This document shows positions 1 to 64,000 of a stretch of DNA of 64,000 nucleotides, in pieces (position 1 is the first letter of the stretch; every line of letters starts with the position of its first letter). The notes beneath the pieces were generated by a model, which was given only the letters and a program-made list of their open reading frames with translations, was not told the origin of the DNA and did not search any database. Position numbers and translations under genes: made by a program. Source of the stretch: Butyrivibrio sp. FCS014 (lineage in GTDB: Bacteria; Bacillota; Clostridia; Lachnospirales; Lachnospiraceae); the NCBI RefSeq assembly GCF_000526935.1, contig NZ_JAHA01000010.1, positions 1 to 64,000 of the forward strand. Reading direction: 5' to 3'.

Positions 1-392
1 TCTGATCGTCACAGACCGCGGAAGAGAATTCAAGCATCCTGAAGCTCTTGAGTGTGGGAATAGATAACGTATTGAGAACAAGCATCTATTACTGTGATCC
101 TATGGCTTCATGGCAGAAGCCTCACTGTGAAAAGAATCATGAATACATCCGCAAGATATGCCCTCAGACAACAACTACCTTCGACAGACTTACCCAGGAT
201 GATGTCAATCTCATGATGAGTCCACATAAACAGTGCAAACCGTGAAAGCCTTGGAGGGCTCACACCCATTTAAACTAGCCCAAGATGATGCTTCCTAAAA
301 AGCTCTTAAAACACTTTGGCTTTGTGGGAAATACCCTCTGACGAAGTAATCCTCACTCCCGCGCGCTTTTAAAAGGAAAAATCGAGGTTTAA
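1..392 (+). pseudogene. IS30-family transposase C-terminal remnant, multiply frameshifted
   Basis: Piecewise translation recovers the conserved C-terminal part of an IS30-type DDE transposase: TDRGREF, then TSIYYCDPMASWQK, then HEYIRKI, then LTQDDVNLMM, then HINSANRESLGGLTP, then LPKKLLKHFG, then DEVILTPA and LLKGKIEV. The pieces lie in different frames, with shifts near positions 55, 215, 310 and 355, so no intact product can be made. The acidic DDE residue in the TDRG.EF block and the CDP/SWQK block are family hallmarks. The upstream part of the gene lies outside the window. Downstream follow a structured hairpin and inverted repeats that probably mark the element's right end. The family assignment is from motif recognition; the limits are approximate. 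Confidence 0.75.
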
Positions 393-434
393 AGCTCAGA
401 AGCTGTTCCTAGATTCTGAGTCAGAGGCAGTTAA

Positions 435-610
435 AGCAGCCACCTCGCTCCTGCGAGGCTTGTGCCCTTGATAGGTGCCTGAAGAAACGCTACAATGCTC
501 ATTCCGACCGATGAAAGCTATTGAAGCTGTTCCTGAGTTCCTCATCGTCGGCAACGGCTGCGAAGCGTTTTCTTCAGGTGCCTGTCAAGGGTGGCGGACG
601 GTGCCAATAC
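435..610. repeat. Long rod-like inverted repeat (structured element) beside the IS30 remnant
   Basis: Positions 465-491 and 564-591 form a 27-28 base imperfect inverted repeat. Inside it, 504-514 pairs with 542-551, extending the rod. A separate small hairpin lies at 443-458 (CCTCGC, TCCT loop, GCGAGG). The whole could fold as a single structured RNA of about 170 nt on either strand. I do not recognise a known RNA family. It lies between the transposase stop and the putative IS end, so it may be part of the element. Confidence 0.5.
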
Positions 611-691
611 ATAAATACAAAAAGCCACTAAGCATTACAAAATTTGAAAGAAATCTGCGGACGAGACCACCATATGTTCACCACGAGATAA

Positions 692-875
692 GTGGAATTT
701 AGTCTTGCAGAACCCAATTCCAGTTGTCAGCGACCGCATACTCTTTTTTATTTTAGCAAATGCATAAGTGGCTAAATTCCACAATAAAGGGTCTGACAAA
801 ATATGTCAAACCCTCTAAAAAGCTGAATTTAGTCTTCAGTATGGAATTTACTTTTACATGTGGAATTTAAACTAT
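692..875. repeat. Inverted repeats, probable right end of the IS30-like element
   Basis: GTGGAATTTAG (692-702) is repeated inverted as CTAAATTCCAC (772-782), a perfect 11-base match. GAATTTAGTCTT occurs at about 695 and again at about 826, and further GGAATTTA copies follow to about 870. A hairpin of the form GGGTCTGACA / TGTCAAACCC lies at about 788-813 and could act as a terminator. No gene is visible from 393 to 898. Confidence 0.4.
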
Positions 876-898
876 TCATTCAATCTTATTTATTTCTA

Positions 899-1382
899 TT
901 ACAAATACTTGAATTCGTAGCTTATTTTCCCGTCATCTCCGATCTCCAGGATCATGTAGCTGGGCCTTCTTCCCTCCTGTCCTGGGGTAGGAAAGGCTTC
1001 CGGGATTAAAGAGCCAGATGCCGTCAATACACTTGGCAACAGGCTTGTGGGTGTGACCAAAGAAGGCGATGTCAGCGCCTCGGTAGGCCGCTTCCGCCCT
1101 CAGATTCTCAAGATCCATGGACACCATATAGTGATGGCCGTGGGTGATAAGAACCTTGTGGCCCGCAAGTTCTGCCTCTATCTCCCTGTTAAGGTCGGAG
1201 AAGAAGTCATTGTTACCGGCAACAAAATACACGGGGCAGCCGGCTGCCAGGGCAAAACGCCCTTCAGATCCTTCAAAATCCCCGCAGTGGATCACCCCGT
1301 CCAGGGGCCCCACAAGGTCCAAAACCGTATAAAAATTGTCGTCATGTCCGTGTGTATCACTGACAACCAGGTACTTATGCAT
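899..1382 (-). CDS. YfcE/MJ0936-type metallophosphoesterase (single frameshift near the 3' end)
   Basis: Small calcineurin-like phosphodiesterase of the YfcE/MJ0936 type, about 160 residues when restored. The metal-binding blocks are all present in order: SDTHGH (residues 8-13), HCGDFEG, AGNNDFF, THGHHY and FGHTHKP, followed by NPGSLSYP. After this the frame breaks. Removing one C from a CCCC run near 985 restores [18 protein letters not shown] and a stop at 899, which is the usual C-terminus of the family. The start overlaps the rdgB stop by a few bases, so the two are translationally coupled; rdgB and yfcE neighbours are common in Firmicutes. The in vivo substrate of this family is unsettled. 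The break is probably a sequencing error. Confidence 0.85.
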
Positions 1383-2005
1383 TGTCGGAAAGCTCCTCTT
1401 TCAAAAGCTCGGCCATTGCCCTTAAAGCCTTTCCTCTGTGGCTTATGGCATTCTTCTCCTCGGGAGAAAGCTCTGCGCTGGTCTTGCCATACTCCGGCAA
1501 AAAGAAAATGGGATCATAGCCAAAGCCGTTCTCTCCGGCGATCTCGTATCCGATCCTGCCCTCCATTTTTGCCTATGGTATCGATCTTCCCTGCGCCGGG
1601 AAGGGTGGCTGCAATGGCGCAGACGAATCTTGCGCTTCGCTCCTCATCCTTGGCATCCGCCAATCTCTCGATTATTATGCGGTTCTTTTCGGTATATGGT
1701 GTGTCTTTTCCCAGGTATCTTGCGGAATAGATGCCCGGTTCGCCGTTAAGGAAATCAATCTCGAGTCCCGAGTCGTCCGCCAAAACCACTGTGTGGTCTG
1801 CTGCCTCAGGATCTTTTTCCTTCAAAAGCTCATATATGGCATCGGCCTTGATCCTGGCATTTTCGGCAAAAGAGCTGCCGTCTTCCACCACGTCCTCGAA
1901 AACGCCCGCTTCCTTCATGGAAAGGATCTCGGCGTTAAGGCCGCCTAAAATCTCGCGAATTTCCCTCATTTTGTCCTTGTTGCCTGTGGCAAATACTATT
2001 CTCAT
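1375..2005 (-). CDS. rdgB: RdgB/HAM1 XTP/dITP pyrophosphatase (single frameshift)
   Basis: Non-canonical purine NTP pyrophosphatase that removes ITP, dITP and XTP from the nucleotide pool. The N-terminal nucleotide-binding block [12 protein letters not shown], the central ADDSGLEID and GIYSARYLG blocks, and the C-terminal GFGYDPIFF and ISHRGKAL blocks are all present. They fall in two frames. Removing one A from the AAAAA run near 1569 joins IDTIGK to MEGRIGYEI and gives one protein of about 209 residues, the normal family length. The start ATG overlaps the stop of the upstream amidase-like gene in an ATGA arrangement. The break is probably a sequencing error. Confidence 0.9.
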
Positions 2006-3055
2006 TCCATCTCCTCAAAGGCCTGTAAAAGAGCCTGATAAAGCCCTTCAGCCATCTTCTTTTTGTAGTCGTCTTCCGAAAGGCGCCGCTTGTCTCCCGA
2101 GCCCTGCAGATTTCCCATGTCCAGACGGACCGCCGGGATCCTGCAGTCCATTATCATTTCAGCTTCAGGACCTGCAGGTTTTACTCCGCCTGCATCAGCA
2201 CCTGAGGCCGCCAGACAGCTCTTTTCCACCAGGTTTGCGAAGGCCGCATTGTTGAAGCCCCTGATAAAAAATCTATCGTTGTAGTAGGAAGTTATTCCGT
2301 CCGTCCGGTCAGGAGCCATGTTGCAGGTCAGCTCCACGTAAAGGTCCGCTCCGCTGTCCTTCAAAAAGCTTCTGCCTCTGCTCAGGGGAAACATCCGTAT
2401 CTCCGAGCCTTGTGTAGTAAATCCTGATTCCGGATTCAGGCTTTTTGGCGGTCTCCTCACGAAGGGCCAGAGCCACGTCAAGGTTAATATCCTTCTCCGA
2501 AAGTTCCTCGGAAAAATACCCGGTATCGCTGCCTCCGCAGGCAGGGTCAACCACCGCTATATGATCGTACTTGTCCTTGGGCCTGCTAAAGCGCACCTCG
2601 ATGGTACTGGAATCCGTCAGGGAGCTCTCGTTGACGTAGAGCCCGTCCAGGGTAAAGTCAAGGCACACGCTTCCCGTGTCGTTCTCCTTGATACAGACGG
2701 CCTTCTCCAGAATATCCAGATCCGTCCGCACGGGATTATCCAGGTAAAATCCCTCTTCCCGGCTGTCTATGTAGATGAGGAGCTCATTATCAATGTAGCG
2801 GTCCTCAAGGACTATATCATCGGAACTGACGCTCTTGGATAAGGGAATTATCAGCGTATTCTCTTTGCCCGCAGGAACGTTCCTGTCGATCAGCAGCGAA
2901 TATGAGTCATCGGCGTTTCCTCTGTCAATGTGAGCCTCTGCAGCATCCGTGATCATGATGTGCTTGGTGGCCGAGCGGTGAACCATAAGGCCTATGGCCA
3001 GCACCGCGAAGACAGAGGCTTTTATCGCCATCTTTTTCATGTCTTCATTGGTCAT
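2002..3055 (-). CDS. Amidase_3-like protein with degenerate zinc site (single frameshift)
   Basis: An N-terminal membrane anchor (about residues 8-25) is followed by a roughly 130-residue beta-rich region and a C-terminal fold resembling N-acetylmuramoyl-L-alanine amidase type 3. The alignable blocks are VVDPACGGSDTGY (usual DPGHGG), EKDINLDVAL, YYTRLGDTDVSPEQRQ, ADLYVELTCN (usual SIHAN) and IPAVRLDMG (usual PAVLVExGF). Three of the four zinc or catalytic residues are replaced: His by Cys, His by Thr, and Glu by Asp. Only the Glu of EKDIN remains. Removing one T from the TTTTT run near 2366 joins the two frames. It overlaps rlmL upstream and rdgB downstream by ATGA. Probably a non-catalytic or altered amidase homologue; its function is unknown. 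Confidence 0.7.
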
Positions 3056-4207
3056 TGCTGTTTGTCTCTCTTAGGCGGCTTCGGGCCCATAAACTGGTAA
3101 AAATAGGTCTTCAGCATACCGTTGTATATCTTGCGGTTCTTGTCGGCTTTGCGGCCGATGAACTTCTCCGCCTGCTCAAAGCCGGTGATAAGGTACATTG
3201 ACCAGGAATCCAGGGCTTTGTACCTCTCGCCGATAGTCTTGTAGAGGGCATTCAGCTCATTCTTTTCCCCGATTCTCTCACCGTAGGGCGGGTTGGTTAT
3301 GATAAAGCCGTATTTCTTCCTGTGGCTTAAATCCGCTATGTCTCTGGTCTGGAAATGGATCATGTGCTCCACTCCGGCCTTTCTTGCATTGATGCGGGCA
3401 ATCTCCACCATCTCGGGGTCAAGGTCGTACCCCTGGATGTCCACCTCAACATCAGTCAGGATCTCGTCCCTGGCCTCTTCCCTGACATCTTCCCAGTTCT
3501 GAGGGTCGATGAGGTGCGTCCAGGCCTCAGCAGTGAAATGCCTGTTCATGCCCGGCGCAATGTGGGCTGCCATCATGGCTGCCTCGATGGGAATGGTACC
3601 GCTGCCGCAGAAGGGATCGACCAGGATCCTGTCTGCGCGCCAGGGAGTGAGCATGATAAGTGCCGCCGCGAGATTCTCGGCGATGGGAGCCTTGGATTCC
3701 AGCTTCCTGTAGCCTCTCTTGTGCAGGGAATCTCCGGTGGTATCAAGGGCCACCGTGACCTCGTCCTTCAAAAAGGAACACGCGCACAGGGTAGTCGTCG
3801 CCGTCCTCAGGGAAGCGGTCAACGTCGTAGCTCTCCTTCATCCTCTCCACCATGGCCTTCTTCATAATGGACTGAATATCTGACGGGGAAAAGAGCTTGC
3901 TCTTTACGCTGGAGGCCTTCTTAACCCAGAAACGCCCGTTACGGGGGATATATTCCTCCCACTCAAGGCCTTTGGTTCCCTGGAAAAGATCCTCAAAGCT
4001 CTCCGCGTGGAAGCTTCCAACCTTGATCAGTACTCTCTCTGCAGTTCTAAGGCCGATGTTGGCACGACAAACAGCGTCAGGATCGCCGGCAAAGGTCACA
4101 CGGCCATCTGACACTTCAGTGATATCGTACCCCAGATCGATTATTTCTTTTTTTAATACTGCCTCCAGACCGAAATGGCAGGGGGCTATAAGTTCAAATC
4201 TTTTCAT
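3052..4207 (-). CDS. THUMP-domain class I SAM-dependent RNA methyltransferase, RlmL/YpsC type (single frameshift)
   Basis: Predicted 23S rRNA N2-guanine methyltransferase of the RlmL N-terminal-half/YpsC family. An N-terminal ferredoxin-like and THUMP region (residues about 1-150, starting MKRFELIAPCHFGLEAVLKKE) is followed by a Rossmann methyltransferase domain with DPFCGSGTIPIEAA (SAM-binding), the acidic DLDPEMVEIA loop and the catalytic TNPPYGERIG. Restored length is about 384 residues, normal for YpsC. Removing one T from the TTTTT run near 3772 joins RVFL to KDEVTVALDTTG. It is the first gene of the four-gene overlapping operon. A TATAAT box lies only about 12 bases before the ATG, with no clear Shine-Dalgarno sequence between. 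Confidence 0.85.
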
Positions 4208-4234
4208 ACCGTGTAATTATAACATTTAACGCAA

Positions 4235-4274
4235 AGAGCCGCCACAAGAATGCAAATGCTCTTGCAGCGGCTCT
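4235..4274 (-). terminator. Hairpin downstream of the giant pectinase gene
   Basis: AGAGCCGC and CAAGA pair with TCTTG and GCGGCTCT around a 10-base loop. On the minus strand it follows the pectinase stop (4321) and is trailed by TTTGCG, a weak T-tract. It separates the pectinase gene from the rlmL promoter. Confidence 0.6.
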
Positions 4275-4320
4275 CCGCAAAAATGTTTTATGAAAGGGCT
4301 GATTTATGAAAATGAATAAA

Positions 4321-7300
4321 TCACTTGGTTATGTGCAGGACTGCCAAAAGTTTTGCCAAAAGTCCTGTCTTGATGGCTATTGCCACAGCTGCGATGATCA
4401 CTACTGCTGCGCCTGCCGCAATAGGAAGTACCGGTGAAGGAGCTGCTGTGCCGGGAGTGTCTGTTGTAGGCGTCTGCTCGTCGGCAATTGTGGTTGCATC
4501 GCCGTTTGCGGAGGCTGCTGTATTGTTGCCGGCTGCTGTATTGTTGCCGGCTGCTGTTTCTGTGCCTGCTGCGGTGCTGTTGTTGTCGGTATTTGCTGCT
4601 TCTGTGGTGCCTGCGCTGTTAGCATCGCCGTTTGCTGTGTTTGTATTATCGGAAGCTGCGGTGTTATCTGTTGCAGCGCCTGCGTTGCCGGTAGTTGTTC
4701 CGGCATTTGCGCCTGTTGAAGTGCCTGTTCCTGTGGTTGTTCCGGCATTTGCGCCTGTTGAGGTGCCTGTGCCGGTGGTTGTGCCGGCGCTCGTGTTGCC
4801 TGTAGATGTGCTTGTGCTGCCGGATGTGCTGCCACTGCCTGAGCTTGTGCTTCCACTGCCGGTTGAGCTGCTGCCTGAACTGCTGCTTCCGCTGTCGGAT
4901 GAGCTGCCGGAGCCGCTACCATTGCCGGAGCCGCTGCTGCTTGAGCCCGAGCCGCTTCCGCTGCCGGAGCCTGAGCCCGATCCACTGTTTCCGCTGCCAT
5001 TTCCGGACTCCTCTTCCTCTTTATCCTTCGCGGAATCCTCTGCAGAACCGGAGATATCGCTCTGGTCCTTGATTGCCTCATAGTTGCCGCCAAGATCCGC
5101 AACAATGCCTGACGGTGTAAGGCCTGCGTCAACAAGCGCCTTTGCGCCGGCATCGGTGAGCTTAAGGAAATCTCCAAGGTCAATGGAGCCGTCGGCTGTT
5201 CTTAAGGAAGCTGCAACTGCGTAAGGATCTGATGCGTTTGCGTAAGGAGCATCCAGTGATACAAACCAATCGTCTGTAACCTTGAGGCCTTCACTGTTTG
5301 CGCTTTCGCCATCCATCCAGTAGAAGTTATCCTTGCCGTAGATCTTGCTTGTGTCCTGTGTTCCCTTGGGCTTTATGTTCTCATTGGTGCTCTTGCCTGT
5401 TGTTCTGTAGGAGAGAACGCCCTCAACATAATAATCTGTGTTAGCTGTATCATTTGTATAAAGAGCTACGTTGTTGCTTCCGTTGTTGAAGGACATGCTG
5501 TTGTAAACCTGGATGTCAGGGCCTGAGTTGGAATCAATACCCTTTGCCTTGTTGCCCCATGCCACGGAGTTGATGAGTCTGTGAGCTCCCTGAATGCTGG
5601 AGCCGCCCATCTTGAATCCGTTACCGTTTCCTTCATTGGTGCCGTCAACTCCATAGCCGTTTGCAAATGCTACAGAATTTCTGATGGTCACCTTACCGAT
5701 AGGACCTGACTCTACCTTTGCAAAGAGATCCCATCCGTCATCTGCGTTGTTGTAGGAGATACATCCGTCAAATACGATGCCCTCGCCGCAGGTGAGCTTT
5801 GCCGCAAAGCCGTCAGCATCCTCATAGCCAAGATCGGCGTTGCTGTAGGATGTGCAGTTGAGTATAAGGTCATAGCTTGGCCACTCATCAAATCCGTCTG
5901 TAGTAAGGTATCTGCTTACCTGAATACCTGTGTTTCCGTTCTCATAAGTCCTGATATCCTCAAGAGTCATGTGACTTCCGGATACCTGGATACCCTTCTG
6001 GGCATTGGCTGACTTTGTGCAGTCGATTCCGCTGATATACCAGTAATCACCGGCAAAAATGAATCCTGCGCACTTTCCGCCAAAATCAAATATTGCTCTT
6101 CCATTAGGAGCCGCCATCTTAATAGGCTTTGAAGGTGTTCCGTCTATTCCCCTTTCAACTTTGACTGTACTGCTAAGGTTGTAAGTTCCGGGTGCAAGCT
6201 CAATGGTCTGTCCGGGCTGAACATACTTAACTGCTGTGTAAATGTCCACAGGGTTGTTTTCGGTTCCGTCTCCTGTTGACTTACCGTTCTGAGTTACATA
6301 GATCTTTTCCCCGTTATTGATGGTTGCGTACTTAACTGTATGAGTAAACTCTGATGTCTCATAGGAGCTAAGGAACTGGTACTCATCATCCTCGGGATGG
6401 AAATCCGCATCAGGAGTAAATGTCACTGCAAATTTATTATCTCCCTTTGCAAGTTTAGTAATAACACTTGTTACTTCACCGGCTTTTACAGCCTCTCCAT
6501 CAACGAGAATCTTTCCGGCTGAGTCTTTGACAGTGAGCACACCGTCAGCATTTCCTGAATACTGAAGTTCATACTTCTCTGTATTTGAATAGGTAGCTGA
6601 GATGATGCTGTAAGCAGGTGCTACATATGTAACAGGTCTGTCCTCAGCGGACTCATCCTCTGAAGGATCGATGGTTGTAAGCTCTACGTCTTTAAATGTC
6701 GCCTTCACGTTTCTGGACGCAAAGAATCCGATGTAAACATTTCCGGAATCCAGTTTGGAAAGTGCCTCTGTGTCATAGAACTTCTTCTGAGAGATCACGT
6801 TGTCATTTCCGTCAAGATATGAAACAAAATATCCCGTGTTATTCTTCTGTATCCTTAACCTTATCTCGGTAAGAGGCTGGTCGCAGGTTCCTAAATCTTT
6901 TTCTGTGGTCTCATTGGCGATAATATTTCCGCCGTAACCCAGAGGCCCGAAGCTCTTCTCCAGTGTGTACATATTGGTGGAGAACTGATTGTTTACCACA
7001 TCAGTGTTATTAGCTTCAAAAGCTGAAAGATTATCAGATGTAACGCCTTTCTTCTCCTGTGCCCCAAGGCCGAGCTTCATTGTAATCTTTGTATATCCGG
7101 GAGTATTTACAGTATAGGTCTCTCCGGTCTCGGGATCATAGCCGTACTCAACCTTGGTTGCGGAGGCCATGTAACTGTTGTTCCAGAATACTGAAGCATC
7201 TCCGTTAACACCGACTCTGTCAGCCGCCATAAGGCCGAAGCCCTCCTGGCCGTTTGAAAGAATCCACTCATCAATAACAGCTGTTGCTGTAAAAGTAAAG

Positions 7301-10300
7301 TTCTGATCTGCAGGGACTGCAGTGTAGTAGAAGGAAAGACCGTCTGTGGAGCCAGGAACGATCTTGCCCTTACCATTCACTGCCCATACGCTTACGGTAT
7401 CATCCTGATTTACGCTGTAGCCGCATTCACTTGCCTTTGATGAAATTCCCTGTCCAAATGCCGAGAATACCCACTCGGTCTCAGCGTCCTTTGTAACCGT
7501 GATGTTTACTGAGCTTTCTTCGGAAACATCTGTTATTGTTTCATTTTCTTCAACTCTGTCGCGATTTGCTATAACAGCAAGCTTGTACTCATTTCCAACT
7601 GTAAGACTTGTAAAGATATAGGAATACTCTGTCTTGTTGTTGGTCACAACCTCAGAAGGTGTGTAGGCAGCCTTGGTTGTAAGTCCTGCCGCACTTGAAA
7701 GATCTGTTGTAACGATACTGTAGGATGTTGCCTCAGGTACGGAGTAAAACTTAAGAACAACCTTTCCTGCGCCTTTATTTGTTGCAACTTTGATTCCGGG
7801 TGCCGCAAGAGGAAGAACAAACTTAAGGTTCTCTGACTTGTCGCTGTTCTTGTCCTCCTCATCTATTCTGTGAGCTGCCACAACAAAGTAGTACTCGCCG
7901 GATGCGGAAGGAGTAAATGTTGCTGTACCATTGTCTACCTTGGAGGCGTTCATGACCTTCTCATCTGTCTTGGCATCATACATAACTGCTGTTACGGAAT
8001 CAGCTCCGTCATAACCGGTCTCTACGGTGAATTTAACGTTTATGGTCTTACCGTCCTCAGAAAGTGAGATCTTGTCGATAACGGGAGCCGCAACTTCACC
8101 CCAGGCCTTGCGTTCCTGCACAACTGCCTCTCCGCCTTTCTGAACAACAGTGATCTTATAGACTCTTGCGCCTCTGTTAAGCGTCGTATCCTCAGGTGAT
8201 ACAAATCTGTAGGTACCCTCTCCGAGGCCGTAATATGTAAGTGTAGCCTTGGATGTACCCGTAACGAACTCTATATTCTCATTATTTGAAACAGTAGTCT
8301 TGGCATCGCCGCTAACTCTAACCAGCGCAACCTTTGATGTGTTGGAGCCTCCTGTGGAGCTTGTCTCAATGGTCACATTGGCATTGCCTGTAACAATGAA
8401 CTCAAAGTAGCTGCTCTCAGACTTTCCAATCTCCGTTGAGGTTACCTTTTGGGTGCTGGAGTTAATGCGCTTTGTAACACCGCCATAAGCTGTGATATAA
8501 CCGTTGGCAAAAGTTGTTCCTACTTCAATAACTTCTTTGTCCTTTGCAGCAGTAAGGGTTGTAGCGTCAAATACATAGGTAGTTTCGGCAGCGCCGCCTT
8601 CGGGTTCCTCAGGGTCAACATTAACCTTTTCTGTAGGGATAACAATCTTCATGTCATCGCCGTTGTCAGCAAAAGGATCCCATGTTCCAAGGAAAGTCTC
8701 TACCGAGATGCTCTTTCCGTCGGTGGTCTCTTCCTTGTCACTTACCGGGGCCCAGCTGACTCTTTTGCCCGTATTATCAACGCCCTCTGCCATCTCATAG
8801 GTGCCGTACTCGACGTTCCTTTCGGTTGTGCCGCTGAGTGTTGAAAGCCAGCCATCGGGCATAATAAGGGATGCCGATGATGCCTTGTGCTGATAGCAGG
8901 TTGCATCCACTACAGTGTTGTAGAACACTACTTCGGAGGTGTTTGCCGCCCATGGTCTTCCCAGATATCCGGCCTTTGAACCGTAGGAAGAAGCTGTGTT
9001 TTCTCCGGGAACAGTGGATGTTACCTTACAGTTGTACATAAGGTAGCCTCTTGTTGCAGCGTCTTTCTGCTGAGCGGCTGTGATGTAGCCGACGTCATTG
9101 CTGTCCTCGGAAGTATTGAATATAAGGTTACACTTAGCAAAAACAGCTGTCATTCCGCCGAAGATATAGTCTGTTCCGCCATAGATATCGCAGTTGTAAT
9201 ATGCTTCCTTTGAACCGGGATCACCGTAAAGTGTGTCCTGACGTCCAATGAATGCGCAGTGGTTGAAATATGTCTTGTCTGCAGCTGTGCGGATTGCCAT
9301 AGCTGCGGCTCTTTCAACGTATTTTTTGTCCTGAACGGTCACATCTCCGGCAGACAGGCCCGCGCGGGGAGCCGATCCCTCTTTTGCGGAGCTCTGCTTA
9401 ACAATGGTGTCGGCAGCCGCAAGATCTGACTGATACTGGTTAAAAGAGTTCTCAAAAATAATATCGTAAGCTTCAAAGCCGGCTGCATTCACAACAACCG
9501 TTGCGTTCCAGTAGCTGCCTGAGGTTGTGCCGCTGCCGGGATTTGTAAATGAAGGATATCCGTTGTAGTTGTTTACCTCCAGAAGCTTGGCATCATATTT
9601 GCAGTCATCGCCCATGCTGTAGTAAGTGTAGCCATGGCCGTAGTAGCCTGTGATCCTTACGGAATCCTGTGCAAGGGAAATGCCCTTGTTTACAGGAGTG
9701 ATGCTTGCGCCCTTTACGGCGTTCTCAAAGGTAACGTTGGGTGTGTCGATAACCAGCATTTCCTGGTAGTCGCCGGGCTGGATCTTTACTGTAACTCTCT
9801 GCTGTGAAGCATCCCTGTCCATGTTGCGGATCGCTTCCAGAGCCTCATTTATTGTGCTGTAGTCCTTGCCCTGACCAACGGTAACGGTCTCGGAATAAGG
9901 AATCTTCTCAGGTGCTTTGGTAGATACGATGGGCACCTTAACAACGTGCTCGATATCCGCCTCGTGGATAATAGCGTCATAGGAGTGCTTCTCGTCGAAT
10001 TCGTATCCCGAAGGAACACCTGATACATCAAGTCTGTACTGTCCTTCTCTCAAAGCAGCTGATTCATCAGCAATATCTTTTCCCGAGAAGGTGTATTTGT
10101 AGGTTGTGTCCGCAAAGTCCTTCTCCTTATCCAGAAGAATGAAGGTAAAGCTTGCATTCTCAAGGTCTGCCATGGTGAGGTCGCTCTCAGTTACCTCTAC
10201 GAAAACCGGTACAACAACCTTCTGGACAAAAGAAATTACGGCGTCTGCTGTTTTCTTGTCAGCCTTAAAGGTTTTGGTCAAAAGCTCGTAGTCATCAACG

Positions 10301-11806
10301 CCAAGCGCTGTAAGGTCGTATTCCACGCCCTTTTCAAGGGTAACCTCAAAGGATCCGTCACTTGCAAGCTCAAACTTTGGAACATAAACGGAGGTCTCGG
10401 ACTTTGGAGCAAATACAAGCTCAAGGTTTTTCTCGAACCCTTCCGGCATTCCGGCGCCGTATACAAACTCAAGATTTCCCTTTACAGAAACCAGCTCAAC
10501 AGCAGACACGGCAACATCCATGGTTGTGTCACCGGAAATGCTCACTGCGCTGTCTGAAGTGATGATATACTCATCAGCTCCCTCAAGAGACATCTTGTAT
10601 TCAAAGCCCTGAGCCAGAACAGCGCTGTAGTTGCCGTCCGAAACGGTGGCCTTTACTTCGTTGCCGTTTTTGGTATTGGTGAAAACAATGTCAAAAGAGC
10701 CTGTTCCATCAAAGCCTGAAACAGAGCCTGAAAGAACGCTGTACTTGGCGTGCTCGCGGTAAACCCTGGCAACTACCAGCTTCTCTTCTATTGAGTACAG
10801 CTTGTATTTTGATGTAGCAGCGGGATAGAAGACCATCTTCTTGGCCTTGCCGGAGCCAAGATTGAATACATCAGATGCCTTATCCGTAGAATCACTCTCA
10901 TTCTCAAAAACAAGAGTGGATTCAGTGCCGTTACTGGACACATAGTATGTCATTGTGTCATCGGCCTGACATGCAACCGAAAGGTATACGTCAGTACTCG
11001 CCTTTATATTCGAATACAGATAGCCGCTAAGGCTGGTCCCGTCATCCGCAACAAGGCTCTTTTCATCATATCTTGTCACTTCCGTATTGGTGGTTCTGAT
11101 ACGGTGGCTGGTCTTGCCTGCAGCGTTAAATGAAAAGTCTCCGCCGTCAATGGAAAAATCTCCAACACTGACTCCTGTGGATCCGGGTTCAATGTTACTA
11201 TTTGCATTAAAGCTGTTAAGGGTAGCCACATCAAGCCTGTTGTTGTAGGCGTCTCCCAGATTCTCTGCACCGAAATCCCATACGTCTGTCTTGGAATCGT
11301 CAAAAGACCTGTCGGAAACAGCCGCAGCTTTCACAGCGCCAAGGACAGCTTTGGTCTTTAACGCCTCTTTCACAGTCTCCTCCTCGGCCTCTTCCCCGGT
11401 TTCCTCTTCGGCTTCCTTGGCCTCTTCCCCGGCTTCCTTAGACTCTTCGGTCTCCTCTATAGTCTCTTCTTTTGCTGCTTCCTGTGTTGTAGCTTCCAAG
11501 GAAGCATCCTTCTTCTCGTCTTCATCAGAAAAAGCAGCCTTTTTTCTCGTCTGCGCCTTCCTCGTCATCTTCGGATGAAAGGCCGCCTGTGGCTGCATCT
11601 GTCTTGCCTGAGCCCGCATCGTCATCAGGTTCAGTATCTTCTTGTGAAACCGCTTCCACTTCAGTCTCAGATGTCTCAGCGCCGGTTTCCGCAAAGGCCA
11701 CCGCTCCGGACAAGTTAAAAGACATAGTGGAGAGCCCCATAGTTACTGAAAGAATCGCCGCCATGATGCCCGCAGCAACCTTTCCCCTTCTCGTTCTTCT
11801 TGTCAT
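4321..11806 (-). CDS. Giant surface pectinase: pectin methylesterase (CE8) plus pectate lyase (PL9), single frameshift
   Basis: Restored protein of about 2,494 residues. Start ATG at 11806 (MTRRTRRGKVAAG) follows GGGAGG. It has a signal peptide (residues about 1-37), a Glu/Ala-rich acidic stretch to about 150, beta-sandwich modules, then pectin methylesterase at about 640-1050 (GQGKDYSTI, GRQDTLYG, GGTDYIFGG, LGRPW supply catalytic Gln, Asp and Arg). FN3-like and lectin-like modules follow. A PL9 pectate lyase lies at about 1840-2250, with the ADGFAAK and DDGWDLF calcium sites and GNGFKMGGS carrying the predicted catalytic Lys. It ends in a Gly/Ser and Thr/Gly/Ala linker (about 2258-2445) and a C-terminal membrane segment. 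It should act outside the cell on homogalacturonan. The frame breaks in the acidic region; removing one A from an AAAAAA run near 11540 restores it. A cre-like site lies upstream. No LPXTG is seen. Confidence 0.85.
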
Positions 11807-11855
11807 ACTTAATCCTCCCAAATTTAGTCCAACAAGCACAAATTATGTATGCGAA

Positions 11856-11869
11856 TGTAAACGCTTACA
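11856..11869. promoter_or_regulatory. cre-like palindrome upstream of the giant pectinase gene
   Basis: TGTAAACGCTTACA fits the CcpA cre consensus TGWAANCGNTNWCA at every position and is palindromic apart from its centre. It lies 50-63 bases before the start codon. A near-identical site precedes the GH105 gene at 36564. A pectin-specific LacI-family repressor would bind a similar sequence, so the regulator is inferred. Confidence 0.65.
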
Positions 11870-12044
11870 TTCCGCGTGAAATAATCATAGCATAACGGTC
11901 CTTCAAAATATATTGTAAAAGCACCACAAAGAATTGTTAGCGGTTTCATGAAATATGAACAATAAAAGCGGGAAATTGAGGTCTGTTTTAGTGAGAATAG
12001 AATAAGAATTCTAAAAAATATATAAAGAATGCATAAATTGCAAG

Positions 12045-12074
12045 AAAAAACAGCCGTATCAAAGATACGACTGT
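12045..12074 (-). terminator. Terminator of the tRNA-Arg gene
   Basis: On the minus strand ACAGTCGTATC and GATACGGCTGT pair around a TTT loop (one G-T pair) and are followed directly by a run of Ts. It lies 13 bases beyond the tRNA 3' end. Confidence 0.85.
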
Positions 12075-12086
12075 CTCATGTATAAG

Positions 12087-12160
12087 TGTGCGTGACAGGA
12101 TTCGAACCCACGACCTTCTGGTCCGTAGCCAGACGCTCTATCCAGCTGAGCTACACGCAC
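12087..12160 (-). tRNA. tRNA-Arg (anticodon ACG)
   Basis: The minus strand gives a complete cloverleaf. The acceptor GTGCGTG pairs with CACGCAC, with discriminator A. The D arm contains TAGCTCAGCTGGATAGAGC. The anticodon stem TCTGG/CCAGA encloses the loop CTACGGA, so the anticodon is ACG (Arg, A34 normally edited to inosine). The T arm contains GGTTCGAATCC. CCA is not encoded. About 74 nt, with its own downstream terminator. Confidence 0.97.
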
Positions 12161-12226
12161 ATATGCCAATTGCGGCAACACACTATATTATATGCACTAC
12201 AACCGGCTTTGTCAACAAAAATATTA

Positions 12227-12251
12227 CCCCGCTGTTTTTGAGGCAGCGGGG
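12227..12251 (-). terminator. Terminator downstream of the HD-GYP response regulator
   Basis: On the minus strand CCCCGCTG and CAGCGGGG pair, followed by TAATATTTTTG. It starts 7 bases after the restored stop of the regulator gene. Confidence 0.8.
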
Positions 12252-12257
12252 CAGTTA

Positions 12258-13382
12258 TCATTGCATCTTTTCCGCAGCTTCCTCAGCCTTGGTCTGAGTA
12301 ACAAGCTTCTCCATGTCGGATCTGGCAAATTCGAAAACAGGCCATGAGTTTTTCCGAGAAGACGCCGCACTCACCGTTCTTGATCATCTCATAGGCTTTG
12401 TCCATGGGATATGCAGATTTGTATACCCTGTCGCTGACAAGAGCATCATAAACATCCGCAAGGGCGGTAAGCTGAGCTCCTATGGAATTATCTTCCCCCT
12501 TAAGCCTGTCGGGATAGCCACGGCCGTCATATCTTTCATGGTGATGACGGCAGATATCAAGGCACATCTCATAGTATTCCTTGTCCTGAACGTCCTTGAG
12601 CATCTCTATTACTTCGCTTCCCCGTGTGGTGTGGGACTTCATTATCTCAAACTCTTCGTCGGTAAGGCGACCGGGTTTTAAGAGGATAGAGTCCGGCACC
12701 GATATCTTGCCGATATCATGCATGGCCGAGGCCTGGGTAATGACATCGATAAGGTGGGGATTGAGCCCAGTTCCGGATAATTGTTCATGGCAGTAAGAGC
12801 AAGGATCCGGACAAAGCCCTTGATCCTCTTAAGGTGATAGCTGGACTCCATGCTTCTGAACTCAACAATGGTGGCAATGGTGTCTATTACCTTCTCGTTG
12901 CTGTTACGCAGCTTCTCTTCCTGCTTCTTAAGATACAGGAACTGTTTCTTTAAAACCCTTGTCTGGTCGTCAACCTGACTCTCCAGAGAGTTCTTGTGAT
13001 CATAGAGCTCTATTGTTCTGGATACACGCTTATCTACAATTACAGGGTCGAAGGGCTTATGTATAACATCGGCAGCCCCCTTCTGGTAAACTGGTACGCT
13101 CCGCCTCCGTAGAGGTGTCCGCTGTGATCATCAGGACCGGAATGTCCTCATTCAGGTTATCCATCTCGCCCATCTGTTCCAGCACAGCATATCCATCCAT
13201 CTCAGGCATGACAATATCAAGGAGAATCGCCGCCAAGGTCGTCTTTTTTCTCCTTCATGATATTGATGGCTTCGGGTGCCGTCTCCGGCCTCTATGATGT
13301 TGTACTTATCCTTGAATATCTCTCCAAGAATGCCTCTGTTTATCTCGTTATCGTCAACTACAAGGATTGAACGATCAGCCAT
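12258..13382 (-). CDS. Response regulator with REC and HD-GYP domains (about five frameshifts)
   Basis: Piecewise translation gives a two-domain c-di-GMP phosphodiesterase-type regulator of about 370 residues. REC domain: ILVVDDNEINR, then LLDIVMPEMDGYAV with the phospho-acceptor Asp, then IPVLMITADT and HKPFDPVIVDKR. A linker coiled coil follows, then HD-GYP: ASAMHDIGKISVPD, HHHERYDGRGYPD and ALADVYDAL. The start ATG at 13382 follows GGAGG. The reading frame breaks near 13278, 13246, 13098, 12768 and 12350. Each break is repaired by one base in or beside a short run (extra C, A, C and T; one missing G). Given the number of breaks it could be a true pseudogene, but the homopolymer pattern matches that of its neighbours, so sequencing error is preferred. 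Confidence 0.75.
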
Positions 13383-13409
13383 ATAAGCCTCCACGCATGT
13401 TTCTAGATC

Positions 13410-14591
13410 TTACCTTTCCACGATGGCTGCGCAGCCCATACCGCCGCCTACGCACAATGTTGCGAGACCCTTGTGTACGTCTCTTCTTGCCATCTCATGG
13501 AGAAGTGTAACAAGAATTCTGTTTCCGGAACATCCAACAGGGTGTCCCAGTGCGATGGCGCCGCCGTTTACGTTGAGCACGTCATTGGAGAATCCAAGAT
13601 CATGCTGAACAGCCACAGACTGTGCTGCAAACGCCTCATTAGCTTCTATAAGATCAAAGTCGCCGATTGAATATCCGGCTTTTTTCATAACCTTCTGTGT
13701 TGCGGCAACAGGGCCGATGCCCATGATGCTGGGCTCTACGCCTGCAAGCTCTCCGGCGATCCATGTACCCATGGGTTTAACACCCAGCTCTTTTGCCTTC
13801 TCCTCACTCATAACGATAATAGCGGAAGCCGCGTCGTTGATACCTGAGGAATTGGCCGCTGTAACTACGCCGCCGTCCTTTTTGAAGGCGGGCTTAAGAT
13901 GAGAGATTCCCTCAACGGTAACGCCTTTTCTGGGTCCCTCGTCGGTATCGAAAATGATGGTCTCTTTCTTTTTCTTGATCTCAACAGGAACGATCTCGTC
14001 CTTGAACTTGCCTTCCGCAATGGCCTTCTCGGCCTTGTTCTGTGACCAGGCTGCAAACTCGTCAAGCTGCTGCCTTGTAAGGTGCCACTGCTCTGCGATG
14101 TTCTCGGCTGTGATGCCCATGTGATAATTTCCAAAGGCGTCGGTAAGGGCATCCTTGATCATGGCATCCTGCAGCTCGCCTGAGCCCATGCGGTAGCCGT
14201 AACGGCCCTGCTGCATCAGGTAAGGTGCCATTGACATGTTCTCCATACCACCTGCCACGATGATGTCAGCATCGCCCATGCCGATAAGCTTTGCCGCAAG
14301 GTTCACACAGTGAAGTCCGCTTCCGCAAAGTACGTTTATGGTTGTAGCAGGAACCTCAACAGGGATACCTGCGTTGATCGCTGACTGTCTTGCGGGATTC
14401 TGTCCAAGGCCTGCCTGGATAACGCATCCCATGTAAACTTCATCAACCTGTTCCGGTTTGACGCCGGCTCTTTTTAATGCTTCCTTAATAACGATTGTTC
14501 CAAGGACCGGTGCCGGTGTGGTGCTCAGGGCTCCCCCCATGGTTCCGATCGCTGTTCTGCATGCTCCTGCCAATACTACCTTTCTTGCCAT
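13410..14591 (-). CDS. Acetyl-CoA C-acetyltransferase (second thiolase)
   Basis: Biosynthetic thiolase of 393 residues that condenses two acetyl-CoA to acetoacetyl-CoA. The nucleophilic Cys lies in [10 protein letters not shown], and the catalytic His and second Cys lie in [14 protein letters not shown] and [17 protein letters not shown] is also present. The start ATG at 14591 ([14 protein letters not shown]) has GGAGG and AAAGGGA before it; an upstream in-frame start would add an untypical leader. It is a clear paralogue of the thiolase heading the butyrate operon at 26240 but stands alone, between a response regulator and the cobalt transporter. Its separate location suggests a different expression pattern; its specific role is not shown by the sequence. 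Confidence 0.92.
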
Positions 14592-14741
14592 TATCCCTTT
14601 TCCTCCATCCATGTTTTTATTATAGAAAAAAGAAGCGGCAGACCCGCAATTGCAGAGTCTCACCACTTCCATTTTATCATCTTAATGTATAGCACTCAAC
14701 GCATTTTAGATTATTTTCAGAAATGCCTCCCGGGAAAAGAG

Positions 14742-15503
14742 TCAGCTTTCACCGCCATGTTTCCTGTATAAACTAAGGGGCAGCTCAAGTCCATGATCCT
14801 CAAGGAGCTTCTCGTTTCGAAGTATTTCCTGCGCATCCCCGTCGGCGATGATGGTGCCTTCGTCAAGGAGTATCACCCTCTTGCAGGTATCCATGACAAA
14901 ATCCAGGTCATGGGAGGTGATGATCTTAAGGCAGTCAAGCTCATTCAGTATGCCGATGAGGTTTCGGCGGTTCTTAGGATCCAGGGCAATGGACGGCTCG
15001 TCCATGATAATGATATCCGGCTCCATGGAAAGGATCGTGGCGATGGCCGCAAGCTTCTTTTCCCCGCCGGAAAGCTTGTAGTTGTGCTTCTTTCGAAGTT
15101 CCGTGATGTGCACCCTCTCAAGAGCCTCCTGAACGCGGCGCTCTACTTCCTCGTCAGAAAGGCCGTAGTTCTGAGGTCCGAAGGCCACATCCTCCTCGAT
15201 GGTGGAAAGGAACAACTGGCTGTCGGAATCCTGGAAAACATAGCCCACATGCTCCCTGATGTGGTTTAAGTTCTTCCTGTTAACGGGATGTCCGGAAACC
15301 TCAAGGGTTCCCTTGCATTCCAGCCTAAGCCCCACAAGGAGCTTCATCAGTGTGGACTTTCCGATTCCGTTGGAGCCGATGATGCCGATGCTCTCTCCGT
15401 CATGAGCCACAAGGTTTACGTTCTCCAGGACCATGTTTCCGTCCTCGTAGGTGAAGCTTAAGTTTTCGATTTTAAGAAGTTCTCCGTGTACTCCGGTGTG
15501 CAT
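14742..15503 (-). CDS. cbiO: Cobalt/nickel ECF transporter ATP-binding protein CbiO
   Basis: ABC ATPase of 253 residues powering the ECF transporter formed with the two upstream genes. Walker A is GSNGIGKST (about residue 44), the Q-loop is in VFQDSDSQLF, the ABC signature is LSGGEKK, Walker B is IIIMDEPS, and the switch His is in ITSHDLD. The QDSDSQLF and VAFGPQN stretches are typical of CbiO/EcfA rather than other ABC ATPases. It starts about 20 bases after cbiQ and is the last gene of cbiMN-cbiQ-cbiO. Only one ATPase is encoded, as is usual for group I Co/Ni systems. Confidence 0.92.
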   Translation of the reverse strand: MHTGVHGELLKIENLSFTYEDGNMVLENVNLVAHDGESIGIIGSNGIGKSTLMKLLVGLRLECKGTLEVSGHPVNRKNLNHIREHVGYVFQDSDSQLFLSTIEEDVAFGPQNYGLSDEEVERRVQEALERVHITELRKKHNYKLSGGEKKLAAIATILSMEPDIIIMDEPSIALDPKNRRNLIGILNELDCLKIITSHDLDFVMDTCKRVILLDEGTIIADGDAQEILRNEKLLEDHGLELPLSLYRKHGGES

Positions 15504-15523
15504 TACTGTCGTCCTTTTCTAAA

Positions 15524-16325
15524 TCACTTTGCGATCAAACAAAGAATCTGATCACGATAAATATCGCTATCCATATTATCGGAAAAAAAGAAATCTACGG
15601 GTTTAGCCGCACGCTTTTTTACCCGAAAATCGCCATTAAAGCCTCTCAAAGTCATGCTCTCATACACAGCTCCCGCCCGGTCCATGCTTCGAAGCAGCCA
15701 CTGTCCCACCAGCGTTCCCCAGGCCTTGTAGTGTATGCCCTTCTGGGACGGGGCTCTTAAGTGATAAGCCGTGGTGATGCGATTCGCTTCGTTCCCCATA
15801 AGCCCGAAATACCGGTAGATCAGGAGGATGACTATGACGATGACCTTCGGCACGTGCAGCATTCGAAGGGCGTAGCACAGCTCCTCAATGGAAGTCAGCG
15901 CAATGAGAATGTAGGCTGTAAGCACCGTCAAAAGACCTTTCAGTATCAGGGTCAGCATCGACACCATTCCGCCTGTGATGGTGATCCCGGCAGGATTCTC
16001 GGCTGTAGCGCCAAATATCATCACCGGAGTCCTGTCAAAAAAACGGATTGAAGATGCCCACAAATATTACCAAAGGCAGTATCAAACGCATTCTGTACAG
16101 GCCCTCCTTGAAGGAGAGCTCTCCCACGATAAAGCAGAACGCCGGGAATACAGCCATCAGGATCAGCCGCTGCAGATCATATTTGTCGACAGACGCCACC
16201 ATAAATACGTAAATAACGCAAACAAGCAGCTTCCCCAGAGGATGAAGCCGGTTCATCCAATGGGAACGCTGCTGAAGTTCCTGAAGCCTGTTAAGTTCAT
16301 ATAAATGATCTTCGATTGATTTCAT
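15524..16325 (-). CDS. cbiQ: Cobalt/nickel ECF transporter transmembrane protein CbiQ (single frameshift)
   Basis: Integral membrane T-component of about 266 residues. The N-terminal half (HWMNRLHPLGKLLVC) and C-terminal half are in different frames. Removing one T from the seven-T run near 16043 joins GIFNPFF to DRTPVMIFG. Several hydrophobic segments and the cytoplasmic coupling signatures are visible, including LRAPSQKG and MTLRGFNGDF, the latter matching the Arg-Gly coupling helix that contacts CbiO. It sits 24 bases after cbiM and 20 bases before cbiO. The break is probably a sequencing error. Confidence 0.85.
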
Positions 16326-16349
16326 GAAACCTGCTTAATTGCTATTATA

Positions 16350-17366
16350 TCAGGCACTTGCCTCCGTAGTCTCTTCCTTCTTTTTGAAGAATCTGAAGGC
16401 GTAGCATGCACCTACGGTAACACCTACAACTACCAGAGATCCAACGATTCCTGAGAAGCTGGTGCCTACAGCTGACTCACTGTTCTTAAATGCATAGTCA
16501 GGCAAAAGAGATGTGGCATCCTGGATACCTGCTGCAGTATCATATGCTCCGCCCTCTGCCTCAAGTTCTGCTGTTCCGGCAACCTTCTCCATGGACCACT
16601 CAAGTCCATCAGGGAATGCTGATGCAACCAGAGAGATTGCTCCGCCTGCGATCGCTGCGCAAACTGCAAGAACGATGATTGTTGTCTTGAATGAAAGCTT
16701 GCCCTCTTTAGCCTCGGTCTTCTCACCAACGCCCCAGAGAAGCTCAGGTCTTGCCTCGTGTACGAATACAAGAACTGCTGCTGTGATAAGTCCTTCTACA
16801 AGACCGATTGCCAGGTGAATAGGCTGCATTGTTCCAAGGAATACGGAAAACGGAAGCTCTGTAACACCGGACAAAAGTGTCTCAATACAAACTGAGAAAG
16901 CACCAAGCTGAAGAGTAAGAACACATCCGATGATTGAGGCCGCGATTATCTTCGCTTTTGTTGCTCCCTTCTTCATCATGGGTCTCCATATAAGAAGCGC
17001 ACCTATAAAGCACCCGTAGAACGCCATGTTCCAGACGTTACAGCCTAGGGCTAATAGTCCTCCGTCGGCGAAAAGAAGACATTGGACAAGAAGTACTCCT
17101 ATCATGGTAAGGAATCCCGCAAAAGGTCCAAGGAGTGCAGAGAGCATCATGCCTCCACAAAGGTGTCCTGATGAACCTGTACCGGGTATAGTAAAGTTCA
17201 GCATCTGAGTCGCAAATACGAAAGCTCCCATAACTCCCATTACCGGGATCTTCTCAGGAGCGCTTTCCTTCCTGACCTCATTAACTGATACTCCTGCTGC
17301 CGCAGTTGATAATACATACATTGTTCCGGCCACTGCCGGTGCCACAAGGGCGTCTGCCATATGCAT
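16350..17366 (-). CDS. cbiM: Cobalt/nickel transporter substrate-binding component CbiM fused to a CbiN-like (PDGLE) domain
   Basis: Membrane protein of 338 residues. The N-terminal MHMADALVAP carries the Met-His metal-binding amino terminus that defines CbiM/NikM. Conserved FTIPGTGSSGHLCGG and GCNVWNMAFYG follow, with about six membrane segments. The C-terminal third (from about 230) has a membrane helix, the ASAFPDGLEWS motif typical of CbiN/NikN PDGLE proteins, an extracytoplasmic loop and a final helix with a Lys/Glu tail. This is a natural CbiMN fusion. It imports Co2+ or Ni2+ together with CbiQ and CbiO; which metal cannot be told from sequence. It has a long 5' leader. Confidence 0.9.
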   Translation of the reverse strand: MHMADALVAPAVAGTMYVLSTAAAGVSVNEVRKESAPEKIPVMGVMGAFVFATQMLNFTIPGTGSSGHLCGGMMLSALLGPFAGFLTMIGVLLVQCLLFADGGLLALGCNVWNMAFYGCFIGALLIWRPMMKKGATKAKIIAASIIGCVLTLQLGAFSVCIETLLSGVTELPFSVFLGTMQPIHLAIGLVEGLITAAVLVFVHEARPELLWGVGEKTEAKEGKLSFKTTIIVLAVCAAIAGGAISLVASAFPDGLEWSMEKVAGTAELEAEGGAYDTAAGIQDATSLLPDYAFKNSESAVGTSFSGIVGSLVVVGVTVGACYAFRFFKKKEETTEASA

Positions 17367-17575
17367 AAAGTAAAACCTCCCAACTATACTTTTTGGCTCT
17401 GATGACCGCCTGCGCAGCAGACATTTTGGCCAATCTAATTGTGTATTTTTATTAATACGACACAGCTAAGTATAGTGGCTGGCCATATGACCCGCAAGCC
17501 CCCCAGGGGGTTATTTTTATGCATTAATTGCGGTGTAGCCGAATACCTTAACCGCGTGGAGCCGGTTGGGGGAGA
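17367..17575 (-). promoter_or_regulatory. Promoter and leader of the cbiMQO operon
   Basis: Reading the minus strand from mtnA, a possible promoter TTGCGG-N17-TATACT lies near 17470-17500. The leader of about 100 nt that follows contains a small hairpin (GTATT/AATAC) and another around GTCTGCTGCGCAGGC, then GGGAGG before the ATG. Two related segments occur: GTCATATGGCCA...ACTATAC over the promoter and GTCATCAGAGCC...AGTATAG near the gene. They could be sites for a metal regulator. A CCCCCTGGGGGG palindrome lies further upstream. No B12 box is recognisable. Confidence 0.35.
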
Positions 17576-18763
17576 TTATTTCTCTGTCTTCTTCTCCGCT
17601 TCTTTCCTGGCGAAGATGCCGCGGATGGCCTCGTCGTAGGGAGCCCTGAGAACGCCGTACTCTGTAACGATGCCGGCTATCAGCTCGTTGTCCGTTACAT
17701 CGAAGGCGGGGTTATATACATTTATCCCCTCGGGCGCCATGCGCTCCTTGTACCACATTTCCGTAACTTCCTCAGGTTTTCTCTGTTCTATCTTGATGTC
17801 ATCTCCTGTGGGAGTGTTCAGATCAATTGTTGAAGTAGGCGCGCAGATATAAAAAGGAATTCCGTATCTCTTTGCCGCAAGGGCCACCATGCTGGTTCCG
17901 ATCTTATTTGCCGCATCGCCGTTGGCTGCAACCCTGTCGCATCCTGTGAAGATAGCATTGATGGCGCCGCTCTTCATAAGAGATGCCGACATGTTATCGC
18001 AAAGAAGGGTTGTGTCTATTCCTGCGGAAGAAAGCTCATAAGCTGTCAGTCTTGCGCCTTGAAGCAGCGGTCTTGTCTCATCGCAGTATACCTTGATCTT
18101 GTAGCCCTTCTCATGGGCAAGATACATGGGCGCAGTTGCGGTGCCGTACTTGCAGGCACACAGCTGTCCTGCGTTGCAGTGGGTAAGAAGACCGTAGCCG
18201 TCCTCGATAAGTGTAAGACCATACTCGCCGATGCGTCTGCAGACGTCGATGTCCTCCTGCTTGATGCGCTCGCACTCGTCGTGCATTTCCTTTATGAGGG
18301 CGGATCTGAGCTCGGGCCAGGATTTCGATTCGCGGGAAGCAGATGCATCTTTTCCCGAGGCGGTTTCCCGGAGCGAAGCAGATGCTTCTTTTCCCGGAGC
18401 ATCTGTGAGATTCTTGTAAACGTCTTCCACGTGGGCCTTCATCCTCTTAAGAGCCCAGGACAGGTTAACGGCTGTGGGCCTCGATGAATTCAGATAATCA
18501 CTCTTCTCCTGGAGCTCACTCATGAATTCCTCGTAGCTTCCGGCGGCGGAATGCTTCATCAGAAGGTAAAGCCCCATTCCGGCGCTGACGCCGATGGCAG
18601 GAGCTCCTCTTACCTGCAAAAGGTAAATTGCATCCCATATCTCTTTTCCCGTGTGAAGTCTTATGATCTCGGTTTTACCGGGAAGCAGGGTCTGGTCGAT
18701 GATCTCCAGAGCGTCGTCTTCGTCTATAAGGGCAACGGTTTCGTAATCTAAAATGCTTTTCAT
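17576..18763 (-). CDS. mtnA: S-methyl-5-thioribose-1-phosphate isomerase
   Basis: Aldose-ketose isomerase of the methionine salvage pathway, converting 5-methylthioribose 1-phosphate to the ribulose form. Diagnostic blocks are RGAPAIGVSAG, THCNAGQLC with the catalytic Cys, CDETRPLLQGARLT, and GCDRVAANGDAANKIGT with the catalytic Asp. At 395 residues it is longer than most MtnA proteins (about 345-350). The excess is a low-complexity insertion at about residues 120-150 containing an imperfect repeat, GKEASASLRE then GKDASASRES, between the N-terminal domain and the isomerase core. No SAM-type riboswitch is visible upstream. An eIF2B-like relative is possible but the active-site blocks favour MtnA. 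Confidence 0.9.
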   Translation of the reverse strand: MKSILDYETVALIDEDDALEIIDQTLLPGKTEIIRLHTGKEIWDAIYLLQVRGAPAIGVSAGMGLYLLMKHSAAGSYEEFMSELQEKSDYLNSSRPTAVNLSWALKRMKAHVEDVYKNLTDAPGKEASASLRETASGKDASASRESKSWPELRSALIKEMHDECERIKQEDIDVCRRIGEYGLTLIEDGYGLLTHCNAGQLCACKYGTATAPMYLAHEKGYKIKVYCDETRPLLQGARLTAYELSSAGIDTTLLCDNMSASLMKSGAINAIFTGCDRVAANGDAANKIGTSMVALAAKRYGIPFYICAPTSTIDLNTPTGDDIKIEQRKPEEVTEMWYKERMAPEGINVYNPAFDVTDNELIAGIVTEYGVLRAPYDEAIRGIFARKEAEKKTEK

Positions 18764-18849
18764 TGTAGGTCTCCGATCTTGTATTTATTTCAAATATTGG
18801 GTCACCAGGCTTTGTCTGATATCGCTTAGACTATTATATATTATTTCCG

Positions 18850-18975
18850 GGCGGTTGTGGTCATGAACTACCCTCACCGACTCCACGTCGGAAAGGATTT
18901 CTGTTATGCCGCATGGCGGCATGAACCTGCAGGATGCTCTATGCATCCTGCAGAACAGGGCATGTCCACGATGCC
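18850..18975 (-). ncRNA. Omega-RNA-like structured 3' end of the IS605-type element
   Basis: Four consecutive hairpins overlap and follow the tnpB 3' end: GGGCAT/ATGCCC (18957-18975), a perfect 11-base stem CTGCAGGATGC/GCATCCTGCAG (18927-18953), ATGCCGC/GCGGCAT (18906-18922) and CCGAC/GTCGG (18877-18891), followed by a conserved-looking GAGGGTAGTTCATGACC tail. TnpB proteins use an RNA from exactly this place as scaffold, with the guide just beyond the element end, here probably within about 18825-18850. The assignment is by position and structure; the RNA is not verified. Confidence 0.6.
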
Positions 18976-20307
18976 CCTATCCCATTGGCTTACCTTTGGG
19001 AATACTTTCCTTAAGATGTTTGCAGCTCCATTTATGTCTGCATTTGTTATTGTACCATCATAGTGCCTGTAAAGTCCTCTCTGTATCCTCTTGCCTGAAA
19101 AATCGAAGTTCTCTTTCGCATTCTTTTTATACACAGGGATATAGTCTTTTGCAAGAAAGTCTGCCTTTGATGTGTAGCTTTCTTCCGTGAGAACAAACTC
19201 TATACCATATTCAGCAAGTTTGTATCTGAGCATGTCTGCAAATATCAGCATTGGTATCTGCACAAAGTTCTGGTTATTGACATGTCCTATACCTATCTCC
19301 CGTTTCTGGTATGTATTATGCCCCATCACTACTACATCTACATGGTTATCCCTTGCATAGTCTGCAAGCTGTCTGCTCACCTTATGGAACTGATCCTTTA
19401 TCCTTCTGTTCCTCTTTTCAGTAAGAGCATTCATCTTTCTTGTCCTGTACCTGTTGTTGCATGTCATGGCACAGGATGCGAGTCTTTTCATCTCTTTGTT
19501 GTAAAACTGGTTGATTGACTTGATCACTCCTCCCTTAATCACAAATGGCCTTGCACCAAAAGTGTTGGCTACAGCTACCAAGTTGTCTGTCCCGGGATCT
19601 ATAGCCATCACTCTCATATCTTTCAGTTCCTCTATATCCGAAAGGTCTGAGAGGATATCCTTATCAGCCATTGGGATCATCCCCATATCAGGAACAGCTA
19701 GGACTACATCCAGGACAAAGCTGTTTCCACAGGGCTTTATACGCACTTCCTTAAGGCATGCTTCTTCATGGAGCTGGCCAAGAGACAGCTTATCCCTGGT
19801 ACCGGGAAACTTAAGACAGTCATTATTGATCCTGCAGATCTGATTTGTCAGGATGGCTGTTTTGAACGAGCCCCGTGACATATATCCCGGCATCTTGGGG
19901 CGACCCGTGAAAGCTTCATGATTTCTTCCATATGCTTTTACAGCTTCAAAGAAAGACTTATAGTCCCGAAGGAGGAGTTTCAGTATCTGCTGATTAGCCT
20001 GTGCCGGAAGGGCATAGTACGCCTTATCCCTTGTAACCTTTAGCAGATAGTCCAGACCATTGTATGAGAGCCACTTACTGTCACCAAGATATTTAGTCCC
20101 TGAAAGATTATCTCTTACGAGCCTGTAAACCATCATCTGATTTGGGAAAAGAGGCTTGAACTCAGCCATTGAATCAACCGATGACGAATACTGCCTTAAG
20201 ATGAAATTTGCCCTGTTGTACAGAACGGCTGATGATCTGCAGATACCCCTGCAGTAGTCATAGAGTATGTGGTTTCTGCTTATCCTGTATTGCCTTGTTC
20301 TGTACAC
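18904..20307 (-). CDS. tnpB: TnpB (IS605 OrfB) RNA-guided nuclease lacking the zinc ribbon
   Basis: TnpB-family protein of 467 residues, ancestor-type relative of Cas12. RuvC-like acidic residues are visible in MAIDPGTDNLVAV, in VLTEESYTSKAD and in ADINGAANILRK. The region between the second and third motifs normally carries two CxxC pairs. Here it reads TSKADFLAKDYIPVY, then FSGKRIQRGLYRHYDG, with no Cys pair, which marks a known subfamily without the zinc ribbon. The predicted start is GTG at 20307. Its 3' end overlaps the structured RNA, as expected for TnpB. It is probably intact and could be active with its own RNA. Confidence 0.88.
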   Translation of the reverse strand: MYRTRQYRISRNHILYDYCRGICRSSAVLYNRANFILRQYSSSVDSMAEFKPLFPNQMMVYRLVRDNLSGTKYLGDSKWLSYNGLDYLLKVTRDKAYYALPAQANQQILKLLLRDYKSFFEAVKAYGRNHEAFTGRPKMPGYMSRGSFKTAILTNQICRINNDCLKFPGTRDKLSLGQLHEEACLKEVRIKPCGNSFVLDVVLAVPDMGMIPMADKDILSDLSDIEELKDMRVMAIDPGTDNLVAVANTFGARPFVIKGGVIKSINQFYNKEMKRLASCAMTCNNRYRTRKMNALTEKRNRRIKDQFHKVSRQLADYARDNHVDVVVMGHNTYQKREIGIGHVNNQNFVQIPMLIFADMLRYKLAEYGIEFVLTEESYTSKADFLAKDYIPVYKKNAKENFDFSGKRIQRGLYRHYDGTITNADINGAANILRKVFPKVSQWDRGIVDMPCSAGCIEHPAGSCRHAA

Positions 20308-20403
20308 GGTTGAAAATTCCTTATCAGTATTCTATAGTTAGTATTATAGCATACTTTTCAGAAGCATACAAACATTTGTTCTCTTTAGATGTGGAGCAAA
20401 TTT

Positions 20404-20898
20404 ATGCAGAAATCAATAGTAGAAATAGTAGAATCAGATATCCTGAACGAGTACAGAAGAGGCTCACATTCCGTATACAAACTCACATACCATATAATTT
20501 TCGTGACTAAATACAGAAAGAAAGTGATCACTGATGAGATCGGTGATTTCATGAAGAATTACGCAGCTTACCTCTGTGGCCGCATGAACAGTGAACTTAT
20601 TTCAGCAGAGACAGATGTTGATCACATGCATCTTCTGATCTCCATGCCACCTGATGTGGCACCTGTAAAACTCATTAACTCATTAAAATCGCAATTATCC
20701 AAGGAAGTAAGAAACACATATAGAGCACACGTTGAGAAATACCTCTGGGGAGATTCTCCCTTCTGGAGTGCAAGTTACTTTTGTGCTACCACCGGAAGCG
20801 TTTCTCTTGATACTGTTAAGAAATATATTGAAGATCAGCGAACAGAAGAACACAAACGCAAATACATTAAGACCGGGAAGTACAAAAAGAAAAGCTAG
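20404..20898 (+). CDS. tnpA: IS200-type Y1 transposase TnpA
   Basis: Small single-strand transposase of the HUH superfamily, about 164 residues. It has the usual YHIIFVTKYRKKV entry, the metal-binding HMHLLI pair and the late catalytic Tyr in TVKKYIEDQ. The ATG at 20404 is chosen because GGAG lies 7 bases upstream; an ATG at 20389 has no such site. At the N-terminus RRGSHSVYKLTYH matches the family. The gene is divergent from tnpB and appears intact. Confidence 0.92.
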   Translation: MQKSIVEIVESDILNEYRRGSHSVYKLTYHIIFVTKYRKKVITDEIGDFMKNYAAYLCGRMNSELISAETDVDHMHLLISMPPDVAPVKLINSLKSQLSKEVRNTYRAHVEKYLWGDSPFWSASYFCATTGSVSLDTVKKYIEDQRTEEHKRKYIKTGKYKKKS

Positions 20899-21062
20899 TG
20901 CGATTCATCACGCAACCAACTTCATCGGAAGGGATTTTCTCGCACGTAATATCATAATTCAAGGACGCTTGCCGCAATTGCAGATTCATCACTAAAGATG
21001 AGTATGAAGAAAGGCAAAAAGAATGCGGAATAGATCCTAATATACTATCCCATCAAGAAACA

Positions 21063-21090
21063 ATCGCCCGGGCAGCATTGCCCGGGCGAT
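21063..21090 (-). terminator. Terminator of the butyrate operon
   Basis: A perfect 12-base stem, ATCGCCCGGGCA and TGCCCGGGCGAT with a GCAT/ATGC loop, lies 38 bases after the etfA stop and is followed on the minus strand by TGTTTCTTG. Confidence 0.8.
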
Positions 21091-21127
21091 CGTTATATAC
21101 GTCTAATAATTCAACCTGCAAGATCTA

Positions 21128-22177
21128 TCAATTCTTAGCAGCGAGCTCGTCTTTGAGTCTCTTTGTAAGAGCGGGAACAACCTTGTTGAGGTCGCCTACG
21201 ATACCGTAGTCTGCTACGTCAAAGATGGGAGCGTTCTCATCTTTGTTGATAGCGATGATGATATCGGACTCTTCCATACCCGCAACGTGCTGGATGGCAC
21301 CGGAGATACCGATAGCGAAATACAGCTGAGGACGAACGGTCTTACCGGTCTGTCCAACCTGCATATCCTTGGGCTTCCAGCCTGAATCTACAACTGCACG
21401 TGAGCAGGAAACTGTTCCGTTAAGAACCTCTGCGAGATCCTCAAGGAGCTTGAAGTTCTCGGGTGATCCAACTCCACGTCCGCCGGATACAAGGATCTTG
21501 GCAGCCTGGATATCTTCAACTGCTGAAGTCTCTTTAACGATCTTAACGATCTCTGTGTAGCAGTCGTTCTTCTCGAAGCCGGGATTGTAGTCTACAACTT
21601 CTGCCTTAGCACCCTTGATAGGATCGATCTTCTGCATAACGCCGGGACGAACAGTAGCCATCTGAGGTCTGAAGTCAGGGCATGCGATGGTTGCGATTGT
21701 GTTTCCACCGAAAGCAGGACGTGTCATAAGAAGCTGTTTGTGCTTCTGCTCTCTGCCCTCAACAGGCTCAAGAGGGAAATCTCCGATATCAAGCTGAGTA
21801 CAGTCAGCTGTAAGACCTGTGTGTACTCTGGATGATACTCTGGGGCCAAGGTCACGGCCGATGGCTGTTGCGCCAACCAGAAGGATCTCAGGCTTGAACT
21901 CGTTGATAACTGATGCAAGAGCGTGTGTATAAGGCTCTGTTCTGTAATCCTTAAGCTCGGGATCGTCTACTACGATTACTCTGTCTGCGCCGTACTCAGC
22001 AAGCTTGTCAACAAGTCCCTTAACATCGCTTCCAAGAAGTACTGCGGTTACTTTTTTCTCATCGAGGTCTTCTGCAAGACTCTTTGCTTTGCCCAGAAGC
22101 TCCAGGGCGATGCCTGAAAGTTCGTTATCTACCTGCTGAGCAAAGATAAATACACCTTTATATTCTTCTAAAGACAT
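21128..22177 (-). CDS. etfA: Electron transfer flavoprotein alpha subunit
   Basis: EtfA of 349 residues, partner of EtfB in the complex that passes electrons to and from butyryl-CoA dehydrogenase. In clostridia Bcd/EtfAB couples crotonyl-CoA reduction by NADH to ferredoxin reduction. The N-terminal domain is adenine-nucleotide-alpha-hydrolase-like. The C-terminal FAD domain has LVSGGRGVGSPENF, SRAVVDSGWKP, QVGQTGKTVRPQLYFAIGISGA and the IAINKDENAPIFDVADYGIVGD signature. Last gene of the operon, 97 bases after etfB, with its own AAGGAGAAG ribosome site. Confidence 0.95.
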   Translation of the reverse strand: MSLEEYKGVFIFAQQVDNELSGIALELLGKAKSLAEDLDEKKVTAVLLGSDVKGLVDKLAEYGADRVIVVDDPELKDYRTEPYTHALASVINEFKPEILLVGATAIGRDLGPRVSSRVHTGLTADCTQLDIGDFPLEPVEGREQKHKQLLMTRPAFGGNTIATIACPDFRPQMATVRPGVMQKIDPIKGAKAEVVDYNPGFEKNDCYTEIVKIVKETSAVEDIQAAKILVSGGRGVGSPENFKLLEDLAEVLNGTVSCSRAVVDSGWKPKDMQVGQTGKTVRPQLYFAIGISGAIQHVAGMEESDIIIAINKDENAPIFDVADYGIVGDLNKVVPALTKRLKDELAAKN

Positions 22178-22274
22178 GACTCTTCTCCTTTTTCTATAAA
22201 TAATTATTTCCGGTCGTCAAGTTTTCATTAAATGCCTGCGCGCAGACAAAAATGAAACTTTTCGTCCATATCAC

Positions 22275-23066
22275 TTATACTACGTGTTTCTCCTTAAGTT
22301 TACCTACGATGTAATCTACTGCCTCATCAGGTGAATCGGGAGTAACCTTCTCGCCCTGTCCCTTCTTTACCTTATCTGAAGCCTTAGCGATCTGTGTAGG
22401 TGATCCCTTAAGACCAAGGTTTGAATCGTCAACGTCCTTAAGATCAGCTCTGCCCCAAACTGTAACTTCCTTGTCGAAAGCATCGAAGATTCCGCCGGGA
22501 GTCATATATCTGGGCTCGTTGAGCTCTGAAAGAGCTGTGATAAGGCAAGGCATGTTAGCCTTTACGATGTGATATCTGTCCTCAAACTGTCTCTTAACTT
22601 CAACTGTTCTTGCCTTCTCGTCAACCTTGATCTCCTCAGCATAGGAAATTACGGGAATTCCAAGATGCTCAGAAATCTGAGGTCCAACCTGAGCTGTATC
22701 TCCATCGATAGCCTGACGGCCTGTGATGATGAGATCATACTCAAGGTTTCTGAGTGCGCCTGCGATTGTTGAAGATGTTGCCCATGTATCAGCGCCGCCC
22801 AGAACTCTGTCTGTTACAAGGTAAGCCTTGTCTGCGCCCATAGCAAGAGCTTCTCTAAGTACTGCGTCAGCCTTGGGAAGACCCATGGTAAGAACTGAAA
22901 CTTCTGCGCCGTACTCGTCTTTTAATCTAAGTGCTGCCTCAAGTCCTGCCTTGTCATCAGGATTCATGATTGCCAGCATTGCACCTCTATCCAATGTTCC
23001 ATCGGGTTTGAACTTAACGCCGCCCTTTGTATCAGGGACCTGCTTAATGCAAACTACAACTTTCAT
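22275..23066 (-). CDS. etfB: Electron transfer flavoprotein beta subunit
   Basis: EtfB of 263 residues. It begins MKVVVCIKQVPDTKG and contains LTMGLPKADAVLREALAMG, LIITGRQAIDGDTAQVG and the later VKRQFEDRY and MPCLITALSELNEPRYMT blocks, all typical of the bifurcating EtfB that binds a second FAD. It follows bcd by 40 bases. The gap to etfA (97 bases) contains an imperfect hairpin, AAGTTTTCATT/AATGAAACTT, without a T-run. Confidence 0.95.
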   Translation of the reverse strand: MKVVVCIKQVPDTKGGVKFKPDGTLDRGAMLAIMNPDDKAGLEAALRLKDEYGAEVSVLTMGLPKADAVLREALAMGADKAYLVTDRVLGGADTWATSSTIAGALRNLEYDLIITGRQAIDGDTAQVGPQISEHLGIPVISYAEEIKVDEKARTVEVKRQFEDRYHIVKANMPCLITALSELNEPRYMTPGGIFDAFDKEVTVWGRADLKDVDDSNLGLKGSPTQIAKASDKVKKGQGEKVTPDSPDEAVDYIVGKLKEKHVV

Positions 23067-23106
23067 TTTTGTTCTCCTTCTTAGTTTTTAATCATAAGGA
23101 AGTGAT

Positions 23107-24267
23107 TTACTTCAGCAAATCACCGGAAATAACCATTCTCTGAACCTCAGATGTACCCTCGTAGATCTCTGTGATCTTAGCGTCACGCATCATTCTCTCT
23201 ACTTCGTACTCTCTGATGTAACCATATCCACCGTGAAGCTGAACAGCCTTAGTTGTAACATCCATTGCAACTTCTGCTGCGAAGAGCTTAGCCTTAGCAG
23301 CCTCTACAGAGTAGCGGTCAGTCTTCTTCTTGGCATCTGCCGCTGCATAAACAAGAAGCTTAGCTGCCTCGCACTTTGTAGCCATGTTAGCAAGCTGGAA
23401 CTGGGTGTTCTGGAACTGACCGATCGCACGGCCAAACTGCTTTCTCTCTTTAACATACTCAACAGTTCTGTCAAGAGCGCCCTCAGCGATACCAAGAGCC
23501 TGAGCAGCGATACCGATACGTCCGCCATCCAGAGTATGCATTGCGATAGGGAAGCCCTTTCCGCGAGCACCAAGAAGGTTCTCTGCAGGAATGTGGCAAT
23601 CCTGGAAAATAAGCTCGTAAGTAGAAGATCCGCGGATACCCATCTTGTTCTCCTTTGTTCCGAAGGTGAATCCGGGTGTTCCCTTCTCAACGATGAATGC
23701 TGAGAACTTCTTCTGCTTTCTGCCTCTCTTGTCTTCTACGATATCTGTGTAAGCGATGATGATGTAAACATCAGCTACTTCACCGTTTGTGATGAAGCAC
23801 TTTGATCCGTTAAGGATCCACTCTTTGCCATCCTCTGTAAGAACAGCCTTTGTCTGTACGCCCTGAGCGTCTGTTCCTGCCATGGGCTCTGTAAGGCCGA
23901 AAGCACCGAGCTTCTCACCCTTTGCAAGGGGAACCAGATATTTCTGCTTCTGCTCTTCTGTTCCGTATGTAAGGATAGGATCGCAGCAAAGTGATGTATG
24001 TGCTGAAACGATAACTGCTGTAGTTCCGCAAACCTTTGCAAGCTCCTCAACACACATTACGTATGTGAGAGGGTCACATCCCTGTCCGCCGTACTCCTTG
24101 GGAATCGGGATACCCATGAAACCGTACTTCTGCATCTTCTTAACGGTCTCCATAGGGAATACTTCTGTCTCATCAACCTCTATTGCATTTGGCTTAACTT
24201 CTTTTTCTGCAAATTCTTTAAAAAGAGCTCTCGCCATTTCATGTTGCTGATCAAGCTGAAAATCCAT
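23107..24267 (-). CDS. bcd: Butyryl-CoA dehydrogenase
   Basis: Acyl-CoA dehydrogenase of 386 residues catalysing crotonyl-CoA to butyryl-CoA with EtfAB. The FAD and substrate blocks are in place: [68 protein letters not shown] and [13 protein letters not shown], which holds the catalytic Glu. The operon context (hbd upstream, etfB downstream) supports short-chain butyryl-CoA dehydrogenase rather than a fatty-acid-degrading enzyme. Confidence 0.95.
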
Positions 24268-24346
24268 GATATAAACCTCCGATTATATTGTTTATGTTTT
24301 AAGGAAACACCTGAAACTACGGGCTCGAAAGAACCTCGCCTCGTAA

Positions 24347-25219
24347 TTACTTATCTGTAGGAACCTTGTTTCCATCAGCGTAGTTGTAGAAACCGATGCC
24401 GGTCTTTACGCCAAGCTTCTTGCCACGAACCATCTTACGAAGAAGAGGGCATGCGCGATACTTGGAATCGCCTGTCTCTGAATAAAGAACGTCCATGATA
24501 GCAAGAACGATATCAAGTCCGATGTAATCGCCCAGCTCAAGGGGTCCCATAGGATGGTTACATCCAAGCTTCATAGCTGTGTCGATACCTGCGATATCTG
24601 AAACACCCTCTGAATATACGAAGATACCTTCGTTGATCATAGGAACAAGGATTCTGTTAACAACGAAGCCTGCTGCCTCGTTAACCTGTACAGGAGTCTT
24701 TCCGAGATCCTCAGAGATCTTCTTGATCTTATCAACGTACTCATCGGGAGTGTTGGCGCCCTGGATAACCTCAACCAGCTTCATAACGGGAGCGGGATTG
24801 AAGAAGTGCATTCCGATGATGGGCTTTGCAAGGCCTGAGCCAATCTCTGTGATTGAAAGAGATGATGTGTTTGAAGCAAAGATACAATCGGGATTCTTAA
24901 CGATGTTGTCCTGAAGCTCCTTGAAGAGGTTCTTCTTGATATCCATTACCTCAAGAGCAGCCTCAACTACGAGATCAGCATCTGCGCAGATGTCATTAAG
25001 ACCTGTCTGGATCTTGGCTGTGATAGCATCAGCCTCTTCCTGTGTCTTCTTTCCCTTGGCAACCTGCTTATCAAGACCCTTCTTGATCTTGGCAAATCCG
25101 CCCTCAGCAAACTCAGTCTTGATATCGCAAAGATAAACCTTCTCTACGCTTGCAGCCTGAGCAAATGTCTGGGCAATACCTGAACCCATTGTACCTGCAC
25201 CAATTACAGCAACTTTCAT
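24347..25219 (-). CDS. hbd: 3-hydroxybutyryl-CoA dehydrogenase
   Basis: 290-residue NAD(P)-dependent dehydrogenase reducing acetoacetyl-CoA to 3-hydroxybutyryl-CoA. The Rossmann motif is [11 protein letters not shown] at the N-terminus. The substrate and catalytic region has [14 protein letters not shown] and [16 protein letters not shown], with the catalytic His. The C-terminal dimer domain has [15 protein letters not shown] and [18 protein letters not shown]. Length and motifs match clostridial Hbd closely. It lies between crt and bcd. Confidence 0.95.
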
Positions 25220-25257
25220 TTTTATTCCCTCCTAGTTTTTATATGCTTAAATGTGTG

Positions 25258-26052
25258 TTATGCGTTCTTAAAGTCAACAACCTTAACCTTAGCGGGGTCG
25301 TCTTTCTTTCTTAAGAAGTTGGCCATGCCTTCCTTCTGATCCTCTGTCTCGAAGCATGAACCAAAGAGCTTCTCCTCGATAACAAGAGCTGCGTCGATGT
25401 CTGTCTGACGTCCGTCGTTGATAGCCTTCTTGCAAGCACGAACAGCGATTGGAGCGTTTGCAGCGATCTGATTAGCCATCTTCTCGGCAGCTGCAAGGAG
25501 CTCTTCCTGAGGATATACGGCATTTACAAGACCGATTCTAAGAGCCTCGTCTGCCTTGATGTTTCTTGCTGTATAGATGAGCTGTTTAGCCATTCCGTCG
25601 CCGATGAGACGGGCAAGTCTCTGTGTTCCGCCAAAGCCGGGAGTAATTCCAAGGCCAACCTCGGGCTGACCGAACATAGCGTTGTCTGAGCAGATACGGA
25701 TATCGCAGCTCATTGAGATCTCGCATCCACCGCCCAGTGCAAAGCCGTTAACGGCTGCGATAACAGGAACAGGGAACTGCTCGATCTTGCGGAATACGTC
25801 GTTGCCTTTTTTGCCGAAAGCCTCGCCCTCAGCCTTTGTAAGTGTGCTCATCTCTCCGATGTCTGCGCCTGCAACGAATGACTTCTCGCCTGCGCCTGTA
25901 AGGACAACGGCTCTTACAACGTTAAGGTCAAGAGCAGAAAAAGCAGCATCGAGATCCTCAAGAACCTGTGAGTTAAGGGCGTTGAGAGCCTCAGGTCTGT
26001 TGATGGTGATAACAGCAATCTTGTCTTTTAATTCGCAATTAACAAAACCCAT
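25258..26052 (-). CDS. crt: Crotonase (3-hydroxybutyryl-CoA dehydratase)
   Basis: Enoyl-CoA hydratase family protein of 264 residues, forming crotonyl-CoA. The oxyanion-hole and catalytic stretches are FVAGADIGEMS, ALGGGCEISMSCDIRI, and NAMFGQPEVGLGITPGFGGTQRL with both catalytic Glu residues. Second gene of the butyrate operon, separated from thl by an unusual structured gap of 187 bases and from hbd by 38 bases. Confidence 0.95.
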   Translation of the reverse strand: MGFVNCELKDKIAVITINRPEALNALNSQVLEDLDAAFSALDLNVVRAVVLTGAGEKSFVAGADIGEMSTLTKAEGEAFGKKGNDVFRKIEQFPVPVIAAVNGFALGGGCEISMSCDIRICSDNAMFGQPEVGLGITPGFGGTQRLARLIGDGMAKQLIYTARNIKADEALRIGLVNAVYPQEELLAAAEKMANQIAANAPIAVRACKKAINDGRQTDIDAALVIEEKLFGSCFETEDQKEGMANFLRKKDDPAKVKVVDFKNA

Positions 26053-26095
26053 TTTATGCCTCCTATATGAATGATTTACTTTTATCGTGATATAC

Positions 26096-26222
26096 GCCTG
26101 ACTCCGCTTACACTCCCGTCAGGCTACATACATTCGGAATACGGCCTATCGGCCTGCTTCCTCATGTATGTTCGGTTAACAAATTGATAACGACTGTACT
26201 GCGCAAGCGCAGCAGTCGTTAT
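26096..26222 (-). other. Three consecutive hairpins between thl and crt
   Basis: The thl-crt spacer contains GCCTGAC/GTCAGGC (26096-26124), ACATACAT/ATGTATGT with an inner GGCC pair (26126-26171), and a strong stem GATAACGACTG..CTGCGC / GCGCAG.CAGTCGTTATC (26186-26222). None is followed by a T-run, so they look like mRNA processing or stability elements rather than terminators. Confidence 0.6.
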
Positions 26223-26239
26223 CAGCTTGTTTCCCTATA

Positions 26240-27430
26240 TCACTCATACTTCTCTACGATTGTTGCGCAACCCATTCCGCCGCCGATGCAAAGAGTTGCA
26301 AGGCCCTTCTTGGCATCCTCTCTTCTTGCCATCTCGTGAAGAAGAGTAACAAGGATACGACATCCTGATGCTCCAACGGGATGTCCGAGAGCGATAGCGC
26401 CGCCGTTTACGTTAACCTTGCTCATATCAAAGCCAAGGTCCTTTGCAACTGCAACTGACTGAGCAGCAAATGCCTCGTTGGCCTCAATAAGGTCGATGTT
26501 GTCCAGTGTAAGACCTGTCTTCTTGAGAACCTTCTTTGTAGCAGCAACAGGGCCGATACCCATAACCTCGGGCTCAACACCTGCAAGAGCTCCGCCTACC
26601 CATGTAGCCATGGGCTTGATTCCCAGCTCTTTTGCCTTCTCTTCGCTCATAACTACGATAGCAGCAGCACCGTCGTTGATACCAGATGCGTTACCTGCAG
26701 TTACAAGGCCGCCCTCTTTGCCTGAGCAGCATTTAAGCTTTGAAAGTGTCTCAACGGTTGTGCCGGCACGAGGTCCCTCATCAACCTTGAAGTCTACCAT
26801 TTCCTTTTTAACCTTAACGGGAACAGGAACGATCTCGTCGTTGAACTTGCCGTCAGCCATAGCCTTCTCGCACTTCTGCTGAGAATTAGCTGAGAACTCG
26901 TCGAGCTCTTCTCTTGTAAGTCCCCATCTGTCGCAGATGTTCTCTGCTGTGATCATCATGTGATAGTGATTGAATGCATCTGTAAGAGCATCGTTTACCA
27001 TGGTATCTACAACTGTTCCGTTGTTCATACGATATCCGAAACGTGCATTGGGAAGTGCGTAAGGAGCCATTGACATGTTCTCCATACCACCTGCTACTAC
27101 GATATCAGCCTCGCCGGCTAAAATGAGGTCTGCTGCCATATTGACACAGTTAAGACCTGATCCGCATACTACGTTAATTGTTACTGCAGGTACCTCATTG
27201 GGAATTCCTGCCTTGATGGATGCCTGTCTGGCAACGTTCTGTCCAAGTCCTGCCTGGATAACGCAGCCCATGAGTACCTCATCAACCTGATCAGGCTTAA
27301 CACCTGCTCTGTTAAGGGCTTCCTTGATTACTATAGTACCGAGATCTGCTGCAGGTGTGTTGCTGAGAGCTCCGCCCATCTTACCGATAGCTGTTCTGCA
27401 AGCGCCTGCCAAAACTACTTTCTGTGCCAT
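26240..27430 (-). CDS. thl: Acetyl-CoA C-acetyltransferase, first gene of the butyrate operon
   Basis: Thiolase of 396 residues condensing two acetyl-CoA to acetoacetyl-CoA, the committed step to butyrate. Active-site Cys in [10 protein letters not shown], His in [14 protein letters not shown], second Cys in CIGGGMGCA, plus [11 protein letters not shown]. It has a GGAGG ribosome site and a promoter at 27513-27541. The order thl-crt-hbd-bcd-etfB-etfA is one of the arrangements described for butyrate-producing Lachnospiraceae. A terminal butyrate-forming enzyme (but or buk/ptb) is not in this window. The lone thiolase at 13410 is a paralogue. Confidence 0.95.
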
Positions 27431-27480
27431 AAAGTATTACCTCCGTTTTTGAGAAATCTTGTGGTTGTTGCTGTTCAAAA

Positions 27481-27541
27481 TTTGTGTGTTAAAATTTTGT
27501 CACAGCAATTTTATTGTAGCACAGCACTTATGCATTTGCAA
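27481..27541 (-). promoter_or_regulatory. Promoter and operator-like palindrome of the butyrate operon
   Basis: On the minus strand TTGCAA (27536-27541), a 17-base spacer and TACAAT (27513-27518) form a good sigma-A-type promoter. Just downstream, over the expected start of transcription (27481-27507), lies an imperfect palindrome TTG.TGTG..AAAA / TTTT..CACA.CAA. It resembles, but does not match well, a Rex box, so the repressor is not identified. Confidence 0.6.
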
Positions 27542-27542
27542 C

Positions 27543-27571
27543 AAAAATAGCTCCCCGCAGGGAGCTATTTT
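27543..27571 (-). terminator. Terminator of hpf
   Basis: AAAATAGCTCCC pairs with GGGAGCTATTTT around a 4-base loop, 38 bases after the hpf stop, followed by TTTTTGTTGC on the minus strand. It overlaps the edge of the thl promoter region. Confidence 0.85.
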
Positions 27572-27609
27572 ATAAAAAACTAATGACTTGATTGTTATTT
27601 AACAGTCTT

Positions 27610-28140
27610 TTATACTTCAGGTTCAATAAGACCGTAGGTGTTACCCTTTCTCTTGTAGACAACATTTACCGCATCGGTCTCGGCGTTAACGAAAACAAAG
27701 AAATTGTGACCCAGAAGTTCCATCTGAACACAGGCATCCTCAGCGTACATAGGCTTGGGATCGAACTTCTTCATACGCTCGATACGGATCTCCTCGTCAT
27801 CCATGTAGTCCGCCTCGATGTACTCCTTCTTGAAGTTGCTGGCCTCGGCCTGCTGCTTGTCAACCAGTTTGCTCTTGTACTTCTTGAGCTGTCTCTCAAT
27901 TACTTCCTCAACAAGGTCGATGGAAACATACATGTCATTGCTGACCTGCTCGGCACGGATGATCTTGTGCTTAACAGGGATTGTAACCTCGATCTTATGT
28001 CTCTCCTTGTCTACGCTAAGTGTTACGTTAGCATTGGTGTCCGGAGTAAAGTATTTCTCCAGCTTGCCAATCTTCTCTTCTACTGCTGATTTCAATCCGG
28101 GTGTTACATCAATGTTCTTTCCAACGATAGTAAATTTCAT
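27610..28140 (-). CDS. hpf: Ribosome hibernation promoting factor, long form
   Basis: 176-residue long-form HPF that dimerises 70S ribosomes into 100S particles in stationary phase. The N-terminal domain (about 1-100) has the S30AE/YfiA fold (MKFTIVGKNIDVTP, KIGKLEKYF, MYVSIDLVEEVIERQLKK). A linker follows, then the C-terminal dimerisation domain (KFDPKPMYAEDACVQMELLGHNFFVFVNAET and GLIEP). Length and domain order are normal for Firmicutes. Monocistronic: promoter TTGCAA-N18-TATAAT at 28191-28220 and its own terminator. Confidence 0.95.
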   Translation of the reverse strand: MKFTIVGKNIDVTPGLKSAVEEKIGKLEKYFTPDTNANVTLSVDKERHKIEVTIPVKHKIIRAEQVSNDMYVSIDLVEEVIERQLKKYKSKLVDKQQAEASNFKKEYIEADYMDDEEIRIERMKKFDPKPMYAEDACVQMELLGHNFFVFVNAETDAVNVVYKRKGNTYGLIEPEV

Positions 28141-28190
28141 GCAATCATCCCCTTTACTGCGCCAATTTACGGCTATTTAGTGTTACAAGT

Positions 28191-28220
28191 ATTATATCAT
28201 TGAACAATACACACTTGCAA
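28191..28220 (-). promoter_or_regulatory. Promoter of hpf
   Basis: Minus strand TTGCAA (28215-28220), 18-base spacer, TATAAT (28191-28196), about 50 bases before the hpf start codon. Confidence 0.65.
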
Positions 28221-28336
28221 TTTTTAACCGCAAATTGATTATTATCTTTTCGTTAATTATATGCTTTTTGTACAAAATGCACAAAAAATAACCTTTGTTT
28301 TCCATTGTACGAAATCCACCCATATCCCATTATTTT

Positions 28337-28406
28337 TGTGGATAATGTGGATAACTTCGTGTATAACTCATAAAATCGCCGTTTATGTTTTACCGTTTGT
28401 GGATAA
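28337..28406 (+). promoter_or_regulatory. Cluster of three perfect DnaA-box sequences
   Basis: TGTGGATAA occurs at 28337-28345, immediately again at 28346-28354, and at 28398-28406, all in the same orientation; a looser TGTATAACT lies between. These match the DnaA box (TTATCCACA on the other strand). The flanks are AT-rich. There is no dnaA, dnaN or rpmH nearby, so this is not evidence for oriC. No gene is seen from 28141 to 28738. Confidence 0.55.
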
Positions 28407-28507
28407 CTTTTGGGAAAAGAACTTTCGAAAACCTTTAATTTACTGTTGACAAACCAGATTCTGTGCAAAAGGGAGATTTTTGCAGCAAAGTGAGCCATGC
28501 ACAAACT

Positions 28508-28553
28508 AAAAATAAGGCTGGGGTAAGTTTACTTAACCCCAGTCTTATTTTTT
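28508..28553. terminator. Bidirectional terminator-like hairpin
   Basis: AATAAGGCTGGGGTAAG pairs with CTTAACCCCAGTCTTATT around a TTTA loop; one T-G pair. It is followed by T-runs on the plus strand and preceded by As, so it could stop transcription both ways. No gene ends directly at it. Confidence 0.6.
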
Positions 28554-28582
28554 GGTTTGTATACGGCGAATGCCGTGAAACG

Positions 28583-28667
28583 AGGAACGGCGCAGCTGTT
28601 CCGAGTGTGCAGGGCGAACGACGGAAAGCAAGGAACAGCGCAGCTGTTCCGAGTGTGCAGGGCGAAC
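28583..28667. repeat. Two direct copies of a 37-bp palindromic repeat
   Basis: Copies at 28583-28619 and 28631-28667 (spacing 48) differ at one base. Each contains the near-perfect palindrome GGAACAGC GCA GCTGTTCC followed by GAGTGTGCAGGGCGAAC. The stretch is richer in G+C than its flanks and non-coding; it resembles a dispersed intergenic repeat. Confidence 0.6.
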
Positions 28668-28701
28668 TCCACAAATCCGGGCGCAGCGCAACAAATAAAA
28701 A

Positions 28702-28731
28702 GAAGCCATGTTCATCTCTGAACATGGCTTC
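28702..28731 (-). terminator. Terminator of the NlpC/P60 gene
   Basis: GAAGCCATGTTCA pairs with TGAACATGGCTTC around a 4-base loop, 7 bases after the stop codon, followed on the minus strand by TTTTTATTTG. Confidence 0.9.
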
Positions 28732-28738
28732 TGTGATT

Positions 28739-30061
28739 TTAGAAGATCCTTCTTACAGCAAGTACTGTTCTGTATCCGGCATCTGAAATCTTAATACCGG
28801 TCTTGGCTGTAGAAGCGTGTACGATCTGTCCGTTTCCGATGTAGATAGCTACGTGACCGGAGTAGCAGACAATGTCACCGGGCTGTGCGTTTGCAAGTCC
28901 GTCAACTGCTGCACCTACAGATCTGTCAGCACCGGAGGAATGAGGAAGGCTAACACCGAAGTTAGCATATACGCTCATAACGAATCCGGAGCAATCGGCA
29001 CCATTTGTAAGTGATGTGCCGCCGTAAACATAAGGATTACCAACGAACTGCTGAGCAAACTGAGCAACTGCGGAACCGATGGAGCTGGTAGCTGTTGTGT
29101 AGGAGCTTGCTGAATTGTAGCTGGATGATCCTGAACTACTCTTGGTACTTGACTTGGCAGCCTTGTTAGCAGCTTCTCTTGCAGCTCTTTCCTTAGCAAG
29201 ACGTGCTTCCTCTTCTGCCTTGGACTCAGCCTTAACGAACTCAGTGGAAAGTGTTACATAATCAAGGGAAACGTATCCGTCACCTTCCTCGATACTAACC
29301 TTAACCCACTCATCGAGCTCTTCCTCAACTACAAGCTGATCCTCTATAGGTACGAGACCGAGAACCTCTGCATCAAGGCTTGGGCCTCCCCTAACTTTAA
29401 GTGTTGTAGTGGTAACTGTTGCGATCCTGGTTCCAACCTGCTTGGCCAGCTCAACCGCGTCATCACCTGTGACACAGTACTCGCCCTTTACATAGCCTTC
29501 AACAGATCCGGACTTGATCTTGTACCAGCCGTTGGTCTCCTCGATGAAGGTACCAACTGACTTGTCATAAAGCTTACCTACTACCTCGCCCTCGTTCTCA
29601 TCAGGGAGATCACGAACGTTTACGTAATCATTAACCTGAGCGATAACAAGAGTCTTGAACATCTCTTCCTCAGACTGCTCTTCCTCGGTAACCTCTGTCT
29701 CCTTGGAAGTATTCCTGATAACAGCACCTGTCGCACTCTGGATATCTGAAAGAATGCTGTTGGTAATAGCTGAAGCTGTAGGTGTTACATCTGTCTTGGT
29801 GTCGGATGCCTCAATGGCCTCTGCCACTGCTGACTTGCTGGTGCTGGCCGCTGCATCAGCGTCCTGCTGCTTGTCATTCTCAACCGACTCCTGAAGATTT
29901 GAAAGTGAAACCTGATTGCTGCCGAGAGCATAGGTGATACCTGCCTGCGGCAGTACACTTGTAACCTTATTAGATGTTGCGTATGAATCTATACTGTAGT
30001 TTGTAAATACTAGTGCAGCTGTCATAGTAAAAGCCGCCAGCCGCATTATTGGTCTTTTCAA
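28739..30061 (-). CDS. Secreted NlpC/P60 peptidoglycan hydrolase with two SH3b domains
   Basis: Predicted cell-wall endopeptidase of about 440 residues. Start chosen as TTG at 30061 (LKRPIMRLAAF) because GGAGG lies 6 bases before it. The signal peptide ends near SYATS. A Ser/Ala/Thr-rich region follows, then two bacterial SH3 domains (YVNVRDLPDENEGEVVGKLY and LKVRGGPSLDAEVLGLV), an Ala/Lys coiled stretch and a Ser-rich linker. The C-terminal NlpC/P60 domain has the Cys in GADCSGFVMSVY, the His in YSGHVAIYIG and the third residue in IVHAST. It probably cleaves peptide stems during growth or separation. It has its own terminator. Confidence 0.92.
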   Translation of the reverse strand: MKRPIMRLAAFTMTAALVFTNYSIDSYATSNKVTSVLPQAGITYALGSNQVSLSNLQESVENDKQQDADAAASTSKSAVAEAIEASDTKTDVTPTASAITNSILSDIQSATGAVIRNTSKETEVTEEEQSEEEMFKTLVIAQVNDYVNVRDLPDENEGEVVGKLYDKSVGTFIEETNGWYKIKSGSVEGYVKGEYCVTGDDAVELAKQVGTRIATVTTTTLKVRGGPSLDAEVLGLVPIEDQLVVEEELDEWVKVSIEEGDGYVSLDYVTLSTEFVKAESKAEEEARLAKERAAREAANKAAKSSTKSSSGSSSYNSASSYTTATSSIGSAVAQFAQQFVGNPYVYGGTSLTNGADCSGFVMSVYANFGVSLPHSSGADRSVGAAVDGLANAQPGDIVCYSGHVAIYIGNGQIVHASTAKTGIKISDAGYRTVLAVRRIF

Positions 30062-30159
30062 AACTAACCTCCGAATAAATGTTACGAATTTGTTACATCT
30101 TTTAAAAATATACGCCACATCTATTCATTTGTCAACTTAATTCTAAATTTTCTATTAAA

Positions 30160-31098
30160 TCACTTCGCTTTTCCGACCATGAAATCCTGAACGGAAGTAA
30201 CTGCGTTAGCGCCGTCAGCTACTGCTGTTACAATCTGGCGAAGCCTCTTAGCCCTTGAATCACCTGCAACAAAGATACCGGGTGCTGATGTAGCTCCGTC
30301 CTCTCCTGCGATTACGTAACCCTTCTCATCGCACTCAACAATATCTGCAAAAAGATCTGTTGAAGGATGGATACCAATGGCAACAAAAATACCGTCGACA
30401 TTAAGGTCAGAAATTTCTTTTGTCTTAACATTTTCAACTTTCAGGTTATTTACCTTATCATCACCCTCGATCTCCTTAAGTACGCTGTCCCAGATAACCT
30501 CAACGTTCTCAAGTCCGAAAAGCTCGTCCTGAAGGATCTTGGTTGCTCTGAGCTCATCTCTTCTGTGGATCAGGTAAACCTTGCTGCAGAATCTTGAAAG
30601 GAAGATAGCATCCTCAACAGCCACATCTCCGCCGCCGTTTACTGCTGTTACCTTGCCTCTGTAGAAGGCACCGTCGCAGGTTGCGCAGTAGGAAACGCCC
30701 TTACCGATGAACTCTTCCTCACCGGGTATCTGGAGCTTGGAGTGGTGAGCGCCTGTGGCAAGGATGATGGTGTGTGTCTCAAACTCGCCGTTATCAGTTG
30801 CTACCTTATAAACAGGAGCCTCCGTGTCAGAGCCCTTTGAAATGCAGGTAACGCCTGTAACTGTTGCATCAACGAACTCAGCGCCGAGCTTGTCAGCGTG
30901 CTCTCTGAATTTCATTGCAAGATCAAATCCGTTAACTCCGGGAATTCCCAGATAGTTGTCAACTTCGTAAGTGTCAATGATCTGACCTCCGCTGACAGGA
31001 TTTTTCTCTATAATAAGCATGTTGAGTCCTGCTCTCTTTGCATATACAGCAGCTGAAAGACCAGCAGGGCCGGAACCGATAATAATAAGATCGTACAT
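30160..31098 (-). CDS. trxB: Thioredoxin-disulfide reductase
   Basis: NADPH-dependent flavoprotein of 312 residues reducing thioredoxin. The N-terminal FAD site is GSGPAGLSAAVYAKRAG, the redox-active centre is SYCATCDGAFY, the NAD(P) site is VNGGGDVAVEDAIFL, and the C-terminal FAD block is GIFVAGDSRAKRLRQIVTAVADGA. The NAD(P) loop reads GGGDVAVED rather than the common GGGxSAxEE and is followed by HRRDELRA, consistent with NADPH. It stands alone with AAGGAGG before the start. Confidence 0.95.
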   Translation of the reverse strand: MYDLIIIGSGPAGLSAAVYAKRAGLNMLIIEKNPVSGGQIIDTYEVDNYLGIPGVNGFDLAMKFREHADKLGAEFVDATVTGVTCISKGSDTEAPVYKVATDNGEFETHTIILATGAHHSKLQIPGEEEFIGKGVSYCATCDGAFYRGKVTAVNGGGDVAVEDAIFLSRFCSKVYLIHRRDELRATKILQDELFGLENVEVIWDSVLKEIEGDDKVNNLKVENVKTKEISDLNVDGIFVAIGIHPSTDLFADIVECDEKGYVIAGEDGATSAPGIFVAGDSRAKRLRQIVTAVADGANAVTSVQDFMVGKAK

Positions 31099-31200
31099 AG
31101 TGTTTATCCTCCTTTAAGAATAATCGTTTGTTAAAAGAACTATGATCAGAATACCACAAATTTTAAAAAATGCAATACATACAATTAAATTTTATACAAT

Positions 31201-31923
31201 TTAAATCCATGCCCCGTCAATCGTGATTATCTGTCCGGTAAGATAGAAGGGTGCTTCCGCCAGTTTAAGCACCATATCAGCCACTTCCCGGGCGTCTCCC
31301 ATCCTTCCCGCGGGAATCTCCTCCTCCAATCCTTTAAGATCCTCGCTTGTAAGGTGCCTCCTGTTCATATCCGTGTCGATCACACCGCAGGAGACCGCAT
31401 TCACCTGCACATTGCTTGGCGCCAGTTCCTTGGCAAGAGCCTTGGTAAAAGCATTGACTCCGCCCTTGGACGCGGAATAGGCAACCTCGCAGGATGCTCC
31501 AACAGACCCCCATACCGATGAGATGTTGATAATGCGGCCGCTTTTTCTTTTGACCATACCCGGAATAGCTCCGGTGCACATATAGAACAGGGAATCCAGG
31601 TTCGTGCCCATGACGCTGTGCCAATCCTCGGCGGTCATGTCGGTGAGAAGCCCCATCCAGGCAATCCCCGCATTGTTAACGAGAATATCCACCTCCGGGA
31701 TCCGGGAAAAGAGCTTTCTCACGGCCTCAGGGTCTGAGACATCGCAGATAAAGGGCGAGCACTTTACGCCGCAGGTTTTTTCAAGTTCCCGGGCAAGGGC
31801 CACCAGCTCTTTTTCGCTCTCCTTACAGGTAATGTAAAGCTCGTCTCCGGCCTCGGCAAAAGAGACAGCTATTGCCCGTCCAATCCCTCTGGACGCGCCG
31901 GTTATAAGTACTTTTCGGTTCAT
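31201..31923 (-). CDS. Short-chain dehydrogenase/reductase, FabG-like
   Basis: Classical SDR of 240 residues. The ATG at 31923 is preceded by AAGAGG; an upstream in-frame start would add an untypical leader. The NAD(P) site is TGASRGIGRAIA, followed by NNAGIAW, the catalytic Ser in NISSVWGSVG and Tyr-Lys in YSASKGG, and a C-terminal YLTGQIITIDGAWI. It is close to 3-oxoacyl-ACP reductase (FabG), but it is not beside other fatty acid genes, so it may be a paralogue with another substrate. Confidence 0.85.
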   Translation of the reverse strand: MNRKVLITGASRGIGRAIAVSFAEAGDELYITCKESEKELVALARELEKTCGVKCSPFICDVSDPEAVRKLFSRIPEVDILVNNAGIAWMGLLTDMTAEDWHSVMGTNLDSLFYMCTGAIPGMVKRKSGRIINISSVWGSVGASCEVAYSASKGGVNAFTKALAKELAPSNVQVNAVSCGVIDTDMNRRHLTSEDLKGLEEEIPAGRMGDAREVADMVLKLAEAPFYLTGQIITIDGAWI

Positions 31924-31956
31924 TTCGATACCTCTTTTTACTATTATAAAAAGAAA

Positions 31957-31981
31957 CGCCGAAGGCATTATGCCCCCGGCG
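31957..31981 (-). terminator. Terminator of the cheX-like/cheY pair
   Basis: On the minus strand CGCCGGGGGCAT and ATGCCTTCGGCG pair imperfectly and are followed by TTTCTTTTTAT. It lies 37 bases after the cheY stop. Confidence 0.7.
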
Positions 31982-32017
31982 AAATTATATCAGATAATAT
32001 GCCTTGCAGGTACATCT

Positions 32018-32371
32018 TCAGCACTTGGCTAAAGCCTCGAGGACAGTTTCTTCTACGAAGGGCTTGGCCACAAATTCACAGGCGCCAAGCTTTACGGCCT
32101 CCATCATCTTGTCTTTCTGGCCGGCGGCGGTGACCATCACCACCTTAGCGTCAGGGAACTGCTCGCGGATCCTTCGAAGGGCTTCGATGCCGTCCATCTC
32201 GGGCATAGTGATGTCCATGGTGACAATGTCGGGCATGAGCTTGGGATACATCTCTACAGCCTCTTTGCCGTTTATTGCTTCGCCTTTTATACTGTAACCT
32301 GCTCTGTTCAGGATATCTGTGAGGATCCTTCTGGAAGTTCTGGAATCGTCAACTATCAGTACGCTCTTCAT
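32018..32371 (-). CDS. Single-domain response regulator, CheY type
   Basis: 117-residue stand-alone REC domain. Acidic pair in VDDSRTSRR, phospho-acceptor Asp in PDIVTMDITMPEMDG, Thr in VMVTAAGQ and Lys in FVAKPFVEE. It has no output domain. The sequence is close to CheY from Gram-positive chemotaxis systems. Only 2 bases separate it from the upstream CheX-like gene, so the two are co-translated and probably form a phosphorylation/dephosphorylation pair. No flagellar or other chemotaxis genes are in the window. Confidence 0.9.
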   Translation of the reverse strand: MKSVLIVDDSRTSRRILTDILNRAGYSIKGEAINGKEAVEMYPKLMPDIVTMDITMPEMDGIEALRRIREQFPDAKVVMVTAAGQKDKMMEAVKLGACEFVAKPFVEETVLEALAKC

Positions 32372-32373
32372 AT

Positions 32374-33279
32374 CTATGCCTCCGATGCTTTCATGCCAAG
32401 AGAAATATCTTTTGAAACAGCGATAATATATTTAGCCTCTCCGCCGTGGGTGTAGACAGGCAGAACCATCATCTCGTCACAGCTGACTTCAGTGAAGGAA
32501 ACCGTGAATTCAGGGGGCTCCAGCTCAATCTTCACGTCATTTTTGCTCATCTCGCTGGCGTAAAGTCCGTTGATACAGTTAATAACCTCGCAGACAGCAT
32601 CCAGTGCGTCTTCCCTGGTCTCGATGAATTCTTCCTTGGTGTAGGCGATGGCCATTTTCCGAAGGTCCTCATACTTGCCGGAGATGGCAATGGTGGCGTT
32701 TCTGTCACCGTGGAACTTCTGATAGCCGATAACCTCGTCCTTGATCCTCCCTACCGTATAAGCCTGTCCCAGGCACAGATGGTTGTCCATGAGGCGGTAC
32801 AGGTTCTTGATACCCATGATAAACATTTCTCTGTAGGAAGGATTTGAAGTGTTCAGGAAAATGGGAACAGCCTGCTCTATATCTCCCGTCTTGAGGGCAG
32901 ACATATCGCTCTCGGTGAAGCCGTGATTCTTCTGGAATTCCTCTTCAACGGATTTAAGCTGCTCCATGGTAAGATAACCCTTGTCCACAACGGCCTGGAG
33001 AAAAGCAAGGTACGTATTGCCCTGCAGCTCCAACAACCTTCCGACCTGAGCCTGAGAAAGGTATCCCTTCTCGATGGCGATATCGCCGAAACGTTTGTCC
33101 ATGGACTGCTGAAGCATGTTGACCTGCTCCGCCTGAGCTATGGTCATGAGCTTCTCAGCCACGGCGATAACCCCCAGCTTGGCACGGTTGAATTCCTGTT
33201 CTTTATATGCCTCGAGAAGCTGGGATTTGGTGAGCATTCCCCGCTCCACGAGATAATATCCGATCAGTCTGTCTAACAT
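32374..33279 (-). CDS. CheX-like phosphatase domain protein with an N-terminal MshEN/GspE-like region
   Basis: 301 residues. The N-terminal half (about 1-130) has helical repeats such as LIGYYLVERGMLTKSQLLEAY, IAIEKGYLSQAQVGRLLEL and VDKGYLTMEQLKSVEEEF, resembling the N-terminal domain of GspE/PilB-type proteins, some of which bind c-di-GMP. The C-terminal half resembles CheC/CheX: DAVCEVINCING matches the DxxxExxNxxxG catalytic motif of these CheY phosphatases. Its direct coupling to cheY supports that role. The N-terminal assignment is tentative. Confidence 0.7.
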   Translation of the reverse strand: MLDRLIGYYLVERGMLTKSQLLEAYKEQEFNRAKLGVIAVAEKLMTIAQAEQVNMLQQSMDKRFGDIAIEKGYLSQAQVGRLLELQGNTYLAFLQAVVDKGYLTMEQLKSVEEEFQKNHGFTESDMSALKTGDIEQAVPIFLNTSNPSYREMFIMGIKNLYRLMDNHLCLGQAYTVGRIKDEVIGYQKFHGDRNATIAISGKYEDLRKMAIAYTKEEFIETREDALDAVCEVINCINGLYASEMSKNDVKIELEPPEFTVSFTEVSCDEMMVLPVYTHGGEAKYIIAVSKDISLGMKASEA

Positions 33280-33378
33280 CCGTCGCTCCTTTTTATAAGC
33301 GCAAAAAACAAGGGTGCTACTTCAATTCTAGACTAATATACGTTCATTAACAAGCAATTTATAGTTTTATAAGATTTG

Positions 33379-34944
33379 TTACTTGTCGCTGTTAAGGTCA
33401 GACATAGCCTGCTTTAAGGCCTGCTGAACTGCGTCATCTGCTGCCGGTCCCACGGGCTTTGCAGGGGCCTTTTTGGCTGTTGCTGCAGCTGCCTTCTGAA
33501 GGTCGTTCTCAAGTGCCGCGATCCTCTCCTTGGTAATAACAAGGCCGTGGCCCTGAGGATTGATCCTTACGCCGTCTTTGTCCATGGCGAACTTAACGAT
33601 ATCCCTGTAGCTGAAGATACCTACGTTCCAAACGCCGGCTTCCCTGCCAAGCTTACTGAACTCAAAGCCGTCAGTGTATATAGGAAGGAACTGCTTGTCA
33701 TCTTTGGTCTTCATTACAAGGAACCTGATCTTGGTGTCCTTGGTGAACTTGAGCTGTCCGTTCTCTCCCATCTCTGCAGGCCCCTCATGCTGCATGGGCA
33801 CCATGAACTTGGCATTGCGAAGAAGTGAAAGCATTCTCAGCTCTTTTGCCTTGAGAACTTCGGGACGCTTCTCGTACTTAACCGGCCACTTGAGCTCCTC
33901 TAAGAAATCAAGCATCGCAAAGTTGAGCTCCGGGTTTTTGGGGCTCTTGTCATTGTCGGCGCGGCCCCACTCCATGGGTGAAGGCATGATCTCTTTTCTC
34001 TTGATGCGGGCTCTGTAAGCGCCGTTGTCGACGATCAGGTTCTCGATTCCCACATAATAGAGGAAATCGTAGAAATTCTTCTTGTTAGGGTCGTTGCCCT
34101 CAACTTCTATCGGGCACTCACGGGCGGTGAGCTTTCTGAACTGGGCCTCAAAGATGCCTGCAACCTTCTCCGCCAGCTCTTTTTCAAAATATACATTGGC
34201 AAAACCGTTGTCGATGAAAGGATAGCCGGTGGTGTTATCGTAAAGCACGAACAGGCTCTTGGCGTTCCTGAGTCTGTCGATGAGTTCGTTGTAAACCTTG
34301 CGGTGGTTGGCCTTGAACTCGGGCAGCGGAGACTTTCTGTTGAAAACCTCCATGGTTGTAAGAAGGAACAAAAGCTCCTGTCCTGAGAGGAACTTCAGCG
34401 TGTCGGGGGAGAGGTCCTCGTCGAATACCATCTCGCCGATCTCGTCCTTGCGCTCAGGGGACACGGTCTCCTCGATCACGTCGTTCTCGTGGTCCTTGAC
34501 GTTGACGGGGTTGATACGCTGAATCACAGGCCACTCAAGGTCTGCGTAAGGATCCTGGTCTCCGTCTTCCGCTGCTGCGCTGCCGGCGCTGTTCTTGCGG
34601 CCGGGCATCTCATGGTCCTGAACCTCGCGAAAATCATGAATATCCGCGCTCTCATCATTCCGGTCAAAAGAGCCATCACTATCCGGCTCATTGTTGTAGT
34701 CGTGAGTTTCTTCCTCGCGGAAATCGTGGTGCTGCTTCTTGCGGCGGGGTTCGCGGTCATCACGCTCTTTGCGGTTGTCGCGGTCGTCGCGTTCTTTGCT
34801 GCCGTGGTCTTTTCCGGTGCGCTCATCGCGGTCATCGTCGCGCTCGTCGTCGCGGCGGGGCTTCTTGCGGCGGGCCTTCTGCTCCTGCAGCTCCTCCTCG
34901 TTTACGTCTTTTTTCTTTTTGCTGAATCTGTCAAATAATCCCAT
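33379..34944 (-). CDS. SseB-domain protein with a highly charged N-terminal region
   Basis: About 521 residues. The ATG at 34944 (MGLFDRFSKKKKD) is preferred; a TTG further upstream is possible. Residues about 8-140 are very rich in Arg, Asp, Glu and Lys with repeats such as RDDERDDDRDER, and are likely disordered. The rest contains two related regions: a middle part (LSGQELLFLLTTMEVF, YNELIDRLRNAKSLFVLYD) and a C-terminal SseB-like domain (LRMLSLLRNAKFMVPM, LPIYTDGFEF, RINPQGHGLVITKERIAALE). SseB-like domains occur in many Gram-positive proteins of unclear function. No signal peptide or membrane segment is seen. Confidence 0.7.
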   Translation of the reverse strand: MGLFDRFSKKKKDVNEEELQEQKARRKKPRRDDERDDDRDERTGKDHGSKERDDRDNRKERDDREPRRKKQHHDFREEETHDYNNEPDSDGSFDRNDESADIHDFREVQDHEMPGRKNSAGSAAAEDGDQDPYADLEWPVIQRINPVNVKDHENDVIEETVSPERKDEIGEMVFDEDLSPDTLKFLSGQELLFLLTTMEVFNRKSPLPEFKANHRKVYNELIDRLRNAKSLFVLYDNTTGYPFIDNGFANVYFEKELAEKVAGIFEAQFRKLTARECPIEVEGNDPNKKNFYDFLYYVGIENLIVDNGAYRARIKRKEIMPSPMEWGRADNDKSPKNPELNFAMLDFLEELKWPVKYEKRPEVLKAKELRMLSLLRNAKFMVPMQHEGPAEMGENGQLKFTKDTKIRFLVMKTKDDKQFLPIYTDGFEFSKLGREAGVWNVGIFSYRDIVKFAMDKDGVRINPQGHGLVITKERIAALENDLQKAAAATAKKAPAKPVGPAADDAVQQALKQAMSDLNSDK

Positions 34945-35057
34945 TAAAAAATAATCCTCCAAAAAAACTGTGTATGGGTGGTGCTTGTGGCACGGGCCTT
35001 TACGGTGCTTAGCGGCCGCGATGCGGCGTGTGGGGTGCTAAACCGGCCTGCGCTCTT

Positions 35058-36425
35058 TTACTCGTTGTAGAAAACTTCCGACACTTTTGCCAGGTACTCA
35101 GGATCCTTGCTGCCTGCGGATTCATAGGGTGAATGCATAGCCAGCTGGGCAAGTCCGATATCCACAGTGCTCACTGAAACCTGAGCTGTTGAAATATTGC
35201 CGAGGGTTGAGCCGCCTGCCATATCGGAACGGTTCACAAAGGTCTGATAAGGAACTCCGGCCTTCTCGCAAAGGAGTTTGAACCTGGCAGCCGAAACAGC
35301 ATCGGTTGTATATTTCTGATTGCCATTGTACTTTATCACAATTCCCTTATTCATAACAGGCCTGTTTACAGGATCTGCTTTGTCGGGATGATTGGGGTGC
35401 ACGGCGTGGGCATTGTCGGCAGAGATCATGAAGCTGTTTGCAATTGCAGTGTAATACTGCTCCTCTGTTCTGCCAAGGCCGGCGTTGATACGCCTCAATG
35501 TATCCTTAAGGAAAGTGGAGTCTGCGCCCTGCTTGGTGCCGCTTCCGACTTCCTCATTATCAAAAACGCAGTGGACGGCCACATTCTCTTTTGCCGAGGA
35601 ATTAAGAAAGCCCTCGAAGCTGGTGTAGACGCACTCCTGGTCATCGAGCCTTGCGCTGGAGATGAACTCCTCGCGGCTGCCCCAGAAAGTGGGCTTCACC
35701 CTGCCGTAAAGGAACAGGTCGTGACCAAGAATGTCACCGGGTTTCACGCCGGCGGCCTGAGCTACCAGGTCAAAAAACATAGCTTCGGAATCAGCGTCTC
35801 CGAAAACCGGAAGCATGTCAGCCTGGGCGTTGTACTTGTAGCCGTCGTTGGCCTCGCGGTTCATGTGGATGGCAAGGGCCGGGAGCATCAGAAGATCTCT
35901 GTCGATGTTGACGAGCTTTGTTGTGAGCCTGCCCTTATCGCTTATAACTACGCGGCCTGCTACGGACAGCGGTCTGTCGAACCACTGGGCGCACAGCATT
36001 CCGCCGTACTTCTCAACGTTTAGTTTGATATAGGCGCCGGCGGCCTCCATCTCGGGATTCTCCTTGATCTTGAAGCTGGGAGAATCGCTGTGGCTGGCGA
36101 TCATGTTAAAGCCGGCAAAGTCAGCCTTGGGAATCCTGAAGGAAATGATGGACGAATCGTTTCGTGTTACGAAGTAGTCGCCCGGGGTTAGAGACCACTC
36201 TTTTCCCTCAGAAAGCTCAGTAAAGCCGGCCGCTGTGAGCTGCTTCTTAAGATTGTCCACCACGTGGAAGCAGGTGGGGGACGCGTCTATGAAGTCCAGC
36301 ATACGGCGGACCGTAGAATCGTAGGTTGATTTGGGCCTGCGAGCCGATGATGTTGCAGGTTTATCGGCGGTCTTGGGACGACGGGCCGATGATGTTGCGG
36401 GTTTATCTTCGGATTTTCTTGGCAT
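35058..36425 (-). CDS. M18 family aminopeptidase (aspartyl aminopeptidase type)
   Basis: Zinc metallopeptidase of 455 residues, removing N-terminal residues from peptides in the cytoplasm. Metal and catalytic blocks: ASHSDSPSFKIKENPE, SARLDDQECVY, FDNEEVGSGTKQGADS, SADNAHAVHPNHPDK and RSDMAGGSTLGNI. The body begins at about residue 34 (STYDSTVRRMLDFIDASPTCFHVV). Before it lie two copies of KPATSSARRPK, an unusual N-terminal tandem extension. The start ATG follows GAGGTACCAAT. Confidence 0.9.
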   Translation of the reverse strand: MPRKSEDKPATSSARRPKTADKPATSSARRPKSTYDSTVRRMLDFIDASPTCFHVVDNLKKQLTAAGFTELSEGKEWSLTPGDYFVTRNDSSIISFRIPKADFAGFNMIASHSDSPSFKIKENPEMEAAGAYIKLNVEKYGGMLCAQWFDRPLSVAGRVVISDKGRLTTKLVNIDRDLLMLPALAIHMNREANDGYKYNAQADMLPVFGDADSEAMFFDLVAQAAGVKPGDILGHDLFLYGRVKPTFWGSREEFISSARLDDQECVYTSFEGFLNSSAKENVAVHCVFDNEEVGSGTKQGADSTFLKDTLRRINAGLGRTEEQYYTAIANSFMISADNAHAVHPNHPDKADPVNRPVMNKGIVIKYNGNQKYTTDAVSAARFKLLCEKAGVPYQTFVNRSDMAGGSTLGNISTAQVSVSTVDIGLAQLAMHSPYESAGSKDPEYLAKVSEVFYNE

Positions 36426-36563
36426 ATTGGTACCTCGTTTGTGTGCTGATTTATGTTCTGTAAAGCCGGCGTAAAATGCGCCGGGAATCTCGTCTTTGTG
36501 ACAAAAACAAGTATAGCATAAAATCAGGAAAACCGTTGCTAAAAATGCGGTGGTATGTTATTA

Positions 36564-36577
36564 TGTAAGCGCTTACA
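36564..36577. promoter_or_regulatory. cre-like palindrome upstream of the GH105 gene
   Basis: TGTAAGCGCTTACA is a perfect palindrome (extended by A and T to 16 bases) and matches the cre consensus at all positions. It lies 54 bases before the ATG. Only one base distinguishes it from the site upstream of the giant pectinase. Confidence 0.7.
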
Positions 36578-36630
36578 TTTTGAAGATTATTTGTGGTTTT
36601 TATCTTTTTTATGAGCAAGGAGAATTGGGG

Positions 36631-37773
36631 ATGACAAGAGAAGAAACTTTTAAGATGCTGGGTGAATATGTGGACTTTCTGCTGGATAAATCCGATGCGG
36701 AGCACCCTTACTGGAATATCGAGAATATCAGGGCCGGGAAGCCCAACAAATGGAACTATATCGACGGATGCATGATCACCAGCGTGCTGTCACTGTATGA
36801 GATGACCGGGGATAAGAAATACCTGGATTTTGCGGACAGTTTTGTTGGCTGGTTTGTTCAGGAGGACGGCTCCATCAAGACCTACAGCGCCGAGGAGTAC
36901 AACCTGGACAACGTCAATCCCTCCAAGAATCTCTTTAAGCTCTATGATCTGACCGGCAAGGAGAAATACAGAAAGGCCATGGACACCGTGCGGCTGCAGC
37001 TGGCCACAATGCCCAGGACCAAGGCCGGCAACTACTGGCACAAGAACATTTACCCCTGGCAGGTTTGGCTGGACGGCATGTATATGGCGCAGCCTTTCTA
37101 TATGGAATACGAAAAGCGCTACAACAAGATGCAGGGGTGCCTGGATTCTTTCAAGCAGTTCAAGAACGTTGAGGCGCTGATGAAGGATCCCAAGACCGGG
37201 CTCTACTATCACGGCTACGACGAGAGCCGCGAGATGTACTGGGCTGATCCCGAGACCGGCTGCAGCCCGAATTTCTGGCTCAGGGCTCTTGGCTGGTTTA
37301 CCGTTGCTTTGGTTGATACAGCAGAGGCCATGGACGAGTCCATGTACTACGAGCTTCGCTATCTTCAGACAATGCTCAAGAATCTGGCTGACGCGCTTCT
37401 GCCCTACCAGGATGAGAGCGGAATGTTCTATCAGGTTGTAGACCGCCCGGATGCTGAAGGGAACTACCTGGAGACTTCAGGTACAGCGCTGATCGCCTAT
37501 GGACTTCTTAAAGGTGTTCGTCTTGGATATCTGCCACAGCGCTTTGAGGCTGTGGCTGAGAAGGCCTTTGACGGAATCACATCCAAGTACCTCTCCCGCA
37601 ACGAGGACGGCTCGCCCAAGCTTGGCGGCATCTGTCTTGTGGCAGGCCTTGGCGGCGCTCAGCACAGGGACGGATCTTTGGAGTATTACTTCTCCGAGCC
37701 CGTGGTGGAGAATGAGGCTAAGGGCGTTGCGCCGCTGATACTGGCTTATACTGAGCTGCTGCGGAGGCAGTGA
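36631..37773 (+). CDS. GH105 unsaturated rhamnogalacturonyl (or glucuronyl) hydrolase
   Basis: About 380 residues, (alpha/alpha)6-barrel enzyme of the YteR/YesR family that releases the 4,5-unsaturated uronic acid left by pectin lyases. The ATG at 36631 is chosen for AGGAG 8 bases upstream; an earlier ATG gives an untypical hydrophobic leader. The sequence shows WNYIDGCMITSVLSLYEMTGD, PWQVWLDGMYMAQPFYMEYEK with the probable catalytic Asp, NFWLRALGWFTVALVDT, and the C-terminal GGICLVAGLGG and EYYFSEPVVENEAKGVAPLILAY. No signal peptide, so it acts in the cytoplasm on imported fragments. Preceded by a cre-like site. Confidence 0.93.
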   Translation: MTREETFKMLGEYVDFLLDKSDAEHPYWNIENIRAGKPNKWNYIDGCMITSVLSLYEMTGDKKYLDFADSFVGWFVQEDGSIKTYSAEEYNLDNVNPSKNLFKLYDLTGKEKYRKAMDTVRLQLATMPRTKAGNYWHKNIYPWQVWLDGMYMAQPFYMEYEKRYNKMQGCLDSFKQFKNVEALMKDPKTGLYYHGYDESREMYWADPETGCSPNFWLRALGWFTVALVDTAEAMDESMYYELRYLQTMLKNLADALLPYQDESGMFYQVVDRPDAEGNYLETSGTALIAYGLLKGVRLGYLPQRFEAVAEKAFDGITSKYLSRNEDGSPKLGGICLVAGLGGAQHRDGSLEYYFSEPVVENEAKGVAPLILAYTELLRRQ

Positions 37774-37869
37774 TGGACGGACGTTCCGGGCATGATGCAT
37801 ACGGGGATGTTTGGAGTTGGTGCATAGGCAGTGATGAGCCGAACTATATTGAGAAAATTGAATTGTTAC

Positions 37870-37898
37870 GCGCCGGATGTGCCGGCGCTTTCTTTTTT
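37870..37898 (+). terminator. Terminator of the GH105 gene
   Basis: GCGCCGG pairs with CCGGCGC around ATGTG and is followed by TTTCTTTTTTGGG. Confidence 0.9.
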
Positions 37899-38073
37899 GG
37901 GAAGAAACCCTACTGATGTACAAATTTTCTCAATGTACACTCAAATTACAAACACCTAATCTTTTCCCTCTCCATATTCTTAATTACCATTCACACTTTT
38001 CAAGACAGCATTCTTGTCTATTCACTGACATTACAATGATTTGACTTTATAAATTGAAGTATAAATAACAATG

Positions 38074-38340
38074 ATTCAAGGCATAAGCGGTAATACGGCA
38101 CAGAAATCAGGTCTGAGATGTGCTATAAACTTGGAATAAAGGTATATTCGGCACAGAAAAAATGCAGAAAAAAATTATGCATGTGCCTAATTCAAGGCAT
38201 AAGCAGTAATGCAGCACAGGAATCACATCTGAGATGTGCCATAAACTTGGAATAAAGGTATATTCGGCACAAAAAAAGTGCGGAAATAAATTATGCATGT
38301 GCCTAATTCAAGGCATAAGCAGTAACGTAGCACAGAAAGA
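38074..38340. repeat. Tandem repeat, 116-bp unit, about 2.3 copies
   Basis: Units start at 38074, 38190 and 38306, each with ATTCAAGGCATAAGC; the first two run full length and share AAACTTGGAATAAAGGTATA and ATTATGCATGTGCCTAA, the third diverges after about 35 bases. Copies 1 and 2 carry C(A/G)(C/G)(A/T)TCTGAGATGTG-type palindromes, and one more CACATCTGAGATGTG lies at about 38403-38417. There are no coding frames of note. The gap from 37774 to 38613 holds only these repeats, the terminator and the inverted repeat at 38442. Confidence 0.75.
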
Positions 38341-38441
38341 TCCGGATTCTATGATTTTTATAAGCCACAAATTCAAATATCTGAGGATTTAGGCACACTA
38401 ATCACATCTGAGATGTGCCGGATTTTTACAAACAAATACGA

Positions 38442-38498
38442 TTAGGCTCACGCATGGCTAGCAAGCAGCCTCCTCAGGCAGATCATGCGTGAGCCTAA
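38442..38498. repeat. Perfect 15-bp inverted repeat
   Basis: TTAGGCTCACGCATG (38442-38456) and CATGCGTGAGCCTAA (38484-38498) are exact reverse complements around 27 bases. It lies 115 bases before the barnase start. No T-run follows, so it is more like a regulatory stem or a small mobile-element relic than a terminator. Confidence 0.65.
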
Positions 38499-38613
38499 CA
38501 CCTCATGGATAGTAACCAGTTATCATTTGCTAATCCCTCTCAAACCCTCCTCAATAATGTATAATTGGAATTAGCTGTAAACACAGACATCAGAATCAAT
38601 GGAGCTCGAAAAC

Positions 38614-39381
38614 ATGAAATACAATAAATCAAAACGCCGACAAAAGCCTTACATAGCACTTAAATCAGCTCTGCCAATCTTCATGGCACTGATCATGTTC
38701 ATAACCCTGGCAGGATGCGGCAAGGCTAAACCCGCCGCACCGATAGAACTGCCTGTTGCTGAAAGCAGCTTCACTGAAGCCCCCGCGAATAATGACACTC
38801 AATCACAGGAATCGCAAGAATCTGAGCAATCTGCCCAGCAGGAGTCTCAATCTGCCGACACACAAAGCACCTCAGCACAAGAATCTGCTGCAGACACAAC
38901 TCAGGCTGACCAGCAAGATGCATCGCAGGTGACGGAACAGGCCGCCGCACAAGATACCCAGCAAGCCTCTGCCCAGGAGACTCAGCAGAATGCCCAGAAC
39001 ACTACTCAGGACTCTCAGCAGCCCACCGCCACAGAGCCCCTGATTGACGAAGACGGCGTCTACACCACCAAGGAGGACGTTGCGCTCTACATCCACACCT
39101 ATGGCAAGCTTCCTTCCAACTTCATCACCAAGAAAGCCGCCAAAAAGCTTGGTTGGAGCGGAGGTTCCCTTGAGGACTATGCCCCTGGCAAATGCATCGG
39201 CGGCGACTACTTTGGAAATTACGAAGGCCTGCTGCCCGAGGACAAGGAATACCACGAATGCGACATCGACACCCTGGGCAAAAGCAAGCGCGGCGCCAAG
39301 CGCATAATCTACTCCGACGACGGCTACATCTACTACACCGGCGACCACTACGAGAGCTTCGAGCTGCTGTATGAACCGTAA
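38614..39381 (+). CDS. Lipoprotein-anchored barnase-type ribonuclease
   Basis: About 255 residues. The ATG at 38614 follows GGAG by 9 bases. The N-terminus has basic residues, a hydrophobic segment and a lipobox FITLAGCGK, so it should be lipid-anchored outside the membrane. A Gln/Ser/Glu/Ala-rich spacer (about residues 45-140) follows. The last 105 residues match barnase/binase: VALYIHTYGKLPSNFITKK, APGKCIGGDYFGN, EYHECDIDTLGKSKRGAKRIIYS and YYTGDHYESFELLYE, keeping the catalytic Glu, Arg and His. Barstar follows 99 bases downstream and would protect the cytoplasm. The linker plus lipobox is unlike the free secreted Bacillus enzyme. Confidence 0.9.
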   Translation: MKYNKSKRRQKPYIALKSALPIFMALIMFITLAGCGKAKPAAPIELPVAESSFTEAPANNDTQSQESQESEQSAQQESQSADTQSTSAQESAADTTQADQQDASQVTEQAAAQDTQQASAQETQQNAQNTTQDSQQPTATEPLIDEDGVYTTKEDVALYIHTYGKLPSNFITKKAAKKLGWSGGSLEDYAPGKCIGGDYFGNYEGLLPEDKEYHECDIDTLGKSKRGAKRIIYSDDGYIYYTGDHYESFELLYEP

Positions 39382-39480
39382 TCCACACCCACTCCGATAA
39401 TCACAGTACACACGGGGCCCGCTGCTATTACCTTCTTCAGAAATCGCAGCGCCAAATCACACCCACGAAAGGTTGACGAC

Positions 39481-39759
39481 ATGGAAAAAGTATTCTACAT
39501 AGATCTTAAAGACATCACCAATAAGAGCGAACTTCACCGGCTGCTCTCCCGGGAACTTCCGCTTCCCGACTACTACGGCAATAACCTGGATGCTCTCTAC
39601 GACGTTCTCACCGACAACGGCGATAGCTGGAATCTGATCTTCTACAATCAGCCCAAGTCTCCATCTGAGGAATTCGAGAAGTATCTAGGCAAACTAAGGA
39701 AGATGTGCGCCCGCGCCGCATCAGAATGCGACAATCTGCAAATACGATTCTTCCCGTAA
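39481..39759 (+). CDS. Barstar-family ribonuclease inhibitor
   Basis: 92-residue cytoplasmic inhibitor. It starts MEKVFYIDLKDITNKSELH and contains the barnase-binding segment ELPLPDYYGNNLDALYDVLTD, which includes the acidic residues that plug the barnase active site, then WNLIFYN. Length matches barstar (about 90). It has a good ribosome site (AAAGG, 8 bases). It forms a toxin-immunity pair with the upstream ribonuclease gene; pectinesterase begins 81 bases later on the same strand, so all three may be co-transcribed. Confidence 0.93.
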   Translation: MEKVFYIDLKDITNKSELHRLLSRELPLPDYYGNNLDALYDVLTDNGDSWNLIFYNQPKSPSEEFEKYLGKLRKMCARAASECDNLQIRFFP

Positions 39760-39839
39760 ACCCGGGGCGCGAGGCCAATGCGCCATTCCCCACGACGACC
39801 ACGAAACCAATCCACTATCCTATTAAGAGGGAAAAGAAA

Positions 39840-40901
39840 TTGAGTCTGACAATACACGTATCAAAAACCGACGGGGATTTTTCCACCATTCAGGAAGCCA
39901 TTAACGCTGTCCCCTACGAAGAAACCGCAACCATCCACATCTCGGAGGGCGTTTATAACGAGAAGATCTTTTGCGAGAAAAGAGCCATCACTTTAATCGG
40001 GGATGGAGTAGACAAGACAATTCTCTGCTTTGATGATTATGCCAACGAAGTTATGGAGGACGGCAGCAAGCGCGGAACCTTCAGAAGCTACACTGCATTC
40101 TTTGGCGGCGACAGAGTCCATATTAAAGATATGACCATAAGAAACGACGCCGGTGACGGCAGAGCCGTGGGCCAGGCTATTGCTGTTTATGCCGATGCCG
40201 ATATTTGTTTCTTTGAAAATGTGAAAATGACAGGATGCCAGGACACGCTGTTCTGCGCACCTCTTCCCAGACAGGAGCGAAAGAAAAACGGCTTCCTCGG
40301 CCCAAGAGTTATGACAGAAAGGCGACTCACCAGCCAGTACTATAAGAACTGCACCATAACCGGTGATGTGGACTTTATATTTGGCGGCGCTGACGCCGTA
40401 TTTGATGACTGCACCATCATCTGCAACGACAGAATGCATGTTGGTTTGACAGTGGCGGGAAGCTCGCCCGCAGGTTCCGCCACTCTCGATAAAGACCAGA
40501 TAGACACCAGGGAGCGCTTCATCAACGGCTACATTACCGCGGCCTGCGGCCTAAGCCGGGACCTCGGCTTTGTCTTCAGGAACTGCCGTATTGGCGGAGC
40601 TGAGGGATGCGAAGAAGGCTCAGTATTTCTGGGGCGTCCCTGGCGGGATGAGGCAAAGAGTGTTTTCTTACACTGCACTATGGACAAGACCATTGCTCCT
40701 GAGCGCTTCTCCGGCTGGGGCGGGATCACAGTGGATCAACCTGAGACCTTTTATGGGGAATTCGGAACGATTTTAGCCGGTCCCTCCATCATCTTCGCAG
40801 ATCTCTCCCAAAAGAACTCCTGGGTAAAGGATATCAGCGAGTCAGAGGCAGCCGCCATCAGCAGCCGCGCAGATTTGATTGTAAAAAGAATCTGCGGATG
40901 A
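39840..40901 (+). CDS. Pectinesterase (CE8), apparently cytoplasmic
   Basis: About 353 residues. TTG at 39840 is proposed as start (LSLTIHVSKTDGDFSTIQEA) because AGAGGG lies 8 bases before it; earlier codons in this frame overlap barstar and look non-coding. The right-handed beta-helix carries the pectin methylesterase motifs GQAIAVYAD, GCQDTLFC, GDVDFIFGGADAVFD and FLGRPWRD, so the catalytic Gln, two Asp and Arg are present. No signal peptide is visible, so it probably de-esterifies imported oligogalacturonides. It complements the surface CE8 module at 4321-11806. A terminator follows. Confidence 0.9.
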   Translation: MSLTIHVSKTDGDFSTIQEAINAVPYEETATIHISEGVYNEKIFCEKRAITLIGDGVDKTILCFDDYANEVMEDGSKRGTFRSYTAFFGGDRVHIKDMTIRNDAGDGRAVGQAIAVYADADICFFENVKMTGCQDTLFCAPLPRQERKKNGFLGPRVMTERRLTSQYYKNCTITGDVDFIFGGADAVFDDCTIICNDRMHVGLTVAGSSPAGSATLDKDQIDTRERFINGYITAACGLSRDLGFVFRNCRIGGAEGCEEGSVFLGRPWRDEAKSVFLHCTMDKTIAPERFSGWGGITVDQPETFYGEFGTILAGPSIIFADLSQKNSWVKDISESEAAAISSRADLIVKRICG

Positions 40902-40950
40902 GGCGCTCATAATAATCTTCAAACAGACGCAATGAATAGATTTGCAATAA

Positions 40951-41005
40951 AACAGGGACACTTCACACCGGCTCCGAAAGGCAGTCAGTATGAAATGTCC
41001 CTGTT
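40951..41005. terminator. Convergent (bidirectional) terminator
   Basis: AACAGGGACACTTCA pairs with TGAAATGTCCCTGTT (one mismatch) around a 25-base loop; GTTATTTT follows on the plus strand and TTTATTGC on the minus strand. It separates the convergent pectinesterase and permease genes. Confidence 0.8.
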
Positions 41006-41032
41006 GTTATTTTGCATCCAAATAAGTCAATC

Positions 41033-41095
41033 AGAACCGTCCCCGGTGACTTAGAACCGTCCCCGGTGGCTTTCCAATCAGAACCGTCCCCGGTG
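41033..41095. repeat. Three direct copies of a GC-rich 16-mer
   Basis: AGAACCGTCCCCGGTG occurs at 41033-41048, 41053-41068 and 41080-41095, followed by (G/A)CT each time. Similar CCGGGGACGGTTCT arrays are, from memory, scattered through clostridial intergenic regions. They sit just after the permease stop. Confidence 0.6.
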
Positions 41096-41109
41096 GCTCA
41101 GCCGATGTC

Positions 41110-42393
41110 TTACGCTCCTGAATACACAAGCCAGATGAACAGATATCCGACGCACACAGCAGTCAGTGTGAAGGGCACACCGATCTTCATGAAGTCACCG
41201 AAGGATACCTCGTAACCTTCTTTTCTGAGCATGCCCACACCGGCGATGTTGGCAGATGCGCCGATAGGTGTAAGGTTTCCGCCGAGGGTCGCACCGATCA
41301 GAAGACCGAAGTACAACAGCAGAGGACTTACATTCATAACAGCTGAAAGGCTGGCCAGAACCGGAAGCATCGTAGCAACGTAAGGAATGTTATCGATGAA
41401 GGCGGAGATCACAACCGAGCCGAATACGATAACTGTATACAGAAGGAATACATTTCCCTTTCCGGCGCTGGCAATGAAGTTAGCCAGATCATCGATGATG
41501 CCTACTTTAGTGATGCCTGCGATAACGCAGAACAGTCCGCCGAGAAGGAGCATTGTGTCATAGTCTATAGCCTTCAGAGAATGCCACATGCTGTCGGTTC
41601 CCTTTGAAAGGAAAATCTCCCAGACAATATTGATGATACCGCATACCATACAGATCACACCGTTGGTGATGTCGGGCTTCTCGGGAATAAAGGAAGCTGC
41701 GATGAGAAGTACCACATGCCCCAGCATCATGATGGTGGGAACATAGTCTGTAACTGTTGTCCTCTCGTCGGAGCTGACGGGCTCTTTGTCCTTGCGGAAC
41801 ATGATCATCATGATAGGCACTGTAGCGATAGCGCCAAGCTCAACCGCAAAGAAAATTCCGGGATGACCTTCCATCCAGAAGAAGTCATTGAAGTCCATCT
41901 TTGCTGCAGCTGCCAGCATGATTGAAGTGGTATCGCCTACCAGAGTAGCGGCGCCCTGAAGGTTTGAGGAAACCGCGATACAGATGATCATAGGTACAGG
42001 TGAGATCTTGAGCTTCTTGCAGATAGCCAGTCCCACAGGAGCAACCATCAGTACAGTTGCAACGTTGTCGATAAATGCTGAGATGAATCCGGAGAAAAGA
42101 GACATCAAAATGGTCACCCACAGTACGTTAGGCGCCAGGTCCAGCAGCATCTCCGCTATCCTGTTGGGCATCTTGGACTCGATGAAGTAATCCACGATGA
42201 CCATAGTACCGAAGATCATCATCAGTACGTTCCAGTCGATGGCCCCGAATACCTCATTAAGCGGAAGGATTCCCAGGATCACAAACACAGCCGCTGTGGA
42301 AAGCGCTACGATATGACGCCTCTTGGGCAGCGTGATCATGAGGATGTACATAAGTACAAATAAAATGATTGCGATGGTTTTCAGATTAAACAA
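41110..42393 (-). CDS. ArsB/NhaD/CitM-type permease under a Mn2+-type riboswitch
   Basis: Ion-transporter superfamily membrane protein of about 427 residues. TTG at 42393 (LFNLKTIAIILFVL) is proposed because AAGGAGG lies 6 bases upstream; longer in-frame starts overlap the riboswitch terminator. Around 11-12 hydrophobic segments form two repeated halves. Each half has the SxFxDN signature: SGFISAFIDNVATVLMVAP and SVVISAFIDNIPYVATMLP. Also seen are SNLQGAATLVGDTTSIM and LGGNLTPIGASANIAG. The relatives move arsenite, Na+/H+, citrate or other ions; the substrate cannot be told from sequence. The Mn2+-sensing leader suggests a role in manganese or related cation homeostasis, possibly export. Confidence 0.85.
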   Translation of the reverse strand: MFNLKTIAIILFVLMYILMITLPKRRHIVALSTAAVFVILGILPLNEVFGAIDWNVLMMIFGTMVIVDYFIESKMPNRIAEMLLDLAPNVLWVTILMSLFSGFISAFIDNVATVLMVAPVGLAICKKLKISPVPMIICIAVSSNLQGAATLVGDTTSIMLAAAAKMDFNDFFWMEGHPGIFFAVELGAIATVPIMMIMFRKDKEPVSSDERTTVTDYVPTIMMLGHVVLLIAASFIPEKPDITNGVICMVCGIINIVWEIFLSKGTDSMWHSLKAIDYDTMLLLGGLFCVIAGITKVGIIDDLANFIASAGKGNVFLLYTVIVFGSVVISAFIDNIPYVATMLPVLASLSAVMNVSPLLLYFGLLIGATLGGNLTPIGASANIAGVGMLRKEGYEVSFGDFMKIGVPFTLTAVCVGYLFIWLVYSGA

Positions 42394-42431
42394 TTTCTGC
42401 CTCCTTAAACGAAAATGAATCAATCGGCTAT

Positions 42432-42474
42432 AAAAAAAGACTCTTATCATAGCCAAAGCTACGATAAAAGTCTT
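42432..42474 (-). terminator. Riboswitch expression-platform terminator
   Basis: On the minus strand AAGACTTTTATCGTAGC pairs with GCTATGATAAGAGTCTT around TTTG, followed by a seven-T run. Its 5' arm contains CTTTTATC, which is also the 3' strand of the aptamer P1 stem, so the two folds exclude each other. Confidence 0.85.
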
Positions 42475-42581
42475 GCTGTCAGTCAATAACGATAACCTTA
42501 TGCCGGATTCGGATGCCCCAAAGCATCGTCCTGACGGATCCGACAGCCGACACAGATGTCAGCCAGCTACTCCCTTTTATC
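42463..42581 (-). promoter_or_regulatory. yybP-ykoY (manganese) riboswitch aptamer
   Basis: The leader shows the hallmarks of the yybP-ykoY family: GATAAAAG (42574-42581) pairs with CTTTTATC (42463-42470) as P1, the conserved loop GGGAGTAGC follows the first strand, and GCAAGAC precedes the second. Between lie helices around GTCGGCTGTCGGATCCG and a GCTTTGGGGCATCCG region. Ligand binding would hold P1 and block the overlapping terminator, so expression should rise with Mn2+. Recognised by eye; one G is missing from the usual GGGGAGTA. Confidence 0.78.
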
Positions 42582-42630
42582 AGGTGTCAAAATCAGAGTT
42601 ATTGCGACGCTCTGACCAATTTCTCCGTCT

Positions 42631-42659
42631 ATCTTAAGGGAGAATACGCATCTTGTCAA
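42631..42659 (-). promoter_or_regulatory. Promoter of the riboswitch-permease transcript
   Basis: Minus strand TTGACA (42654-42659), 17-base spacer, TAAGAT (42631-42636); the start of transcription would fall about 40 bases before the aptamer. Confidence 0.7.
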
Positions 42660-42745
42660 ATTTAAATTGCACACCATCGGCATGAATCTGCCGCCCGAAC
42701 AGAGTCGCTCCGACGCAAATGTCCGCGCCCGCGCGAACAGCCCCA

Positions 42746-44320
42746 TCACTTATACTTCACGCCTTCGCACACAAAACGCTCTACGCCCATCATCTCAGGC
42801 TCTTTATCCGCAGCTCCGATGATCTCCACGTTCCTGAGCACCAGCTCTTTTACATTCTCAGCATAGACACTGCGGCCGCTCATCTCGTCGAAGTTATCCA
42901 TCATGACAGGTCTCTCGGGCACTCGCTCCGCCTCAGGCAAAAATGTCGCCTTGATATTCTCAAACTCGAGCTTTCCAACCGGGCTCTCGGGAAGTCCCGC
43001 AGCGCAAAGCACGCAGGCACTAACTCCCTCGCAGGTAATATCTCGTCCCGTAATGGTTCCGATGGCAGGAGTCATCTCATCAACGGGAGCCGCCGCCCTG
43101 TTCTGCACGTAATCGCTGTGTCCGTCCGGATCGCAGAAATAGAACATATTCACGGTAAAGGGCATATGCACTCCGTTCATCTTAATCTTCTCAAAAAGGA
43201 TATCGTCAAGAACCGACCTCTCTCCGCGGCCTCTCCTGGTCTTGATCCTAAGTCCCCTGTCCGTGCCGTCAAAAATGCACTGGGAAACCCTCACATTCTT
43301 AACGCCGCCTGCAACCTCGGAACCCACAGTCACGCTGCCGTGCCCGCGCTCAAACCTGCAGTTGCGGATCACCACATCCTCAGTGACCTTGTGATGATTG
43401 AGACTCATGTAGTACTTGCCGCTCTTTATGGCCATGCAGTCATCCCCCACGGAAATGACACAGCCAAGCACCTTCACGCCCTTGCAGCTCTCGGGATCCA
43501 GCCCGTCGGTATTGGGTGAATCGGAAGGGTTATGTATATACAGATTCAAAAAAGACAGCTCCTCACAGTAGTAGGGATGCAGCGTCCAGCAAGGTGAATT
43601 CTGCACAGTAATCCCCTGCACCCTGACATTTCTGCACCTGCACAGGAACATCATGTTTGGCCTCCAGGCGATGCGTTTTTTCTTGGCGTCCTTCCACCAG
43701 TCGGAATTCTGCGCATTTCCGTCCAAAGTCCCCCCGCCGATGATATCAATATTCTCCGCATCAATGGCAGTGATCAGGGAAGCGAAATTGTCCAGAGGAT
43801 TGCCCTCCCAGCTTCCAAGATTGTACTCGTCCTTCTCATCGGTAGTCATGGTCATCCCGGGCAGGACCGGATAATGATTCCTGTCAGTATCTCCAAGGAT
43901 CACCGCACCCTCATCAAGCCACAGGGTCATGTCGCTCTTAAGGAAAAGAGGCGTCGAATAATAGGTACCCTTTGGCAGATAGACCGTACCATCCTTGGGG
44001 CAGGACAAAATAGCCGCCTGCAAAGCGGGTGTATCCAAAGCCTCTCCGTCGCCTTTGGCGCCAAAGGCCTTTACATTAAGGAGCACCGATTCATGCTTTG
44101 TGGTAAAAGACTTCTCGCATTCACCGTCTGCTGCCGCCACCCGTATCTTATATTCTCTGTCAGGCAAAAGACCTGTCACCGACACCACATTTCTGTCAGA
44201 GCGAAGTCTCTTTTCCCCGTCTATAAATACCTCGAAGGGCTCAGACTGCTGAAATATAGCCTCAGACTCCAGCTCGATGGTCACACTTCTGTTAAAGATT
44301 TCGATGATTTCAAAATTCAT
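42746..44320 (-). CDS. GH28 polygalacturonase, probably exo-acting
   Basis: About 524 residues. The ATG at 44320 (MNFEIIEIFNRS) has GGGGAGAA just upstream; a longer frame would start inside the preceding terminator hairpin. An N-terminal FN3-like domain (to about residue 80: SVTGLLPDREYKIRV) precedes the beta-helix beginning NVKAFGAKGDGEALDTPALQ. The four GH28 active-site motifs are present: SPNTDGLD, VGDDCMAIKSG, RGHGSVTVGSE and RIKTR. The FN3 plus helix arrangement and absence of a signal peptide suit a cytoplasmic exo-polygalacturonase. It completes the pectin-degrading set with CE8, GH105 and PL9. Confidence 0.92.
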   Translation of the reverse strand: MNFEIIEIFNRSVTIELESEAIFQQSEPFEVFIDGEKRLRSDRNVVSVTGLLPDREYKIRVAAADGECEKSFTTKHESVLLNVKAFGAKGDGEALDTPALQAAILSCPKDGTVYLPKGTYYSTPLFLKSDMTLWLDEGAVILGDTDRNHYPVLPGMTMTTDEKDEYNLGSWEGNPLDNFASLITAIDAENIDIIGGGTLDGNAQNSDWWKDAKKKRIAWRPNMMFLCRCRNVRVQGITVQNSPCWTLHPYYCEELSFLNLYIHNPSDSPNTDGLDPESCKGVKVLGCVISVGDDCMAIKSGKYYMSLNHHKVTEDVVIRNCRFERGHGSVTVGSEVAGGVKNVRVSQCIFDGTDRGLRIKTRRGRGERSVLDDILFEKIKMNGVHMPFTVNMFYFCDPDGHSDYVQNRAAAPVDEMTPAIGTITGRDITCEGVSACVLCAAGLPESPVGKLEFENIKATFLPEAERVPERPVMMDNFDEMSGRSVYAENVKELVLRNVEIIGAADKEPEMMGVERFVCEGVKYK

Positions 44321-44333
44321 GATACTTCTCCCC

Positions 44334-44379
44334 AAAAAATAACGGAACTTTGCTACATACATCATAGCATAGTTCCGTT
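44334..44379 (-). terminator. Terminator between the companion-family gene and GH28
   Basis: AACGGAACT and AGTTCCGTT pair, with an inner TGCTA/TAGCA stem around 9 bases; the minus strand continues with ATTTTTTGG. It terminates the 173-residue gene upstream and lies just before the GH28 start. Confidence 0.75.
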
Positions 44380-44471
44380 TTCATTCCTTGTTAATTCATG
44401 AAGTAAAACTGCCTTTTTCAGCCCAGTTTATCCGTAAGCGATCTGCTGTTAGGTGCTTGCGGCCCCGGCGC

Positions 44472-44993
44472 TCACTGAGTATTTATGGAAGCGTCCATGT
44501 ACTTGATAAGCTCCAGAGCACTTCTGAAATCCTTTTTCTCATTCCGTTCCCGGAAGATGACGTGTCCCTGCCAGGTAGCATCCTGTCTGTATACCACCTG
44601 GACCACAAAGGTGGCAAGCTTGCCCTTCTTGTTCTGGACGTTACGGACTCCGTTCATGTCCTGAATGATCTCAATGGGAAGTCTGTCATCGTCAGCCTTC
44701 AGAGGATGAACCTTGCGGGCGTTATCTCTGTTCTCTTTCTTAAAGAAACGCTCAGCCAGTCCTCTTTGGGGAAAATCCCACTGGTCCATGAGGTCTTCCA
44801 TCTTAACAAGAAAATCAGTGGCACTGGTGAAATCTACAGGGGCATCAGCATACTGATGATACAATAATCCCGAAAAATCCCCGTCCTGAACCTGCTCTAC
44901 ACAAACGCAGACCAGATTTTTTGCAAAAAGCATCTGCTTGGTTTCTGCCATTTTGTCTTTAGTTTTCCTTCTGAGAAAATAATCGATAATCAT
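44472..44993 (-). CDS. Two-copy member of the small TWQG/FRSALELI family
   Basis: 173 residues if begun at 44993; an ATG at 44951 (MAETKQMLFAKN) is also possible because TATAAT lies only about 6 bases before the first ATG. No signal peptide or membrane segment. The C-terminal domain (LATFVVQVVYRQDATWQG, FRSALELIKYMDAS) matches the two small proteins encoded before the adhesins. The N-terminal half has the same pattern in weaker form (VCVCVEQVQDGDFSGLLYH, DFTSATDFLVKMEDLMD), so the protein is probably an internal duplication. It lies just after the terminator of adhesin A. I do not recognise a named family. Function unknown. Confidence 0.7.
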   Translation of the reverse strand: MIIDYFLRRKTKDKMAETKQMLFAKNLVCVCVEQVQDGDFSGLLYHQYADAPVDFTSATDFLVKMEDLMDQWDFPQRGLAERFFKKENRDNARKVHPLKADDDRLPIEIIQDMNGVRNVQNKKGKLATFVVQVVYRQDATWQGHVIFRERNEKKDFRSALELIKYMDASINTQ

Positions 44994-45055
44994 ATTAAAT
45001 TATACCGCTATTTCATCCGTCAGTACAGTGCATTTTGCCTCGGGAAAAGAGAAAA

Positions 45056-45083
45056 CGGCTGACCGGTAAACACCGGCCAGCCG
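45056..45083 (-). terminator. Terminator of adhesin A
   Basis: CGGCTG.CCGG and CCGG.CAGCCG pair around about 6 bases; TTTTCTCTTTTCCC follows on the minus strand. The stem resembles those after adhesins B and C. Confidence 0.85.
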
Positions 45084-45121
45084 CCCTTTTATTACTTATT
45101 CAGTTTGAAGTTACCTGTGTA

Positions 45122-48100
45122 TTACTGGTCTTCTTTTCTCTTGCCTTTAAGAAGAATTACTATTGCAGCTGCTGCGGAAAGGATGATAATCATCACTCTT
45201 GCTGCGCCGGATGTTGTCTCATCATCAGTTCTTCCTCTTCTTGCTCCGAGAACTGCTGCGCCATCTGTAGACTGCTCTCTTGTTGCTCCAAGTACTGCTC
45301 CGACAGGTGCTGCAGGTGCAGGTGTAGGAGCTGTAGGAGTAGGCTCATCTACGATAGGTGTAGGTGTAGGAGTAGGTGTAGGATCTCCACCGCCTCCGCC
45401 AGCGGCTGTGATAACCAGTTGACCGGGTACGTAGGTTACTTTGAAGTTACCCTGAAGCTCTTCGCCTGCGGCTGTGATAGGATATGTTCCTACATCGTTT
45501 CCACCTGTGCGGCTCAGTGTGTACTTGACAGTTTCTGCTGCTTCAGCATTAAGGTCAGTATTCTCGGCCTCTACCTTTGCTGTAAATGCAGGATCTGCCT
45601 GAGCTGTTGTCTTGCTCTTGTTGTCTGCTGTTACAGTTACAGGTGCGGGTGTGATCTCCAGTGAAGCTGTTCCTTTTGCTACTACCTTGAACTGATTGGA
45701 TACATCTTCTCCTTCAGCATCAGTTACTTTGAAGTTTGTAAGAGTTGCCTCATCCATGCTGAGTACGTATTCTCCTACATCCTTTGCTGTGCGATCAGCT
45801 ATTACCTCTGCATCTACTACTGCGTGATAGCTTCTTGCTCCATCTGAGTAGTCATCAGCTTTCTCTCTTGCATCAGACTTGATAGTGAACAGATCTGCTA
45901 CAAACTCTACTACGTTTTCAGCTGTCTCTCTGATGGCTCTTCCTGCTCTTGCAAAGATACCTTCGTCTGCTTCAGCTGCCTGACGTGCTGTCTGATCTAC
46001 TGCAACTGCAGTAGCATCAATTTCTGCTGCTTCAGTACCACCAACTTCCCAGCTGATAGTGTAATCGAAATCTGTCTTTTCCTGTCCGTCGTATACTATT
46101 GATCCACCGTCAAGAGGTGTTGCGTAGATGATAAACTTCTCATCATCAGGTCTGTCGTATACTGTCAGTGTTCCAAGGTTTTCTACCAAATTGTAGTTGC
46201 CTTCGTTTCCTGTTGTCCATGCCAGTGTGTATGTATTGGTTACTACATCAGGTCTTGTAACTGTTCCGGTTGTTGCAAAGTCTACGGTGTCGCCGCCTAC
46301 CAGTCCGGATATGCTACCTTCTGCTGTAAGAGGAGTTCCGTCATACTTCTTTCTGGCTGTAGGTGTTGTTACTGTAAGATCTCTCTTGAAGATGTTCAGA
46401 GGAACTGCCTCAAGAACAGCATCTTCGTAATTCTTGTTCTTAATTGTTACTGTTACGAATCCGATGCTCTCGGATACATTTTTGATAACAGGTGCTGAAG
46501 TTGCTTCTACTGTCTGTGCCTGGTCTGCAGTATCAACATATGTGAAGATGATCTCGTCCCCTGCAATCCTTCCGTCTTCAGAAACTGTTACAGTGTGGGT
46601 CTGTCCATCATAAGGTCCCTCGAAACCTGTAGCTGTAGGAACTTTACGATCCTTGGCGGGAGTGATGATGAGCTTACCATCCTCATCCAGAACTACTGTG
46701 ATGTTCTCGTAGTTAGGAGAAGTTGCCACAAAGTCTCCTGATACAAGATTCATCATGTATCCCTCTGCATTGGCATCTGTGCCCTCAGCATGTGCTGCCT
46801 TGCCTTCTGCAAGAGCAACGGTGATGGTTTCATCAACTGTTCCAACCTTCTCAAATCCGTCAATGGTCTTGAGTGTTCCGTCATATACTTCTGTTGCGGA
46901 ATTACCCTTTACATGTACGATCATCTCATCCTTGAAAGGATTGATCGTAAGGGTTCCGGGTGTTACATCAAATGTTACATCAAAGTTACCATTTGCCTCG
47001 TTGCTGTTTACAGCAAAGTCATCAGCTGTAACTTCCATTGTGTAAGTATCTGCGTTTGTTCCCTTAGCAGTAACTTTTGCGCCGTCCTGTGCAGGTCCGT
47101 TGTAGTAATCATCCAGATACAGATCTGAGCTTGCCTGTGCTGTATATCCGCTTACCGACTGCTCTTCTCCATTGTATTCAACAACATCGCTGTTTCCTGT
47201 GATGGTTACTGTTACAGGAAGTTTGTTAATCTGGAGCCATCCGTTAGTTACGGTAAAGGTTACATCGAAGTTGGCTTTATCGGTATTTACAAAGCTGTCT
47301 TCTGAGAGATTCATAGGATAAGCTTCCTGCCTTGCATTTGTTCCTGCTGCAATTGCTTCTTCCTGTGAAGGTCCTTCGAATGCTGTGTAAAGAGCTGTAG
47401 CATCCTTTCTCTCTCCGCCGTTTGTAAGCCATACACCATCAATGGTATAACCTGTTATGCTCTTAGGTGTTCCATCATAGGTTACTGTATCTGTATTACC
47501 GGTTACTTCTACTTCAATCTTTGCCTTCTCGATATTAAGTGTTCCGTTTACTATCTCGAAGCTTACTTCGAAGTTAGGATCTGAGTTGGAGAACAGGCCC
47601 TCTGCAAGAGTCATGTCGTACTTGCCAACTGCTGTTCCGGTTGCTATTGCTGCGCTCTGAGCAGGTCCTGTTACCTTATCCAGAGTGTACAGTCCGCTAT
47701 CATCGGTTATTATTTCCATTTCGTATCCGGTTACCGACTGAGGTGTTCCGTCATAGATAACGGTGTCGCTGTTACCGGTTACTCTTACTACGATGGAGCC
47801 TGCTGCAACGATATCAAGATATCCATCTACTACCACGAAGGTTACATCATAGTTAGGATTGATGTTTGTAAACTGTGACTCATCAAGTCCCAGGTAATAC
47901 TTTCCTACAGAGCCCTGAGTTACTTTAACGGATCCCTGTGAAGGTCCTTCATAATCAAGGGTTGCGCCTTTTGTTCTGTAAGCCCGGTCAGCAGGGACCT
48001 CTGAAAGAACATCTGCTTCATAACCTGAAACTGTATGAGGCTTTCCGTCAAATACTATCGGATCAGGATCTGATATATGTCCGGTAATCTGTACTGTTAT

Positions 48101-51100
48101 AGGTCTGGGCTTAACGATCAGCTTGCCGTAATTTACAGTATCGATGATGTAGTTATCTGCGTTTGTTCCGCTATCAAAGATGATTGCAGGATCGCCAACC
48201 TTGTTCTCGTAGTAGTGTGTATCACCTTCTACCAGATCATCTTCATCAATAACGTTGTACTTGATACCGCTGAGGCTTCCAAGCTTACCACCATCACCAG
48301 CTACCCATCCCTGAACAGCGCCTCGTGCATCGGCATCTGACAGTGTGCCTGATGTTGCAGGCTCAGGATAAGTTGTTATTACAGTAGGTGTTGTAACAGT
48401 AAGTTTCTTAGGAGTGATTGTAAGTCCGCCTTCTGCTACGTTGATGGTTACGTTTGCGAAGTTGTGTGCATATTCTTCTTTTACGAAGAAGTGTGCTGCA
48501 AGCTGCTGGTCAATTACATCTTTGCTTGTGATCTCAATATCACCTGTGTGTCCGATGTAATCTGCCTTGAATGCAGGATTGGTGATGCTTTCAATAGTGT
48601 ACTTAGCTGTGTGCGACTGTCCATCATATTCAATGTTGATATTATCTGCCGCGATATTTACTACTATGCCTTCAAGGGCTGTTACTGTAAGAGTTCCGCT
48701 CTTGTACTCTATAATGTAGTAGTCACTTCCGGACTGTCCTGTTGAAACCTGTGCTCCGAAAGGAGTGGTCTTGCTCTCGCCAACCTCAGTCTGGCTTCCC
48801 GTGAAGGAAAGGGCTGTGATCCTGTGACCATCTACAAGACCTTCTACATAATAGTCTTCTGCTGTAAAGGTACTTACAAGAGGTCTTCCGTCATAGGTCT
48901 TGGTCTTACCGTTCGCTCCGATAACGAGTTTCTTCTGATAGTATACAGTTCTTGTTATTGTTCCGCTGGTTGCTATAACCTTAGGAGAATCTACTATCTG
49001 TCCACTCTCGTCCTTGATATAGTTGAATACATAACCGCCAAGGCTTGTATTTATCGTGTACTGTCCGCCGGGCATCATGCTCTTTTCAACTGTATCTGCT
49101 ATGCTGTTGCCATCCATATCCACGAAGTTGACAACGATCTTACCCATCTTGTAATCGTGATAGTAGAATGTGATCACATTCTGAGTATCTGTGTATGTAA
49201 AGATATGGGTCTTAACTACTTCTTCAGGATAGTACTTTCTGTCTGCATAAGAAGCATATTCGGGAACGCTTCTCATGTAATCAGGATCAGCCTCAACTGC
49301 AGCTACTGTTACACTGGCCTGGCTGCCTGATAACGGCTCAGCAGGTGTATAGTCGGGAGCAACCCTGATCTCGTTGCCGCCATCCATGAAGATGTAACGT
49401 ACTGTGTAAGTAAGGTTCTCAGGCTTATGCTGGTAAACAAAGGTTACAACATTCTCGCCGTTAGTGAGGATAATCTCCTTTTCAGTTGCATCAGGAAGCA
49501 TTCCCACTACTGAGGCTGCCTTAACAACCTTTTTATCTCCGGGCTGGAACGCAGGGCTTCTCTCTGTTCTTGAAGGAGCTGCCTCCATTTCTTCCCCGTC
49601 TTCGTAGTATATAAATTTTACTGTATAGCTGATTTCGTCAGGAATCCAATAGGTGTATACCGATATGTCTTGTGTCAGAGGTTTATTGAAGTCATACTTC
49701 TCGCTGTAATCACTGTCGATATACCATCCACCAAAGGTAAATCCGTCGATCGCTGCAGGTGTTATTGATGATGCTGTTTTATTATGATCGTAGGCCTTGG
49801 TCTCAATAACTGTCTGCTGGCCTGTAACGGGGTCAACCTTGACAAAAGTGATGTGTCTTTGCGGTATGATCCAGTTAGCGTAGAGTACAAGACCTGTAGG
49901 CATCTTATTATCGCCTGCATATGCTTCTGAGTGGTAGGAATCAGTATACCATCCATCCCAGTCTGCATCGTCTGTAGGCGGTGTTGCTAAAGCCTCCGCA
50001 GCTGTGATTTTTCCACTGATGTCACTGCCAAGAGCAATCTGCTCTGTGCTGATAAGTGTACCGTCGTAATTGTTAAAGGTCAGAGGATAGGAATCTGCGA
50101 AGTAATAGAAATCAAATCTCAGGCCTTTATAGTTTTCTGTTGCCGTTCCACTATTGTAACTGCCTGTTCCAAGGGTAAAGGTTATATATTTGTTTATATC
50201 TTCCCATCCCAGGCCTTTTTTCTTCTGTGCAGCCCATGTAGTAAATTTATTCTTTGTATAACCTGCTATCTCCGGGAACTCGGAATAGTCATAACAATGT
50301 TTGAAATGTACTGTTGTGCTCTGGAATAAGCCGTACTTCTTGCCCTCAAAAGTAACCTGACCTGCTTCAGGGCCGTAGTTCTCCAGCCAGTAATTCAGTA
50401 TCTGTGTAGCATCAGTAGAAAAGTTATGTCTATAAAGCTTTATGGTCTTGCCATCTTCTATCCATGTAATACCGCTTTCACCCTTGCCGGGCATGGTGTT
50501 ATAGATAACGAACTTGTCTCTGTCTACGTTTGTAAAACTCCAGGCATATTCAGAAGAATATCCTTCATTGAAGATTCTACTGAAGGAATCCGTTATGTCA
50601 GAACCGTATTTGGCTTCCAGTGTGTTTCCATAAATACCACCTGATCCGGAATATTTGATCTTATAAACATTTCTGCTGTATTTTACAGTTATAGTGGTGC
50701 TGCCATCAGGCAAAACTGTTTTTTCATTAGATTCCTTAAATGTAAAGTTATCTAAATCAAGCTCAGCAGGCTTAGGGCTGCTTGCTGTTGCCTTAACAGA
50801 AGAACCAACCTGTGCTGTAGCTGTTGCTATACCAATATAAGAGTATTCTGTATCATTGGCATTTTCAATCGTGTAAACCAGTGTGTAATTTACTGTTGCA
50901 GGATCCCACTTGGCATAAAGAGTTGTATCTTTTTCCAGTTTATAGTTATCATCTGCGGCTGTAGTGAGGGCTTCATCTGTGTACCATCCGCCGAAGGTGT
51001 AACCTGCATATGTAGGCTCTTTTTCACTGATATCTATAACTGTCTCATAAGGAGCTGTAACCGCATCTACATATGAGCCGCCGTTTGAATCAAACTCAAG

Positions 51101-52477
51101 ACGATAGTTGGCACGTGTGTAGTAAACGGGAAGTTCCTGGCCTTCTACAGTTACAGTGTAGCTCTCGGTTCTCTCAAACTCACCACCGGGGATATCGATA
51201 ACCTTAGGTGTAACAACCGTATTCTTAACGCCTTGGGCCGGAATTGATTGAACCTTGGTATAATTACCGCCCTCCAAATCCTTGAGCAGATATGTATACC
51301 AGAAAGTAAACTCAAAAGGAATATACTGAACGCTTCTGTCATTCAGAATACCTACGATAACAGAACCTTCCTGTCTGGTATCCTTGATATCATCAAGGTC
51401 TGCAGTTGTGATCTGGATTGAGGTCTCCTTAGGATAGTAAACAGGGTATGCCTCATCCTCTGCAACCTGTACTTCCGGAGGAGAAGTGATGGTTACAGGG
51501 AGATTACTCTTTTCAACTTCTACTATCTGATTGTCAAAAGGCACCTCTGTGCCACCGGGACTGATATAGTAATACTTAACAGTCACCTCAAAGATCTTGA
51601 TCTCCTCAAGCTCTGCTTCAAGAACCATATCACCGGTTACCGTGTAATCAGAAGCATTGTCATGAGTTATGAGACTTCCGTTATAATTCCATCCTCTGAA
51701 GAAGTATCCTGCTTTGAAAGGATCCTGAGAAGGAATTGTAAGTGTTTCTCCACTTGAGAAGCCGCGGGTATCAAAATCAGATCCGTCAACCTTGAAAGAA
51801 ACTGTATAACCTGACTTCACGAAGTTTGCGTAGTATGTGGCTCCGTCAACAAGAAGTTCACCTGCGGGGCGGAATGTTCTTGACCCACAAACCACGGTGC
51901 TTCCATCTGTCCAGTTAACAAAGGCATAACCGGTATCAGCGTTAGCTCTGACTTCTGATGCTTCGCCGTCTTCCGGGATGGTATCAGAAGGTATGCTTAC
52001 GCTTCCGCCTTCGTTAGCAACGTATGAAATTGTTATGGTTTTTACAGGAGCAGGCGGAAGTTCTTCCTCTTCATCTTCGGGTTCTTCCTTTTTCTCCTCT
52101 TCAGGTTCTTCCTTTTTCTCCTCTTCAGGATCTTCCTTTTTCTCCTCTTCAGGATCCTCAGGAGAGCCTCCTGATTTTGAACCATCCGGAGGTAAAAGCT
52201 TCTGGTCTTCATCTGTAGGAGTATCTACCACAGGGGGATCACCTGCAGGAGGATCTTCTACAGGGGGATCTACTACAGGAGTCTCTACTGTAGGGGGATC
52301 TACTGTAGGGGGATCTACTACAGGGGGATCCGTATTAGGTTCATCACCAGAAGAATTCTCAGGAGCTCCTTCTGTTTCCGCATAAACCCTGATATTACTC
52401 ACGTTGGAGTTAAATGTGGTAGCTATCATGGCTATAGCGAGAAGTACTGCTAAAAATCTGTTCCATTTTCTCAACAT
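45122..52477 (-). CDS. Giant repeat adhesin A (InlB-type, MucBP-like and MBG/YDG repeats)
   Basis: 2,451-residue predicted surface protein; ATG follows GGGAGG. Signal peptide MLRKWNRFLAVLLAIAM to VYAE, then a Pro-rich part (DPPTVDPPTV repeats) and Glu/Lys/Pro tandem repeats. Residues about 170-1180 hold InlB B-type (Listeria-Bacteroides) repeats (AGYTFGGWYTDEALTT, TTLYAKWDP) and MucBP-like modules. Residues about 1190-2350 hold many MBG/YDG repeats of the form TGNSDTVIYDGTPQSVTGY. The C-terminus has a PTPTPTP linker, AVLGATRE, AAVLGARRGRT, a membrane helix and KGKRKEDQ. No catalytic domain is seen. Probable role: adhesion to plant matter or other cells. The companion gene lies 62 bases upstream. 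Confidence 0.85.
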   Translation of the reverse strand: MLRKWNRFLAVLLAIAMIATTFNSNVSNIRVYAETEGAPENSSGDEPNTDPPVVDPPTVDPPTVETPVVDPPVEDPPAGDPPVVDTPTDEDQKLLPPDGSKSGGSPEDPEEEKKEDPEEEKKEEPEEEKKEEPEDEEEELPPAPVKTITISYVANEGGSVSIPSDTIPEDGEASEVRANADTGYAFVNWTDGSTVVCGSRTFRPAGELLVDGATYYANFVKSGYTVSFKVDGSDFDTRGFSSGETLTIPSQDPFKAGYFFRGWNYNGSLITHDNASDYTVTGDMVLEAELEEIKIFEVTVKYYYISPGGTEVPFDNQIVEVEKSNLPVTITSPPEVQVAEDEAYPVYYPKETSIQITTADLDDIKDTRQEGSVIVGILNDRSVQYIPFEFTFWYTYLLKDLEGGNYTKVQSIPAQGVKNTVVTPKVIDIPGGEFERTESYTVTVEGQELPVYYTRANYRLEFDSNGGSYVDAVTAPYETVIDISEKEPTYAGYTFGGWYTDEALTTAADDNYKLEKDTTLYAKWDPATVNYTLVYTIENANDTEYSYIGIATATAQVGSSVKATASSPKPAELDLDNFTFKESNEKTVLPDGSTTITVKYSRNVYKIKYSGSGGIYGNTLEAKYGSDITDSFSRIFNEGYSSEYAWSFTNVDRDKFVIYNTMPGKGESGITWIEDGKTIKLYRHNFSTDATQILNYWLENYGPEAGQVTFEGKKYGLFQSTTVHFKHCYDYSEFPEIAGYTKNKFTTWAAQKKKGLGWEDINKYITFTLGTGSYNSGTATENYKGLRFDFYYFADSYPLTFNNYDGTLISTEQIALGSDISGKITAAEALATPPTDDADWDGWYTDSYHSEAYAGDNKMPTGLVLYANWIIPQRHITFVKVDPVTGQQTVIETKAYDHNKTASSITPAAIDGFTFGGWYIDSDYSEKYDFNKPLTQDISVYTYWIPDEISYTVKFIYYEDGEEMEAAPSRTERSPAFQPGDKKVVKAASVVGMLPDATEKEIILTNGENVVTFVYQHKPENLTYTVRYIFMDGGNEIRVAPDYTPAEPLSGSQASVTVAAVEADPDYMRSVPEYASYADRKYYPEEVVKTHIFTYTDTQNVITFYYHDYKMGKIVVNFVDMDGNSIADTVEKSMMPGGQYTINTSLGGYVFNYIKDESGQIVDSPKVIATSGTITRTVYYQKKLVIGANGKTKTYDGRPLVSTFTAEDYYVEGLVDGHRITALSFTGSQTEVGESKTTPFGAQVSTGQSGSDYYIIEYKSGTLTVTALEGIVVNIAADNINIEYDGQSHTAKYTIESITNPAFKADYIGHTGDIEITSKDVIDQQLAAHFFVKEEYAHNFANVTINVAEGGLTITPKKLTVTTPTVITTYPEPATSGTLSDADARGAVQGWVAGDGGKLGSLSGIKYNVIDEDDLVEGDTHYYENKVGDPAIIFDSGTNADNYIIDTVNYGKLIVKPRPITVQITGHISDPDPIVFDGKPHTVSGYEADVLSEVPADRAYRTKGATLDYEGPSQGSVKVTQGSVGKYYLGLDESQFTNINPNYDVTFVVVDGYLDIVAAGSIVVRVTGNSDTVIYDGTPQSVTGYEMEIITDDSGLYTLDKVTGPAQSAAIATGTAVGKYDMTLAEGLFSNSDPNFEVSFEIVNGTLNIEKAKIEVEVTGNTDTVTYDGTPKSITGYTIDGVWLTNGGERKDATALYTAFEGPSQEEAIAAGTNARQEAYPMNLSEDSFVNTDKANFDVTFTVTNGWLQINKLPVTVTITGNSDVVEYNGEEQSVSGYTAQASSDLYLDDYYNGPAQDGAKVTAKGTNADTYTMEVTADDFAVNSNEANGNFDVTFDVTPGTLTINPFKDEMIVHVKGNSATEVYDGTLKTIDGFEKVGTVDETITVALAEGKAAHAEGTDANAEGYMMNLVSGDFVATSPNYENITVVLDEDGKLIITPAKDRKVPTATGFEGPYDGQTHTVTVSEDGRIAGDEIIFTYVDTADQAQTVEATSAPVIKNVSESIGFVTVTIKNKNYEDAVLEAVPLNIFKRDLTVTTPTARKKYDGTPLTAEGSISGLVGGDTVDFATTGTVTRPDVVTNTYTLAWTTGNEGNYNLVENLGTLTVYDRPDDEKFIIYATPLDGGSIVYDGQEKTDFDYTISWEVGGTEAAEIDATAVAVDQTARQAAEADEGIFARAGRAIRETAENVVEFVADLFTIKSDAREKADDYSDGARSYHAVVDAEVIADRTAKDVGEYVLSMDEATLTNFKVTDAEGEDVSNQFKVVAKGTASLEITPAPVTVTADNKSKTTAQADPAFTAKVEAENTDLNAEAAETVKYTLSRTGGNDVGTYPITAAGEELQGNFKVTYVPGQLVITAAGGGGGDPTPTPTPTPIVDEPTPTAPTPAPAAPVGAVLGATREQSTDGAAVLGARRGRTDDETTSGAARVMIIILSAAAAIVILLKGKRKEDQ

Positions 52478-52539
52478 AGTCGAATTCCTCCCTTATAAAA
52501 GAATTGGCTTGTTAGAAGTTAATAGTTACGTGTGACTAC

Positions 52540-52767
52540 TTATCCTGCTTCTTCGTCACTTTTGTTCTTCGCCATGGTCTCGCCCATGGCACCGTCAATT
52601 AGTTTGATCAGTTCCAAAGCACTTCTGAAATGAAGTGTCTGCTCCCCTTCAGCCCAAGTCAGCTTACCCTGCCAGGTACCACCTTCGCAGCGGGCTATCT
52701 TGACGATGAAGGTTCCTCTGTCATTCAGTTTTTTCGGATAATCTTTTGAAAAATAACATTTTTTCAT
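52540..52767 (-). CDS. Small companion protein of adhesin A (TWQG/FRSALELI family)
   Basis: 75 residues from the ATG at 52767 (MKKCYFSKDYPKKL), which has AAAGGA upstream; a longer frame to 52803 is less likely. The core GTFIVKIARCEGGTWQG, then LTW, then FRSALELIKLIDGAM, is shared with 59204-59428 and 44472-44993. Predicted pattern: two or three beta strands, then an amphipathic helix. No signal or membrane segment, so it should be cytoplasmic although its partner is secreted. It is 62 bases before adhesin A on the same strand with no terminator between. Function unknown; it could be a chaperone, regulator or export factor. Confidence 0.75.
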   Translation of the reverse strand: MKKCYFSKDYPKKLNDRGTFIVKIARCEGGTWQGKLTWAEGEQTLHFRSALELIKLIDGAMGETMAKNKSDEEAG

Positions 52768-52819
52768 GGCGATGATATCCTTTCTTAAATTTATGATACT
52801 CAAACGTCAATCATACGAA

Positions 52820-52844
52820 TTATCATACGACCCCCTATATTTTG
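52820..52844 (-). promoter_or_regulatory. Motif shared by the two companion-adhesin operons (copy 1)
   Basis: On the minus strand: CAAAATAT, three bases, GGGT, two bases, TATGAT. The same layout occurs before the second companion gene at 59467-59491. TATGAT could be a -10 box. It is 53 bases before the companion start, followed by a second CGTATGAT copy. Confidence 0.5.
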
Positions 52845-52974
52845 TGGATTCAGCTTAACAATTCATAAATATAGTTAAGGAATAATGAAGACTGTAAATA
52901 TGAGATTAAGACTATAAAGAACTCATAAAGTAAACGTTTTAGGTAGATAGGTACAAAAATTATGATTGGGGGAA

Positions 52975-53011
52975 TAAAAAAGACGGGTAGTCGGTGTTAA
53001 CCGGCTACCCG
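52975..53011 (-). terminator. Terminator of adhesin B
   Basis: GCGGGTAGCCGGT pairs with ACCGACTACCCGT around a TTAAC-type loop; TCTTTTTTATT follows on the minus strand. Nearly identical to the terminator of adhesin C at 59874. Confidence 0.9.
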
Positions 53012-53051
53012 CCATCTTTTTTATTTCTTATTTGGGAAAAGAGCTATCGGC

Positions 53052-56000
53052 TCAAACCTCGTCTTCTTCCTTCTTTTTTCCCTTGAAAAGAAGTGCAATT
53101 GCAACTGCTGCTGAAACAATGATTGCAAAGATTCTTGCTGTTCCGGTAGCTGTGTCGTCTGCTGTTCTACCTCTTCTTGCACCGAGAACTGCAGGTCCGT
53201 CAACCTCAACCTCTCTCTGAGCTCCAAGTACTGCAGGTGCAGCTACAGGAGCAGGTGTGTCAGGTGTAGGTGTAGGTGTAGGAGGTGTAGGTGTAGGAGG
53301 ATTAGGTCCGGGTGCTGCTGTGATTGTGAACAATCCATTTACCAACTTAGGCTCATTATAGTTATTGGTTATCAATGTCATGCTCTCAAAGTCGATTCCT
53401 TCTGTATCATCTACTACCACTACATCGTCAGCCAATGCCTTAACCATCGGTCTGATAGGTTCCTGAGGCTCAAAGCTCTTAGGATCGATATGGATAACAT
53501 ATGTGCCAACGTCCTCACCTTTGTCACGATAAATTTCAGTGATCTCTTTGAGGAAAGCCTCTACATCAGCCTTTCTGGCAACGTCTTCACCTATAAGACC
53601 TGTAAGCTGTGCTGTAAGTGCAGGATCAGCTGTTCCCTGAACTTTACTCTTATCATCTGCGGTATATGTAAGATCAACCGGAGTGATATTGAACTTGCCC
53701 TTAAGACCCTCTTTATTAACAGTGAAACTCTTTGTTACATCAACATCATCAAGAGTGATTACAATATCCTTCTCAAGTTCGAAATCATAAGGAGGAATTC
53801 CGGCAGAACCTTCGGTAACATTTCTACCCTCTGCCTTAACCTTAATGTTCTTAACAACGTAGGTCTTGTTCTTGAACTCGAAGGTTGTCTGATCATCTGC
53901 TGCACCGGCTGTTATTGTCAATGCATCGCTGATGGCATCTAAAACTTTCTTATAAAGAGGTTCTTTAGGTCCTTCAACGGTGGCCAGCGCTTCGACAGTC
54001 TGCATATATCCGGTATAAGGCTTAGTAACATCGGTTACTGAAAATGCAATTTCAATTTCACCATTGCCGTTTTCAATGACAAGCTCACCATCTGTAACAT
54101 CTACGGTGCCAAGTACGAAGTTCATGTCCTTAGGATCAAGAGTAAACATAGCCTTCTTAAGTCCCATAGGATATGTGTCAGGAGTAAGGCCAGTAGCTAT
54201 AGCATCGTCTTCCTCATCAGCTGTGCCATTGCCATCGAAGTCAAAGATCACATCAGCTGTAGAGAAGTCAGGAGTATCAGCACCCTCAACCTCAACTACT
54301 TCTACCTCGTATGTCTCAAATCCGGTTACGCTCTGCTCTTCTCCATTGAATGTCTTAGTTTCCTTTTTACCGGCAACTGTAATGTTAACAGTTCTAGGTG
54401 TGATTGTAAGAAGACCATCAGCACGCACTTCAAATTCTACATCAGGGAATGTTGTTGTGTTAACTACTGCGAAGTCCTTTTTATCAAGTCCCATCGCATA
54501 TCCTTCGTCGTTAACATCTGTTCCCTTTGCAATAGCTGCTGCCTGAGCTTCATCACCGGTCTTTCCCTTATATGTGAAAGAAGCTGCAGTGAACAGGTCA
54601 TTGTTGGATGTAAACTCAAATCCGGTTACGCTCTGCTCTTTTCCGTTGTAAGGAAGCTCATCAGTCTTACCGGTAATTACTACTTTTACCTTACCTACAG
54701 GAAGGATTTCGAAGATACCGTCTTTGTTATTGCCTTCAGAATCCTTCGCAATCTTGAATTCATAGTCAAGGATGTCATCGTTGTTTAATACGAAATCTTC
54801 AGGTCCAAGATTAAACGGATACTCATCAACCTCTGTTCCTGATGCTCCAATACTCTGTCTGATGCTCACATCATCTTTTGAAATGATACCAGATACATCA
54901 TCGGCATCATACTTAATTGATGTTACCTTAAATCCAGGATCGTCATTTGTAGCGTCTTTAGGGAAGCTTACGCTCTGTTCCTGTCCGTTGTATGTCGTTG
55001 AGTAATAGTTACCTTCAACTGTGATTGTTGCCTTAACAGGCTTATAAACAACCTTAATAGTCTTATTCTTGCCGGCTTCGATTGTGGTGCTTGCAGGATC
55101 TACTACACCAGCCTTGTAACCCACGCCTGCTGTTTCACGATACTTATCAACATCGATATCGGCTGCAGTGATTTTTGTTCCGGCCTTAACACCTTCAACT
55201 GTTACAGGCTCACCAATCTTTACATCTGCTGCGCCGGAGCTTGCAGGGAATGACTTATAGTACTCAACTGTGTAAGAACCGTTAAGCTCTTTCCATACTG
55301 CGTAAAGTACATTTGTACTAGGATTATCATCAGAGTTCTTGTTGTTGGCAATGATGTACTCCTTGCCCAGAGCAATCTTAAATGTTCCTTCATTAGCTTC
55401 ATTCTGATCGATATTCCATCCAAGGAGCTCGAAGCCCTCTCTCTTGAAGTTGTTTTTCTCAGCTTCAGCAAGTGTCCAAGCCTGAATCTTCTCATTTACA
55501 CGAAGATCATGGTCACCATTCTTGCTGATCGTAACTGTCTTAGGTGAGGCACTTCCATCATTGATATTGTAGGTAAGTGTTGTCGTATCAGCAGCTGTGC
55601 CGCCGCCTGTCTTAGCGTAAAGAGCTCTAAGAACTACGTAATTTTCCTTCTCTCCATCTTCGCCAACTTCAGTTACTATGTAGCTGTCATCGAGGTCAAA
55701 GTGATCATTAGGATAATATGCTTTAACTACGTTTCTGTTCTTATCAAGAAGTTCCCATCCAATGAATGTAAACTTATCTGTTTCCACTGCTGTTGATCCT
55801 GCTGTTACAACAACAGTAGAATCAGTTGCATAGGTATGAGTGTCGCGGTTGGAATCAAGCATAGTACCTGCAACGTTCTCACGAGCTCCGGTATCCTTAT
55901 TCTTAATATAAGTACCATTCTCTTCGTACTTGATCTTTGTTCCGCCCTGCTTTCTCCACTTAGCGTAGAGGTTTACGTCAGATGTTACAGCGCCGTAGTC

Positions 56001-59000
56001 ATATGTCTTATCTGTTTCTTTTACAAACCATCCAACAAGATCATAACCGGAACGAACAAACTTGGTCATAACTGTGTCTCTGACAACCTTATCACCATAA
56101 TACAAATCAAGTGTTGTAGGCTGGCCATTTGTCTCAACAGTATTATAGCCTGTTGTTGTATCCATGTCCTTGTCGCCGTCAACGTTAAGATCAAAGTATA
56201 CTTTGTATTTTGGCTTTACCCAAACAATGTATGCTCGTGTGTCATTGGTTGCAGGCATCGTTGTATCGAAATCAAACAGCTCTGTTCCTGCTTCATCCTT
56301 CCAGATACCAATAGTTCCGTCTTCTGCAAGCTTAGGAACATAACCCGGAATAGGAGGAGTTTTTATTTTCTTGGCATCATTAATGGCCTTATCCTTGTAT
56401 GATGTAAGGCTTGACTCAAATAGGATATCTTTATATTCCTGAACAGTCTGTGCAGTATTTTCAGCAATAACTTTTTGAGTCTCAGGATCGATAGAAGCTG
56501 CCACGCTCATAAGTGTGAGCTTATACTTATTACGCTCATAACGGATGTATAAGTTTTCACTGAAAGGTACACTAGGATTGTTTCCGCCAGGAACATTCTG
56601 ATAGGAACCAGAATTTCCAACTCTATACGACTTTACTGTAAATCCATCATATTTATTTGAGAAATACCATGTATTGTTCCCAGAATTTCTTATATTTGTG
56701 CTATCAGTAGCCTCTGTAGGGTATGAGGAACCATCTTTATTCTGTTTATAATGCCTTACCTTAAGACTTCCACCTGCAGCCTCATAAGAATAGAAATCCT
56801 TATCTCCATCTGTAGAGAATTGAGCAAGGAAAGTCATTCCCTGGCCAAGTATTTCAATTTCTTCACCATAATAATAAGTAGATCCCTCGTATTCAAACCA
56901 CTCTCTTTCACTAGGCCAACGATAGCCATCATATTTAGAAATCGGCTGTCCATAAAGACCAGACATCTCCTTTAGCGAAGTATACTCTTTGGCATTCCAG
57001 ACATATCTGTTTGAGCCATATGAGGTATAATAATCTGCAGTATAGAACCTATATGTAATCTTCTTTCTGTCGTAGTAAACATTTACAACAGTATCGCCCT
57101 TTGCAGAAATCTTTCCGTCATTTGTGATTACTTTTTTAGGAGTTGCATTAAATCCTGTAAAGTTCTTGTTAAGAGCATTGCCAAGCCAACTATCCTTAAT
57201 AAGATCATCTGTAGCATGGCCTTCAATTACAGTCTGGCTATCATAGTCATAGTTCTTAGGGTCAAACGCTGCATTCTTATCTGTATCAACGTTCTGCTTC
57301 CAGATAATTACAGTAAAAGGAGCAGTACCCTTCGCCCACTTAGCATAGATGTATGTTGTCTTTATGATAGTTGTATTAAAATCGAACTCTTCTGTGCAGT
57401 TTTTATCTGCATACCAACCTCTAAAAACATAGCCATTTCTGGTAGGATTAGCAGGTCTAGTAGCCTTACCGCCTTCTACTACGAACTCAGGCCTTGTATA
57501 GGAAGCTCCGCCGCCATCTCCACCATCATTCTCATCAAAGTGAACCCAGTAACCTTTTTCAATGAATGCAGTAAGTGTACGGTTATTATCGTCACTTGCA
57601 TCGATTGTGGCACCATCTTTATAATACTTGTTATTTAAGTTTGTCCATCCTGTGAAGTTCTGTGTATCCTCCTTAGGCTGAACTGAAACTGTTAATGTAA
57701 GAGGAGCTTCATCCTCACTGCTGTCTGCTGTAACAGCCTCAACTGCAACTACCTCACCCTCTGCTCCGATAAAGGTAACATAGTAAGTAGTCTGAACCTT
57801 AGCTCTTACAGTGTACTTAGCCTCATTTGTCACATCACTCTTAACACCAAATTCAACCGGTTCTCCAAAGTCGTTTGCATCAGTATCCCAGAAATACCAT
57901 CCTTGGAATACCTGATTTTTGGTCAGTGAAGGAATCTCCGGACATGCAAGCTCGTCACCACTGGTAATGTCCTGCTCGGAAACTGTTTCCCAAACATCTG
58001 ATGAATTTTTTACTTCAAAGGTATAGTGCTCAACCTTACGAAGGATTTCATCGTCATTATCAGTTCCGGCAACAATGAATACTGAGAACTCGTTTGATGT
58101 AAAAGTTGCCTCAGTAGCATTACCTTCTGCATCCTGGCTGATGCTGGCGCCGATGGTCTCTACATCACCATGATCATGAACAACCGCAAAGTTGTCGCCC
58201 TCAAGAGCTGCTTTAAGTGTCATTGACACGTTAACATACTTGCTGTTCGCAGGCTGAATCTCTTTTCCGTCTACATCATGGAAAGTGATATCAACACCCT
58301 TAGCTGATGTTGCAGCAGGGATAGCTTCCTTAGCTGTAGCAAGTGCCTGGTCATCACCAATCTCTGTAATTGTAACTGTTGTGCCAGCGGGGAATATACC
58401 AGCCTCTGCACTAACAGTGACTTCCAGAGTGCTTGATGACAAAGAACCTGATACTTTAGGCATCAGCTCTTCAATATTATCAACAGCAACAAACTTAGCT
58501 GTGAAGGTAGCATCTTCTGTAAGACCAGCAGGAGTAAAGGTTGGCTCTGTGCAAACCTGAATACCGTCTGCGTCTACCCACTCTGTAAACTCATACTTGT
58601 CATTCCAAGCTGTAGCTGTAGAACCCTTGAAAGCAGCATCCTTGTCGTTTACGTTAATAGTCTCTGACTTATCAGAAACGTATCCGCCCTTGTCTGCTGT
58701 ATAGGTTACAGTTACATTCTTCTCTTCAGTTGCTTCTTCAGAAGCTTCCTCGTCCTCTTCTGCCTCTTCGGCATCCTCATCGGACACTTCATCTTCATCC
58801 TCTGCAGGCTCTTCCTCTGTAGGCTCAACTACTTCGGGAACCTCCTCAGGATTCTTCTCCCCCTCAGGAACAACCTCGGGTATCACCTCAGGTACAACCT
58901 TAGGCTCATCCTCTACTGCAGGAGGTGTAGTCTCCTCAGTAGTGGGTTCTGTGATCTCGGACCAAGTCTCTGTCTCTGTCTGTGTCTCAGCAGGGGCTTG

Positions 59001-59135
59001 TTCTTCGACAGTTATTGTTTCATCCGTGCCTTCTTCCGCATACGCCTTAGCACTGGCGAAATCACTACCGAAAGTTGTGATCACAAGTGCGATTGACAGC
59101 ATGAACGCAAGAATTCTGTTCCACTTCTTCAACAT
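53052..59135 (-). CDS. Giant repeat adhesin B (InlB-type and MBG/YDG repeats)
   Basis: 2,027 residues; ATG preceded by AGGGAG. Signal peptide MLKKWNRILAFMLSIALV to AYAE, closely similar to adhesin A. A Glu/Pro/Val-rich acidic stretch reaches about residue 145, then VTYTADKGGYVSD-type and InlB B-type repeats (NGYVFRGWYADKN, IYAKWAKG, YDLVGWFVKE, NLYAKWRK) to about 1370. MBG/YDG repeats follow (STTYNGQEQSVSF, ELPYNGKEQSVTGFE, TKTFNGEEQSVTGFE) to about 1930. The C-terminus has PTPTPPTPTPT, AVLGAQRE, AVLGARRGRT, a membrane helix and KGKKKEEDEV. It is clearly a paralogue of A and C. No enzymatic domain is seen. Confidence 0.85.
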   Translation of the reverse strand: MLKKWNRILAFMLSIALVITTFGSDFASAKAYAEEGTDETITVEEQAPAETQTETETWSEITEPTTEETTPPAVEDEPKVVPEVIPEVVPEGEKNPEEVPEVVEPTEEEPAEDEDEVSDEDAEEAEEDEEASEEATEEKNVTVTYTADKGGYVSDKSETINVNDKDAAFKGSTATAWNDKYEFTEWVDADGIQVCTEPTFTPAGLTEDATFTAKFVAVDNIEELMPKVSGSLSSSTLEVTVSAEAGIFPAGTTVTITEIGDDQALATAKEAIPAATSAKGVDITFHDVDGKEIQPANSKYVNVSMTLKAALEGDNFAVVHDHGDVETIGASISQDAEGNATEATFTSNEFSVFIVAGTDNDDEILRKVEHYTFEVKNSSDVWETVSEQDITSGDELACPEIPSLTKNQVFQGWYFWDTDANDFGEPVEFGVKSDVTNEAKYTVRAKVQTTYYVTFIGAEGEVVAVEAVTADSSEDEAPLTLTVSVQPKEDTQNFTGWTNLNNKYYKDGATIDASDDNNRTLTAFIEKGYWVHFDENDGGDGGGASYTRPEFVVEGGKATRPANPTRNGYVFRGWYADKNCTEEFDFNTTIIKTTYIYAKWAKGTAPFTVIIWKQNVDTDKNAAFDPKNYDYDSQTVIEGHATDDLIKDSWLGNALNKNFTGFNATPKKVITNDGKISAKGDTVVNVYYDRKKITYRFYTADYYTSYGSNRYVWNAKEYTSLKEMSGLYGQPISKYDGYRWPSEREWFEYEGSTYYYGEEIEILGQGMTFLAQFSTDGDKDFYSYEAAGGSLKVRHYKQNKDGSSYPTEATDSTNIRNSGNNTWYFSNKYDGFTVKSYRVGNSGSYQNVPGGNNPSVPFSENLYIRYERNKYKLTLMSVAASIDPETQKVIAENTAQTVQEYKDILFESSLTSYKDKAINDAKKIKTPPIPGYVPKLAEDGTIGIWKDEAGTELFDFDTTMPATNDTRAYIVWVKPKYKVYFDLNVDGDKDMDTTTGYNTVETNGQPTTLDLYYGDKVVRDTVMTKFVRSGYDLVGWFVKETDKTYDYGAVTSDVNLYAKWRKQGGTKIKYEENGTYIKNKDTGARENVAGTMLDSNRDTHTYATDSTVVVTAGSTAVETDKFTFIGWELLDKNRNVVKAYYPNDHFDLDDSYIVTEVGEDGEKENYVVLRALYAKTGGGTAADTTTLTYNINDGSASPKTVTISKNGDHDLRVNEKIQAWTLAEAEKNNFKREGFELLGWNIDQNEANEGTFKIALGKEYIIANNKNSDDNPSTNVLYAVWKELNGSYTVEYYKSFPASSGAADVKIGEPVTVEGVKAGTKITAADIDVDKYRETAGVGYKAGVVDPASTTIEAGKNKTIKVVYKPVKATITVEGNYYSTTYNGQEQSVSFPKDATNDDPGFKVTSIKYDADDVSGIISKDDVSIRQSIGASGTEVDEYPFNLGPEDFVLNNDDILDYEFKIAKDSEGNNKDGIFEILPVGKVKVVITGKTDELPYNGKEQSVTGFEFTSNNDLFTAASFTYKGKTGDEAQAAAIAKGTDVNDEGYAMGLDKKDFAVVNTTTFPDVEFEVRADGLLTITPRTVNITVAGKKETKTFNGEEQSVTGFETYEVEVVEVEGADTPDFSTADVIFDFDGNGTADEEDDAIATGLTPDTYPMGLKKAMFTLDPKDMNFVLGTVDVTDGELVIENGNGEIEIAFSVTDVTKPYTGYMQTVEALATVEGPKEPLYKKVLDAISDALTITAGAADDQTTFEFKNKTYVVKNIKVKAEGRNVTEGSAGIPPYDFELEKDIVITLDDVDVTKSFTVNKEGLKGKFNITPVDLTYTADDKSKVQGTADPALTAQLTGLIGEDVARKADVEAFLKEITEIYRDKGEDVGTYVIHIDPKSFEPQEPIRPMVKALADDVVVVDDTEGIDFESMTLITNNYNEPKLVNGLFTITAAPGPNPPTPTPPTPTPTPDTPAPVAAPAVLGAQREVEVDGPAVLGARRGRTADDTATGTARIFAIIVSAAVAIALLFKGKKKEEDEV

Positions 59136-59203
59136 ATCTTTCTCTCCCTCTCATATATTGTTAATATTGTTAAAAAATAATAACCAACTGTTACTGCAAC
59201 AGG

Positions 59204-59428
59204 TCATGCCTGCTGCTCAATAGATATCTGCTGTCCGGAAGCCATGGCTTCATCCATCAGCTTGACAAGTTCAAGCATGCTCCGGAACCGCTCTGTTCTA
59301 TTTTCTTCAGCCCAAACAACCTTGCCCTGCCATGTCTCGTTCTGACAATACTCAATCTTCACAACGAAAGTGCCTTTTCGGCGGCCGGGATCCGGATTGT
59401 TTGTGATGCTCAACGCTTTTCTACCCAT
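59204..59428 (-). CDS. Small companion protein of adhesin B (TWQG/FRSALELI family)
   Basis: 74 residues, MGRKALSITNNPDPG start with GAGAGGA upstream. The core GTFVVKIEYCQNETWQG, then VVWAEENRTERF, then RSMLELVKLMDEAM, aligns without gaps to the companion of adhesin A. Cytoplasmic by prediction. It lies 68 bases before adhesin B on the same strand, with no terminator between. Gene size, spacing and order repeat those at adhesin A, which supports a functional link. Function unknown. Confidence 0.75.
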   Translation of the reverse strand: MGRKALSITNNPDPGRRKGTFVVKIEYCQNETWQGKVVWAEENRTERFRSMLELVKLMDEAMASGQQISIEQQA

Positions 59429-59466
59429 AATAGTATCCTCTCGCTTTTATCATTGTAGAAAAAGAG

Positions 59467-59491
59467 TCATCATATCACCCATCATATTTTG
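59467..59491 (-). promoter_or_regulatory. Motif shared by the two companion-adhesin operons (copy 2)
   Basis: On the minus strand: CAAAATAT, three bases, GGGT, two bases, TATGAT, then GA. It is 39 bases before the companion start. Outside the motif the two upstream regions differ. Confidence 0.5.
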
Positions 59492-59873
59492 AATTATTTT
59501 TGTTCTTTTTGTGAAAAAAATGTGAACTCCCTTAATAGCCATTATACTAGCTAAGTTTATAATCAAAAATTAAATTTCAATAAATTTTAATTCGATGTAA
59601 ACTTTATTTCGTTGAAAATCCTTGGAGAATCGGTAAACCTATCTGGAAGCATTTATTCACTGCCTTTATTTAACGGTATAATCTATTGTGTTTTACCCTC
59701 ATTGCTCTTGCCAAAGGCAAGGATGCTGTCAAAGAGGAGTCAGTGAAAATCAACGCCATAGAATAGAATGCCCCGCAAGCTATGTATTCATGAGTTCCAA
59801 CGAAAACTAAATCACGCTGCAATCCAGGCCGCATGTTGATTGCGGCCTTTAATAATGTTCCAATATAGAAATA
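59492..59873. other. Gap between adhesin operons; no convincing gene
   Basis: The part to about 59640 is very AT-rich. From about 59690 to 59850 the base composition rises, and a hairpin AGGCCGCA/TGCGGCCT (59826-59848) followed by TTTAATAAT could terminate plus-strand transcription. Short frames on both strands here have no recognisable product or ribosome site; a decayed insertion-sequence fragment is possible. Confidence 0.4.
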
Positions 59874-59903
59874 GCGGGCAGTCGGTGTTAACCGGCTACC
59901 CGC
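59874..59903 (-). terminator. Terminator of adhesin C
   Basis: GCGGGTAGCCGGT pairs with ACCGACTGCCCGC (one G-T or mismatch) and is followed by TATTTCTATATTGG. It shares almost all of its stem and the adjoining GGGAAAAGAGCTATCGG with the region after adhesin B. Confidence 0.75.
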
Positions 59904-59941
59904 CATCTTATTGTTTCTTATTCGGGAAAAGAGCTATCGGA

Positions 59942-62900
59942 TTATGCCTCGTCCTCTTTCTTCTTTCCCTTGAACATAAGAGAGATTGCAACTGCTGCTG
60001 AAACAATGATTGCAAGCAATCTTGCTGCTGCATTTGTTGTCTCATCTGCTGTTCTTCCTCTTCTTGCTCCGAGTACTGCTGCGCCGTTGCCTTCAAGCTC
60101 TCTCTGTGCTCCCAGGACTGCGCCCGCAGGCATTGCTGCGAGAGGTGTAGGATCATCAGGGATAGGTGTAGGATCATTGCTAGGCACAGCTGTAATAGCA
60201 AGGCTTCCTTCACTAATCTCAATATCATAGTTGTTTAAGAAGAGTGCTTCATTATTAATGTACTTCTCTGCACTAAACTCGTATGCTATCTTGTTTACAA
60301 CAGCAGGGCCAACATCAGTTACAGATCCTGTCGCGCGAAGGTTTGTGATCTCTCCATCAACAAATCCACTGCCACTTACATGTACAGTAGGTTTTGTAAG
60401 CGGTGTTCCATCATAAGTCTTTGTTCCAGAATCAGATGTGAGTTTAACATCTCTCTTTGTTACAGTCATTGTTCCGATTGTGCTTGTACCTTCAAATCCC
60501 TCAGGTGTAACAATCTGAACATCAAACATCTTAGCAACATTCTCACCATTGAGTGTGATCTTCATTTCTGATGTATCAAGCTTGGTTTCATACAAGCCCG
60601 CATCAATTCCCGTCTCACTGATGATCTTTATGCCTGTAACATCAAAAGTAACAACATCATCACCATCGCCATATTTGATTGAATCATTGATCTTTGTTTC
60701 CTTGATACCCTTTTCAATCTGGAATGATTCTGTTTCAGGAGCAGCCTGATCACTGATATCTTCGTCAAGCGCATAAACTGTAAGTACTCCCAGATGTGCC
60801 ATTGTATGAAGGAATGATCTAATGATATCACCACTATCTTCTGTTGCTGTCTCAAGAACTGCAAGTTTTTCCTCAGCCTGATCTTCAACTACAGGATCAT
60901 CATATCCCGGAAGGTCAACACTATGTACCTTTTCATCGGTAATCTCATGTGAAAGAATTATCGAAACAGGAAGCTCGTGTTCAGCACCGTCATACATCAT
61001 AGAGTCAGTGTTCTTGCCGTTTCCATCAATGTCAAGTTTGACATAAAGTTTAAACTTGTCATCTCCCTCAAGCTCTGTCACTACAAGATCACCATCACGA
61101 AGATCAACATCGTAGTTCTCTGCATTGAAGGTTCCTTCCTTGAAGTTCCAGCTTGTGATAACGTTCTTACTGCTTCCGAAGAAGGTCTGTGAACCCTTTA
61201 CATATACTTCAAGTCCGCTAAACTCATCAACATCTGTGCCGTCATCTGTATACTTGGCAAAAGAGCCTTCCTCAATCTTATAAGAACTCTTAACAAGAGG
61301 AGTTCCATCAAACTTCTTGGTATCGTCAGAAGCACGAAGTGCTACAAAACGCTTGTTAATTTTAAGTGTTGCTACTGATCCTTCGTCGAGTGTGTACTGC
61401 TCAATTACTGACTTACCAGCACCATCAACAACATCAGCCTTAAGCATAAAGCTCTTGGATCCTGCATCTGTGATCGAAAGCTGATTTGAAGGAGTTCCCT
61501 CAACACCATCTACAACCTCAACATACTTAACATCGAGCGAATGGCCTTTCTTGACTTTACCTTCGATTACTGAATAAGATGCAACAAGTGGTGTTCCATC
61601 ATAAGTCTTTGCAAAGGACTGAGTGTCTACAGCAGCTGCTGCAAGCTTGATGACTGTCTTATCTTCATACACAGCTGTGTAAGTAGCATCCTTGAGAACT
61701 TCCATTGCGCCAAGGTCTGATGCAGTCCATTCTATGCCTTCCTCATCTACCCACTTTACAAAATACTGAGTGGATGGTGACTCAGGCCTAGCCATATCAA
61801 AGCCATCTCCAGCTGTAGGAGTGAGATCCCAGTGCTTTACATTAAATGTCTTTGTCTGATTTCCGTAGTCATTCTGCCAATCAAATGTCACAGTATGTTC
61901 TTTAATTGTAAAGTAGCCATAAAGATCAACATTATAATCAGGCATTGTGAACTGTACGTTATCCTCGTCCGCAACTTCCTGTCCAAGTATTTTTCTTACA
62001 TAATCCGCAATCTGTGTAAGAATTGGCTTCTCAGCATCCTGTGTCTCAACAGATGTATACCATCCCGTAAAGTCAAAGCCATCCGCAGTCGCTTTAGGAT
62101 TAACTTTTACTACTGCTCCATATTCATACTGCATTCTGGTCAATTCGCTCTGCGCAGGATTAGGAACCGCTCTTTCCGGTACACTTGTGTATGAATATGT
62201 TACATAGTACTTATTTCTTGTGTAGTAATAATCTACTACTGTTGTACCATCTGCTGCTATTGTTACCTCTTTGGCTGCAGGTGATGTAAATCCAGTAATC
62301 GTAAGAACTGCAGGGGTTACCTTTGCATCGGATGTTCCTGTAAGGCTATCTGTCTGATAGTTTTCATAGTTAGTATCATTTTCCGGTGTAGCAGATTTAT
62401 TAAGCTTCTGTGTCCAGTGCCTTACAACATATGCTGTGTCTGTCCTTGCTGTCCATGTTGCATAAAGAGTGAGATCAGCTGCATTTCCATACTCTGCATT
62501 CACTCCATAGGAAGCTCCGGTTCCATCCTTCTTTGTGTTCCAGCCTGCAAAGTCATATCCCTTCTTGGTAAATCCGTTATTTCTGATGTTTACCTTGCCA
62601 GGGTATGTGAATTCCTGGCTGGATGTTGATCCGCCTGTGTGTCCATTTCCCTCATACGTTACTGTATAGCTGATTCCCTTGTAGTAATAATCTACTACTG
62701 TTGTGCCATCTGCTGCTATTGTTACCTCTTTGGCTGCAGGTGATGTAAATCCAGTAATCGTAAGAACTGCAGGGGTTACCTTTGTATCGGATGTTCCTTT
62801 AAGGCTATCTGTCTTATAGATTCCATAGTTGGTATCGTTCTCTGGAGTTGATGGCCTTCCTGCCTTCTGTGTCCAGTGCCTTACAACATATGCTGTGTCT

Positions 62901-64000
62901 GTCCTTGCTGTCCATGTTGCATAAAGAGTGAGATTAGCTGCATTTCCATACTCTGCATTCACTCCATAGGAAGCTCCGGTTCCATCCTTCTTTGTGTTCC
63001 AGCCTGCAAAGTCATATCCCTTCTTGGTAAATCCGTTATTTCTGATGTTTACCTTGCCAGGGTATGTGAATTCCTGGCTGGATGTTGATCCGCCTGTGTG
63101 TCCATTTCCCTCATACGTTACTGTATAGCTGATTCCCTTGTAGTAATAATCTACTACTGTTGTGCCATCTGCTGCTATTGTTACCTCTTTGGCTGCAGGT
63201 GATGTAAATCCAGTAATCGTAAGAACTGCAGGGGTTACCTTTGTATCGGATGTTCCTTTAAGGCTATCTGTTTTATAGATTCCATAGTTGGTATCGTTCT
63301 CTGGAGTTGATGGCCTTCCTGCCTTCTGTGTCCAGTGCCTTACAACATATGCTGTGTCTGTCCTTGCTGTCCATGTTGCATAAAGAGTGAGATTAGCTGC
63401 ATTTCCATACTCTGCATTCACTCCATAGGAAGTTCCGGTTCCATCCTTCTTTGTGTTCCAGCCTGCAAAGTCATATCCCTTCTTGGTAAATCCGTTATTT
63501 CTGATGTTTACCTTGCCAGGGTATGTGAATTCCTGGCTGGATGTTGATCCGCCTGTGTGTCCATTTCCCTCATACGTTACTGTATAGCTGATTCCCTTGT
63601 AGTAATAATCTACTACTGTTGTGCCATCTGCTGCTATTGTTACCTCTTTGGCTGCAGGTGATGTAAATCCAGTAATCGTAAGAACTGCAGGGGTTACCTT
63701 TGTATCGGATGTTCCTGTAAGTCTATCTGTCTGATAGATTCCATAGTTGGTATCGTTCTCTGGAGTTGATGGCATTTCTGCCTTCTGTGTCCAGTGCCTT
63801 ACAACATATGCTGTGTCTGTCCTTGCTGTCCATGTTGCATAAAGAGTGAGATTAGCTGCATTTCCATACTCTGCATTCACTCCATAGGAAGTTCCGGTTC
63901 CATCCTTCTTTGTGTTCCAGCCTGCAAAGTCATATCCCTTCTTGGTAAATCCGTTATTTCTGATGTTTACCTTGCCAGGGTATGTGAATTCCTGGCTGGA
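59942..64000 (-). CDS. Giant repeat adhesin C, 5' end beyond the window
   Basis: The open frame runs through 64000, giving at least 1,352 residues; the N-terminus is outside the window. The visible N-terminal part is four near-identical 153-residue units, each with a MucBP-like half (AYVVRHWTQK ... TVVDYYYKG) and an InlB B-type half (YTVTYEGNGHTGG ... YDFAGWNTKKDGTG ... LTLYATWTA). Next come further InlB-type modules, then YDG repeats (KTYDGTPLVASYSV, KKFDGTPLVKSSYK, TKTYDGTPLTKPTV). The C-terminus has AVLGAQRE, AAVLGARRGRT, a membrane helix and KGKKKEDEA, as in A and B. Role as a surface adhesin is inferred from repeat types. Confidence 0.85.
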   Translation of the reverse strand, partial: SSQEFTYPGKVNIRNNGFTKKGYDFAGWNTKKDGTGTSYGVNAEYGNAANLTLYATWTARTDTAYVVRHWTQKAEMPSTPENDTNYGIYQTDRLTGTSDTKVTPAVLTITGFTSPAAKEVTIAADGTTVVDYYYKGISYTVTYEGNGHTGGSTSSQEFTYPGKVNIRNNGFTKKGYDFAGWNTKKDGTGTSYGVNAEYGNAANLTLYATWTARTDTAYVVRHWTQKAGRPSTPENDTNYGIYKTDSLKGTSDTKVTPAVLTITGFTSPAAKEVTIAADGTTVVDYYYKGISYTVTYEGNGHTGGSTSSQEFTYPGKVNIRNNGFTKKGYDFAGWNTKKDGTGASYGVNAEYGNAANLTLYATWTARTDTAYVVRHWTQKAGRPSTPENDTNYGIYKTDSLKGTSDTKVTPAVLTITGFTSPAAKEVTIAADGTTVVDYYYKGISYTVTYEGNGHTGGSTSSQEFTYPGKVNIRNNGFTKKGYDFAGWNTKKDGTGASYGVNAEYGNAADLTLYATWTARTDTAYVVRHWTQKLNKSATPENDTNYENYQTDSLTGTSDAKVTPAVLTITGFTSPAAKEVTIAADGTTVVDYYYTRNKYYVTYSYTSVPERAVPNPAQSELTRMQYEYGAVVKVNPKATADGFDFTGWYTSVETQDAEKPILTQIADYVRKILGQEVADEDNVQFTMPDYNVDLYGYFTIKEHTVTFDWQNDYGNQTKTFNVKHWDLTPTAGDGFDMARPESPSTQYFVKWVDEEGIEWTASDLGAMEVLKDATYTAVYEDKTVIKLAAAAVDTQSFAKTYDGTPLVASYSVIEGKVKKGHSLDVKYVEVVDGVEGTPSNQLSITDAGSKSFMLKADVVDGAGKSVIEQYTLDEGSVATLKINKRFVALRASDDTKKFDGTPLVKSSYKIEEGSFAKYTDDGTDVDEFSGLEVYVKGSQTFFGSSKNVITSWNFKEGTFNAENYDVDLRDGDLVVTELEGDDKFKLYVKLDIDGNGKNTDSMMYDGAEHELPVSIILSHEITDEKVHSVDLPGYDDPVVEDQAEEKLAVLETATEDSGDIIRSFLHTMAHLGVLTVYALDEDISDQAAPETESFQIEKGIKETKINDSIKYGDGDDVVTFDVTGIKIISETGIDAGLYETKLDTSEMKITLNGENVAKMFDVQIVTPEGFEGTSTIGTMTVTKRDVKLTSDSGTKTYDGTPLTKPTVHVSGSGFVDGEITNLRATGSVTDVGPAVVNKIAYEFSAEKYINNEALFLNNYDIEISEGSLAITAVPSNDPTPIPDDPTPLAAMPAGAVLGAQRELEGNGAAVLGARRGRTADETTNAAARLLAIIVSAAVAISLMFKGKKKEDEA
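62223..64000 (-). repeat. 459-bp tandem repeats within adhesin C, about 3.9 copies
   Basis: The landmark TAGTAATAATCTACTACTG recurs at 62223, 62682, 63141 and 63600, spaced exactly 459 bases (153 codons). The inner copies are nearly identical in DNA, while the copy nearest the C-terminus (62223) has more changes. The array runs off the window end, so the copy number is unknown. Confidence 0.95.

Follow-up and report, generated by a model that had tools for sequence, protein, structure and literature searches.

A family of small cytosolic proteins associated with a predicted SARP-like surface-protein regulon and its probable BTAD regulator in Clostridia

Gut and rumen Clostridia encode an undescribed family of small proteins of the cell interior, here called FAM, whose tightest partner is a transcription regulator made up of a winged helix, a BTAD and a degenerate GGDEF domain. 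That FAM is part of a SARP-like surface regulon is well supported computationally; that, within this surface-protein regulon, it serves as a partner or feedback modulator of its BTAD activator is put forward tentatively, as the likeliest of the readings considered. The computation delineates the family and its fold class, its position in operons, its co-occurrence with the regulator, the architecture of the promoters and the agreement between promoter repeat and recognition helix.

The locus and the family

The window, i.e., the whole stretch of 64,000 nucleotides of Butyrivibrio sp. FCS014 that was analysed, had been credited in a preliminary description with three related small genes, and all three open reading frames are present on the minus strand. 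FAM1-A (52540..52767, 75 aa) and FAM1-B (59204..59428, 74 aa) are single-domain companions, while FAM2 (44472..44993, 173 aa as an open reading frame), identified by its translation and a profile match, is a two-domain member for which homologues, compared by eye, suggest a true start at MAETKQ, near position 44951, giving about 159 aa. In agreement with the short gaps that had been claimed, the two companions lie upstream of two giant secreted proteins of the same strand, with 62 and 68 bp left to the respective ATG: adhesin A (45122..52477, 2451 aa), which contains InlB/Flg_new and MBG repeats, a C-terminal transmembrane segment and a KGKRKEDQ tail, and adhesin B (53052..59135, 2027 aa). Adhesin A and FAM2 are separated by a terminator-like hairpin of 16 pairs on the minus strand (45052..45087), a consensus match only; by pattern scan, the region holds 16 terminator-like sites versus 10.5 +/- 3.2 in shuffles. 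Adhesin C (2870 aa, minus strand) extends over 59942-68554 of the contig, the window holding 59942..64000, and the companion that had been anticipated past position 64000 exists as FAM1-C (68619-68840), 64 bp upstream of it. Every adhesin of this locus has a FAM1 of its own, FAM1-B and FAM1-C being close copies (69 percent identity), and the order FAM1-giant-FAM2 recurs in three further genomes of the genus.

The common motif of these proteins had also been read correctly, T-F-x-V, TWQG and FRS-x-LEL-x-K-x-x-D being invariant in a three-way alignment, and the likeness goes beyond chance, since a three-row profile run against the 4.09 Mb genome yields four matches with an E value of 1 or less, all between 9e-28 and 1.4e-41, the fourth of which is FAM1-C. 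The product of 44472-44993 has the two-copy character ascribed to it, its N-terminal half being found by an iterated profile (E 6e-12), the proposed upstream motif, TATGAT-N6-TATGAT, precedes all three FAM1 genes, and the family, described as nameless, is indeed without a credible Pfam, NCBIfam, PHROG or PDB relative.

FAM proteins consist of one (FAM1) or two (FAM2) beta-beta-beta-alpha domains; in fact, the AlphaFold2 model of FAM2 (mean pLDDT 83.3) displays two such repeats, and that of FAM1-B has a mean pLDDT of 78.4. Foldseek searches with the FAM1 and FAM2 models gave nothing at E <= 0.001. PDB 2yzt, a small beta-beta-beta-alpha protein of the HicB/UPF0150 kind that is entered as uncharacterized, gave a match at E 0.7, which is not significant; no HicB-type Pfam or NCBIfam match was obtained for the three FAM proteins of the window at E up to 1, and no HicB-type family occurs among the best 25 of the 35 families listed for 83 members or among all 19 families listed for 88 members. 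Fold matches to a DnaK substrate domain and a dsRBD, among the matches listed, are at noise level, and weak Pfam matches to Rdx (8/88), IDEAL (7) and PAE (6) are scattered, with a best E of 0.0085, and were judged to be due to chance. Apparent FAM fusions in open reading frames of 288-450 aa (L097, L101, L104) look by eye like long-frame artefacts round divergent two-domain members. Plasmids gave no match to FAM2, and none of the 19 viral contig stretches that fit a pattern encodes a FAM relative.

The partner regulator

FAM is present in 22 of 100 Lachnospiraceae genomes and in 14 of 291 genomes over the class. In the former set, with one genome per genus, a full-length regulator was detected in 21 of the 22 genomes with FAM and in 5 of the 78 without it (Fisher 7e-16), or in 7 of these 78 if two partial regulators are counted, by means of a model derived from regulators close to FAM genes, which could overlook others; a looser search (E 1e-15, partials counted) raises these figures to 22/22 and 24/78. 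Complete regulator open reading frames in the loci fetched for FAM are directly followed by a FAM gene in 50 of 73 cases, and a regulator of the same strand is no more than three genes away from 59 of 98 two-domain genes. In the genome of the window the regulator (C6:300245-301453), with a BTAD match at E 1.8e-12, is not adjacent to the FAM genes.

At an E value of 0.01, Pfam recognises BTAD in all 56 regulators, Trans_reg_C in 42 and GGDEF in 20, the GGDEF motif being mostly replaced by YSxxQ[FY]-like sequences. A plain effector of the regulon would yield the same co-occurrence as a feedback protein.

Promoter boxes and recognition helix

The direct-repeat boxes of the window, both on the minus strand, are TATGATAATTCGTATGAT upstream of FAM1-A (52810..52827) and TATGATGGGTGATATGAT upstream of FAM1-B (59469..59486), each followed 11 bp further on by a -10-like element, respectively TATCAT (52793..52798, minus strand) and TACAAT (59452..59457, minus strand); the box of FAM1-C lies past the window at 68882-68899. 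A riboswitch before the adhesins was considered, but the Rfam matches of the window at gathering scores amount to one Clostridiales-1 sRNA plus one tRNA. The Butyrivibrio box can be written as TATGAT-N6-TATGAT-N11-TAnnnT and is also found before surface genes without FAM; in the genome of the window, seven of the eight exact boxes precede secreted-protein operons in the same orientation. The gap of 6 has eight sites in this genome versus a mean of 2.0 over the other 30 gaps, the next highest being 6, an excess that is weak alone because three of the eight sites had suggested the pattern, so that context and the evidence from other genomes matter more.

Eight further genomes contain 86 exact box sites versus 13 for a backward control pattern. 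Thirty of the 86 were taken as loci and 29 could be classified (L238 gave none); together with the eight sites of the window's genome they make 37, which were split into 26 promoter-type and 11 other sites before the -10 test. Of the 26 promoter-type boxes, which include paralogous or near-identical promoters and one that sits 504 bp before its gene, 23 are followed by a -10 element at a distance of exactly N11 and the other three at N10; at N11 the 11 other sites have none (0 of 11). The promoter-type boxes lead to FAM1 in 11 cases, directly to a secreted protein in 13 and to another protein of 106-116 aa in 2; FAM is therefore not a constant part of the Butyrivibrio regulon, and FAM2 of the window, which has no exact box ahead and sits behind the terminator-like hairpin, speaks against the regulon reading. 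At another box of this genome, a 116-aa protein fills the slot between box and secreted gene; it had been guessed by eye to be a PilZ protein, and Pfam does not recognise PilZ in it.

Outside Butyrivibrio, a hexamer repeated with a period of 12 and followed by a -10 element was found upstream of 20 of 85 FAM genes, 4 of 422 other genes and none of 47 regulator genes, the next best period for FAM genes being 11 (6/85 versus 5/422); the modest share of FAM promoters with this exact arrangement counts against the regulon reading. Any exact period-12 repeat occurs before 16 of 33 FAM genes placed directly after a regulator, 11 of 52 other FAM genes and 30 of 422 controls, but also before regulator genes (10 of 47) and before genes that follow FAM (7 of 37). 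The words of the repeat agree with the regulator: after the exclusion of 4 of 21 repeat loci (L080, L094, L111, L119), whose fetched stretch holds no regulator, an L[RK] recognition helix is found in all 7 loci with TAAC/TAAT-type words and in none of the 10 with other words (Fisher 5e-5). The repeat sequence tracks the recognition helix, an agreement that may itself reflect phylogeny. Near the regulators of FAM-less genomes (5 loci, of which 2 carry fibre-type genes) no such repeat was seen, so the box may depend on FAM.

According to a study on SARPs (PMC10936776), the direct repeats of SARP promoters are spaced by 11 or 22 bp and 8 bp separate the 3' repeat from the -10 element; the activator AfsR works at the promoter of afsS, itself a regulator gene. 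SARP activators such as AfsR have a winged helix and a BTAD in common with the FAM-linked regulator, and SARP promoters resemble FAM promoters in having direct repeats over the -35 region at a fixed distance before the -10 element. However, the period in FAM promoters is 12, and the system is for this reason termed SARP-like, not a classical SARP operator; in the Butyrivibrio box the -10 lies 11 bp past the 6-base word, or less if the repeat is longer, in comparison to the 8 bp given for SARP promoters. Moreover, the FAM-linked regulator ends in a degenerate GGDEF domain where SARPs have NOD/TPR instead, and its predicted targets, unlike those of SARP activators, are clostridial surface proteins. 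The AfsS protein is small.

Possible functions of the family

In the preferred reading, the regulator, a one-component activator with its winged helix, BTAD and degenerate GGDEF domain, would bind two direct repeats 12 bp apart that overlie the -35 region and would recruit RNA polymerase in the SARP manner. To judge from the sequences, the regulator probably binds the repeats and activates; FAM may act on the regulator in turn, a step less supported than the former. FAM is often the first gene of the operons of the regulon, with FAM2, FAM1 or both behind the promoter; next usually comes a large secreted protein, to which some species add SipW-dependent fibre proteins together with their signal peptidase. 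FAM itself would most likely be a cytosolic partner or feedback modulator, acting perhaps via the BTAD or GGDEF-like part of the activator, and its single-domain copies would travel with duplicated adhesin units.

The main rival, proposed in the preliminary description, is that FAM is a biogenesis factor, such as a chaperone, a secretion pilot or a translation helper, whose cytosolic ligands would be nascent precursors of adhesins, fibres or pili; it is a serious candidate, if an unlikely one. Its strength lies in genetic linkage, which is compatible with an export chaperone: FAM1 stands directly ahead of the secreted gene, with gaps of 62, 68 and 64 bp, each adhesin of the window locus has its own copy, and the order of genes is kept in the three other genomes of the genus. 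The predicted association with surface-protein genes is, in fact, borne out, and homologues were not found scattered without such a link: a gene for a large secreted protein comes next after 51 of 89 FAM clusters versus 15 of 723 controls in one set, and after 12 of 29 versus 12 of 265 in an evenly drawn set. In these counts, controls are neighbour pairs in the same loci, 2 of 91 and 2 of 31 clusters at contig ends were dropped beforehand, genes follow a longest-ORF rule and secretion a hydrophobicity rule, and the large secreted class takes in open reading frames of at least 150 aa cut by a contig end; the 80 loci are the best 80 of 221 by similarity to the two-domain protein, near duplicates included. 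The fact that FAM leads just 11 of 26 Butyrivibrio boxes also takes weight from the modulator reading and adds it to this rival.

Against a biogenesis factor, the genome of the window encodes secreted giants that have no companion, one of 1717 aa (C19:239557), whose type of signal peptide and promoter box match those of the FAM-linked adhesins, and others of at least 7172 aa (C3) and 1642 aa (C10). FAM genes are elsewhere found beside PilT, a sortase or a RelA/SpoT-domain gene, or with no adjoining surface gene. In favour of the regulon reading, some FAM genes (L094; L129, beside PilT) retain the regulon type of promoter and are not followed by a large secreted gene. The proteins encoded after FAM share no common Pfam family in their first 560 residues, the top families reaching 4/68 each, and the close co-occurrence is with the regulator, whereas that with SipW-dependent BsaA proteins at the genome level is weak (6/22 versus 8/78, p 0.08). 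The companion-free giants argue against obligate chaperone use. Of the functional unit postulated in the preliminary description, the linked family stands, whereas a dedicated chaperone or export factor on which very long repeat proteins depend is not favoured, because several giants lack a companion and companions occur by pilus or sortase genes or alone; the link of FAM is to the regulon and not to protein length.

FAM itself might also be what binds nucleic acid, its beta-beta-beta-alpha domain recognising either the 12-bp repeats of its own promoter or the adhesin mRNA leader, which is improbable given a mean net charge that is near zero or negative (FAM2 -1.0, n=83; FAM1 -0.6, n=21), fold matches at noise level and a repeat sequence that agrees instead with the recognition helix of the regulator. 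Little probability is likewise given to FAM being a receptor of a small ligand or second messenger, analogous to PilZ, that signals to the regulator or the surface machinery: the degenerate GGDEF-like end of the regulator, the R-Q and W-Q-G residues invariant in two-domain FAM proteins and the PilZ-like appearance of the 116-aa protein in its box-to-gene slot would fit, but Pfam does not support PilZ, FAM has no credible match to a ligand-binding family in Pfam or NCBIfam searches, and FAM1 proteins do not keep the R of R-Q. Finally, a passenger gene copied along with adhesin units to whose function it contributes nothing, as the closeness of FAM1-B and FAM1-C would predict, is very hard to reconcile with the conservation of TWQG and F-x-S-x-LEL over many genera and with a 21/22 co-occurrence with a regulator that is not always adjoining.

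The reading of FAM as partner of its activator can be extended, with considerable doubt, to a widespread and undescribed control system of the clostridial surface, in which a BTAD activator with a dead GGDEF would read a nucleotide or another signal, bind clade-specific 12-bp direct repeats and switch on operons often headed by its own beta-beta-beta-alpha partner, whose feedback would tie the making of giant adhesins, of SipW-dependent fibres or of type IV pili to a cytosolic state. Among the titles listed by a literature search, with most subscription journals outside its scope, there was nothing on such a BTAD/FAM surface system, and, to our knowledge, little is known of how commensal and rumen Clostridia time giant adhesins and matrix fibres. 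The sipW-bsaA matrix-fibre operons of Clostridium perfringens, like TasA of Bacillus, have a counterpart in some FAM operons, with a BsaA-family protein downstream in L110 (TIGR04090) and a SipW-like signal peptidase I in L097 (TIGR02228), for which the narrower SipW model remains below cut-off; the genome of the window differs, having no match to TIGR04090 at E 1e-5. Other FAM operons look BsaA/SipW-like by eye only.

The analysis offers testable parts: a regulator, an unannotated small-protein family and a promoter rule with which surface-protein genes can be located from sequence alone. In particular, the Butyrivibrio rule picked secreted-protein genes lacking a companion at 13 of the 26 promoter-type sites.

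Small proteins beside large secreted proteins

The three small open reading frames at 44472-44993 (-), 52540-52767 and 59204-59428 (-) encode related proteins, as the preliminary description had proposed, and the first of them, there called a two-copy relative, does contain two copies of the beta-beta-beta-alpha domain (FAM2), the others having one (FAM1). In the whole genome of 4.09 Mb, a profile of the three proteins gave four matches at E values up to 1; the fourth (68619-68840 of the contig) is the anticipated companion past the window, 64 bp upstream of the start of adhesin C, and thus all three giants of the cluster (adhesins A, 45122-52477, B, 53052-59135, and C, 59942-68554 (-)) have a single-domain companion. 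No Pfam or NCBIfam model fitted any of the small proteins, PHROGs gave no match below E 0.1, a profile search of PDB sequences gave no credible relative, and searches of a limited literature library found no paper on them; as far as these searches go, the family is unnamed in Pfam, NCBIfam, PHROGs and the literature searched.

After merging of adjacent family genes, the next gene encoded a large secreted protein in 51/89 clusters versus 15/723 controls in the contig set and in 12/29 versus 12/265 in an evenly drawn set, bearing out in both the suspected association with such genes. Three other genomes of the genus repeat the order FAM1, giant, FAM2, and many operons run from a BTAD regulator through FAM2, sometimes FAM1, to a large secreted protein. 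Several extend further, apparently into genes for a SipW-like signal peptidase and for fibre proteins that depend on SipW; family models confirm these assignments in loci L110 and L097, the others having been made by eye. The first 560 residues of the following large secreted proteins share no common Pfam family, the top ones being Flg_new, DUF7601, DUF5979 and VWA (4/68 each). The link is not exclusive: relatives also lie beside a sortase (L049), PilT (L129; also L141, by eye) and a type IV pilus cluster (L114, by eye), or 686 bp from a RelA/SpoT-domain gene (L061), and some have no adjoining surface gene.

Several Butyrivibrio loci also have pectin genes next to FAM2, their families being confirmed only in the window and in L037; the pectin genes of the window include an ORF of 2457 aa (4321-11694, -) that carries a pectinesterase domain, a pectinesterase (39705-40901) and a GH28 gene (42746-44365).

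The BTAD regulator

The regulator that tracks the family, some 410 aa long, combines a winged helix, a BTAD and a C-terminal GGDEF-like domain; among 56 regulators, Pfam at E 0.01 recognised BTAD in 56, Trans_reg_C in 42 and GGDEF in 20. The GGDEF motif is degenerate and, for this reason, the regulator is probably not a cyclase. With a model built from regulators near family genes, full-length regulators were found in 21/22 genomes with the family versus 5/78 without, and, counting partial matches at E 1e-15, in 22/22 versus 24/78; all of 8 further Butyrivibrio-type genomes have one. The window's genome encodes the regulator on a different contig, next to a cluster of ribosomal-protein genes; in L061, apparently the same cluster (identities by eye) adjoins a regulator gene paired with a FAM2 gene, from which we infer an ancestral pair that was split with both parts kept. 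Two of the five regulators from family-free genomes (L169:5166-6320 and L170:4840-6111) sit, by eye, among SipW/TasA-like fibre genes; no exact period-12 repeat plus -10 was found there.

Promoters and their likely binder

The direct repeat TATGAT-N6-TATGAT occurs at eight sites in the window's genome, gaps of 12 and 15 coming next with six each and the other 30 averaging 2.0, a count that is weak alone because three of the eight sites had suggested the pattern. Seven precede secreted-protein operons in the same orientation: three FAM1-adhesin units, three companion-free secreted genes (one 504 bp off) and one operon led by a 116-aa protein. Across nine genomes (this one, three of its genus and five named Butyrivibrio records), the 26 promoter-type boxes classified precede FAM1 (11), a secreted protein (13) or a 106-116-aa protein (2), with a -10-like hexamer exactly 11 bp after the box in 23 and at 10 bp in the other 3; at exactly 11 bp it is found in 0/11 other box sites. 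In L243 (15038-15388) and in L219 (as the first gene behind the box), the FAM1 slot between box and secreted protein is taken by a small protein whose motifs look PilZ-like by eye; Pfam gave no PilZ in the L243 copy scanned.

In the non-Butyrivibrio loci L044-L144, a hexamer-repeat search assuming no word found a period-12 repeat plus -10 before 20/85 family genes versus 4/422 other genes, 0/47 regulator genes and 2/37 genes after the family; period 11 gave 6/85 family genes and period 13 none. When the -10 condition was dropped, period-12 repeats preceded 10/47 regulator genes versus 30/422 controls, an excess that could reflect autoregulation. The repeat words vary by clade: TAAC/TAAT-type words pair with an L[RK] recognition helix (7/7) and other words with asparagine at that place (10/10), and we infer that the regulator would be the binder. 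SARP activators, also treated in an excerpt of PMC3367932, recognise direct repeats over the -35 region, 11 or 22 bp apart, the 3' repeat being 8 bp from the -10, according to excerpts of PMC10936776; the geometry of the family promoters is of the same kind, but their period is 12. This circuit is a SARP-type variant.

Role of the family

Several computed tests underpin the regulon and its promoter. The favoured reading is that the small proteins would be partners or feedback modulators of the regulator, because they occur almost only where it does, because the promoter type is, in the loci outside Butyrivibrio, concentrated at their genes and because some of these genes keep the promoter without a following large secreted gene (L094, L129); against it, most Butyrivibrio boxes lead to genes outside the family. 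A serious rival is a biogenesis factor for the secreted products. In the window's genome, no family gene lies near three giants: a secreted protein of 1717 aa whose signal peptide and C-terminal tail are of the same kind as those of the adhesins, a 1642-aa protein and one of at least 7172 aa. Protein length therefore does not demand a companion. The protein of at least 7172 aa, which is secreted and lies at 370485-392000 and beyond of contig C3, lacked both a companion gene and a TATGAT box within the stretch read.

The three adhesins (45122-45300, 53052-53250, 59942-60150) and the 1717-aa protein (L242:11317-11600) share a VLGARRGRTxD tail, after which come a TM segment and a charged end; this may be an unusual anchoring signal; LPXTG was not found by eye at these ends. 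Adhesin C (59942-64000, on to 68554 of contig C10) carries near-identical repeats with Flg_new domains, nine of them strong matches at 459 bp spacing. The window also contains a Clostridiales-1 sRNA (RF01699) at 26088-26242 (-), scoring 103.8 bits.
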